From NCBI GenBank assembly GCA_903889895.1, contig CAISYZ010000059.1, forward strand, positions 1 to 42,953: a stretch of 42,953 bases of DNA, written 5' to 3'. Below, piece by piece: positions 1 to 42,953 of this stretch. Position 1 is the stretch's first letter. The number at the start of each line of letters is the position of its first letter. Both the position numbers and the translations under genes were made by a program. The notes under the pieces were generated by a model. It had not been told where the DNA came from. It ran no database searches and saw nothing but the letters and a program-made list of their open reading frames with translations. This DNA is from an uncultured Verrucomicrobia subdivision 3 bacterium. Its GTDB lineage: Bacteria > Verrucomicrobiota > Verrucomicrobiia > Limisphaerales > UBA11358.

Positions 1-2
1 GC

Positions 3-1292
3 TCAGCTTCCGCCGAGGAAAGCGCCGTCCTGCGGAGTGCAACGGCTACCCTCGAAGCCAACCTCGCCTTCAAGGACGTCTACTTTACCGGCATCATCCG
101 CGACAAGCAGGGCCGCAAGATGTCCAAGACGCTCGGCAATTCGCCCGACCCGCTTGTGCTCATCGCCCAATACGGCGCGGACGCCCTCCGCTTCGGGACG
201 ATGCGCAGCGCGCCGCTCGGTCAGGACGTGTTGTTCGACGAGAAGGACGTGGAACTCGGCCGCAATTTCTGCAACAAGCTCTGGTACGCCTGCCGTTTCC
301 GCCAGATGGTAGGCGGGCAGGGTGGCGGCGACGCCTCGTCGCCAACCCGCGCCGAGGGCGGTGCGGGCACCCTCGGCGACGGGGGCGTCGCCGCTACTTT
401 TGAAATCCAGGGCGAGATCGAACGCACGTTGCTCACGCCGGATGACAAATGGATCTTGCTCAAGCTCGACGCCGCCATCCGCGAAGTCACCATCGCGCTG
501 AACGAATACAAATTCAGCGAGGCCACCGCCGCGCTCTACCGCTTTTTCTGGAACGAATATTGCGATTGGTATGTCGAGGCGAGCAAAGCGGTTTTCTTCG
601 GCACCGATGAAAAACAAAAAGCGAACACGCTCGCCGTGATTGATTTCGTGCTCTCGCACACGATTCGTTTGTTCCATCCGTTCCTGCCGTTCATCACGGA
701 AGAACTCTGGCACGGCATGGGCTACGCCACCGACATGCCGGACAATCAAGGCGGCAAGACCATCATGAACGCGCCGTGGCCGATGCCGTTCGACGACGAT
801 TTCAAAGGCCACTACGGCCTCGACGATTGCTACGTCGAAATGACGGACACGAAATACGAACTCGTCCGCAACGGCCGCGACTTGCGCCGCGCCGGCAACA
901 TCCAGGCCGCGAAAAAAGTAAAATACGTTTTCAAGCCCGCGCAGCACCTCACACCGCACGATGCGGAGGTCATCAAGCTCCTGCTCAACGCCGAATCACT
1001 CGAAGTGAACGACGCCTATCAGCCGCCGAAAGGCACGCCGACAGTGCAGTCCAAGCTCGGCGAATTGTTTTTGCCGCTCGAAGGTTTGATTGATGTCGCC
1101 GCCGAAAAAATCCGCCTCGGCAAAGAGATTGAAAAAATCCAAGCGGAAATCGTGAAGGTGGAACAGAAGCTCGCGAACCCGAACTTCACCACGAAAGTTC
1201 CGCCCGCCGTTTTGGCGGAGCACGAGCAACGCCTTGTCGAGTGGAAGACCAAGCTGACACACGCGCAGGCTGCGCTCGAGGTGCTCGGCTGA
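3..1292 (+). CDS. valS: Valyl-tRNA synthetase, C-terminal part (5' end outside window)
   Basis: Charges tRNA-Val with valine in the cytoplasm. The frame is open from the window edge, so the N-terminal two thirds (most of the Rossmann and editing domains) lie upstream. Visible are the KMSKT version of the class I KMSKS loop (around 117-131), the anticodon-binding helical domain (motifs DKW, NEYKFSEA, FFWNEYCDWYVE, HPFLPFITEELW) and the C-terminal coiled-coil arm starting near nt 1090 (AEKIRLGKEIEKIQAEI), which is typical of ValRS. Two segments do not fit the family. One is an Ala/Ser/Thr-rich stretch before FKDVYFTG at the window start. The other is a Gly/Ala-rich insert at about 311-400, between the helical domain start and DDKWILL, which coincides with a nested palindrome. 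Both keep the frame. The stop is TGA at 1290-1292. Identification is firm; activity of a synthetase with these inserts is inferred from the otherwise intact motifs. Confidence 0.95.
   Translation, partial: SASAEESAVLRSATATLEANLAFKDVYFTGIIRDKQGRKMSKTLGNSPDPLVLIAQYGADALRFGTMRSAPLGQDVLFDEKDVELGRNFCNKLWYACRFRQMVGGQGGGDASSPTRAEGGAGTLGDGGVAATFEIQGEIERTLLTPDDKWILLKLDAAIREVTIALNEYKFSEATAALYRFFWNEYCDWYVEASKAVFFGTDEKQKANTLAVIDFVLSHTIRLFHPFLPFITEELWHGMGYATDMPDNQGGKTIMNAPWPMPFDDDFKGHYGLDDCYVEMTDTKYELVRNGRDLRRAGNIQAAKKVKYVFKPAQHLTPHDAEVIKLLLNAESLEVNDAYQPPKGTPTVQSKLGELFLPLEGLIDVAAEKIRLGKEIEKIQAEIVKVEQKLANPNFTTKVPPAVLAEHEQRLVEWKTKLTHAQAALEVLG
325..394. repeat. Nested palindromic element inserted in frame in valS
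   Basis: Perfect 11-bp inverted arms GCGGCGACGCC (325-335) and GGCGTCGCCGC (384-394) enclose a second perfect 8-bp stem, GCCGAGGG (351-358) with CCCTCGGC (370-377). The 70-bp unit encodes a Gly/Ala/Ser-rich stretch that ValRS proteins do not normally carry at this point. It looks like a small palindromic repeat that entered the gene without breaking the frame. Confidence 0.6.
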
Positions 1293-1377
1293 ATGGACCT
1301 TGCCGGCAGCGGGTAAATGCCCGCCGGTCAGGCGTGGCGGCTCAAAAATCGGGGATTCTTTAAGGTTTCGACGGGTT

Positions 1378-1797
1378 TGACGGTTCGGAACGGCGTTCCG
1401 TGGCTCCGGATTATGAAAACGGAGCTCCGGTTTTACGTTTCGGAGCTCCGGTTCGTTAAACCGTAGCCACGGTTGATGATTCCGTGACTACTTTTGGTCG
1501 CGGAGTTGACACTCCCCGTCCGGGAGTAGCAACGGACGGAGCGGTCGTAGCTCCGGTTGAACGCGGGGGAGCCACGGCGCGGCGCGGCGCAGCTCCGCCA
1601 CGCGGTGCCGGAGCTACGGAACGCCAGCCGGTGTAAACTTTCAGTCGCGGAGTGACAACTTTCAGTGGCGGAGTGAATACTTCCGGGCGCAGAGTGGATA
1701 CTTCCCGTTGAAAAGGAGAAACTTTTTATCGTGCCGGAGCCACGGTTTGACCAAACGGAGCTCAGTTTTGTGGAAACGGAGCAACGGATTGGATTCT
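1378..1797. repeat. Degenerate 21-bp-period intergenic array
   Basis: The 579-bp gap between valS and the antiporter gene holds no convincing gene. Much of it is made of diverged units spaced 21 bp apart. Examples start at 1399, 1420, 1441 and 1462 (CGGAGCTCCGGTTT-like, with 1420-1429 and 1441-1450 perfect 10-bp palindromes). Others start at 1627, 1648, 1669 and 1690 (CGGAGTGAxxACTTTC-like), and at 1735, 1756 and 1777 (CGGAGCxxCGGTTT-like). A perfect hairpin CGGAAC-GGC-GTTCCG lies at 1386-1400. No constant-repeat/variable-spacer structure is present. Confidence 0.6.
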
Positions 1798-1871
1798 GGC
1801 TCGCGGCGCCGGCCGGGGTGATAAAAATCGTTCGTGTGTTTTGTCCGCCGCGCGGTTAATTTTTCCAGCCA

Positions 1872-3584
1872 ATGGAGCACGGACTCGTCACCGACATCGC
1901 CATCTGCATCATCGCCGCATGGGTGGTGGCCGTGCTTTCCCAGGTCGCGCGCCAGCCGCTGCTGCTCGCGTATCTCGTCGCGGGCTTTGCCATCGGCCCG
2001 CACGGTTTTCAGTGGGTCACCAATCCGGATTCCATCCAGACGATTTCCGAAATCGGCCTGTCGCTGCTGCTGTTCATGATCGGGCTGGAGATTGACCTCA
2101 AAAAAATGTTGAGCGCGGGCCGCGTCATCACGTTCACGGCACTGGCGCAAATCCTCGGCTGCGTGGTTGTCGGCTGGGTGGTCTTCGGCTTCATCGGGCC
2201 GGCGCAAAATCATCTGGAGGCGCTTTACCTCGCGGTGGCGGCGGCGATGAGCAGCACGGTCATCATCGTCAAAATTCTTTACGACAAGCGCGAATTGGAG
2301 ACGCTCGTCGGCCGCGTGACACTCGGGGTGCTGGTGTTGCAGGACATCGCCACGATTTTATTTCTCGCCGTCCAGCCGAACCTGAAACATCCGTCCGCCG
2401 GCGTCATGCTGGTCGCCGTGTGGCACGTCCTCCTGCTGCTCTCGGTGGCGCTGCTGGCGAGCCGGTTCGTGCTGCCGCCGGTCTTCAAATTCATCGCGCG
2501 GCTGCCGGAACTCGTCCTCGTCGGCGCGCTGGCGTGGTGCTTTGCGATGGCGGGCTTCGCGGATTATCTCAAGCTGTCCTCCGCGATGGGCGCGCTCATC
2601 GCCGGCGTGATGATTTCGACGTTTCCCTACACGCTCGACGTGGTGGCGAAGGTGACGAGCCTCCGCGATTTTTTTGTGACGCTGTTTTTCGTCGGCCTCG
2701 GCATGATCATTCCGGTGCCGACGGTGGCCTATATTTTGTGGACGCTGTTCCTGTGCCTGGTGCTAGTTGCAAGCCGGCTGACCACGGTTTTTCCGGCGCT
2801 GTATTCCATGCGGCAGGGTTTCCGCGTCAGCCTGCTGCCGGCCATCAACCTCTGCCAGATGAGCGAACTCTCGCTGGTGCTGCTCGCGCTCGGCAAAGCC
2901 AGCGGCGATGTGTCGGACAATGTCATCGGCATCGCGGCGTTTTCCTTCGCGTTCCTCGCCATCGGCTCGACCTACGCGATACTCGGCAACGACTCGCTGC
3001 TGCGCCGCGCGACGCCGTGGCTGCACAAGCTGGATTTGCACGATCTCGACCACACGGCGTTTCTCGCGCGCGAACATTCCCAGACCAAGCGCATCGGGCT
3101 GCTGGGTTTTTCGTGGACGGCGAGTTCGCTCATCGCGGAAATCGAACGCAACCGGCCCGACCTGATTCCCGAAATTGTCGTGATTGATTTCAATCCCGTC
3201 GTGCATGAGAAATTAAAGGCCCGCAATGTCCACGCCGTTTATGGCGACATCACCGCGCGCGACGTGCTGCATCACGCCGGCGTGGCACATGCGACCGTGC
3301 TCATCTGCTCGCTGCCGAACATGGTGCTGAAAGGCGCGAACAACCTGAAGATTCTCCGCCAGCTTCGCGAGTTGAACCCGACGGCGAAAATCATTGTGCA
3401 CGCCGAACTGCTCGCCGACATTCCGGAGCTTTACGCCGCCGGCGCGGATTTTGTCACCGCGCCGCGGTTGATTGAAGCCGCCGATCTGCTGCACTGCCTC
3501 GAATCCGCCGAGAAAAACCTGCTCCCCGAAAAACGCCAGGCGCAGGAAAAACTTTTGCAAGGCCGCAGCGAAGTGATTCCGTAA
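1872..3584 (+). CDS. Kef-type K+/H+ (cation/proton) antiporter with C-terminal TrkA-N domain
   Basis: A 570-residue inner-membrane antiporter of the CPA2 family, expected to exchange K+ or Na+ for protons. Residues 1 to about 380 form around 12 hydrophobic segments with family-typical stretches such as LLLFMIGLEIDLKKM near residue 75 and AALSSTV-like MSSTVIIVKIL near 125. Residues from about 400 (RIGLLGFSWTASSL) to 545 form a TrkA-N/RCK-like nucleotide-binding domain. The glycine motif is degenerate (GLLGFSW rather than GxGxxG), so NAD(H) binding is uncertain. The ATG at 1872 lacks a clear Shine-Dalgarno but places the first transmembrane segment correctly. It ends 9 bp before the phosphatase gene, so the two may be co-transcribed. 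Whether it is KefB/KefC-like with glutathione gating or a YbaL-type transporter cannot be told from sequence alone. Confidence 0.9.
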   Translation: MEHGLVTDIAICIIAAWVVAVLSQVARQPLLLAYLVAGFAIGPHGFQWVTNPDSIQTISEIGLSLLLFMIGLEIDLKKMLSAGRVITFTALAQILGCVVVGWVVFGFIGPAQNHLEALYLAVAAAMSSTVIIVKILYDKRELETLVGRVTLGVLVLQDIATILFLAVQPNLKHPSAGVMLVAVWHVLLLLSVALLASRFVLPPVFKFIARLPELVLVGALAWCFAMAGFADYLKLSSAMGALIAGVMISTFPYTLDVVAKVTSLRDFFVTLFFVGLGMIIPVPTVAYILWTLFLCLVLVASRLTTVFPALYSMRQGFRVSLLPAINLCQMSELSLVLLALGKASGDVSDNVIGIAAFSFAFLAIGSTYAILGNDSLLRRATPWLHKLDLHDLDHTAFLAREHSQTKRIGLLGFSWTASSLIAEIERNRPDLIPEIVVIDFNPVVHEKLKARNVHAVYGDITARDVLHHAGVAHATVLICSLPNMVLKGANNLKILRQLRELNPTAKIIVHAELLADIPELYAAGADFVTAPRLIEAADLLHCLESAEKNLLPEKRQAQEKLLQGRSEVIP

Positions 3585-3593
3585 TTTAATTTC

Positions 3594-4370
3594 ATGAAAC
3601 CCGTCTCCCTCCCATCCGCGCTCACCGTCGCCATCAAAGCCGCCCGCGCCGCCGGCCAGGTCATGCGCGCCAACTGGCACAAGCCCAAGCGCGTCAATTC
3701 CGCCGAGGCGCACGACATCAAGCTGGAACTCGACGTGCGCTGCCAGGCGCTCATCGAAAAGATTCTGGCGAAGGCCTTCCCGGCGATTCCCGTGCTCGGC
3801 GAGGAGGGCAACACCGGCAACACTGCGGCCGAGTATCGCTGGGTGATTGACCCGATTGACGGCACGGTGAATTACGCCAACGGCATTCCCCACGCGGCCA
3901 CCTCCATCGCGTTGCAGCAGCACGCGCAATCCGTCGTCGGCGTGATTTACGACCCGTTCACCGACGAAATTTGGACCACGATCAAAGGCCGGCCGACGAG
4001 GCTCAACGGCCGGGTGGTGCGGGTGAGCGATTGCGCCCAGGTCAGGGACGCCATCGTGGCCGTGGGCTTTTCCAAAAGCCAGGCCAACCTGGAAATCTGC
4101 CTGCCGCACGTGGCGCGGCTGACCCGCCGCGCGCGGAAAGTGCGGAACATGGGTTCCGCCGCCATCGAACTGGCGTATGTGGCCTGTGGCCGCTTCGACG
4201 CCTACATCGAGCGCACCATCAACTTGTGGGACGTGGCCGCCGGACAGTTGCTCGTAGAAAACGCCGGCGGCGAGTTTTATGTGCTGCCCGCGCCACACGG
4301 CAAGCTGCGCATGTGCGCCGACAACGGCAAGCTGCGGCAGAAGCTTCAGGTCGCGAGTTTGTTGAAATAG
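3594..4370 (+). CDS. Inositol monophosphatase family protein (SuhB-like)
   Basis: A 258-residue Mg2+/Li+-sensitive phosphatase-fold protein. The three metal-site motifs are visible: GEEGN near residues 66-70, DPIDGT near 85-90 followed by NYANGIPHAATSIAL, and NLWDVAAGQLLVENAGG near 212-228. These assign it to the inositol monophosphatase / fructose-1,6-bisphosphatase-like superfamily. The substrate could be myo-inositol-1-phosphate, histidinol phosphate or another small phosphate ester; no neighbour settles this. The length is normal for the family. It starts 9 bp after the antiporter stop, and its last 25 bp overlap the convergent rdgB 3' end, an antisense overlap of coding tails. Confidence 0.92.
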   Translation: MKPVSLPSALTVAIKAARAAGQVMRANWHKPKRVNSAEAHDIKLELDVRCQALIEKILAKAFPAIPVLGEEGNTGNTAAEYRWVIDPIDGTVNYANGIPHAATSIALQQHAQSVVGVIYDPFTDEIWTTIKGRPTRLNGRVVRVSDCAQVRDAIVAVGFSKSQANLEICLPHVARLTRRARKVRNMGSAAIELAYVACGRFDAYIERTINLWDVAAGQLLVENAGGEFYVLPAPHGKLRMCADNGKLRQKLQVASLLK

Positions 4371-4999
4371 TTTTTGAGTTTGGCCAGCGCCTGCGCGCGG
4401 TGGCTCAATTTATTTTTCACATCTTCGCCCAGTTCGGCGAATGACTGCGTAAAACCATCCGGCACAAACAGCGGATCGTAGCCGAAGCCGCCCTGCCCGC
4501 TCGCGGCCAACTGAATCCGGCCCTCGCAAGCGCCGGCGAAGCATTGACAGTTTCCCCTTTCCATTTTCCAATTTCCAACCGTCGCCAACGCGATGACGCA
4601 ACGGAACCGGCCGGTGCGCTTTTCCAGCGGCACGTCCTTGAGCAGGCGCAGCAGCTTGGCGTTGTTGTCGGCATCGTGCGAATTTTCCGTCTGGTCCATC
4701 GCGGCGAAGCGCGCGGAATGCACGCCGGGCGCGCCGTTCAGCGCGTCCACTTCCAGCCCCGAATCATCCGCCAAAACAAAGCGGGTCGAGTGAGGCGTGG
4801 CGATTGACATCTGGAAAAGCCAGTTCGCCAGCTCCACCGCCTTCTTCGTCGCGTTGCCGGCGAAGGTGTCGGCGTCCTCCACCACGGCAGGCGCGCCGGG
4901 AAATTCCTTCAGCGTGAGGCAGCGGAAGTCCGCGCCGAGGATGGCCTGGATTTCCCCGACCTTGTGGGCGTTGCGGGTGGCGATGAGCAGCGTCGTCAT
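4346..4999 (-). CDS. rdgB: dITP/XTP pyrophosphatase (RdgB/HAM1 family)
   Basis: Removes non-canonical purine nucleoside triphosphates (dITP, XTP) from the nucleotide pool by hydrolysis to the monophosphate and PPi. The 217-residue protein has the N-terminal ATRNAHKVGEIQ substrate loop, the central LADDSGLEVDALNGAPGVHSARFA signature, the GFGYDPLFVPDG motif and the C-terminal SHRAQAL motif, so it looks complete. Between VIALA and CEGRI there is an unusual GNWKMERGN stretch encoded by low-complexity DNA (4551-4578), which looks like a small repeat insertion. The ATG at 4999 is well placed at the conserved N-terminus. The gene is convergent with, and overlaps by 25 bp, the phosphatase gene. Confidence 0.95.
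   Translation of the reverse strand: MTTLLIATRNAHKVGEIQAILGADFRCLTLKEFPGAPAVVEDADTFAGNATKKAVELANWLFQMSIATPHSTRFVLADDSGLEVDALNGAPGVHSARFAAMDQTENSHDADNNAKLLRLLKDVPLEKRTGRFRCVIALATVGNWKMERGNCQCFAGACEGRIQLAASGQGGFGYDPLFVPDGFTQSFAELGEDVKNKLSHRAQALAKLKNYFNKLAT
4551..4578. repeat. GGAAA-rich micro-repeat inside rdgB
   Basis: On the coding strand this reads as successive GGAAATT / GGAAAAT / GGAAAGG units. They encode GNWKMERGN at a point where family members have a short variable loop. The AT-rich, repetitive composition contrasts with the GC-rich gene around it. Confidence 0.45.
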
Positions 5000-5116
5000 G
5001 CGCGAATTCTAGGCGAGCCGCGCCGGTTCGACAGCAGAAATTCCATTCGGCCAAACCACCCAAAAGAGTCGGCGGCGCGGGCTTGACGCGAATGATTTGC
5101 AAGGCAGAATCACCGG

Positions 5117-7147
5117 ATGCATTCACGTCTCTTTTCCGCGCTGGGTTGCGCCCTGGCCCTCTTCGCCGCCAAGAATATTTCCGCTGAAACCGTCTGGCTC
5201 GACCAGTTGGACTTGCGTTCCGCCATGCAGGGCTACGGCGAGCCGCACAAAAACCGATCCGTCGAAGGCAATCCGCTGACCATCGGCGGCAAGGTCTTCA
5301 AGCGCGGGTTCGGCACGCACGCCGAGAGCATCCTGCACATCAATCTCGGCGGCGGCGCGCAGAAGTTCACCGCCAGCGTGGGCGTGGACGACGACGTGAT
5401 GGGCAATGCCGCCTCGAGCGTGGAGTTCTTCGTCATCGGCGACGGCAAAACGCTCTGGCACAGCGGCGTCCTGCGCGCGGGCAACGCGCCGAAGGATTGC
5501 GCGGTGGATTTGTCCGGCGTGAAGGAACTGGTGCTGAAAGTCGGCGACGCTGGCGATGGCATTGACTGGGATCACGCCGACTGGGCGGACGCCAAGTTTG
5601 AAACGGCCGCGGCCACGACCTTCGCCACTAGCGGCGAGGCGCTGCCGCCGCCGATTGCGCCCTACATTCTCACGCCCGCCGCGCCGGCCACGCCGCGCAT
5701 CAATGGCGCGAATGTCTTTGGCGTGCGGCCCGGCTCGCCGTTCCTGTTCACGATTGCCGCCACCGGCGACCGGCCGATGACTTTTTCCGTCAAAAACCTT
5801 CCCGCCGGTCTGACGCTGGATCCCACGACCGGCCACATCACCGGTCTTTTGAAAGACAAAGGCAATTTCACCGTCGTGCTCGGCACGAAGAATGCGCTCG
5901 GCAGCGCGGAGAAAAAATTCCGCATCGTCTGCGGCGACCAGATTGCGCTCACGCCGCAGATGGGCTGGAACAGTTGGAACTGTTTTGCCGGTGCCGTTTC
6001 GCAAGACCGCGTGCAGCGCGCGGCGGATGCGCTCGTGAAGAGCGGCCTCATCAACCACGGCTGGACTTACATCAACATCGACGACTACTGGGAAAATCAT
6101 CGCGACTCCAAGGACCCGACGTTGCGCGGGCCGTTCCGCGATGCGGAAGGTTTCATCGTGCCGAACTCGCGCTTTCCCGACATGAAGGGGCTGGCGGATT
6201 ATGTCCACGGCCTTGGCCTGAAGATTGGTTTGTATTCCTCGCCCGGCCCGTGGACCTGCGGCGGCTGTGCGGCCAGCTATCAGCATGAGGAGCAGGATGC
6301 GCAGACCTACGCCGAATGGGGCTTTGACTATCTCAAATACGACTGGTGCAGCTACGGCAGCGTGGCTTCCGGCAAAATCACGAACGTGCTGAACATCCCG
6401 CTCTGGGGCAAGACCGCCACCAATGACGAGGGCGCAATCTATCCGTATCGGCTCATGGGCAAGTTTCTCCGCGACCAGCACCGCGACATCGTGTTCAGCC
6501 TTTGCCAATACGGCATGGCCGACGTGTGGAAGTGGGGCGGCTCCGTGCAGGGCAATTCCTGGCGCACCACCGGCGACATCACCGATACCTGGAAGAGCAT
6601 GAGCGGTATCGGCTTCAAGCAGGACGCCGCCGCGCCGTTTGCCAAGCCGGGCAATTGGAACGACCCCGACATGCTCATCGTCGGCGAAGTGGGCTGGGGC
6701 CACACGCATCCCACGCGCCTGACGCCGGACGAGCAATACACCCACATCAGCCTCTGGTGCCTGCTCGCCGCGCCGCTGCTCATTGGCTGCGACATGGAGA
6801 AGTTCGATGACTTCACGCTTTCACTGTTGAGCAATGACGAAGTGCTGGCGGTGGACCAGGACGAACTCGGCCAGGAAGCCACCTGCATCATCAAGGATGG
6901 CAACCTGCGCATCTACGAACGCGCACTCGCCAACGGCAGCCGTGCCGTGGGCTTCTTCAACCTCGGCATCGCGCCGCAGAAATTGGCTTTCGCCGACTTT
7001 GCCAAATTGAATTTGGCCGGCAAGCAGGTTGTCCGCGACCTTTGGCGGCAACAAGATGTGGCGACGGTGGACACCGCGAAGGATTCCCTGCCGCTGACGA
7101 TTCCCGCGCACGGCGTGGTGCTCTACAAGCTGACAGCGGCCAAGTAA
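5117..7147 (+). CDS. Secreted GH27 alpha-galactosidase with N-terminal NPCBM and Ig-like domains
   Basis: Predicted to release terminal alpha-linked galactose (or a related sugar) from oligo- and polysaccharides outside the cytoplasm. A signal peptide (residues 1-23, ending near ISA) is followed by an NPCBM carbohydrate-binding domain (about 25-165, with GFGTHAES and GVDDDV), a putative Ig (He_PIG) domain (about 205-275, GLTLDPTTGHITG), and the GH27 barrel from ALTPQMGWNSWNCF near 280. By alignment to the human enzyme from memory, Asp409 in KYDWC is the nucleophile and Asp487 in TTGDITDTW the acid/base; WNDPDMLIVG is also present. The C-terminus is the usual beta-sandwich. The length (676 aa) fits this architecture. 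Alpha-N-acetylgalactosaminidase or beta-L-arabinopyranosidase activity also occurs in GH27 and is not excluded. Confidence 0.93.
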   Translation: MHSRLFSALGCALALFAAKNISAETVWLDQLDLRSAMQGYGEPHKNRSVEGNPLTIGGKVFKRGFGTHAESILHINLGGGAQKFTASVGVDDDVMGNAASSVEFFVIGDGKTLWHSGVLRAGNAPKDCAVDLSGVKELVLKVGDAGDGIDWDHADWADAKFETAAATTFATSGEALPPPIAPYILTPAAPATPRINGANVFGVRPGSPFLFTIAATGDRPMTFSVKNLPAGLTLDPTTGHITGLLKDKGNFTVVLGTKNALGSAEKKFRIVCGDQIALTPQMGWNSWNCFAGAVSQDRVQRAADALVKSGLINHGWTYINIDDYWENHRDSKDPTLRGPFRDAEGFIVPNSRFPDMKGLADYVHGLGLKIGLYSSPGPWTCGGCAASYQHEEQDAQTYAEWGFDYLKYDWCSYGSVASGKITNVLNIPLWGKTATNDEGAIYPYRLMGKFLRDQHRDIVFSLCQYGMADVWKWGGSVQGNSWRTTGDITDTWKSMSGIGFKQDAAAPFAKPGNWNDPDMLIVGEVGWGHTHPTRLTPDEQYTHISLWCLLAAPLLIGCDMEKFDDFTLSLLSNDEVLAVDQDELGQEATCIIKDGNLRIYERALANGSRAVGFFNLGIAPQKLAFADFAKLNLAGKQVVRDLWRQQDVATVDTAKDSLPLTIPAHGVVLYKLTAAK

Positions 7148-7148
7148 T

Positions 7149-7484
7149 TCACGCCAGCAACCGCGCGAGCTGGGGATGCCGGCGCTTGTATTCCCCGATC
7201 AAGTGGTCGTAATGCCGCAGCTTGCCCAGCCCGCGGACAATGAGATACACCGCCAGCCCAATCAGGCCGAAGTTGATGACGATGGTTGGCAGCAGCCATT
7301 GCATCACCGCGTGCACTTCGTAGCTCTTCGACGTAGCGATCAGCACGCTCAACACCGACAGCGGGAACGCGAAGATGGCGATGCCCGTGCGCAAGGTGGA
7401 CAACGCCGTGCGTTTCTCCGCCAGCAACAATTGCATCTCCTGGATGACCAGCATGTCCAAAGGGGCTTCCGTTGGGTCGCTCAT
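7149..7484 (-). CDS. Small two-helix membrane protein, DUF202/YidH-like
   Basis: A 111-residue protein with a cytoplasmic-looking N-terminus carrying LLAEKRTALSTLRTGIAIFAFPL, the hallmark of the DUF202 family. It has two hydrophobic segments (about residues 33-52 and 63-88) and a basic C-terminal tail (KRRHPQLARLLA). The family is uncharacterised; YidH-type proteins are inner-membrane proteins of unknown role. It is convergent with the GH27 gene, with essentially no gap. The ATG at 7484 leaves a plausible short N-terminus. No functional link to the flanking sugar hydrolases is apparent. Confidence 0.75.
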   Translation of the reverse strand: MSDPTEAPLDMLVIQEMQLLLAEKRTALSTLRTGIAIFAFPLSVLSVLIATSKSYEVHAVMQWLLPTIVINFGLIGLAVYLIVRGLGKLRHYDHLIGEYKRRHPQLARLLA

Positions 7485-7754
7485 GGTGCAACAAATCTAG
7501 CACATTCCCTCGGAAGGGAAACGCTTTTGCCATTCACACGCTATGCGAGGAACTAATCGGGCTGTTTTGTCAGGCTTGCCGGCGGGAGAAACCCGCGCCC
7601 AAGGGAATAGTTTTTTCCCGCCTTGCCAATGCGCCGCGTTCCGTCTAATTAATCACCTTCCTCGGCACGGATCGTCCCTCGCAAGGCGCAACGCGGCTTG
7701 GTTGTTGGCGGTGACGGGCTCAGGGCGCGGTCTCAAACTAATCATCACACCATC

Positions 7755-8750
7755 ATGTTTAAACTACGGCTCCCGTTTATCCTCGCCCTTCTCGCCGGCC
7801 TGCTCGCGCACGTTTCGCCCGCGGCTGAGCTCGACCCGGCCAGCCTCAAAACCTTCGGCACCGTTGGCAAGCAGTTGACCCCGTTGCGGACGGACCGCGA
7901 AGCCGAGCTGTTTCAATACTCCGGCAAGGGTTGTCTGACGCACATGTGGTTTGGCGGTGGCTGGAAAGGCTGCGAGGCCACGCGCATCCGCATCTATGTG
8001 GACCACGAGACCAACGCCTCCATTGACATGGAATTGTTTCTCGGCCACGGCATCGGCTTTGGCGATGAGACCGCTCCGTGGGGCATCGCCCGCATGGGCA
8101 AGATCGGCGCCGGCGCGAACGTCTATGACACCTATCGCATCCCCTTCGGCTCCCACATCCGGGTGACGGCGCAACTCGCGGACGGCGTGACCGAGCAGCC
8201 GCTCTTCTGGTGGATCATTCGCGGCACGGAGAACCTCCCCGTGACCCTCGGCGGCGTGAAGCTCCCCGACCAAGCGCGATTGCGCCTGCACAAGCTGGTG
8301 AATTACACCGCCCAGCCCATGGAGGAATTTTCCCTGTGCACCGTGCCCGGCAACGGCGCGCTCTATCAAGTCACCATGGCCGGCAAAGGCCTGCGCACCT
8401 TGCCGGAGGAAAAGGAGCGCTGGAAAGATTTGAGCTACATGGAAGGCTGCATGCGCGCCTACATCGGCGGGGCCACGAATCCGCTGATGCTCTCCTCGGG
8501 CCTGGAGGATTATTTTCTCGGCACCTATTATTTCAACCGGGGCCGTTATGCGACGCCGGTGGCCGGCCTGACCCATTTCGAACCGGCCAAGAATGAATTC
8601 TCCGCCTACCGCCTTCACGACGATGACCCCGTGTTCTACCAGGACGGACTGCGGCTGACCTGCCGCTGCGGGGAGAAGCTCAACGGCCAGATGCTGCACG
8701 ACTGCCCTCAGGCCAACTACACCACCTACGTCTGGCTCTACGAGTGGTGA
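7755..8750 (+). CDS. Secreted GH172 (DUF2961) family glycosidase-like protein
   Basis: A 331-residue exported protein of the DUF2961/GH172 family, whose characterised members act on difructose dianhydrides and D-arabinan/fructan linkages. The ATG at 7755 gives a clean signal peptide (MFKLRLPFILALLAGLLAH, cut near SPAA); an upstream TTG at 7698 would add a non-signal extension and is less likely. Family motifs include HMWFGGG near residue 60, IRIYVDHE, the glutamate-bearing SSGLEDYFLGTYYF near 255, and HFEPAKNEFSAYRLHDDDPVFYQDGL. Glu in GLEDYF is the expected catalytic type residue; this is inference from the family. It has a single domain and is shorter than many relatives. It stands near GH27, but on its own with long flanking gaps, so operon membership is unlikely. 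Confidence 0.88.
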   Translation: MFKLRLPFILALLAGLLAHVSPAAELDPASLKTFGTVGKQLTPLRTDREAELFQYSGKGCLTHMWFGGGWKGCEATRIRIYVDHETNASIDMELFLGHGIGFGDETAPWGIARMGKIGAGANVYDTYRIPFGSHIRVTAQLADGVTEQPLFWWIIRGTENLPVTLGGVKLPDQARLRLHKLVNYTAQPMEEFSLCTVPGNGALYQVTMAGKGLRTLPEEKERWKDLSYMEGCMRAYIGGATNPLMLSSGLEDYFLGTYYFNRGRYATPVAGLTHFEPAKNEFSAYRLHDDDPVFYQDGLRLTCRCGEKLNGQMLHDCPQANYTTYVWLYEW

Positions 8751-8880
8751 CCCACGGCCGGCCAGCCCCGGCTTGAGCCTTTGCCCGCCTTGCCAGCGAA
8801 CCACCCGCCGCAATTCCGGCGGCTTGGAAATAGGCTGGACAGCAACCGGCGTCCGGCGCACGCTGGAAACCATGAACCGC

Positions 8881-8906
8881 GATAAACCACCCTTCCGTGG
8901 TTTATC
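8881..8906. terminator. Perfect 10-bp hairpin after the GH172 gene
   Basis: GATAAACCAC (8881-8890), loop CCTTCC, GTGGTTTATC (8897-8906). The stem is perfect but AT-rich and lacks a T-run, so it may be a weak terminator, an mRNA-stabilising hairpin or a protein-binding palindrome rather than a classic intrinsic terminator. Confidence 0.4.
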
Positions 8907-8932
8907 ATTTGGGTAAGCCACATCAGCGCATT

Positions 8933-9163
8933 ATGCTTCGACGCTCGGACATAGCATTGATTATAGCAGGCTGTCTTTTGGCAGTGGTGTTGAGTCTTTT
9001 ACTTTTTACCCACTCTCTTTGGACCCTCATCCCCGCCATCCTCTTTGACAGCTCGAAGCTGGTTATTTTTCTAGTGGCCTTGTGCTGGGTAGCTTTTTTT
9101 AGGACTTGGCATTGGTTTCGGTCGAGCTTTCTCTTGAGGCAGCGGGCGATTCGGCCCTGTTGA
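8933..9163 (+). CDS. Possible small membrane protein (76 aa), unrecognised
   Basis: A short frame starting at ATG 8933 encodes two hydrophobic helices (about residues 7-27 and 40-56) with basic ends (MLRRSD at the start, RWFRS-like and RQR near the end), compatible with a small inner-membrane protein. It stops 15 bp before the prepilin start, so translational coupling is conceivable. I recognise no family. The frame may be chance in a region otherwise without a gene, so confidence is low. Confidence 0.3.
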
Positions 9164-9177
9164 TTGTTCAAACCGGT

Positions 9178-9954
9178 ATGAAACAAGCGAGTTATCATAA
9201 ATACGCTTTCACTCTTATTGAGTTGCTGGTGGTTATCGCCATCATCGCCATTCTTGCGGCCCTCCTGTTGCCGGCGCTGGCAGCGGCCAAGGAGCGGGCC
9301 CGGGTCATCCAGTGTTTGAACAACATGAAGCAATTGACCCTGGGCTGGGTGATGTATTACAGCGATAACGATGACCATCTTTCCCGCAACTTCGTGCTCG
9401 GCTCCGGAAATTCTCCCACTAACTCGTGGGTCTCGGGCAATGTCCAGCGATCAACCAATCTCAACGACCTGATGCTGGGCACGCTGTATCCATTTTATAA
9501 GTCGACGGCCCTTTATGTCTGCCCGGATGTGGCAACCGTCAACAACCGGACGCTTATCCGCACGGCTTCCATGATGGAGCGCATGGGGGGAGCGGATGAC
9601 GCTGATGCGGTGAGTTATGGCGTTTTTTCGGCGACTCCGGATTTAGGTGCCGCCTACCCGATGCTGAAGAAATCCAGTGACATCAGAAATCCCGCGTCAC
9701 CCTCAGCCATTGTTTTTGTAGATGAAAGCCAGAATACCGTGGACGATGGCGACTACGCATTGACCTGGACGCAATGGAAGAATTCACCCACAGACCGTCA
9801 TTCGAAAGGGGCAACCTTTTCCTTTGCGGACGGCCATGTCGAGAAGTGGAAATGGCAGGGTATCACCACTGAAATGGGCGGCAACACCACGCCCGTCGGC
9901 ACGGCGATGCTGAATGATTTCCAACGCTTGCTAGGTGCGGAGGTCGTGCCTTGA
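9178..9954 (+). CDS. Prepilin-type N-terminal methylation domain protein with H-X9-DG tail (type II pseudopilin-like)
   Basis: A 258-residue type IV pilin-like / pseudopilin-like protein. The class III signal is textbook: a short basic leader, cleavage after KYA just before [22 protein letters not shown], with the conserved Glu at +5. Alanine replaces the usual glycine at -1, which is common in Verrucomicrobia. The variable globular part contains YYSDNDDHL near residues 60-68. The C-terminus carries [12 protein letters not shown], an exact H-X9-DG motif, typical of the large planctomycete-verrucomicrobial family of secreted pseudopilin-like proteins. The ATG at 9178 is preferred over upstream starts because it gives the correct short leader. 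The role (secretion, surface fibre or matrix) is unknown for this family. Confidence 0.9.
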
Positions 9955-10031
9955 GCTACTAATACGAATATGCTGCCAAGTATGACCTCAATGCCTGCCC
10001 CGTCACCGATGCTAACCGTCATTAGTGCTGG

Positions 10032-10067
10032 CAGCCCCAATATTTGGGCTGACCGGCAGGTCAGCCC
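10032..10067. terminator. Two overlapping hairpins after the prepilin gene
   Basis: GGGCTGACC (10046-10054), loop GGCA, GGTCAGCCC (10059-10067) is a perfect 9-bp stem. It competes with an upstream stem CAGCCC (10032-10037) pairing with GGGCTG (10046-10051). There is no T-run. Mutually exclusive folding would allow attenuator-like behaviour, but a simple mRNA 3' end hairpin is as likely. Confidence 0.35.
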
Positions 10068-10231
10068 TACCGGCTAGGTGGTGGCGAAGTCGGTCCTGTC
10101 CAAAAAAACATCCATTTCCCCCTGCCCGCTGGCCGCGCAACTGTCGCTTTTTGACCATTTTCGGCTAATTCGTTGATAATCAGCCGGTTCTTCATAACAA
10201 CCGCCGCCAAGGAGGCACTGAAGTGCGCGCA

Positions 10232-10567
10232 CTTCAATCGACAAACGTAAATCTTCAATCAACAAACGTCGTTCTTCAATCAACAAACCACGTTCTTCAA
10301 TCGACAAACGCCGTTCTTCAATCAACAAACGTCATTCTTCAATCAACAAACGTCATTCTTCAATCGACAGACGTCATTCTTCAATCGACAGACGACGTTC
10401 TTCAATCGACAGACGACGTTCTTCAATCGACAGACGACGTTCTTCAATCAACAAACGTCATTCGTCAATGCGCAGACGGCATTCTTCAATCGACAAACCA
10501 GGTGCTTCAATGCACGAACGCCGTTCTTCAATCCGCAAACGAGGTTTGTTGAGGCGCAAACGCGGTC
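10232..10567. repeat. Tandem array of about 16 units of 21 bp
   Basis: Units of 21 bp begin CTTCAATC(G/A)ACAAACG and start at 10232, 10253, 10274 and so on at exact 21-bp steps to 10526, with a decayed unit at 10547. Units 8-10 are identical, the outer ones more diverged. As 21 is divisible by three, long frames result: the plus strand reads LQSTNVI-like heptads from 10223 to 10552, and the minus strand reads SIEERRL-like heptads interrupted by stops. No signal peptide or known domain is seen, and I do not call a gene. The 9955-10231 stretch before it holds only the hairpins listed separately. Confidence 0.8.
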
Positions 10568-10654
10568 CGGCAAGCCACCCATGGCGGGCGGCAGCAGGCA
10601 TCGGGGCGGGGTCGGCCTTCCCGTCGGCGGGGTGTTGGCGCGGGGTGGCCGGCT

Positions 10655-13600
10655 TCACAACGCCAGCAGCAGGCGCTTGATTTCCTTGAGGCGGGCGTCC
10701 GGTTCCTTCCGGGTCAGGCGCGGGAACTTGCCGCCCAACTGAAAGTATTCCCCCTGCCGGATGAGCTTCAACTTGTCCGCCTCGACGGCGATGCCGGTCA
10801 CGCCCTTCGCGCTGGCGAGCACTTTGAGTTCGCCTACCGCCAGCAGACGGGTCACCGCCGCCGGCACCGGGCCAAACCGGTCGCGCAGTTCGCGCTGCAG
10901 GGCGTCGAGCGCCGCCTTGTCCGTGGCCTGCGCCAGTTTGCGGTAAATCTCAATGCGATGATGCGGCTCGGTGACATAATTGTGCGGGAGCTGGGCGGAA
11001 TTCGCAGGGCCGAGGGCGGCCTCGTCCGCGCCGGGTGTAGCGGTTGTTAATTCCGCATTCTGCATTCCGCCCTCCGCATTCAAAAAGTCCAGTTCCACGC
11101 GCACTTCCACGCGCGGCTTCACCTTTTCGCCCTTCAAGCCGCTGACACTTTGCTTGAGCAACTGGCAGTAAAGCTCAAAGCCTACGGCGGTGATGTGGCC
11201 GCTTTGCTCCGCGCCGAGCAGATTGCCCGCGCCGCGAATCTCCAGGTCGCGCATGGCAATCTTAAACCCGCTGCCGAGGGACGCGTATTGCTTCATCGCG
11301 CTGATGCGTTTGCGCACGTCGGTAAGCAGCCGCGCGTGGCGGGGCAGCAGCAGATACGCGTAAGCCTGATGCTTGTAGCGTCCCACGCGCCCGCGCAACT
11401 GGTAGAGTTCGCTCAAGCCAAACCGGTCCGCGCGATCGATGATGATGGTGTTGGCATTGGGAATATCCAGCCCGCTCTCGATGATGGTCGTGGACAACAG
11501 CACGTCGGCCTCGCCGTTGACGAACTGCGTCATCACTTCTTCCAAGTCATCCGCATCCATCTGTCCGTGCCCGACCACGATGCGCGCGTCGGGCACGAGC
11601 TCTTGCAGCTTCGCGCGCATCACTTCAATCGTGGTCACGCGATTGTGCAGGAAAAAGACCTGCCCGCCGCGCGCGAGCTCGCGCTTGATGGCGTCGCGGA
11701 TGGTGCGCTCATCATACGGCGTGGCAATCGTCTCCACCGGCAGGCGGTCGTGCGGCGGCGTCTGGATGGTGCTCATGTCGCGCGCGCCGGTGAGCGCCAG
11801 ATACAACGTGCGCGGAATCGGCGTGGCGCTGAGCGTGAGCACATCCACCATGGTGCGCAGCCGCTTGAACTTTTCCTTGTGCAGCACGCCGAAGCGCTGC
11901 TCCTCGTCAATCACCACCAAGCCAAGATCCTTGAACGCGATGTCCTCCTGCACGATGCGATGCGTGCCGATGACGATGTCCACCGCGCCGGCGGCGAGCT
12001 GCTCGATGACCTTGGTCGCCTCGCGCTTCGTGCGAAAACGCGAGAGCAGCTCGACGCGAATCGGATAATCCGCCATGCGTTCGCGGAAATTATTGAAATG
12101 CTGCTGCGCCAGCACCGTCGTCGGCACGAGAATGGCCACCTGCTTGCCATCCATCACGCACTTGAACGCCGCGCGGATGGCGACTTCCGTCTTGCCGAAG
12201 CCGACGTCGCCGCAGATGAGCCGGTCCATCGGCTTGGCCCGCTCCTGATCGGCTTTCGTCTCCGCGATGGCCGTGAGCTGGTCGGGCGTTTCCTCGTAGA
12301 TGAAGGCGCTTTCAAACTCGCGCTGCCATTGCGTGTCCGGCTTGCACGGATGGCCCGGCTGGGTCTCGCGCACGGCCTGGATGCGGAGCATTTCCGCCGC
12401 GATGTCGCGCACGGCCTTCTCGGTCTGCTCCACGGCCTTGGCCCAGCGGTTGCCGCCGAGCTGATTGAGCGGCGGGTTGGCCTTGCCCGCGCCAACGTAT
12501 TTGCTGACGAGATGCGCCTCGCTGACCGGCACGTAAAGTTTCGGTGGTTCCACCGCGTCGCCGCTGGGCGCGTATTCGATGACGAGACATTCCGTTTCGG
12601 AATCCGGGTCGGCGGACTCCGACTTCGCGCTCTTGGCCGGCAGATTTTTCAAGCCGAGATAACGGCCAATGCCATGCTGCAAGTGCACGACCAAATCGCC
12701 TTCCGCCAAATCCGTGAAATCAATATCGAGCGCGGAGCGCGCCGCCACGGCATGCGGCGACTTGAGCCGGCGCGGCCGCTGGATTTTGTAGCGGCCAAAA
12801 ATCTCCGCATCCGTCACAACCACCAGTTTCGCCTCGGCGCAAATGAAACCCCGCGCGAGCGAACCGAGCTGGAGGCCGGGCTTGTCCGCCACTGCCAGCC
12901 CCAGCTCCTGCCAGATTTCCTCAAAGCGCTGCCGCTCGCCCGCGTTGTTGCAAAAGACGTGGACGGAATAATTCTGCCGCCGCCAGCGGTGCAACTGCTG
13001 GAAAAATTCGCGCCGCTGCGCCTCGGCGACTTGCGGCTCCGGCGCGCGCTCCGCCAGCGGACGAAACGCGTCGAGACTTTCAAATTGCGGACCGACTTCG
13101 CCCGATGGCAGGTCGTCCGCACTTTCCGTCAGCTCCACCGATGCGAAGCCGCGCCGGTTCAAATCCACCAGAAAGTCCGGCCACGAAATATGCAGCGAAT
13201 CATTCGCCGGAACTTGTTGCGAATAATTTTCCGCGTGGACGGCCAGCGCTTCCGGCTCGCAGAAAACAAAAATCGTTTCGCGCGGCAGATGCTCGAGCAG
13301 CGTAGCGCGCGGCCCCGCCGGCTCATGTTGCAAAATCCCGATTTCACCGGCGGGCGGAAGCATGACTCCGGGAATTTCCTCGCGCGAGACTTGCGTGAGC
13401 GGGTCGAAGGTGCGCAGCGATTCCAGTTCGTCGCCAAAAAACTCCAGCCGCACCGGCCACGGACTGGTGGGCGGAAAGATGTCCACGATGCCGCCGCGCA
13501 GGGCCAGCTCGCCCTTCTGCGAAACCTGTGCCTCCGGCTCGTAGCCCTGCGCCTCGAGCCATTCAATCAAATCGAGCGGCGCGATTTTGTCGCCGCGTTT

Positions 13601-14071
13601 CAACTGACGCGCGCGGTTTTTCAAATCAGCCGGCGCAAAGGTTTTTTGCAGCAGCGCGGTCACGCTCGTCACGACGAGCAAATTAGAATTTTGAGGTTTT
13701 AATTTTGAGTATTCGGAAAGCGAAGCGAGGGTCTGCAACCGGTCACTGATGACGTCGGCGTGCGGCAGCTTGCCCTCGTGCGGCAGGATTTCCCACGCCG
13801 GAAAGAAAATCGGTAATGCGCCCAGCCAAGTTTCCAAATCCTGCTGAAAGCTTTCCTGCTGCTTCAAATTTTCCGCGACGATGACTACCGGCCGCTGCGG
13901 AAAAACTTGTTGCAATAGAACGGCGATAAACGGCTGCGCGCTGGGAGCGACGCCGGAAAAAGCCAGCGCTCCGCCATGTTCCACGCGCCGGGCGAGGGCT
14001 TGCACGGCGGGAACTTTCAGGATGTCAGCGAACAAAATGCTTGTCGCCGACGAGTTTTCGTTTTGCGGCAA
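10655..14071 (-). CDS. mfd: Transcription-repair coupling factor
   Basis: A DNA translocase that removes stalled RNA polymerase and recruits UvrA to lesions. The 1138 residues follow the family order: the UvrB-like N-terminal domains (about 20-330), the CarD-like RNAP-interacting domain (about 455-540, DLVVHLQHGIGRYLGL), the SF2 translocase with Walker A GDVGFGKTEVA and the DEEQ box (VVIDEEQRFGV), motif III LSATPIPRTL, helicase C with GRVGR, and the C-terminal TRCF domain. The best start seen is TTG at 14071; no in-frame ATG lies just upstream, so the start is uncertain. Two short stretches look foreign: SEYSKLKPQNSNL, encoded by AT-rich DNA at 13681-13714, and a NAEGGMQNAE stretch plus linker around 11000-11081. 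The gene is convergent with the 21-bp array region. Confidence 0.97.
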   Translation of the reverse strand: MPQNENSSATSILFADILKVPAVQALARRVEHGGALAFSGVAPSAQPFIAVLLQQVFPQRPVVIVAENLKQQESFQQDLETWLGALPIFFPAWEILPHEGKLPHADVISDRLQTLASLSEYSKLKPQNSNLLVVTSVTALLQKTFAPADLKNRARQLKRGDKIAPLDLIEWLEAQGYEPEAQVSQKGELALRGGIVDIFPPTSPWPVRLEFFGDELESLRTFDPLTQVSREEIPGVMLPPAGEIGILQHEPAGPRATLLEHLPRETIFVFCEPEALAVHAENYSQQVPANDSLHISWPDFLVDLNRRGFASVELTESADDLPSGEVGPQFESLDAFRPLAERAPEPQVAEAQRREFFQQLHRWRRQNYSVHVFCNNAGERQRFEEIWQELGLAVADKPGLQLGSLARGFICAEAKLVVVTDAEIFGRYKIQRPRRLKSPHAVAARSALDIDFTDLAEGDLVVHLQHGIGRYLGLKNLPAKSAKSESADPDSETECLVIEYAPSGDAVEPPKLYVPVSEAHLVSKYVGAGKANPPLNQLGGNRWAKAVEQTEKAVRDIAAEMLRIQAVRETQPGHPCKPDTQWQREFESAFIYEETPDQLTAIAETKADQERAKPMDRLICGDVGFGKTEVAIRAAFKCVMDGKQVAILVPTTVLAQQHFNNFRERMADYPIRVELLSRFRTKREATKVIEQLAAGAVDIVIGTHRIVQEDIAFKDLGLVVIDEEQRFGVLHKEKFKRLRTMVDVLTLSATPIPRTLYLALTGARDMSTIQTPPHDRLPVETIATPYDERTIRDAIKRELARGGQVFFLHNRVTTIEVMRAKLQELVPDARIVVGHGQMDADDLEEVMTQFVNGEADVLLSTTIIESGLDIPNANTIIIDRADRFGLSELYQLRGRVGRYKHQAYAYLLLPRHARLLTDVRKRISAMKQYASLGSGFKIAMRDLEIRGAGNLLGAEQSGHITAVGFELYCQLLKQSVSGLKGEKVKPRVEVRVELDFLNAEGGMQNAELTTATPGADEAALGPANSAQLPHNYVTEPHHRIEIYRKLAQATDKAALDALQRELRDRFGPVPAAVTRLLAVGELKVLASAKGVTGIAVEADKLKLIRQGEYFQLGGKFPRLTRKEPDARLKEIKRLLLAL
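11049..11081. repeat. GAATGCGG/GAATGCAG micro-repeat inside mfd
   Basis: The coding strand reads GAATGCGGAGGGC, then GGAATGCAG, then AATGCGGAATT, giving NAEGGMQNAE in a linker where Mfd proteins are normally shorter. A related string (GCCGAATGCAGAATTAAG) occurs in the non-coding DNA upstream of waaA near 19656, which suggests a dispersed micro-repeat family. Confidence 0.45.
13681..13714. repeat. AT-rich micro-repeat inside mfd
   Basis: A strongly AT-rich stretch with two copies of CTCAAAATT on the coding strand sits inside an otherwise GC-rich gene. It encodes part of SEYSKLKPQNSNL in a position that is a short loop in the family. Confidence 0.4.
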
Positions 14072-14104
14072 GCGGCGAGACCATCGCAGCGAATGACGGC
14101 GGCG

Positions 14105-15247
14105 TCAAGTGCGTGGATTGGAGGGGGAAAAAGCGGCGCGGCATTTTTCCCGGAAGCTGGGCAGATGCGTCCTTGCCAGTTCCCAGAGCAAAGCCAGAGT
14201 CAGCGTGATGATGGCCAAATCAAGATAGTTGTAAGTGGTCCCAGCGGGTGAATGAAGCAGATTCAACGCGCTGGTTGCGAGCGAAAGCTGCAGCCCGCCG
14301 ACCAGAAAATACCCGATGGAAAACGGGTTGGGAAATACGGCGGCATAGCTGGCAGGGATGGCGAGATATTCATTCAGCGTGGCAGGAGCGCACGCCACCA
14401 TCGCGGCGAGATAGATGAACAGCGTTCGCAAACCATCCCGCTGGCGGCAGGCGAACGCAAGCGCCACCAGCACCAAGCCCCAGACGATTTTGGGCGAGAC
14501 CCACGACTGCACGGCACCGGGGAGAAACAATGAACAAAAATAGTGCGTGGACGTTTCGGTGGAAGAATAGCGGAAGACGTTTTGCAAAATTCCCGCCGAA
14601 CCGTTCGCCCAATACGGCGCGAAGCCCATCAGGAAACACGCCACCGGCACTGCCAAGACCAGCAATTTTTGGAAGATCCCGCGCTGCTTGACCGCCAGCC
14701 AGAACGGGAACAAAAACAAAACATGTTTCGTCATCAAAGAAACGCCCAACCATACCAGCGCGGATAATTTTCGGGAGTTCAGCGGCCGGTCAAAATCATC
14801 ACCGAAGCGGAGCACCGCCAGCAGGCCGATGAACACGGCCAGATTGTCGAACTGGTTGTGCATACCCGTGACGATGATGGAAATCGGGTTCAGGAAAAAA
14901 ATCGCAGCCGGCCATTGGCCGTAGCGCCCCCACAGCACCCAGAAGATGCCGATGTCTGCGAGGGTCAGAAAGCCTGTCAACACCAGCCGAAACCGGTGCA
15001 CCTCGTGCCCGGCCAGCCAGTCCAGAAGATTCAATATATTGAACCAAATCGGGCCGTAATTATAGCGCGTCGTGCCGGCATAAACATTCTGCCCGTGCTG
15101 CACGAGATCAACCACGATGCGGTAGGAATCGAAATCAAAATTAACACCAAATCGTCCCACCCAAAAACGTGCCGCCACGCCGCCAGCCAGCACGAGCAAC
15201 AGGAAAACCCCGGGATTTCGGATTTTGTTCTGCGCAGATGCGTTCAT
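14105..15247 (-). CDS. Multi-pass membrane glycosyltransferase-like protein (GT-C fold, GT87/PIG-M-like)
   Basis: A 380-residue integral membrane protein with about ten hydrophobic segments. After the first helix the periplasmic loop carries FDFDSYRIV, an acidic motif in the position where GT-C enzymes bind polyprenyl-phosphate sugar donors. Further on, YGPIWFNILN, FLNPISIIVTGMHNQFDNLAVF and MTKHVLFLFPFW resemble alpha-mannosyltransferase-like GT87/PIG-M-type proteins. It would add a sugar from a lipid-linked donor on the outer face of the membrane. The ATG at 15247 is preferred over a TTG at 15274. It lies 33 bp after mfd's start side and 53 bp from the next glycosyltransferase, in the same direction, so both may be transcribed together. 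Donor and acceptor are unknown. Confidence 0.65.
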   Translation of the reverse strand: MNASAQNKIRNPGVFLLLVLAGGVAARFWVGRFGVNFDFDSYRIVVDLVQHGQNVYAGTTRYNYGPIWFNILNLLDWLAGHEVHRFRLVLTGFLTLADIGIFWVLWGRYGQWPAAIFFLNPISIIVTGMHNQFDNLAVFIGLLAVLRFGDDFDRPLNSRKLSALVWLGVSLMTKHVLFLFPFWLAVKQRGIFQKLLVLAVPVACFLMGFAPYWANGSAGILQNVFRYSSTETSTHYFCSLFLPGAVQSWVSPKIVWGLVLVALAFACRQRDGLRTLFIYLAAMVACAPATLNEYLAIPASYAAVFPNPFSIGYFLVGGLQLSLATSALNLLHSPAGTTYNYLDLAIITLTLALLWELARTHLPSFREKCRAAFSPSNPRT

Positions 15248-15299
15248 GTCCGTGGATGGTTTCTGTGCTCGCAAGAAAAGTCAACCGCAAGACCTTCCC

Positions 15300-17120
15300 T
15301 CAATCGTGCCAGCCGTCCACGCGGTAAAGCTGAAGGTTTTCCATGAAGTTCAAATTTCCTGCCGGCGTTTCATAGACCATTTTGAACTCGCGGCTGTGGT
15401 TGCTCAAAAACTGGTTGAGCTGCAAAACCCAGGTCTCGGTATAAGGCCGGTCGGTCCAGCCGGAATGCGGCAGCGGCGGCGGCGGCAAATCCGCCGGCAC
15501 CGGCGCGCCCGGTTCCGGCACGGCCATCATGCCGACGAGCCACACGCGGTGACCGGCGCGCAGCGCGGCTTCCGCGCGCTCAATGAGCGGCCGCATCACG
15601 TCCGCTTTTTTCATTTGCTCGTGAACCAAATCGTAGCGCGCCAGCGAATGATCGGTGAGCGGCGGCGCCGTTTCCCATTGCGCCGGGCCTTTGAAATAGC
15701 GCTGGAACGTGATGCCGCAATACCATGGGCTGACCACCACCAAGTCGTCCGGGCCGGCTTCCGCTGCAAGCTGCGGACACAGCAGGTCCACATTTGTGAA
15801 ACGCCAGTTCACCGCCTTTTGATCGGCAAAAACCACCACGCCGGCCACGGCCACCACCACGAGCGTGAAGCCGAACACCGCCGCGCGCCCATGACCGCGC
15901 ACCGGCAGGCCGATTTCAAAACACCCGGCGGCCAGCGCCAGCAGCGGAATGAAATACCACGATTCCGTCGGCAGCGCCGCATACCAGAGAAACGCAGCGA
16001 AACCAGCGGACGCCACCAGCAAGGTCACGCCACCGAACAGCGCCAGGCTGCCGGCGCATTCGCAAACAACTCCCGGCGATGACTTCTCCCCGGAACCAGT
16101 TTTTTTGTCCAGCCACGCCGCACCAAAAGCCAGCGCCGGAAAAATCCACCAGCGCTGCGCCGGCGTGCCGGCAAACCACAAAAAGCCCATGGCGGCAGCC
16201 AGCGCCGTAATTAGCAGCGTCCAACGCAGCGGTGGAAAGTTTTTTGGCGGCGCGATTGCCCCGGACGTTTTCCAGCCCGCGAAAATTGCCGCGCCGCCGA
16301 GGAGCAGCATGGCCAGCATAAACACCGGCCAAAGCCAGCGACATTGTTCCATCGGAAAACCAAACGCCGTGGCGAACGTGGCCTGCACGCGGCCCGGATC
16401 AATGCCCGTGCGCAACGAACCCGCACCGGTTTTCAGTCCCACGAAATTATTCAGATACGGCAACAGCGAAATCGCCGCCGCCGCGCCCACCAGAAAAACT
16501 TTCAGCGCGGCGCGGGCATTTTTTTGCCGCGCGCAAACCGCCCACGCGCCAGCGCAGATGGCCGCCACAAAAATGGCGTTGTGAAAAAGCGCTTGGACAC
16601 TCAAGACCGCCAGCGCCGCCCAGACCGCCGCGCGGGACCACGAAGTTCTTTGCAAAAACCAGGCGGCGGCAATCGCGCAAAGCAAAATCAGCAAGCTGCC
16701 CAAACCATGCGCCCGCAGCGAATCACCAAAAACAATGACCGTGCCGTTGAGGGCGAGCAACGCGATTCCGGGCAGCGGCGGCGAGCGGCGCAGTTTCCAC
16801 GCCACCAACCACAACGCCGCCGGCAGGCCGAGCCCGATGAACAGGCCGAGGAGGCGCAGGCCAAAATCGGTTTTGCCCACACCCAGAATTTCCCAAAAGC
16901 GCACGAGCACCGGCATCAGCACCGGGAACGAGTCGTGCGACATGAGGCCGAGGGAATTGCCGCCGGCGAGATTGACGAGGTGCGCCTCATCACGCCAGAG
17001 GCCGCCGGCGTGGAGCAGAAAAAAGACATGCAGCCCGACGGCCACGGCGGTGACCGCCAGCGCGGTCAGCCACGCGGCCAGCCAGAAATCCGGGCGGCGC
17101 GGTGAATTCATGCGCGGCAT
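15300..17120 (-). CDS. Membrane glycosyltransferase of the GT-C superfamily (GT39/ArnT-like)
   Basis: About 606 residues with an N-terminal transmembrane helix followed by GGLWRDEAHLVNLA. Here the Asp-Glu pair in the first periplasmic loop matches the catalytic signature of ArnT/PMT-type enzymes. About eleven further hydrophobic segments and a soluble C-terminal domain (from about residue 430) follow. Such enzymes transfer sugars from polyprenyl-phosphate donors to protein, lipid A or glycans. Start candidates are ATG 17120 (MPRMNSP) and ATG 17111; a TTG at 17147 is unlikely. It sits directly upstream of another GT-C-like gene in the same direction, suggesting joint action in envelope glycosylation. 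The substrate cannot be inferred. Confidence 0.7.
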   Translation of the reverse strand: MPRMNSPRRPDFWLAAWLTALAVTAVAVGLHVFFLLHAGGLWRDEAHLVNLAGGNSLGLMSHDSFPVLMPVLVRFWEILGVGKTDFGLRLLGLFIGLGLPAALWLVAWKLRRSPPLPGIALLALNGTVIVFGDSLRAHGLGSLLILLCAIAAAWFLQRTSWSRAAVWAALAVLSVQALFHNAIFVAAICAGAWAVCARQKNARAALKVFLVGAAAAISLLPYLNNFVGLKTGAGSLRTGIDPGRVQATFATAFGFPMEQCRWLWPVFMLAMLLLGGAAIFAGWKTSGAIAPPKNFPPLRWTLLITALAAAMGFLWFAGTPAQRWWIFPALAFGAAWLDKKTGSGEKSSPGVVCECAGSLALFGGVTLLVASAGFAAFLWYAALPTESWYFIPLLALAAGCFEIGLPVRGHGRAAVFGFTLVVVAVAGVVVFADQKAVNWRFTNVDLLCPQLAAEAGPDDLVVVSPWYCGITFQRYFKGPAQWETAPPLTDHSLARYDLVHEQMKKADVMRPLIERAEAALRAGHRVWLVGMMAVPEPGAPVPADLPPPPLPHSGWTDRPYTETWVLQLNQFLSNHSREFKMVYETPAGNLNFMENLQLYRVDGWHD

Positions 17121-17201
17121 GAGACGAAATCGGCACGGCGGATTCAATCCAATTTGCCGGTTTCAGTTGACCGGCTGGCGAGCGTTCGTGAAGCTTTTCC
17201 G

Positions 17202-18455
17202 GTGACGACCGGTGATTTCATTTTAATGCTGCCCTTTGCGCTGCTGCTCGGCGCCATGGCGCTGGCACCGGCCTGCGCGCCCGGCTGGTGGCGGCGGCAT
17301 TACGCCAAAATCTCCCTCGGCCTCGGCGCGGTGACAGCGGGCTGGTATGCTTTTGCGCGACAGGACTGGCCCAGCCTCGGCGCGGCGGCGCACGAATACC
17401 TCGGATTCATCGCACTGGTTGGCTCGCTGTTCGTCGTGAGCGGCGGCATCCATATCGGCGTCCGCGGCGCGGCCACGCCGGGAAAAAATGTGCTGTTTCT
17501 GCTTGGCGGCGCGCTCCTCGCCAACCTGCTCGGCACCACCGGCGCGGCGATGCTGCTCATCCGCCCGTGGCTCCAACTGAACCAGTCCCGCATCGCGGCA
17601 CACCACATCGTGTTCTTCATCTTCATCGTCGCCAATGTCGGCGGCTGCCTCACGCCCATCGGTGACCCGCCGCTGTTCCTCGGCTATTTGCAAGGCGTGC
17701 CGTTCTGGTGGGTCGCCAAAAATTGTTGGCCGATGTGGCTGCTCGGCGTCGGGCTGCTGCTGGGGATTTTTTATGCCATCGACCGGAAACATTTTCGACA
17801 GACACCGACCGCGCCAGTCGCGCCGGCCGCGGACCGCAAACAGTGGCGCGTGGCCGGCCTGAAAAACCTTTTCTTCCTCGCCATCATTCTCGGCGCGATT
17901 TTCGCGCCATCGCCGTGGCGCGAGGGGCTGATGCTCGCGGCGGCGGCGGGCTCCTATTTCACCACCCCAAAAACCGTCCATGCCGCCAATGGGTTTGATT
18001 TCCATCCCATTCAAGAAGTGGCTATTCTTTTCGCGGGGATTTTTGCCACTATGATACCCGCGCTGGCGTGGCTGGACCAGCACGCCGCCACGTTGCTGGG
18101 CGGGAATCCCTCGCCGGCGATTTTTTATTGGGGCACCGGCGGCCTTTCCAGCGCACTGGACAACGCGCCGACGTATCTCGGCTTTTTGAGCGCGCTGCGC
18201 GGGGTCAGCGGCACGGAAAGCATGGCCGCATTGCTCCGCAGCCACGCGCCGCACATCCTGGCCATCAGTATTGGCGCGGTATTTTTTGGCGCGGCCACCT
18301 ACATCGGCAACGGCCCGAACTTCATGGTCAAGGCCATCGCCGAGCAGAACGGCGTGCGGATGCCGTCGTTCCTGACCTTTGTCCTGAAATATACCCTACC
18401 CTGGTTATTGCCGGTGCTGGTCATCGTCTGGCTGGCTTTCTTGCGCACGAAGTGA
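17202..18455 (+). CDS. Sodium:proton antiporter of the NhaD/ArsB (ion transporter) superfamily
   Basis: About 417 residues with around eleven transmembrane segments. The paired half-site motifs typical of the ion-transporter superfamily are seen: GTTGAAMLLIRPWL and NVGGCLTPIGDPPLFLGYLQGVPFWW in the first half, and SSALDNAPTYLGFLSAL followed by GAATYIGNGPNFMVKAIAE in the second. This internal duplication and the TPIGDPP signature match annotated sodium:proton antiporters related to NhaD and citrate/arsenite carriers. The GTG at 17202 or ATG at 17226 gives a sensible N-terminus; the TTG at 17154 adds a polar extension. It diverges from the GT-C gene with a gap of about 80 bp, which must contain both promoters. 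Physiologically it probably expels Na+. Confidence 0.88.
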   Translation: MTTGDFILMLPFALLLGAMALAPACAPGWWRRHYAKISLGLGAVTAGWYAFARQDWPSLGAAAHEYLGFIALVGSLFVVSGGIHIGVRGAATPGKNVLFLLGGALLANLLGTTGAAMLLIRPWLQLNQSRIAAHHIVFFIFIVANVGGCLTPIGDPPLFLGYLQGVPFWWVAKNCWPMWLLGVGLLLGIFYAIDRKHFRQTPTAPVAPAADRKQWRVAGLKNLFFLAIILGAIFAPSPWREGLMLAAAAGSYFTTPKTVHAANGFDFHPIQEVAILFAGIFATMIPALAWLDQHAATLLGGNPSPAIFYWGTGGLSSALDNAPTYLGFLSALRGVSGTESMAALLRSHAPHILAISIGAVFFGAATYIGNGPNFMVKAIAEQNGVRMPSFLTFVLKYTLPWLLPVLVIVWLAFLRTK

Positions 18456-18620
18456 TACTTGGCCCTTTTCACATAAAGTATTTTTTTATTGAACATGACT
18501 TATTCTTCTATTAAAAAATGCCGTCCCCAATAGGGTCAATTTCTGGGCAATCAATAAATTTATATACCAGATGCAAAATTAAAAAATGCAGGAGACGGTC
18601 AAATTCACCAAAAAATCGTT

Positions 18621-19637
18621 ATGAGATTAAAATTTCAATTAAAAATTCTGAATGCAATCACTACGGTCTTGGTTTTAATTTTTGCAGCCAAGGCGGTGCA
18701 GGCACAAGAAACCAGCACCAATCCAAGCGTTGCTCCCAGCAATATCTTGGGAATGGGGCTAAACATGACTCCCCATGAAATTTATCAGGTAGCGACTAAT
18801 TCATTTGATATATGGGGGGTTTCGATCGGGAGCCGTATTTTTAAGAATGAAATGTTCGATAACCAAAGCGATCTTACCTATGGGGGATACACCTGCCCCA
18901 ATGTCCATATCCAAAAGAATTTCATTTTAATGCATAAGGGAGATTCCCCGATAAATCTTATTTATTGCAATTCTATTTCATTGGCTTTAAGCCCGGAAAA
19001 CACCAATGAAGTCTTGGCGATTTCACGACATCAGGCATATAATTCATCATTCCCGGGGGGCGGTGACCCACCGCTTATCTCGGTTTTTTTAAATTCAATT
19101 TTTGAAAAATACGGTCCGCCCACATTCAAAACCTCAGATGAAAATGGCGTGACGGATTATTATTGGAGCACATTTTACAAAAACAAAAAAGACCGAGTTG
19201 CACTGGGAGGAGAAGTGGCGGCGGCGGACACGGCTTTCACCGCGCTATGCAATGCTTTGAACGACGATGCGAACATCGTGGAACTTGCGGTCAAGAATAA
19301 CCTGGAAGCACTGCTGAACACCGGCTATCTGCCGGCGAGCGATAACCGCAGCCAATCACCGCTGGATGACACGGCCATCCAGGGCCTGTTCAACAACGGC
19401 ACCACGCAGTTGCTGCTGCGGCTGCTGCCGGTGCGGAATGCGCAGGTGTATCAGGTGCAATCCAGCATAGACGGCGGCAAGACGTGGGTGGAGGCGGGGC
19501 TTCCCTCCACGCAGGCACGCCGGGTTGTGCTCACCGGCCTGATTCCGGCCACGACGTATCTGGTGCGGGCGCGGGCCATCGGCGGCAGCACGGGCGCGAG
19601 CGCGTGGACTGCCCCCGGCACCATCATCTGCACCTAA
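18621..19637 (+). CDS. Secreted mosaic protein: AT-rich unknown N-terminus joined to GC-rich FN3-like C-terminus
   Basis: A 338-residue protein with a signal peptide (residues 1-28, ending AVQA before QETST). Residues about 30-190 match no family I recognise and are encoded by AT-rich DNA with AT-preferring codons. From about residue 194 (GGEVAAADTAF, nt 19200) the DNA becomes GC-rich. It encodes a region common in Verrucomicrobia as a stand-alone protein: a short helical stretch (ALNDDANIVELAV), LLNTGYLPASDNRSQSPLDD, then a fibronectin III-like fold (YQVQSSIDGGKTWVEAG to YLVRARAIGGSTGASAW). The composition break inside one open frame suggests a fusion after insertion of foreign DNA. The AT-rich character extends upstream to about 18460, where no other gene is visible. 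An intrinsic terminator follows at 19767. Confidence 0.7.
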   Translation: MRLKFQLKILNAITTVLVLIFAAKAVQAQETSTNPSVAPSNILGMGLNMTPHEIYQVATNSFDIWGVSIGSRIFKNEMFDNQSDLTYGGYTCPNVHIQKNFILMHKGDSPINLIYCNSISLALSPENTNEVLAISRHQAYNSSFPGGGDPPLISVFLNSIFEKYGPPTFKTSDENGVTDYYWSTFYKNKKDRVALGGEVAAADTAFTALCNALNDDANIVELAVKNNLEALLNTGYLPASDNRSQSPLDDTAIQGLFNNGTTQLLLRLLPVRNAQVYQVQSSIDGGKTWVEAGLPSTQARRVVLTGLIPATTYLVRARAIGGSTGASAWTAPGTIICT

Positions 19638-19766
19638 ACGAGCGAAGGCGGAAGGCCGAATGCAGAATTAAGAATGGAGCAGGCCAGCAATGGCAATTGA
19701 TTCGCCCTTCGAGATTGGCAATTCGGAGTTTCCCCACGGGCTTTGACCGGAATGTTTCCGGGCGAA

Positions 19767-19819
19767 CGGGCGGTTGGCAATCGCGGTCTCTTGGTTGCCA
19801 GCCGCCCGCAATTTTTTTT
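19767..19819 (+). terminator. Intrinsic terminator downstream of the FN3 gene
   Basis: CGGGCGGTTGGCAA (19767-19780) pairs with TTGCCAGCCGCCCG (19795-19808) over 14 bp with one G-U pair. It is followed after three bases by eight T residues (19812-19819). The orientation fits transcription from the FN3 gene and would insulate waaA. Confidence 0.8.
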
Positions 19820-19903
19820 CCGAAGTTGAAATCGGGTGACAATTTTGTAACTATTCCATGCCGGTCGCCCATCTTAAGCGATGGCGGTTTAAGGGAATTC
19901 ACT

Positions 19904-21232
19904 TTGCGCACGCTCTATAACATTTTGTTCCTGGTTTTTTTCGCGCTGTCGTCGCCTTATTATTTCTGGCGGATGCGGCGGCGCGGCGGCTGGCTGGCGG
20001 GCTTCGGCGAACGGTTTGCGAAATACGACGCGGTCATCAAACAGGCGCTCACGAACCGGCACACGCTCTGGATCCACGCCGTCAGCGTGGGCGAGGTGAA
20101 CCTCTGCACGCAGCTCATCCAGGCGCTGGAGCCGCGCGTGCCGAACATGAAAATCGTCGTCTCCTGCACCACCACCACCGGCATGGCGGAATTGCGGCGC
20201 CGGCTGCCGACGCGCGTGACCAAAATCTACTATCCGGTAGACCGGCGGAAATATGTGCGGCGCGCGCTCGCCACGGTGAACCCGGAGGCCATCATCCTCG
20301 TCGAGGCGGAAATCTGGCCGAACTTCCTCTGGCGGGCGGCGGACTTGCAAATTCCGGTGTTTCTCGCCAACGCGCGGCTATCCGACCGCTCGTATCCGCG
20401 CTACAAAAAATTTGGCTGGCTGTTCCGGCCGCTGTTCGCAGCGTTTGCCGGCGTGGGCTGCCAGAACGCGGAGGACGCCGAACGGCTGCGCGGCGTGGGC
20501 TGCCGCGCGGACGCGGTGCAGGTGGTGGGCAACCTCAAATTTGACGCGGCAAAACTCTCCGAACGCAGCGCGCTGGACGTGCGCCGGCTGCTGCGCCAGC
20601 TCGGCGTGCCAAACGACGCGCAAATCCTGGTGGCCGGCAGCACGCACGACGGCGAGGAAGTGCTGCTCGCCGACATGGTGCGGCGGCTGCGCGAAAAATT
20701 TCCCAAGCTGTTCCTGATTTTGGTGCCGCGCCATTTCGAGCGCTGCAAGGACATCGGCCAGAAATTGAAGGCGCGCGGCGTGAAGTTTGTTTTCCGCAGT
20801 GAAATTTTCAACCACACGGATTTGCCGACCGACGGGCTGGACTGCCTGCTGGTGAACTCGACCGGCGAGCTGAAATTTTTCTACGAGCCGGCCACGGTGG
20901 TGTTCGTGGGCAAAAGCCTCACGGCCATCGGCGGCCAGAACCCGATTGAGCCGGGCGCGCAGGGCAAGGCGATTGTGTTCGGGCCGAACATGCAGAATTT
21001 TACCGACATCACCCGCGCCTTCCTCACCAAAAACGCCGCCGTGCAGGTGAAAAGTCCGGAGGAACTGGAGCGCACGCTGGCGGAACTGCTGGCGGACGAG
21101 GCGCGCCGCGCCGCGCTGGGCCGGGCCGCGCTGGAGGTGGTCGCGGAAAATCTGGGCGCCGTCGAGCGCACGGTGGCGATGGTTTTGCCGCACCTGCAAC
21201 GCCGGGGAATCTTCGTGGAGAAAAAAAGTTGA
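19904..21232 (+). CDS. waaA: 3-deoxy-D-manno-octulosonic acid (Kdo) transferase
   Basis: Transfers Kdo from CMP-Kdo to lipid A precursor at the inner membrane, which shows that the organism makes LPS. The 442-residue protein has an N-terminal membrane anchor (TLYNILFLVFFALSSPYYFW), the KdtA N-terminal domain with WIHAVSVGEVNLCTQLI (the Glu is the catalytic base in characterised WaaA) and CTTTTGMAEL, then ILVEAEIWPNFL and NARLSDRSY. The C-terminal GT-B half has VGNLKFD, VAGSTHDGEE, and KSLTAIGGQNPIEPG near the end. The best start is TTG 19904, as no in-frame ATG lies close; a long upstream open extension reads through the terminator region and is not credible. It is separated from rpoD by only 67 bp. 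Confidence 0.95.
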   Translation: MRTLYNILFLVFFALSSPYYFWRMRRRGGWLAGFGERFAKYDAVIKQALTNRHTLWIHAVSVGEVNLCTQLIQALEPRVPNMKIVVSCTTTTGMAELRRRLPTRVTKIYYPVDRRKYVRRALATVNPEAIILVEAEIWPNFLWRAADLQIPVFLANARLSDRSYPRYKKFGWLFRPLFAAFAGVGCQNAEDAERLRGVGCRADAVQVVGNLKFDAAKLSERSALDVRRLLRQLGVPNDAQILVAGSTHDGEEVLLADMVRRLREKFPKLFLILVPRHFERCKDIGQKLKARGVKFVFRSEIFNHTDLPTDGLDCLLVNSTGELKFFYEPATVVFVGKSLTAIGGQNPIEPGAQGKAIVFGPNMQNFTDITRAFLTKNAAVQVKSPEELERTLAELLADEARRAALGRAALEVVAENLGAVERTVAMVLPHLQRRGIFVEKKS

Positions 21233-21251
21233 ACGGGCGGCGTTTCACCGC

Positions 21252-21280
21252 TTGACGAAGCCGCCGGTGATTTCAATACT
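21252..21280 (+). promoter_or_regulatory. Putative sigma70 promoter for rpoD
   Basis: TTGACG (21252-21257) and AATACT (21275-21280) are separated by 17 bp, matching the consensus at five and four of six positions. The ATG at 21300 would then have a very short leader of about a dozen bases, in line with the absence of a clear Shine-Dalgarno. Confidence 0.4.
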
Positions 21281-21299
21281 CGCGCCGGTTTAGAATTTG

Positions 21300-23021
<1,722 letters not shown>

Positions 23022-23056
23022 CACCTTCCCGCCCGCACGGCCTTCACCGGACGCGG

Positions 23057-23073
23057 AAAAAGGGCGCTTTTTT
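23057..23073 (+). terminator. Possible terminator of rpoD
   Basis: AAAAAG, loop GGCG, CTTTTT with an extra T forms a short A-T stem with a U-tract, 36 bp after the rpoD stop. The stem is weak, so this is tentative. Confidence 0.35.
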
Positions 23074-23147
23074 ATTGAACGGATTTAGTTTTGGTGTATC
23101 AGTTTAAGATAAGAGAATTTCTCAATCGAACCCACGCGACTCATTCC

Positions 23148-25793
23148 ATGATTTACCTTAAATTTAAGCAGCTCGGCAGGTTTCTGTCCTTACTTTGTGT
23201 GCTGGCCGGAATCAATCAAGCCAAGGCGGCGAATCCGACGCTGACCATCACGAATCTGGCGGCGGGCCAGCTGCTCAGCAACGCCGTGTTCACCGTCCAA
23301 GGCACGGCCAAGGGCGGCGCGGGCGTGACGGGCGTGTTTTATTCGTTGAATGCGACGGGCTGGTCGAATGCTGTTCCGGTGAATAACTGGACGAACTGGT
23401 CGGCGCCGATCACGCTGACGCCGGGCACAAACTCGTTCGCCGCCTACGCCGTGGACAGCAACGGCAACCGCTCCGCCACCAATTCGGTGAACTGTTTCTA
23501 TGTCGTGCTGACCACGCTGACGGTGCTCACGAACGGGCCCGGCGGCATTTCGCCGGCTTACAACAACGTGCCACTGCAAATCGGCGCGGCCTATTCGATG
23601 ACGGCCACTTCGTCCATCGCCGGTTTTGGGTTACAGAGCTGGACCGACGGCAGCAACAACATCATCACCAATACCGCCACGCTGAAATTCCTGATGGCCT
23701 CGAACCTCACGTTCGTGGCGAACATCGGCGACATTATTAAACCGACCATCGCCGTCACCTCCGTGGTCACCAACTACGGCGGCAACCCCACCAGCCTGTT
23801 CATCAGCGGCACGGCCGCCGACAACATTGCTGTGACCAATGTGCAATATTCGTTGAACAACGCTGCGTGGACGAACGCCACCCCCGGCAATAATTGGAGC
23901 AACTGGACGGCGCAGGTTTCGGTGGTGCCGGGAACCAACACGGTTTATCTGCAATCCGTGGACAGCAGCGGCAATCTTTCCCTGACCAATACGGTGAAGT
24001 CGTTTTTCACCGCGCACGCCATCCTGACCGTGCGCACCAACGGACCGGGCAAAATTACACCGGTCTACAACGGTCAGTCATTAATCATCGGCGCGAGCTA
24101 TTCAATGACTGCGACGGGAACCAAGACCGGCTACGGTTTGGTCACTTGGACGGACGGTTCTGGAAAATATATCACGAACAGTGCCACGCTAAAGTTTTTG
24201 ATGGCCTCGAACTTGGTTTTGAACGCCAACATCGGTGACACGACCAAGCCGACCATCACCATCAAGGGCGCCTATACCAACGCCGATGGCGTTGGCAACG
24301 ACTACGTCGTCTATGGCAAGGCGGCGGACAACATCGGCCTCAGCAATGTGTTTTATGCTTTGAACGGCAGCGCATGGATTCCCGCCTCATCCACGAACCA
24401 CTGGACGAATTGGACAGCCAATGTCTCGCTGCTGCCCGGGGCCAATAACTTTTCAGCCTATGCCTTGGACACCACTTCCAACGCCTCGGCGATAGCAACC
24501 ATACAGGTTGATTACAACAACAACGCGCCCAGTGGCATTTCGGGCATGACAGGAATCGGAGTGTTTAACGGATCGAATTATGTGGCACCATTAAGCCTCG
24601 CCTTCGGCAAGGGCACGTTCAGTCAATACGCGCTGGACACCAATGCCGTCACTGGAGTTGGAACTTATACTTATTCGGCTTCCGGTGCCACCGTGAACAT
24701 GAAACTCAAATATACCGGTCCGCCCAGCATCACCAATGCGCTTAGCCAGAACTTCAAGCTCCAGTTTTATAATCCCCGGTTTGCCTATTTTACCAACAGC
24801 ACCACGAGAGAAACTGGTTTCTTTGAATTCACCAACGCACCATTGCTGTCACTGACAAATGTTTCCGGCCATCTCATCTGGACAGTAGGCAGCCAAGGCA
24901 ACGGCGCTGGCACAACCTACCAAAAAGGCACTTACTTGGAGCAGGCCTTGGGCACTTCGGCCACTAATGGTGGCGACTACACCTATCTTGCATACAGCGG
25001 TTATACTTCGCTCTTCAAGCTGGCGCGCACCAACGGCACCACCTATGTGCTGGCTAATTTTGCCGCCACGAACTACGGCTCATACTTGGAGGAAGATTAC
25101 ACCAGCGCTGGTCAGACCAATGGCTCCGACACCGGAACTTTTCTGGTGGATGCGCAACAACCCGGTGGCAACGCTCCGCTCACCTTGACCAACCGGATTA
25201 TTGAAGCCATTTCCGTGGACGGCTACTTCAATGACAACCTTGGCACGGACACTTTTAGCCAAGACACCACCTCCACCAACTACGATAATGATGTCGGCAC
25301 CTTCAGTTACCTGCGGACCGCGACTAATCTCGGTCAGTTGAATCTGACCATCACCGAACCGCCCACGCTGGCTGGCAGCAACAATATCGCCAATTTAATC
25401 TTCGTCAGCAGCAACACCGGGCTTTTCACCAACGCCGATGGCACCGTGAGCACATTCCTGATGACCAGCGCTACCAACCTGGTCCCTGCCACCATTACAA
25501 ATAACGCCGTGCTGACATTGAATTACAACAGTGGCGGCGTAAATTATTTTGGCTTTGATGATGCGGGAAATTTTTACATTTATAACTACATTTTTGGCTA
25601 CCAACTCTATGGCACCTATGATTATGAAGTTTTCAACCCGGGCGGCGCAATAATTCATTTATATTACAGCTATCTGGACTGGTTGCAACTCAACTTCCAG
25701 ACCACTAACAGCGGCAGTTTCTACGATTACGACTTTGATTCCACCACGAATAATCTTGTGCCAGCCAGCGGCACCTTCCAATTACAACTATAA
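23148..25793 (+). CDS. Large secreted protein with duplicated Ig-like/calycin-like repeats
   Basis: An 881-residue exported protein. The ATG at 23148 gives a signal peptide (MIYLKFKQLGRFLSLLCVLAG, cut near AKA). Residues of about 28-200 and 201-370 are two long homologous units, each combining an Ig-like module (FYSLNATGWSNA, NNWTNWSAPITLTPGTN) and a module ending LKFLMASNLxxxANIGD. A third copy covers the Ig-like half only (about 371-465). The rest (about 470-881) is beta-rich with recurring GTYTYS/GTFSYL/GDYTYL strands followed by LTITEPP-like ends, seen in other verrucomicrobial secreted proteins. It is rich in Asn, Thr and Ser with almost no charged runs, as in surface or extracellular proteins. 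No catalytic motif or sorting signal is visible. It is convergent with the GH3 gene; function unknown, possibly adhesion or glycan contact. Confidence 0.8.
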   Translation: MIYLKFKQLGRFLSLLCVLAGINQAKAANPTLTITNLAAGQLLSNAVFTVQGTAKGGAGVTGVFYSLNATGWSNAVPVNNWTNWSAPITLTPGTNSFAAYAVDSNGNRSATNSVNCFYVVLTTLTVLTNGPGGISPAYNNVPLQIGAAYSMTATSSIAGFGLQSWTDGSNNIITNTATLKFLMASNLTFVANIGDIIKPTIAVTSVVTNYGGNPTSLFISGTAADNIAVTNVQYSLNNAAWTNATPGNNWSNWTAQVSVVPGTNTVYLQSVDSSGNLSLTNTVKSFFTAHAILTVRTNGPGKITPVYNGQSLIIGASYSMTATGTKTGYGLVTWTDGSGKYITNSATLKFLMASNLVLNANIGDTTKPTITIKGAYTNADGVGNDYVVYGKAADNIGLSNVFYALNGSAWIPASSTNHWTNWTANVSLLPGANNFSAYALDTTSNASAIATIQVDYNNNAPSGISGMTGIGVFNGSNYVAPLSLAFGKGTFSQYALDTNAVTGVGTYTYSASGATVNMKLKYTGPPSITNALSQNFKLQFYNPRFAYFTNSTTRETGFFEFTNAPLLSLTNVSGHLIWTVGSQGNGAGTTYQKGTYLEQALGTSATNGGDYTYLAYSGYTSLFKLARTNGTTYVLANFAATNYGSYLEEDYTSAGQTNGSDTGTFLVDAQQPGGNAPLTLTNRIIEAISVDGYFNDNLGTDTFSQDTTSTNYDNDVGTFSYLRTATNLGQLNLTITEPPTLAGSNNIANLIFVSSNTGLFTNADGTVSTFLMTSATNLVPATITNNAVLTLNYNSGGVNYFGFDDAGNFYIYNYIFGYQLYGTYDYEVFNPGGAIIHLYYSYLDWLQLNFQTTNSGSFYDYDFDSTTNNLVPASGTFQLQL

Positions 25794-25851
25794 TACGGGA
25801 AATTTGTCACATGACATGGTTGCTTGAAGCATTGCAGATTTTGGCAATCTA

Positions 25852-28050
25852 TTAGTCAGTGTTCCCAACCTTAATCCGCCCCCGCAAGCGCACGTCTTCG
25901 CTTGACGCACCAACCATCACATCAAACGTCCCCGGCTCGACGACAAAGCCGTGAGATTGTTCATCCCAAAATGCCAGCTTTGCCGCCGGCAGTGAAAAAT
26001 GGATCGTTTTTTTCTCACCCGGCTGTAGGCTGATGCGCTGAAAGCCCCGCAGCTCTTTCGCCGGACGTTTCACGCTGGCTTTTTCCTGATGAACGTAAAG
26101 TTGCGCCACCTCATCACCCGCGCGCCGGCCCGTGTTTTGGATTTCCACGCTGAGGTTCACCACGCCATCGGTGCGAATGGTGTCGGCGGGAAATTTCAAG
26201 TTGTCATATTTGAACGTGGTGTAGCTCAAGCCGTGACCGAACGGAAAAAGCGGCGCGCCGTTGACATACATATAAGTAAAACCCTTGGTGATATCGTATT
26301 CATTCAGCGGCGGCACTTGCGTTTCCGAGGCATAAACCGTGTGCGGCAGGCGGCCAGCGGGATTCACCTCACCAAACAGGACATCCGCAATCGCGTGGCC
26401 GCCCTCCTCGCCCGGCCACCACGCCTGCAACAGCGCGGGAACATTTTTCGCAATCCACGGCACCGTCAACGGCCCGGCGCTCATTTCCACGACCACAGTT
26501 TTCGGATTCGCGGTGAAAACAGCCTCGACCAATTCTTCCTGCGTGCCCGTCAACCCAAGAGTTTTGCGATCCCGCGCTTCCTGCTCCACCGCCGCCGTCG
26601 TGCCGACAAAAACGATGGCTACATCCGCCTGACGGGCCAGGTCAACGGCTTTATCCAATTCAGCTTTCGGATTGGCCACTGCTTCTGCCGATTCGGCTTT
26701 CCAACGGCCAGTGGTGTCGCCCCCAACCAACCCGCCGAGCGTATGCGTAACCTCGACGCGCTTGCCGACAAAATCCTGGATGCCTTGTAGCGCTGTGACG
26801 GCTTCGCTAACCTTGCCGTTGTAATTGTTCATCAGGATGCGATTCGCCAGCGGCCCGATGACCGCAATGCGTTTGAGCTTGGTCTGGTCAAGCGGTAGAA
26901 AATTATTTTCATTTTTCAGCAGCACGATGGATTCCTGCGCGACCTTCAACGCCACCGCGCGGTTCGCAGCGCTGTTGACCACGCTGGGCGAAATCTTGCT
27001 GAATGGCACGGCGTCGAACGGATCAAAATCGCCAAGTCGGAACCGCACGCGGAGCACCCGCGCCAGCGCGTCGTTCAGGCGCGCCTCGGTCATCTTGCCA
27101 TCACGCACGGCGGCGGGAATGTTGTCTTCGAATTCCTTGTCCGAAAAATCACAACCAGCCATGAGGCTTTGCGCAACGGCATCTTCGTAGCTCATCTGTT
27201 TTTTCTCATGGCCTTCCACCATCGTCCGCACGCCGCCGAGATCCGAAACCACCGCGCCTTGAAAGCCCCAGTCGTTTTTCAAAACGTCCGTCAGCAGCCA
27301 GTGGTTTATGTTGTTTGGCGTGCCGTTGATGGCGTTGTAACTCGCCATGATGGACTGCGCCTGGCCCTCGACAATTGCGTCGTGAAAATGTGGCAGCCAG
27401 TATTCGTGCAACATCCGCTCGGAGACAGTGGCATTTAATTTTTGCCGGTCCGTCTCCACGTTGTTCACTGCAAAGTGCTTCAAGGTTGCGGCAATTTTCA
27501 GATAATGCGGGTCGTTGCCCTGCAAACCCTGCACATAACTGACTGCCATGCGGCCGGTGAGAAACGGATCTTCGCCCCACGCCTCGTGATTGCGGCCCCA
27601 ATAGGGATTGCGCTCAATGTTGATGACCGGCGCGCGATAAATCAGGCCCTTGTGCTGGCCCGGCGCATTGGTATCAAGATGCCAGCCGTTATAAATCGCC
27701 CGCGCCTCGTCGGATAACACACTTGCGGTTTCATGAACCAGATTTGTGTCCCACGTCGCCGACATCGCGAGGCAAACCGGAAACAACGTCGTCGGCTTAT
27801 CCCATTGGACGCCGTTCAGGCATTGATTCCATTGGTCGGAACGGATGTTGAACCGCTCCACGGTCGGCCCGCGATGGTTCAGCAGAGTCGCCTTTTCCTC
27901 GAGGGTGAGCCGCGCGATCAAATCCGCCACGCGCACCTCAACTGGTTGACTGGGATCGCGATAAAACGCCATCGCGTTCGTATCCGCCGCGCTGATTGGC
28001 AAGCAGGACAACAGCACAAAGACGGTGAAGCCGGCAATGATTTTGTTCAT
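25852..28050 (-). CDS. Exported GH3 beta-glycosidase (beta-glucosidase/xylosidase type)
   Basis: A 732-residue retaining glycosidase that would release terminal beta-linked glucose or xylose. The signal peptide is residues 1-21 (ending ISA). The GH3 N-domain spans about 35-330 with APVINIERNPYWGRNHEAWGEDP, KHFAVNN and the nucleophile motif VVSDLGG (Asp270). The C-domain (about 370-600) carries VIGPLAN and the VEQEARDRKTLGLTGTQEE segment, the usual site of the acid/base Glu. The FN3-like C-terminal domain has YTTFKYDNL and GDEVAQLYVH. It is complete compared with the family. It starts about 70 bp from a response-regulator remnant. Together with GH27 and GH172 in the same window it points to a plant or algal glycan-degrading lifestyle. 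Substrate specificity is not deducible. Confidence 0.93.
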   Translation of the reverse strand: MNKIIAGFTVFVLLSCLPISAADTNAMAFYRDPSQPVEVRVADLIARLTLEEKATLLNHRGPTVERFNIRSDQWNQCLNGVQWDKPTTLFPVCLAMSATWDTNLVHETASVLSDEARAIYNGWHLDTNAPGQHKGLIYRAPVINIERNPYWGRNHEAWGEDPFLTGRMAVSYVQGLQGNDPHYLKIAATLKHFAVNNVETDRQKLNATVSERMLHEYWLPHFHDAIVEGQAQSIMASYNAINGTPNNINHWLLTDVLKNDWGFQGAVVSDLGGVRTMVEGHEKKQMSYEDAVAQSLMAGCDFSDKEFEDNIPAAVRDGKMTEARLNDALARVLRVRFRLGDFDPFDAVPFSKISPSVVNSAANRAVALKVAQESIVLLKNENNFLPLDQTKLKRIAVIGPLANRILMNNYNGKVSEAVTALQGIQDFVGKRVEVTHTLGGLVGGDTTGRWKAESAEAVANPKAELDKAVDLARQADVAIVFVGTTAAVEQEARDRKTLGLTGTQEELVEAVFTANPKTVVVEMSAGPLTVPWIAKNVPALLQAWWPGEEGGHAIADVLFGEVNPAGRLPHTVYASETQVPPLNEYDITKGFTYMYVNGAPLFPFGHGLSYTTFKYDNLKFPADTIRTDGVVNLSVEIQNTGRRAGDEVAQLYVHQEKASVKRPAKELRGFQRISLQPGEKKTIHFSLPAAKLAFWDEQSHGFVVEPGTFDVMVGASSEDVRLRGRIKVGNTD

Positions 28051-28122
28051 GCGGTAAAGAGTAACAATAAGCCCCTGCTTTCACAGGGGTTAAATGTCGA
28101 AAAATTGGTTGCATGAACCAAT

Positions 28123-28335
28123 CTAGCGCTGGCGGTCGGGTGCAAAACGCATGGACGGCTTAGCAAAGCGTCTCAGCGTCTGGATGATGCTCGGGATATT
28201 TAATAATTCTCCGAAGCCCGGCGCGCGCACTTTTCCCTCGGTCAAGAAACCGCTGAATCCCGTCGTTAGGATGATGGGTAAATTTGGCTGAAGTTCCAGC
28301 AACTGTTCGCCGAACTTGACGCCGCCCATGTGTGG
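28123..28335 (-). pseudogene. Remnant of a response-regulator receiver domain
   Basis: The frame reads PHMGGVKFGEQLLELQPNLPIILTTGFSGFLTEGKVRAPGF and ends about 30 residues later. It matches the second half of REC domains found at the C-terminus of hybrid histidine kinases: MPxMxG, LPIILxTGF with the conserved Thr, and EEKVRALGF-like. The phospho-acceptor half is missing and the sequence upstream is unrelated, while the usual KP motif before the last helix reads IP. It is therefore a decayed fragment next to the integration site, possibly left by an earlier rearrangement. Confidence 0.6.
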
Positions 28336-28406
28336 GTAGTGGCGCGACCAGAAGCACCAAGTTGCACACGGATGCAGGAGAATCAAGAAAAGGAGCAAAA
28401 CCGGGT

Positions 28407-28440
28407 AAAAAACGGCCCTGAAACGTGAGTCTCAGGGCCG
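28407..28440 (-). terminator. Intrinsic terminator following the tRNA 3' end
   Basis: CGGCCCTGA (28413-28421) and TCAGGGCCG (28432-28440) form a perfect 9-bp stem. On the minus strand it is followed by six T residues (28412-28407). It lies just downstream of the tRNA CCA end, as expected for the terminator of the original tRNA gene. Confidence 0.85.
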
Positions 28441-28445
28441 GAAAT

Positions 28446-28495
28446 TGGTTGCGGGGGCTGGATTTGAACCAACTACCTTCAGGTTATGAGCCTAA
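28446..28495 (-). tRNA. 3' half of initiator-type tRNA-Met (CAU), left attachment site of the element
   Basis: The minus strand holds the anticodon arm (loop CTCATAA, stem TTAGG/CCTGA), variable loop, T arm (TTGGTTCAAATCCAG-type) and CCCCCGCA-ACCA end of a tRNA-Met. The acceptor 3' strand and encoded CCA match bacterial initiator tRNA. No matching 5' acceptor strand follows on the 5' side. Only a GGTAGCT block resembling a D loop occurs near 28515, at the wrong spacing. The anticodon stem also lacks the GGG/CCC pairs of a functional initiator. I read it as the tRNA 3' end displaced by site-specific integration, with its terminator still attached; the integrase gene begins 109 bp away. Confidence 0.75.
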
Positions 28496-28531
28496 TTTAA
28501 TTATCCGCCAGAAAAGCTACCAACACCCTTT

Positions 28532-28552
28532 ATCTATTGATTATTAATAGAT
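28532..28552. repeat. Inverted repeat between att site and integrase gene
   Basis: ATCTATT (28532-28538) and AATAGAT (28546-28552) flank a 7-bp AT-only spacer. The position between the attachment site and int fits a recombinase, excisionase or repressor binding site, but this is inference. Confidence 0.35.
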
Positions 28553-28575
28553 TTTACACTTTTTTATATTGACCG

Positions 28576-28597
28576 TCTGGAAAGATTCTGGAAAGAT
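28576..28597. repeat. Perfect 11-bp tandem repeat just upstream of the integrase start
   Basis: TCTGGAAAGAT occurs twice back to back (28576-28586 and 28587-28597), ending 6 bp before the GTG start of the integrase gene. It may serve as integrase arm-type sites or as an operator that lets the recombinase limit its own expression. Confidence 0.55.
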
Positions 28598-28603
28598 TGA
28601 GGC

Positions 28604-29791
28604 GTGAAAGAGAAACAAATTTCGGGCGTAAACATCTTCAAAGATAGGGACGGCAAGGGAAATGTGTTTTGGCGGGTGATGCTCGGCAAGCGATTCACCG
28701 GCGGCAAGGTCATCAAAAAATCATTTTCGACCAAAGCCGCAGCGAAGAAATGGTTTGCCGAGCAGCATGAGCCGAAAGTTGCCAGCGGTGCCCATTATTT
28801 TGAATTAACCCCGTCGCAGGTTGCCGAGGCGGTTGATGCTTACAAGCGCATTGACGGCAGAGCAGCGTTGACCGAAGTCGTGACCTACTGGTTGAAACAC
28901 GCCTGCCCTGCTGGCGGCACGCGTTTGTTTGAGGCAGTTACGGAGGAATTCATCAAGTCGCGAGTTACGATGCTATGCAAGCCCACCACCATGCGCAACT
29001 ACCGCAGCGCTATCAAAATGTTAAACGAAGAATTCGGGCAAGTGGAAATTCACAGCATCCGCAAAGCCGACATTGAGGATTGGATCGCAGAATCGGAATG
29101 GAAAGCCCGGACGCGGAAGAATTACATCGTAACGCTGTCAACGGTTTTCAACTACGCCATTAGCAACGAATACAGCGCGGTTAATCCAGCAGAGCATGTG
29201 CCGCGCCCTATCTTGGAAGACAAGCCGCCGGGGATTCTAACACCCGCAGAGGCGGAAAATTTGCTGGCAGCGGCGCTGGATTGTATGCCGGAAATGGCTG
29301 CGCCTATCGCCATCGGGTTGTTTGCCGGTTTGCGACGTTCCGAGATATGCGCGCTTGACTGGTCGGAAATTGACCTTGAGGCGCGGACGATTGAAGTCAA
29401 GGCTTCCAAAGCCAAGACGCGGCAACGGCGCATTGTTACCATTCAGGAAAACCTAGTCGAATGGTTGCTTAAGGCGGAGAAGAAAAAAGGCGACGTTGCA
29501 CCCGACGTTGACCTTTTCGGCGAACGGTTGAAGCACCTTGTAAATGGTCGCACTGCTACCGACGACAAACCCGGACGACCGGCGGTAGTCAAAGAGTGGC
29601 CGCACAATGGACTCCGCCACTCGTTCGGCAGCTATTTCTTCGGCAAGACCAAGAATGAAAACTTGACCAGCGCCGAGATGGGCAACAGCCCAGACGTTGT
29701 ATTCAAACACTACCGCGCGGTGGTCAAACAGCCCGACGTGGAACGCTACTGGCAAATCACGCCTTATTCCGTTGCGAAACTGAATTCTTAA
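28604..29791 (+). CDS. Tyrosine recombinase / phage-type integrase
   Basis: A 395-residue site-specific recombinase that would integrate and excise the element at the tRNA-Met 3' end. It has an N-terminal arm-binding-like region, a SAM-like core-binding domain (about 105-195, TMRNYRSAIKMLNEEFG) and a catalytic domain. The active-site set is visible: Arg244 in AGLRRSE, His334-x3-Arg338 in HNGLRHSFG, His368 and the nucleophile Tyr370 in VFKHYRAV. The start is GTG 28604 with GAGG a few bases upstream. It points away from the attachment site and is the first gene inside the boundary, which is the usual layout. It is convergent with the mobilisation genes. Confidence 0.92.
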   Translation: MKEKQISGVNIFKDRDGKGNVFWRVMLGKRFTGGKVIKKSFSTKAAAKKWFAEQHEPKVASGAHYFELTPSQVAEAVDAYKRIDGRAALTEVVTYWLKHACPAGGTRLFEAVTEEFIKSRVTMLCKPTTMRNYRSAIKMLNEEFGQVEIHSIRKADIEDWIAESEWKARTRKNYIVTLSTVFNYAISNEYSAVNPAEHVPRPILEDKPPGILTPAEAENLLAAALDCMPEMAAPIAIGLFAGLRRSEICALDWSEIDLEARTIEVKASKAKTRQRRIVTIQENLVEWLLKAEKKKGDVAPDVDLFGERLKHLVNGRTATDDKPGRPAVVKEWPHNGLRHSFGSYFFGKTKNENLTSAEMGNSPDVVFKHYRAVVKQPDVERYWQITPYSVAKLNS

Positions 29792-29802
29792 CCGTGCCGC
29801 TT

Positions 29803-30123
29803 TTACGAGCGACCAACGGACACAGAATGGAAGTATTTCGTCGCGTCGGCTTCGGTCAAAATCGCCCGTTGCGCCGTTCGCAAATCCACATTATCACGCA
29901 ATGTCATCTGCATTGTTAATCCGGCGTCGAGCCAGAGTTTGATGTCCCCGAGGTATTCGCCGATTATCGCGATTCTGTCCTTTGGGAAGCACCATGCCCC
30001 CACGCGCAGCCAGTCCGCGGATTGTCCGTAGCCTGATGCGCCGCCCGTTGAAGACGACACTGGTAATTTGACCGCGTTTATTGACGCGGCCAACTTGGAT
30101 TGCTCCGGTTCTGATATTTTCAT
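29803..30123 (-). CDS. 106-residue frame overlapping the relaxase 3' end
   Basis: ATG 30123 opens a frame that runs 230 bp out of phase with the end of the relaxase gene and 91 bp beyond it. Its C-terminal half (DRIAIIGEYLGDIKLWLDAGLTM then TLRDNVDLRTAQRAIL) has natural protein-like composition, while the first 40 residues are low in complexity. Either it is a real overlapping gene with a later start, or it is the true C-terminus of the relaxase reached by a frameshift near 30000. I recognise no family. Confidence 0.4.
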   Translation of the reverse strand: MKISEPEQSKLAASINAVKLPVSSSTGGASGYGQSADWLRVGAWCFPKDRIAIIGEYLGDIKLWLDAGLTMQMTLRDNVDLRTAQRAILTEADATKYFHSVSVGRS

Positions 30124-30736
30124 TTATTTGCTCCGTTTCCATTTCCGCTATTTGCTTCGCATCCAACGATGCCGCCAGCGGATAAGGCGCATCACTGAAT
30201 TCGGGGCTGTTACGGCCAGCCCCACGGCCAGATTCAATTTCAAATTCCTGTTTCGTCTCCGGCGAAACCCAATCCATGCTTTGCATCAGGCGAATCGTCG
30301 CCTTTGCCCAGCCGAGCGCCCCACCGGAAACCGACTCGTTGCGCAGCACTAGGTGCAAGTGTAAATGCTCGCGATCATCATGCACGACGCCCAGATAACA
30401 GCCGCCCGGCACGAACTGCCGCACCCACTCACGCCCCATTCGTAACATCGCCTTGACCTGTTTCCGGCGTTCGTCCAAGTCCCTGCAATCATCGGCGGAA
30501 ATGATGACGTGCCGGTATTCGCCCCGGCCAGTCACGCCCCACGCCAGCGCCGAGGCATCCAATTTCGGCACGCGCGTCATTCCCCCATCCATGCCGTTGA
30601 TGACCCCGGCCACCCTGCTGCCGTCCGGTTGCAATGCTGCCACCTCGCGCACCGTCCGACCCTTCGGCCTGTAAACGTGTGCCAGCAGCCGACGCAGCGA
30701 CCCGCCCGACCGCTTAATTTTAATAATCACCTTCAC
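29894..30736 (-). CDS. MobA-like relaxase (MOBP type)
   Basis: A 280-residue relaxase that would nick the origin of transfer and pilot the single strand during conjugative mobilisation. Residues 1-30 (KVIIKIKRSGGSLRRLLAHVYRP) resemble the N-terminal region of relaxases. The metal-binding histidine cluster is clear at about 120-133 (GVVHDDREHLHLHLVLRN). Expected catalytic Tyr is not obvious as YxxY; LLAHVY near residue 22 may carry it. The GTG start at 30736 overlaps the stop of the MobC-like gene in a GTGA arrangement, so translation is coupled. It is shorter than many MobA proteins, and its 3' end overlaps another protein-like frame, so a frameshift is possible. Confidence 0.75.
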   Translation of the reverse strand: MKVIIKIKRSGGSLRRLLAHVYRPKGRTVREVAALQPDGSRVAGVINGMDGGMTRVPKLDASALAWGVTGRGEYRHVIISADDCRDLDERRKQVKAMLRMGREWVRQFVPGGCYLGVVHDDREHLHLHLVLRNESVSGGALGWAKATIRLMQSMDWVSPETKQEFEIESGRGAGRNSPEFSDAPYPLAASLDAKQIAEMETEQINENIRTGAIQVGRVNKRGQITSVVFNGRRIRLRTIRGLAARGGMVLPKGQNRDNRRIPRGHQTLARRRINNADDIA

Positions 30737-31002
30737 GACAGCACCCGACGGAACACCCGCACCATTTCACTCGCAGCTTCCCCATCCGCCGTTTTGCCCC
30801 AGCTCGTTCTTAAGCTTTGGTTCATCAGGTTGCTCGCTCTGGCGACATCCTGACGAACTGCAAGCAACTCGCGCAGATTCACGCCCAACCCCCACGCGCC
30901 GAGGATCAGCGATACCGCTTGACCTCTTGCACGCGGCGGCAAGGTGTGAAACTGCTGCCAAGCCTCATTGCCCAGGCGGATGCGTAGCTGCTTCGTTTTC
31001 AT
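30733..31002 (-). CDS. MobC-like mobilisation accessory protein
   Basis: An 89-residue protein from ATG 31002. The N-terminal MKTKQLRIRLGNEAWQQF resembles ribbon-helix-helix DNA-binding starts. The middle GVNLRELLAVRQDVARASNLMNQ corresponds to the bacterial MobC segment GxNlNQIAkxlN in a diverged form. The C-terminus is helical. Such proteins open DNA at oriT and load the relaxase. It overlaps the relaxase start by 4 bp, which supports the pairing. The assignment rests on size, position and weak motif likeness. Confidence 0.55.
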   Translation of the reverse strand: MKTKQLRIRLGNEAWQQFHTLPPRARGQAVSLILGAWGLGVNLRELLAVRQDVARASNLMNQSLRTSWGKTADGEAASEMVRVFRRVLS

Positions 31003-31022
31003 GGTGCGTGTGGTCGTGCGAG

Positions 31023-31295
31023 CTAAAGGGCTTGGCTCACTTCGTTCGCCAGCCCTTGCTCGGCAGGTGGAGAAACTCTCGTTTCTCCCCTGCACCCCTC
31101 TTCATTTCCCCGACCGGCGGCGAACAGCCGCGCGATTTTCCGATTCGTAATTTCGCGCGCCGCCAGCGTGCGCAACTTCACAACCGCCTTCGCGTTGAAG
31201 TCGCTCGCCAGCCGGTCAACCACCCAGGACGGCAGTCGCTCCGCGTTCAGCGAAATCAGTGATTCTTGCAAAATTTCCCGTGGTAAATCCTTCAT
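31023..31295 (-). CDS. Small hypothetical protein upstream of the mobilisation genes
   Basis: A 90-residue frame starting at ATG 31295 with a strong Shine-Dalgarno (GGAGAGG, about 5 bp spacing). Residues 1-65 are mostly helical and mildly amphipathic (DLPREILQESLISLN, VVDRLASDFNAKAVVKLRTLAAREITNRKIARLF). The last 25 are polar. The stop lies 20 bp before the MobC-like start, so it is the first gene of a three-gene unit. No family is recognised; a regulatory or oriT-binding role would fit the position. Confidence 0.55.
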   Translation of the reverse strand: MKDLPREILQESLISLNAERLPSWVVDRLASDFNAKAVVKLRTLAAREITNRKIARLFAAGRGNEEGCRGETRVSPPAEQGLANEVSQAL

Positions 31296-31642
31296 AAATC
31301 CTCTCCTCAATTACTATTTTAAGGCCGCGTGGTGTCACTTTCAACCAGCGCACCGAAAATAGTTTTGGAAAAAAATCATATAGCGAAATTCGGTTTCCGG
31401 TGCTGTCGGGGCGTTCGGTTGCCCGTCACTTCATGGCGCTGGAATCATTTTTTATCACGGCGTCCGCTTCTCACTCCGTAGCTCCGCGCAACGCACGCGC
31501 CAAGGCTTTGGCACTCCGTTGCTGATGCTCCGCGTTCTCCGTTTGTGTGCTCCCGCCGCCGTTGGCCGGTTTTCGCAGCGGTTGTTTTCAGTCAGTGAAA
31601 AACAAAACCGCTCCGAAAAATCGGAGCCAACTCGATAAAAAT
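31296..31642. other. Non-coding region between divergent units; candidate oriT/promoter region
   Basis: No convincing gene in about 350 bp. It lies upstream of the mobilisation unit and of the divergent small gene. It contains an imperfect inverted repeat GCACCGAAA (31350-31358) with TTTCCGGTGC (31394-31403), AT-rich tracts near 31359-31392, and a hairpin-forming TTTTCA-GTCAG-TGAAAA near 31584-31600. In mobilisable elements oriT usually lies beside mobC/mobA, so this is the likeliest place; no known nic consensus is recognised. Confidence 0.35.
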
Positions 31643-31924
31643 ATGACCATTACCAGCGAAATGCGTTTCAACACCGGGCAACTCGTAATCACCCCCACAG
31701 CCCTCGAAACCCTCACGGCAGATGATATTTTGACGGCACTTGGCCGTCATATCCGCGCTGATTGGGGTGACGTGACACCAGCCGACCGCGATGAAAATAA
31801 TTTTTCATTGCGGGAAGGTTTTCGGATTCTGTCGGTTTACCGCTCCGCTGGTGGCGAGAAATTTTGGATTATCACTGAGGCTGACCGCAGTTTGACCACG
31901 GTGCTCCTACCGTCAGACTACTGA
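31643..31924 (+). CDS. Conserved small protein typical of mobile elements
   Basis: A 93-residue protein from ATG 31643. It contains ADWGDVTPADRDENN and ends with KFWIITEADRSLTTVLLPSDY. The WGD...D...N and ITEADRSxTTVLLPxxY motifs recur in small proteins of plasmids and integrative elements often labelled plasmid-related; their role is unknown. The composition and start fit a real gene, with a 99-bp gap to hsdR. It may act in defence or regulation, but nothing in the sequence shows which. Confidence 0.65.
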   Translation: MTITSEMRFNTGQLVITPTALETLTADDILTALGRHIRADWGDVTPADRDENNFSLREGFRILSVYRSAGGEKFWIITEADRSLTTVLLPSDY

Positions 31925-32023
31925 CGGCGCACCGCCAACGGTGGCTAATGGCTGCCGTTGGTTTTTTATTCAATTCCCCGGTTGCTTCCACTACGATGCT
32001 TCGATGTTCACTTTCAAGGCATA

Positions 32024-34579
32024 ATGGCAAAGAAAGAAGCCCAAGCCAGAATTCGCATTAACCGGCTGCTTGAGCAGTCCGGGTGGCGCTTCTTTCCCGA
32101 CAAGAACGGCGCGGACAATATCATTTGCGAATCGCGCGTGACGAAGACGGTGTATGCCCCCAGCTTGGAATTGGGCAACGACTTTGAAAAAGCCGCGCAT
32201 GGTTTCGTTGATTATTTGCTGCTGAATTCAGAACGCAAGCCGGTGGCGCTGGTGGAGGCGAAGCGGGAAGGCATTGACCCGCTGGACGCCAAGGAGCAGG
32301 CACGCGACTACGCCAAATCTTTGGGCATCCGCCATATATTTCTATCCAACGGCATCATTCATTACTATTGGGATTTGAGCCACGGCAATCCGACGCGCAC
32401 ATCACATTTAATGTCGTTGGAGGAATTGGGCGAGGCGTCGCGCTGGAATCCCGACCCGCAAAAACTGATTGATGCCAAGGTTGACGAGAATTATATCGCC
32501 GTTTCCCAGGATGCGGGCTGGCTGAATTATTCCCCGGCGCAGCGGGAGATTGTCCGCGTCAATCAGAACGTCAAACTTTTGCGCGACTACCAACTCGACG
32601 CCATTGTCGCGCTGCAAAAAGCCTACGCCAAAGGCAAAAATCGTTTTCTGTTTGAAATGGCGACCGGCACGGGCAAGACGCTTTTGAGCGCCGCCATCGC
32701 AAAATTATTCATCCGTTCCGGCAATGCGACGCGCGTGCTGTTTCTCGTGGACAGGATTGAACTGGAAAATCAGGCGGCACGAAATTTCAATCAATATCTC
32801 GCCAAGGACAGCATCAGCACCGTCATTTACAAAGAGCGACGGGATGAATGGGCGGGCGCACAGGTCGTCGTCACGACGATTCAAAGTCTCGCGGCGAGCA
32901 ATCGCTACCTGACGGAATTTTCGCCAAATGATTTTCAACTCATCATTTCCGACGAGGCGCATCGCACCATCGGCGGCAACAACCGCGTAATTTTTGAATA
33001 CTTCAACGGCGCAAAACTTGGCCTCACGGCCACGCCCAAAGATTATTTGAAGGGCATTGACCCCAAGAAAATGCGCGAGGACGACCCGCGCGAATTGGAG
33101 CGCCGCTTGTTGCTCGACAGCTACCGCACGTTTGGTTGCGACGACGGCAACCCCACTTTCCGTTTCAGCCTCGTTGACGCCGTGAACCACAAGCCGCCGT
33201 ATCTGGTTAATCCGCTGGCGGTGGATTGCCGGACGGACATCACGACGGAACTGCTCACGCAAAAAGGCTGGGCGGTGAAACTCGGCGGCTTGGACGAGGA
33301 TGACGACGACCAAGAGAAAACTTTTTACAAACGCGATTTCGAGAAAAAGTTTTTCTCGGATGCCACCAACGGAACATTCGTCCGCACGTTCCTGAAAAAC
33401 GCCAAGCGCGACCCGCTGACCGGCGAAATCGGCAAGACCATTGCCTTTGCCGTCAGCCGCAAGCACGCCCGCAAGCTGACCAAACTGCTCAATGAAGAAT
33501 GTGAGAAATTGCATCCGGGCAAATACCAATCTGATTTTGCCGTGCAAATCACGTCCGACATTCCATCGGCGCAGGACATGACCAAGAAGTTCGACAGCGA
33601 ACGCAACGCGCTTAATGGCAAATCGTCGTTCAAGCCTGAATTCATTGATTACAATAGTTCCCGCACCCGCGTTTGCGTGACCGTCGGCATGATGACCACC
33701 GGCTACGATTGCGAAGATTTGCTCAATGTCGTGCTGGCGCGTCCGATTTTTTCGCCCACGGATTTCATCCAAATCAAAGGACGCGGCACGCGCCTTTATA
33801 CCTTCCGGCACAAGCAGGACGGCGACGAGCACAAGGCCGACAAGGATAATTTCTTCCTTTTCGACTTCTTCGCGAACTGCGAATTCTTCGAGAAAGATTT
33901 TGATTACGGCCGGCAAATTGAACTTCCACGCGAAGGCGGCGACGGGCCGGGCGGCGGCGGCGGTGGCGGGCGACCCATTACGGATTTCACCTGGACCGGG
34001 CCGGACGAACTGAAGGACAAGCGCGCCGAGCAAATCGGCTTGCAGGGCATGAGAGTTGACCGCGAGGCGTTTTCCCGCAGCTTTGAGGAAGCCACCCGGC
34101 GCGAAGTCGAAAAATATCCCGAACTTCACGAGGCGGTCGAGGCGCGCGACTGGCAGCGCGTCGAGGCGTTTGTCCGCGAAAACATTTTCGACAAGCCGCA
34201 GGAATTCTGGAACACGGAAAAACTTCGCGATGCCTATGGCGTGGATCGGCGGCTCACACTGGCGGAAATCCTGCAAAAAGTCTTCGGCGTCATTCAACGC
34301 TTCCCCAGCCGTCAGGATTTGGCCGACGAAGATTTTGACCGTTTCCTGTCCACGGACGGCGTGGACGCCACCAAAGTTCACGAACTGCAAACCTTGTTCA
34401 CCGCCTACCTGCTTTATCCCGACATCCGCGCCACGGTGGACGCGGGCGATTTCGGCAAGCTCGCCACCGACCCGCGCCTTAACCTCAAAGATTTGAAGGC
34501 GCTTGGCGAACCGCAGCGCAAGTTTGCGATTGAATTCATCAAGGACAACATCGTCATCAATCGCTACTTCGCCGCCTAG
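32024..34579 (+). CDS. hsdR: Type I restriction endonuclease, R subunit
   Basis: The 851-residue motor and nuclease subunit of a type I restriction-modification system. Residues about 30-130 form the HSDR_N PD-(D/E)xK nuclease (FVDYLLL, then VALVEAKR with Glu78 and Lys80). The SF2 helicase follows with Walker A ATGTGKT at residues 213-219, ISDEAHRTI (Asp310), LTATP and motif VI RGTRLYTF. A glycine run (GGDGPGGGGGGG) near residue 640 separates the C-terminal EcoEI-type domain, which binds the methylase core. ATG 32024 (MAKKEAQ) is preferred over upstream frame extensions. It is 15 bp upstream of hsdMS, so the genes form an operon. All key residues are present, so the system is probably active. 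Confidence 0.95.
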   Translation: MAKKEAQARIRINRLLEQSGWRFFPDKNGADNIICESRVTKTVYAPSLELGNDFEKAAHGFVDYLLLNSERKPVALVEAKREGIDPLDAKEQARDYAKSLGIRHIFLSNGIIHYYWDLSHGNPTRTSHLMSLEELGEASRWNPDPQKLIDAKVDENYIAVSQDAGWLNYSPAQREIVRVNQNVKLLRDYQLDAIVALQKAYAKGKNRFLFEMATGTGKTLLSAAIAKLFIRSGNATRVLFLVDRIELENQAARNFNQYLAKDSISTVIYKERRDEWAGAQVVVTTIQSLAASNRYLTEFSPNDFQLIISDEAHRTIGGNNRVIFEYFNGAKLGLTATPKDYLKGIDPKKMREDDPRELERRLLLDSYRTFGCDDGNPTFRFSLVDAVNHKPPYLVNPLAVDCRTDITTELLTQKGWAVKLGGLDEDDDDQEKTFYKRDFEKKFFSDATNGTFVRTFLKNAKRDPLTGEIGKTIAFAVSRKHARKLTKLLNEECEKLHPGKYQSDFAVQITSDIPSAQDMTKKFDSERNALNGKSSFKPEFIDYNSSRTRVCVTVGMMTTGYDCEDLLNVVLARPIFSPTDFIQIKGRGTRLYTFRHKQDGDEHKADKDNFFLFDFFANCEFFEKDFDYGRQIELPREGGDGPGGGGGGGRPITDFTWTGPDELKDKRAEQIGLQGMRVDREAFSRSFEEATRREVEKYPELHEAVEARDWQRVEAFVRENIFDKPQEFWNTEKLRDAYGVDRRLTLAEILQKVFGVIQRFPSRQDLADEDFDRFLSTDGVDATKVHELQTLFTAYLLYPDIRATVDAGDFGKLATDPRLNLKDLKALGEPQRKFAIEFIKDNIVINRYFAA

Positions 34580-34593
34580 TCCGCACCATTTTC

Positions 34594-37470
34594 ATGCTTA
34601 CCAAGGAAACCAAACGGCGCATTGATAACGCCCGCGATATTCTCGTCGGCCAGTTGCCGCTGCCATCCGACCAGATTGAGCTCATCACCATCGCCCTGAT
34701 TTACAAATTCATGGACGACATTGATGAGCAGTCGCGCGAACTCGGCGGCAAGCCCACCTTTTTCGTCGGCGACTTGCGCGAACTGTCATGGCGCAAGCTC
34801 ATCAGCAACACCTTGACCGGCGAGGAGCGCGTCACCAAGTTCATCCAGGGCATTGAGGCTGTCAGCGACGCCAAAAATCACAGCATCCCCGACCTGTTCA
34901 AAAGCATTTTCAAAAATGCGTTCCTGAAATTCCGCGACGCGCAGGTGTTGAAATTGTTCCTCGACGAAATCAATGGCTTCACCTACGACCATTCCGAAGA
35001 ACTCGGCAACGCGTTTGAATACTTGCTGGACACGATGGGCACGCAGGGACAAAACGGCCAATTTCGCACCCCGCGCAACATCATTGAATTCATCGTGGAC
35101 GTGGTTGACCCGCAGAAAGACGAAACCATTCTTGACCCGGCGTGCGGCACGGCGGGATTTTTGATTTCCGCCTACAAACATATTGTCGCCGCCAACACAT
35201 CGGCGAAAGCCGCCGAAAATGACCCGCACGCGGGCGACCTGCTCAAATCCGCCGCGCGCGAAAAACTCACCCAAAACATCACCGGCTACGACATCACGCC
35301 GCTCATGTGCCGCCTGTCGCGGGTGAATATGTATCTGCACCGTTTCGCCAATCCCGTCATTCACGAATACGACACGCTGACGAATAAAAACCGCTGGGGC
35401 GAAAAGTTCGATGTCATTCTCGCCAACCCGCCGTTTATGACGCCAACCGGCGGCATCAGCACGCACGACAAATTCCGCATTGCCGCCAAACGCGCCGAAG
35501 TGCTGTTTGCCGATTTCATCCTTGAACACCTTAACGCCAATGGTCGCGCCGGTTTTATTGTGCCGGAAGGCATCATTTTCCAGAATAACGACGACTATGT
35601 GAGCTTGCGCAAATGGCTCATCAATGAAGCCGGGCTTTGGGCAGTCGTTTCGCTTCCGGCCAATATCTTTCAACCATATTCCGGCGTGAAAACTTCGGTG
35701 CTGCTCGTGGATCGCGCACTCGCCCGGCAGCGTGATGACGTGCTGCTGTTAAAAGTGGACAACGACGGCTTTTCGCTTAACACCAACCGCACGCCCATTA
35801 AGGAAAACGATTTGCCCGACGCCCTGAAATTGCTACACGCAGCAAAGCAGTCGGACTATCAATCAGCCATCGGCAAGCTGGAAACCAAAATTCAAAGCCA
35901 ACTTGTGCCGCGTGCCGACTTTGCAAAACTGGATGCCTACAAAGCCGCCAGCACCGCATGGAATTTTTGCCGCAAGTTTCATGTGCGTGGCGAACGGATT
36001 AAAAAAGCCGCCGTCGAAGCCCGCGCCGCTGGAAACCATGACGAAGTGGAAAAGATGGAAAAGGCATTGACCAAGCTCCGCACGGAGTTTTCCACCGCTA
36101 CCGACCTTGCCAAGTTGCCCGACACCGAAGCCGAACTCCGCGCCGCCTTTGATGAAAAAATAAAGGCAGACGCCATAATCTACGGCGACAAGCCGGAGCA
36201 GCCGGGAAAACTCACCAGCGATTTGCGTGAGGCTTTGGACAACGAACGCGATTACAATTTTAACCGGGAGCGATACGGCATCACAGATGTCTCTGGCCGA
36301 GTTTGTGAGTTCGTAAAATTCGGCTCGGTGGTTGTGGATATGCGCAACGGTGTCAATTTCAGCAAAGAACAGGTTGGTGAAGGCATTCGTTTTGTGAACA
36401 TAAAAGACGTTTTTGCCCCCAGCGGCATTGTTGATTGCGATTCGTTGGAGAGCGTCAAATTGAACGACAAAGAGATTGGACGGTTTCGGCTGGAAGATGA
36501 CGACCTTATTTTTGTTCGCTCATCCGTCAAATTTGAAGGCACTGGTTTTCCGGCGATTGTCAGGCCGCGCGGTGCAACGATTGCCTTTTGTGGCTTCGTG
36601 ATTAAATGTTCCCTCGATAAAACTCGGATTGACCCTTACTTCGCGATGCAGCTTTTTAGGTCAGAGCGCGGACGGCGAGAAATTCTTTCGCGGGCAAGTC
36701 GAGCGAACATCACCAACATTTCACAAGACAGTTTGGAAGGAATTGAAATTCCGTTACCGCCAATAGAGGAGCAGCGCAGCATTGCGGCGGAACTTGAAAT
36801 TCATCAGCGCGTGGTGGACGGGTGCATCGCTGTCCTTGACCGCCATAACTTACATCTCGACATTGACCCTGCGTGGCCGCGAATACCGTTAGGAGAAATC
36901 GCACGGTTTATTTCAGGCGGCACACCATCGAAGGCAAATGCAGCCTACTGGGAAGGCTCCATTCCTTGGGTTTCGCCAAAAGACATGAAGATGGATTGTC
37001 TCACCGATTCGATTGACCATATCTCGAAAAAAGCCGTGGCTGATTCGGCGGTGAATCTCGTTCATCCCGGCACTGTGCTTTGCGTTATTCGTTCGGGCGT
37101 TCTCGTCCACACATTTCCGGTCGCTCTCGCAGGCGTGGATTTAACTTTCAATCAAGACATCAATGCGATTGTTCCAGACCAAAAGAGTCTGTTACCCGAA
37201 TGGTTATTTTTTGTTCTACGCACGCTTGAATCTGAAATTTTGAGTCAGGGCATCAAACGGGGCGGAACAGTCCACAGCTTGCAAAATGGTTATCTCCGTT
37301 CGTTCCCATTTCCAGTCCCACCGTTGCCGGTGCAAAAAGAAATCATCACCAAACTTCAGCGCGAGCAAGCGACGCTGGCCGGGCTTGAAGAATTGAAAGC
37401 CAAGTATGCGGCCAAAATCGCCGCGCGCCTTGCCGCCGTGTGGGGTTCACCGGAAGTCAAAGCAACCTAA
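34594..37470 (+). CDS. Fused type I methyltransferase-specificity protein (HsdM-HsdS)
   Basis: A 958-residue single chain combining the N6-adenine methylase and the DNA-recognition subunit. Residues 1-140 are the HsdM N-terminal helical domain. Residues 150-450 are the N6-MTase with SAM motif I (DPACGTAGF, Asp181) and catalytic NPPF (Asn278). Residues about 450-560 are a helical linker. From about 565 two target-recognition domains follow, each ending in a conserved helix (IEEQRSIAAELEIHQRVV and LPVQKEIITKLQREQATL), so the specificity part has both half-sites and would read a bipartite target. It starts 15 bp after hsdR and is followed 11 bp later by an unrecognised gene. Fusion of M with S is uncommon in classical type I systems but known in type IIB/IIG-like enzymes; here a separate HsdR is retained. 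Confidence 0.93.
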   Translation: MLTKETKRRIDNARDILVGQLPLPSDQIELITIALIYKFMDDIDEQSRELGGKPTFFVGDLRELSWRKLISNTLTGEERVTKFIQGIEAVSDAKNHSIPDLFKSIFKNAFLKFRDAQVLKLFLDEINGFTYDHSEELGNAFEYLLDTMGTQGQNGQFRTPRNIIEFIVDVVDPQKDETILDPACGTAGFLISAYKHIVAANTSAKAAENDPHAGDLLKSAAREKLTQNITGYDITPLMCRLSRVNMYLHRFANPVIHEYDTLTNKNRWGEKFDVILANPPFMTPTGGISTHDKFRIAAKRAEVLFADFILEHLNANGRAGFIVPEGIIFQNNDDYVSLRKWLINEAGLWAVVSLPANIFQPYSGVKTSVLLVDRALARQRDDVLLLKVDNDGFSLNTNRTPIKENDLPDALKLLHAAKQSDYQSAIGKLETKIQSQLVPRADFAKLDAYKAASTAWNFCRKFHVRGERIKKAAVEARAAGNHDEVEKMEKALTKLRTEFSTATDLAKLPDTEAELRAAFDEKIKADAIIYGDKPEQPGKLTSDLREALDNERDYNFNRERYGITDVSGRVCEFVKFGSVVVDMRNGVNFSKEQVGEGIRFVNIKDVFAPSGIVDCDSLESVKLNDKEIGRFRLEDDDLIFVRSSVKFEGTGFPAIVRPRGATIAFCGFVIKCSLDKTRIDPYFAMQLFRSERGRREILSRASRANITNISQDSLEGIEIPLPPIEEQRSIAAELEIHQRVVDGCIAVLDRHNLHLDIDPAWPRIPLGEIARFISGGTPSKANAAYWEGSIPWVSPKDMKMDCLTDSIDHISKKAVADSAVNLVHPGTVLCVIRSGVLVHTFPVALAGVDLTFNQDINAIVPDQKSLLPEWLFFVLRTLESEILSQGIKRGGTVHSLQNGYLRSFPFPVPPLPVQKEIITKLQREQATLAGLEELKAKYAAKIAARLAAVWGSPEVKAT

Positions 37471-37481
37471 ACTGCTGATTT

Positions 37482-38393
37482 ATGGATTTGTTCAACGACC
37501 TTAAAATAATTGTTCAACAAAAACTCACTGAATTAGGCGTGCCGTATTCCGCCAGCGCGGATACTGACACTTTGATTCTCCTCACCCTAAACCATAAATT
37601 CAAAACGATATCCGCGCGACGCAGGGAAATTCACACTTCCAAAGAATTTGAAGCGAAACGCGGCACGCTCGACGCAACGATGCAAAGCGCGTTGCGGGAC
37701 ATTTTGAATAAATTCAAACGCGGGCATGACGTGAACGGACATTTGAGCCGTTCCAGTGTGAACGCACAGGAGACCGACGCGCTCCGCGCAGACTGGGACA
37801 TTTACCATGTCCACATCAGCAACCATAAGGACAATCCCGGCGACAAATTCTATGCCCGCACCGGGCCAGTGATGTTCGTTCAAATCACGGACACCGACGC
37901 ATACTTCATTGACATCTATCCCCACGGACAGGGGCATCCTGAAACTTGGACGCGACAGGCATTGCTGGAAATCATTGATAAGAATTGGCCCAAGCTGTTA
38001 GAGCCGCACAAATTAAAGGGGATTACCGACATTTCAATGCAGCCAACGGATTTGCAATTAAAGCAGCTTCGTGGAAAGGGCGGGGCGACTGGAAAAATGG
38101 GAGCGATGAATACAATTCTGAAAGTTGGCAATTCGTTTGTTCACTCCCCAGGAGGAGGGCTGGCGGCAGACGGCACCCCGGCAGCCAATGTTCGTCATTT
38201 GAACCAGATGATGCACGACATCAAAAGACTGGAAAAATGGGTGACGGATAATTCGCTGACATTGCGAAAGCAATTCAGCAGGAAGCTAGGCATCCCAGAA
38301 TGGGAAATTGATTTTGAATTGGAGCCAGCAGCAAATGGCTGGACGGTGAAAGAAAAAAATTCTGGCGAAATTATTCAGTTGCCTCGGAAGTAG
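37482..38393 (+). CDS. Unrecognised 303-residue protein linked to the type I R-M operon
   Basis: Starts 11 bp after hsdMS in the same direction and so is probably co-transcribed. Three parts can be seen. The N-terminal part (about 1-105) is helical and basic. The middle part (about 105-175) is compact: WDIYHVHISN, FYARTGPVMFVQITDTDAYFIDIYPHG and ALLEIIDKNWPKLL, with conserved-looking His, Arg and Asp residues. The C-terminal part has PGGGLAADGTP, a Gly-rich turn, then helices and a short basic tail. There is no signal peptide or membrane segment. I recall loosely similar proteins in defence and mobile-element contexts, but cannot name a family. A toxin, RNA- or DNA-processing enzyme, or R-M regulator are open options; position alone suggests a defence accessory. 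Confidence 0.7.
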   Translation: MDLFNDLKIIVQQKLTELGVPYSASADTDTLILLTLNHKFKTISARRREIHTSKEFEAKRGTLDATMQSALRDILNKFKRGHDVNGHLSRSSVNAQETDALRADWDIYHVHISNHKDNPGDKFYARTGPVMFVQITDTDAYFIDIYPHGQGHPETWTRQALLEIIDKNWPKLLEPHKLKGITDISMQPTDLQLKQLRGKGGATGKMGAMNTILKVGNSFVHSPGGGLAADGTPAANVRHLNQMMHDIKRLEKWVTDNSLTLRKQFSRKLGIPEWEIDFELEPAANGWTVKEKNSGEIIQLPRK

Positions 38394-38399
38394 CCGAAG

Positions 38400-40226
38400 T
38401 CAGCGGGCGCTCTTGTCCGGCCTGACGCGGAAATCATAAATCGGATTTTTACCGCGACGCCATTCCGTCAGCACCAAGTCAAAATCATATTGTCCGCCCA
38501 CCAGCCAATTTTCCGCTTGCGGCAAATTCACGGAATCAATGGCAATGGTATTGCCATCTTTCTGAAATGCACCGCGCAGCGCCCACAGTTCTCGCGCTCC
38601 GGCTTTTTCCCCATCCGGCTCCGCCGTGCCGTCGCCATCTTTTTTCAACCGATGCGGTTGTCCCGTCAGCTTGACCCCACGCGCCACCAAGGACGGCTCG
38701 GCATTGCCATTGCCAAACGGTGCAAGCGCGCGGTAAATGCCATACCAAGTTCGCGCGTCGAATTTTTCCGCCGGGGCGATAATTTCTGCCTTACGGACAA
38801 AATCTTTTTCATCCAAGCCGCTGGCATCATTCAGCCACCGTTTTAATTTTTTGCGCTGTGCTTCCGTGAATGAAAAACCACCAGCCATTTCGTGACCGCC
38901 GCCGCCTTCAATCATTTTTTCCGCCACCGCATCGTGAATGATTCCACCGAGGTTGCATTGCTCGATGCTGCGGCCAGAGGCTTTCCAAAATCCGCCGTCG
39001 GCATTATCAGTCGTTTGCCATGAGGCAACAATCGCCGGACGGTTGAAAGCTTCTTTGACATCGCTGGCGACAATGCCGCCAACGCCGGGATGACAACCTT
39101 TGTCGGCAACAAAAATAACTTTGGCGTCCCGCAATTTTCCGGCAGCACCCAAAACTCGCGCGGTCAGTGGACTTTGAATTTTTTTCCGCTGCTCATTGAG
39201 ATTGAAGCATCTTTGCGCCGCTTTTCTGGCGGCAGCCGCATCTTGCGCCAGCAGCAACAGCAGCGCGTCTTTGGCATCGCCCAGCCGCCCCGGTGCGTTC
39301 AGACACGGGCCAAAAAATAGCCCGAAAGTTTTTTCGTCCAGCACGCCAGCGGTAAATTTACTCGCTTGGCGCAATTGTTCCAGCGCGGCCAGCCCAGGGA
39401 CTTTTCTAATTCCATCCACCTTTCGCGCCAGCCGCAGCGCGTGTTTCAGCAAGATGCGATTCAAGCCGACGACTGGCATCAGGTCAACAAACGACGCCAG
39501 CCCCGCCATTAAAATCGCCCGGTCACTGTCCCACGCTGTCAGCCGGAGTTCGCCCGCCATTCCATGCACCAGCAAAAAGGCAAGACCCGCAGCGGACAGC
39601 AGTTGCAAGTCCCAGCTATTATCCTTTGAACCAAGCCAGGCTTTAGGATTGAGCAAAGTTGTTTCAGCCGTTTTCGAGTCGGCTGGCAAGTGGTGATCCA
39701 CGATAACCGAATCAATGCCTTGCTCTGTCAGCCAGTCAATTTCTTCGCGGCTGTTGGTTCCGCAGTCCAACACTATCAGCAATTCAGGGCGGTGCTTTTT
39801 CACACACTGCTGCAATGCTGGCAATGTCAGCCCGTAGCCATGCACATGGCGGAGGGGAATAAAAGCGGCGAGCTTGCTCGCGGATAGACCGGCAGCGCGG
39901 AGGAAATCATGCAGCAGGGCGACCGAGGTAACGCCGTCGCAATCGTAATCACCGAACAGAACAATTTTTTTCTTGGCAGCCACGGCAGCACGGATTTTTG
40001 CCGATGCTAATTTATACGCCGCCGTTTTCGGCAACGGATTCCGCAGAGCAGGAAGTTCGACGATAAATTCTTCGCCCATCTCGCGACGGAAGGAGGGTGG
40101 ACATTTAAGCTGATTCAGACGGTGGTGGACATATTGAGCTATGACCTCATCGCGGGAGTCGCCATCCGTCAGACAAAAGATTTTGTCCGTCTCGAAATTC
40201 ACGGGCGGCGGTTTTCGGATGATCAT
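38400..40226 (-). CDS. RecJ-like single-stranded-DNA 5'-3' exonuclease (DHH/DHHA1 family)
   Basis: A 608-residue nuclease expected to degrade single-stranded DNA from the 5' end. DHH-family motifs are in order: LFGDYDCDGVTSVALL (motif I), LLIVLDCGTNS (motif II), VIVDHHLP (motif III, the DHH signature) and the later GLNRILLKHAL region. The DHHA1 part has GGGGHEMAGGFSF. The C-terminal OB-like region (KLTGQPHRLK, FDLVLTEW) completes a full RecJ architecture. ATG 40226 is preferred over GTG 40244. It is convergent with the R-M accessory gene (6-bp gap). A chromosomal recJ is expected elsewhere, so this is a second, element-borne copy, probably serving element replication or transfer. Confidence 0.9.
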   Translation of the reverse strand: MIIRKPPPVNFETDKIFCLTDGDSRDEVIAQYVHHRLNQLKCPPSFRREMGEEFIVELPALRNPLPKTAAYKLASAKIRAAVAAKKKIVLFGDYDCDGVTSVALLHDFLRAAGLSASKLAAFIPLRHVHGYGLTLPALQQCVKKHRPELLIVLDCGTNSREEIDWLTEQGIDSVIVDHHLPADSKTAETTLLNPKAWLGSKDNSWDLQLLSAAGLAFLLVHGMAGELRLTAWDSDRAILMAGLASFVDLMPVVGLNRILLKHALRLARKVDGIRKVPGLAALEQLRQASKFTAGVLDEKTFGLFFGPCLNAPGRLGDAKDALLLLLAQDAAAARKAAQRCFNLNEQRKKIQSPLTARVLGAAGKLRDAKVIFVADKGCHPGVGGIVASDVKEAFNRPAIVASWQTTDNADGGFWKASGRSIEQCNLGGIIHDAVAEKMIEGGGGHEMAGGFSFTEAQRKKLKRWLNDASGLDEKDFVRKAEIIAPAEKFDARTWYGIYRALAPFGNGNAEPSLVARGVKLTGQPHRLKKDGDGTAEPDGEKAGARELWALRGAFQKDGNTIAIDSVNLPQAENWLVGGQYDFDLVLTEWRRGKNPIYDFRVRPDKSAR

Positions 40227-40392
40227 GGTGCGTCGCAGCGACACAAGAGCATGAAAAAATTCACTTCGCCATTCCAGACCTAATCTTGACCGCGAATTCT
40301 CCAGCCAAAATCTTGCTTAGTGGAACTTACAGAAAAGTTTGAGAATAGGAAAATTTGAAGCCCCAAATTTACTCCCCCCACACCCCCCTACT

Positions 40393-40428
40393 GTGGGCTT
40401 TCAGCCCACTATCTACCGTCTAGGTAGA
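40393..40428. terminator. Twin adjacent hairpins between recJ and the DUF3987-like gene
   Basis: GTGGGCT-TTC-AGCCCAC (40393-40409) is followed 2 bp later by TCTACC-GTCTA-GGTAGA (40412-40428). Both stems are perfect. There is no T-run, so they may stop transcription weakly or bind a regulator. The rest of the 257-bp gap is AT-rich and contains a poly-C/CCCCCCA tract near 40375-40388. Confidence 0.4.
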
Positions 40429-40483
40429 AGTATAGGCAGATTTCGGAAAATTTCAAGTGACTATTTTCGCCGTTGTTAAGTTG

Positions 40484-41809
40484 TTAGTCTGACTTATTCG
40501 TATTCGGACTATTCCCGCCGCCCAGAAAACGGATGCCGTCGGCGGTTGTTGCTGCCGACTGCTCTTTGTCTTGCAGCAGTGAGAACAGGGCTTCCGCTGC
40601 CTGCATGGTTTTCAGTTGCCGGTGGAGATACATCAGCAAGTGGCGCGGTTGTAAATCCTGCCCGAACTTGACGCGCAAGTTTTCAGCACGACGCAGGAGG
40701 TCTTGCAACTCCGCGTATTCCACGCTGTCCATGATTTGCCGCAAGTCCGACAGGTGCAGCATCGCCAGCCGCACCGCCCAATTCACGTCCTCACGGTCAA
40801 TTTCATTGTTCGCCTTGCCCAGCAGCCAGTGATAGACCAGCGCGTATTTGAAAATTCGGAATTCCACGCGGCGCACAAAGTCCGCCGTAATACCTTGTTT
40901 GCCCATCAGCACCCAGGCATCGCAAATGCCGTTGCGCGCATCCGGCGAAAGGCGATATTCCGAATGAATCGGCGTCGCCAGTGCAGCACGGAAAGCAGTG
41001 GCGATTTTCTCCAAATCCAGCCCGTCCAGAATGGCAAATTTCCGCTCGAAACAATTTCGGCTTTGGTCTGGTGGACAAAATACGAACGCGATTCGCTGGC
41101 ACAGCCCCGACGCCCAATCCTCCTTTGAAAGCTGCCGATGAATGTTGCCGATGACGGTTGTGCCGAGCAGCGACAGACACGGTGATTTAATTTCCACTAC
41201 TCCGCTTTTGAGCCGCTTGCTCAAAGTTGCGTGGTCGTATGCCATCAGCAAAACGCGCGGCGTGCCTTGATGCACTTCGGTTTTCGTCAGCGACCAAAAT
41301 TCACCAAATTCTTCGAGCCACCAAAACGCGGGGCGACCTTCATTGTCCGAAAGTTCCGCAATCAGTCCCGCCGTCGAGCCAGCATCACGGATGGAATTTG
41401 GTTTCCAGCCGCCAAGCTCAAATGCCTTGAGAATTTTTGAAACGGAAAACGATTTCATTTCGCCGGACGCAGCCAGCATCACGGTGAACAGGTCAGGCAG
41501 AATTTTTTGACCGTCAGCCATCACCAGCGACGCGCCCTTTTCGCAGAGCAGTTGCGCGACAAGTGACACCGTGGCAAAAAAAGGCAATTCCGCCGCCACG
41601 GGCGTATGTCGCATGAATTCGGAAACGACCACTTCCAAAATGGACGCCGGAGGTGTTGCCACCACACCGCGCCACAACTCACGTTCTTGCGCGAACATTA
41701 TCGCCCGCACAACGCTTCGCGTCTCACGACAGGCCAGTATCCGTGAAAGGAGCTTGCGAGCACCGCTATCTTTGACCAGCCGCCGATGATGTCGCCGCGT
41801 TCTTTTCAT
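40484..41809 (-). CDS. DUF3987-like protein, probable replication-associated primase/helicase relative
   Basis: A 441-residue protein. The stretch LWRGVVATPPASILEVVVSEFMRHTPVAAELPFFATVSLVAQLLC resembles the start of the DUF3987 (YfjI-like) family, which occurs in plasmid and phage replication loci beside primases. Next are VMAASGEMKSFSVSKIL-like and AGSTAGLIAELSDNEGRPAFWWLEEFGEF, then LMAYDHATLSKRLKSGVVEIKSPCLSLLGTTV. No intact Walker A is visible where family members have a P-loop-like GExKS (here GEMKSFS), so ATP use is plausible but unproven. ATG 41809 is preferred over TTG 41842. It lies downstream of an SSB-tail protein in the same direction; the cluster suggests DNA replication of the element. 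Confidence 0.65.
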   Translation of the reverse strand: MKRTRRHHRRLVKDSGARKLLSRILACRETRSVVRAIMFAQERELWRGVVATPPASILEVVVSEFMRHTPVAAELPFFATVSLVAQLLCEKGASLVMADGQKILPDLFTVMLAASGEMKSFSVSKILKAFELGGWKPNSIRDAGSTAGLIAELSDNEGRPAFWWLEEFGEFWSLTKTEVHQGTPRVLLMAYDHATLSKRLKSGVVEIKSPCLSLLGTTVIGNIHRQLSKEDWASGLCQRIAFVFCPPDQSRNCFERKFAILDGLDLEKIATAFRAALATPIHSEYRLSPDARNGICDAWVLMGKQGITADFVRRVEFRIFKYALVYHWLLGKANNEIDREDVNWAVRLAMLHLSDLRQIMDSVEYAELQDLLRRAENLRVKFGQDLQPRHLLMYLHRQLKTMQAAEALFSLLQDKEQSAATTADGIRFLGGGNSPNTNKSD

Positions 41810-41952
41810 CTGGTTTCTCGTTTCTGATTTGGTTTCTGTCAACCGTCAACAATTTGCCGGCTGGTATTTGGTTTAGCTTTGATTTTGCAGCCGAATTGAG
41901 GTTAACGCGCTGGCACCAATTGGCGTCAACAGCGCGTCAACACCCCACCGTC

Positions 41953-42390
41953 TCAAAACGGAATTTCCCCATCATACGACGGCATTTCGTCTATCGGGGC
42001 GACCGCAACCGTTTCATTTTTAACCACGTCAAACGCCGTGACACTTTCGCGCGTCACGCCATCGCGCCCAATCCAAGGCGAGTTGCAGATGCGTAGTTGT
42101 TTCCCCAACAGCGTCGAGTTATCCGGCAGTGGTTGCTCCAAAGGCAGGCTTAATGACCGCTTGAACGCGCGAACCAGCGCACGCGCACGCGGCGAGTCAC
42201 CCAAGGGAATGTGTCCATAAATGACTTTTCCCTTTGCAGCTTCATCATTGATGATGAAGCGCACGAGGAGCTTATTTAGCCCGCTGTTTTGAGACAGTCT
42301 TTCGTTGACCGACTCGATGTTTACGTTCCACCAGCCGAACAATTGTTCAGTCAGGGGAACCCCATTTGTGTTTAGTATGCTTGTGTTCAT
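41953..42390 (-). CDS. Small protein with an SSB-like C-terminal acidic -IPF tail
   Basis: A 145-residue protein from ATG 42390. The body has beta-rich stretches (KLLVRFIINDEAAKGKVIYGHIPLG, GKQLRICNSPWIGRDGVTRESVTAFDVV). Between them lies a basic loop, a pattern compatible with an OB-like single-strand-binding or double-strand-interacting fold. It ends PSYDGEIPF, closely matching the acidic hydrophobic tip of SSB proteins through which they recruit partners such as RecJ and primase. It shows no clear homology to SSB over the body, so this is a functional analogue at most. It stops 143 bp before the DUF3987-like ATG and starts 5 bp after the preceding gene. Confidence 0.5.
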   Translation of the reverse strand: MNTSILNTNGVPLTEQLFGWWNVNIESVNERLSQNSGLNKLLVRFIINDEAAKGKVIYGHIPLGDSPRARALVRAFKRSLSLPLEQPLPDNSTLLGKQLRICNSPWIGRDGVTRESVTAFDVVKNETVAVAPIDEMPSYDGEIPF

Positions 42391-42395
42391 TTGTT

Positions 42396-42737
42396 TTATT
42401 TGCGCCGATTGTTTTGTTTGGTTTTCCCACCGGGCGCAACGGTGGGAAATTTTTGAAAATTTGATTTTGCGCGAAGTTCGGAGGGAAGTGGCGGCGGCTC
42501 CTCGCCAGCTTTGAAACGGCGATAGGCATCCTCGGCGCTGGCCGTGTCAATCAGGCATTCAACGCCAGGGGAGCCAGGGCGAGGCACGACCAACCAGCCG
42601 GATTCGGGAGCGTAACGAGCTGCGTGGAGCAGCCGATCCACGAATTTAGTCGCACCGCCAAACACCGTGACGAGCGTTCGCTTATTGATTACCAGCGGGC
42701 GAACGCCGTTGACCAAAATGAAATTCTGATTTTCCAT
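42396..42737 (-). CDS. Small hypothetical protein, possible DNA-binding/excisionase-like
   Basis: A 113-residue protein from ATG 42737. Residues 8-40 (LVNGVRPLVINKRTLVTVFGGATKFVDRLLHAA) could form a winged-helix-like segment. Residues 45-70 (GWLVVPRPGSPGVECLIDTASAEDAYRRF) read as beta then helix, followed by a proline-rich stretch and a basic tail (KTKQNNRRK). The size, basic tail and first position in the element's leftward operon, 5 bp before the next gene, fit an excisionase or repressor, but no family match is claimed. Its ATG is immediately next to the CCA end of a tRNA-like sequence on the same strand. Confidence 0.5.
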   Translation of the reverse strand: MENQNFILVNGVRPLVINKRTLVTVFGGATKFVDRLLHAARYAPESGWLVVPRPGSPGVECLIDTASAEDAYRRFKAGEEPPPLPSELRAKSNFQKFPTVAPGGKTKQNNRRK

Positions 42738-42800
42738 TGGCGCCGCGCGCGGGAGTCGAACCCGCGTCAGCCATCCGGCTCCTTGAAGCCAGACCACGGC
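42738..42800 (-). other. tRNA-like 3' end (T arm, acceptor 3' strand, CCA), possible attachment site or truncated tRNA
   Basis: On the minus strand, GCGGG-TTCGACT-CCCGC (42765-42749) is a perfect T stem-loop with the invariant TTCGA, followed by GCGCGGC, discriminator G and CCA (42738-42740). Upstream the sequence does not give a D arm. GCCGTGG (42800-42794) could pair with six of seven acceptor bases, leaving a 28-nt hairpin (TGGCT...AGCCG) between. It is either the 3' half of a tRNA left by an integration event or a minimal tRNA-like RNA. It differs from the tRNA-Met fragment at 28446. The 153 bp after it to the window end show no credible gene. Confidence 0.5.
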
Positions 42801-42953
42801 GAAAAAAACACTTTTCTACATCTCCATTCACTGCTGTCCGGTTTAGAAACCCAGTAAACATTGATGGTTTTCGGTGTCTGGCGGTTGTGTGGTGGGTGGA
42901 AGTTGAGCAAGCGCCTGTGAAATGGGCATTTTCTCAAAGAGCGTGAGGCTCAA

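Follow-up and report, generated by a model that had tools for sequence, protein, structure and literature searches.

Tandem repeats in bacteria are normally ascribed to slippage, which gives no reason for a single unit length among unrelated sequences, and the ordinary minisatellites within one genome have many unit lengths. Plasmid iterons are direct repeats placed near two helical turns apart, with a short conserved core and a variable linker; they share one common sequence at one origin, with the initiator gene adjacent. The Borg tandem repeats, according to the accessible portion of their description, form many arrays per genome with nearly all units unique, evolve fast, arise independently and include some hairpins; the units are of variable length, nearly perfect and A-rich, and 14-38% of the intergenic unit lengths are divisible by three (PMC9879509). 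The TAACTGA heptamer direct repeats of Beggiatoaceae, Cyanobacteria and Bacteroidetes have a fixed sequence that is repeated 2-6 times (PMC4679880, available text). In freshwater Planctomycetota, which belong to a related superphylum, noncoding intergenic repeats prone to copy-number change have been ascribed to slippage; the accessible part of that report describes neither a unit length nor a class, so the repeats can be likened to ours by description only (PMC9426551). Of the descriptions found, these last three come closest to the arrays studied here. In the open-access literature, as far as its text was available, we found no description of a fixed 21-bp length combined with free sequence, which is no proof of absence.

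The array studied here lies in the window (the whole 42,953-nt stretch of DNA that was analysed), which is contig C59 of a 4.14 Mb MAG of 260 contigs, 76% complete; its named mfd relatives place it in Verrucomicrobia subdivision 3 / Limisphaerales. The array and its surroundings comprise the following features.

9106..9954, plus strand: gene for a prepilin-like DUF1559 / N-methylation protein, the convergent neighbour, 278 bp from the focal array
10209..10215, plus strand: AAGGAGG, a Shine-Dalgarno-like motif seen by eye, 7 nt before the GTG at 10223
10223..10552, plus strand: open frame over the focal array, GTG start, 109 aa of LQSTNVI heptads, 330 bp
10232..10567, no strand assigned: focal 21-bp tandem array, 16 units, consensus CTTCAATCGACAAACGTCATT
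10655..14071, minus strand: mfd (transcription-repair coupling factor), with its stop codon 88 bp from the focal array

The initial annotation had described about 16 units at an exact 21-bp period next to mfd, and this description holds: the 16 units are contiguous and head to tail, without an indel, and the array adjoins mfd beyond its stop codon. Matches at lag 21 number 259/315, compared with no more than 119 in any of 20,000 shuffles; at lags 20 and 22 the match rate stays at background (0.24-0.25). TRF reports 14.8 copies at 10232-10541, with 84% matches and a score of 338. Within the unit, the TTCAAT and CAAACG blocks are conserved, and columns 9 and 17-19 are variable. Units 8-10 are identical, as are units 5-6, so that a homogeneous centre is accompanied by a decayed right edge, the usual mark of recent central expansion. 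Neither dyad symmetry (p 0.26) nor arm covariation was found in the focal array, and Rfam gave no match around it at E<=1. Among 320 genomes of the order that were scanned, the focal unit is absent as a tandem from the 319 others. The region downstream of mfd is not syntenic in relatives, and a conserved site at this position was rejected for that reason.

The initial annotation had also stressed open heptad frames on both strands. The plus strand does carry one, but the minus strand has stops in all three frames (5, 15 and 4), because each unit ending TCATT yields TGA, and the SIEERRL heptads reported there can be read in short pieces only. It is very improbable, in our judgement, that the array encodes a heptad-repeat peptide, LQSTNVI, in the manner of amino-acid tandem-repeat proteins, even though a single frame stays open for its full 330 bp behind a GTG and a good Shine-Dalgarno-like motif. 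That AAGGAGG is the sole sequence hint favouring translation. Heptad frames are open because 21 is divisible by 3, which makes them an expected by-product of the period: one of the six frames is open in the focal array, no more than in column-permuted versions (mean 1.9), and several sister arrays have no open frame whatever, with a small excess of open frames when all arrays are summed (44 versus 31 expected). Unit-to-unit changes in the focal array fall on the three codon positions 19/20/17 times, with no third-position excess. Since the frame lacks codon-position bias and is not called by the hexamer gene finder, it is probably not a gene. Codon-level purifying selection and a surrounding gene, the marks of protein-coding amino-acid repeats, are likewise wanting in the focal array, and the codon-position and open-frame tests led us to reject coding heptads; the emphasis first placed on the frames is not borne out.

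A second array was known from the window, placed at 1.4-1.8 kb and said to have an unrelated unit with the same period. Comparison with the focal array confirmed both statements and adjusted the span.

1370..1804 (about), no strand assigned: first window array, ~20 diverged 21-bp units with the dyad core CGGAGCTCCGG and covarying arms, between valS-like and KefB-like genes

From these two arrays the initial annotation had taken a hint of one mechanism behind a shared 21-bp period with different sequences, and a genome scan for array periods had been set beforehand as the check. Our survey covered ~406 kb of the source genome (G000; ~10%) and stretches of 19 other genomes, with mfd serving as the query for relatives. 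Arrays were detected by self-similarity at lags 5-100 in 105-bp windows with at least 60 matches; those close to the threshold escape detection, and gene calling used a simple model. Because MAG contigs break at arrays, all counts are lower bounds. In the source genome, eight of eight strong non-coding arrays have a base period of 21 or 42 bp. The other arrays there are one with a 9-bp unit, apparently coding, at the end of a contig, and two within long ORFs. Two congeners behave alike: 10 of the 12 strong non-coding arrays of G018 (four more lie in long ORFs) and three of the five of G016 are of the 21-type, so that 13 of 17 have 21-, 42- or 63-bp units, the remaining four, two in each genome, having 7-bp units. 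The periods thus do not range widely, and the two window arrays are not unique coincidences. Over 22 aligned arrays, 240 unit steps measure 21 bp and three measure 20 bp. Order-2 Markov simulation of the source-genome sample gave no array in 1.2 Mb, even at a lower threshold.

The units themselves are unrelated from array to array. The mean between-array similarity, 7.37, equals the mean of column-shuffled units (7.37), and a common ancestor of all units was rejected on this basis, the exceptions being L184/L185 in G018 and the L069/L189 orthologues (p 0.009). An origin of 21 as 3 x 7 was also rejected, as no array other than the focal one has high internal similarity at lag 7 (focal array, rank 1 of 10; average rank 6.8 over 22 arrays). 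The 21-bp rule shared across arrays points to one mechanism that makes or keeps them, the identity of which we infer below.

True 7-bp arrays of AACTGCC- and GACTTTA-type occur in some congeners (L183:5956-6231, L105:4896-5112, L094:2071-2247), and in G001 as well, where no 21-bp array reached the detection threshold. Distant Verrucomicrobia have isolated arrays with other periods (L145:2600-3027, L157:13475-13752 and L156:16060-16423, with 41, 95 and 77 bp), which are ordinary minisatellites. Contigs of G016 begin or end inside near-perfect 21-bp arrays (L105:1-126, L111:6174-6350), indicating that short-read assemblies break there and that arrays are under-counted; short-read MAGs should be read with this in mind.

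The 21-bp array class is patchy among congeners. No such array was detected at threshold in G001 (400 kb), G013 (188 kb), or G006, G003, G017 and G009 (94-100 kb each); G005 has one, and in each of G021 and G008 a single candidate lies within a long ORF. Array-bearing genomes are scattered in the mfd tree, and G013 and G009, relatives of the window genome, and G003, which stands beside G016, are without arrays. Flanking genes are tandem at seven arrays, divergent at seven and convergent at three, and relative to the background orientations (96/49/21) there is no clear preference for upstream regions. A RAYT/REP origin was considered on account of a Y1_Tnp gene 473 bp away from the L067 array, and was rejected: RAYT copy numbers do not match array density (two in G018, eight in G001), and instead of the single genome-wide palindromic family linked to RAYT (Y1_Tnp) that characterizes REP/BIME elements, units differ between arrays.

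Many arrays combine a conserved core with a variable linker, as in the following examples, to which the core of the first window array can be added.

L067: CAACCA-AGCGGTTG and AAACTTGAAAGTTT
L077: TCGGGGCA
L188: ATTGGGGCCAAT
L190: GCATATGC plus 13 variable bp

The number of changes varies from column to column (combined p 7e-35), and the conserved columns are contiguous (combined p 1.5e-7). Dyad symmetry exceeds column-permuted controls in 14 of 22 arrays at p<0.05 (combined p 1.3e-15). The first window array alone shows clear covariation between the arms (z 4.3, p 0.005); over all arrays the signal is weak (combined p 0.007), and in most it is absent. Because columns are assumed to be exchangeable in these tests and related units lack independence, the p-values should be taken as guides. 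In six G018 loci, Rfam matched tRNA and 6S only.

One dyad core recurs. CARCC-(4)-GGYTG at 21-bp spacing has multiple in-register matches in seven genomes (G000 on two contigs, G016 on three, G018, G014 on two, G041, G049 and G117), the last of which belongs to another family of the order, and a reversed-pattern control gave none in any genome. In G016 one array is found on both C49 and C60 with matching internal offsets, and hence as a dispersed copy. Orthology of the L067 CAACC array with that on G016:C12 was rejected, as the gnnA-like and RAYT genes that neighbour the L067 array are located on C50 in G016, so that the sites are different. The orthologous loci of a fibronectin-III (FnIII) gene in the source genome (L069) and G018 (L189) share 77% identity across 730 bp that take in the upstream region, and each has a 21-bp array further upstream with units that are partly alike but largely different. 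A locus can therefore keep its array and period while the unit turns over. Within G018, two loci have common flanks (L184:337-399 and 652-691; L185:1339-1401 and 1612-1652), of 63 bp on the left and 41 bp on the right, that are about 88% identical (89% and 88%) around differing arrays, resembling an element whose ends stay fixed while its array changes.

Three sampled arrays lie 126-325 bp upstream of genes for ~207-aa FnIII proteins. The proteins have a C-terminal fn3 domain (E 1e-6 to 6e-5), an N-terminal part with no Pfam match and weak matches to phage tail-fibre; a fourth case, on G016:C49, was recognized from positions only (array 2504-2664, gene at 3009). Of the 320 genomes of the order, 20 contain the family at E<=1e-20, among them six of the seven with CARCC arrays (p 1.8e-7 in the order; five of six within the genus, p 0.003). 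These seven exclude two genomes with a single three-mismatch match each, and with all nine the p-value is 2e-6. No array lies near the weaker members, at window positions 18621-19634 (diverged) and in L082. The link is a post hoc correlation, and may reflect shared fast-evolving regions rather than function.

Set beside the described systems, the arrays resemble bacterial VNTRs or minisatellites in being intergenic and head to tail with homogeneous centres, decayed edges and contig breaks; with 16 units of 21 bp, the focal array lies within the minisatellite definition of head-to-tail units of at least 10 bp. They depart from ordinary minisatellites in that the strong non-coding arrays within the 406 kb surveyed all have a 21-bp base unit, with differing sequences. 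Unlike iterons, they are scattered and their cores differ. A CRISPR array would have identical repeats of ~23-50 bp, unique spacers and cas genes, and the neighbours of the focal array are mfd and the prepilin-like gene. Many loci, unique units and contigs that end in arrays are shared with the Borg repeats as described in the accessible text, but here the unit is fixed at 21 bp, diverged (mean column identity 0.56-0.90), often dyad-symmetric and located on a bacterial chromosome (PMC9879509). In common with the TAACTGA repeats, going by the available portion of the report, the arrays are intergenic direct repeats of fixed unit length, patchy and present at many loci; in contrast to them, length is fixed and sequence free, the unit is not 7 bp long, and the 21-bp units are not triplicated heptamers except in the focal array (PMC4679880).

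Across the class we thus observed a strict period borne by unrelated units, core and linker, frequent dyads, patchiness, unit turnover at an orthologous site and FnIII co-occurrence. In our reading the arrays are a minisatellite class that is specific to the lineage and held at two helical turns, either phased, putative protein-binding platforms or neutral products of fixed-length slippage; chains of RNA or single-stranded DNA hairpins, the coding reading and a CRISPR or iteron identity are less likely than either. Hairpin chains, in which each unit would be a short stem-loop with structure kept and not sequence, would accord with the 14 dyad-symmetric arrays and the covarying arms of the first window array, but most arrays, including the focal one, are without covariation, no Rfam family matches, and arrays without a dyad (the focal array and L077 5143) have the same period; we regard this explanation as improbable. 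A CRISPR-like or iteron-like array of a known system has the least to recommend it. It would explain a core and variable linker at constant spacing, as in L190, yet a total period of 21 bp is too short for repeat plus spacer, cas genes were not seen at most arrays, the units are tandem and locus-specific, and, in contrast to replication iterons, a genome is expected to contain dozens of loci.

Between the two main readings we slightly favour phased protein binding. Our tentative explanation is that the focal array arose recently within a genome-wide set of 21-bp intergenic minisatellites, the units of which were duplicated and kept helically phased as a putative protein platform. A local 21-bp segment would be duplicated by slippage or unequal exchange, which would also homogenize the units, and only arrays that keep each unit on the same helix face would be retained, 21 bp corresponding to two turns of B-DNA. 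Each dyad core would then be a putative binding site for a protein, and the sites together would form a phased, cooperative platform of operator-like or nucleoid-organizing type; the focal array, which has no dyad, would either have arisen recently and neutrally from that duplication process or serve as a platform for a site that is not palindromic. The missing dyad and the uniqueness of the focal array among 320 genomes count against phased binding, as do the many different cores, which would need many regulators, and the lack of upstream preference, of synteny at the mfd site and of covariation in all but a few arrays. A neutral origin is also a serious possibility, though not our first choice: some lineage-specific feature of replication or repair (polymerase pausing, a hairpin-stabilized slipped strand or a nuclease with two-turn spacing are candidates) would duplicate 21 bp of any sequence, with decay afterwards. 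Patchiness among congeners, mostly non-homologous sites, locus-specific units, and homogeneous centres with decayed edges are consistent with this, the perfect arrays at contig ends L105 and L111 indicate current expansion, and dyad units could promote slippage via hairpins. However, hairpin stability varies smoothly with length and does not alone account for 21 as opposed to 20 or 22, and the contiguous conserved cores with variable linkers, the core that recurs in several genomes and the orthologous site that keeps an array with changed units all look like constraint. The focal array is a young, locus-unique member of the class without coding signature, and judged alone it is best explained as neutral; taken together, the arrays argue for constraint.

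We can also conceive, though we consider it unlikely, of a dedicated, horizontally patchy Limisphaerales system, linked to the FnIII proteins, that would write and maintain intergenic 21-bp arrays from arbitrary local sequence as phased platforms. If it exists, length would be set by machinery and sequence left free, the inverse of known repeat families. Fixed length with free sequence raises a testable question, whether DNA geometry (two helical turns) or an enzyme sets the unit size of a minisatellite, and the dyad cores together with the FnIII family offer a marker for finding the responsible factor.

Two further observations were made by eye. In L189 of G018, a 1071-aa ORF that starts ...WAFDLGKGSIGEAVR... 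begins ~300 bp from the 21-bp array at 12980-13294 and lies to its left; it is Cas9-like by its RuvC motif. In the window, 28604-42797 resembles a mobile island, with an integrase-like ORF, a relaxase-like ORF (29894-30736) and type I restriction-modification-like genes (31958-37470).
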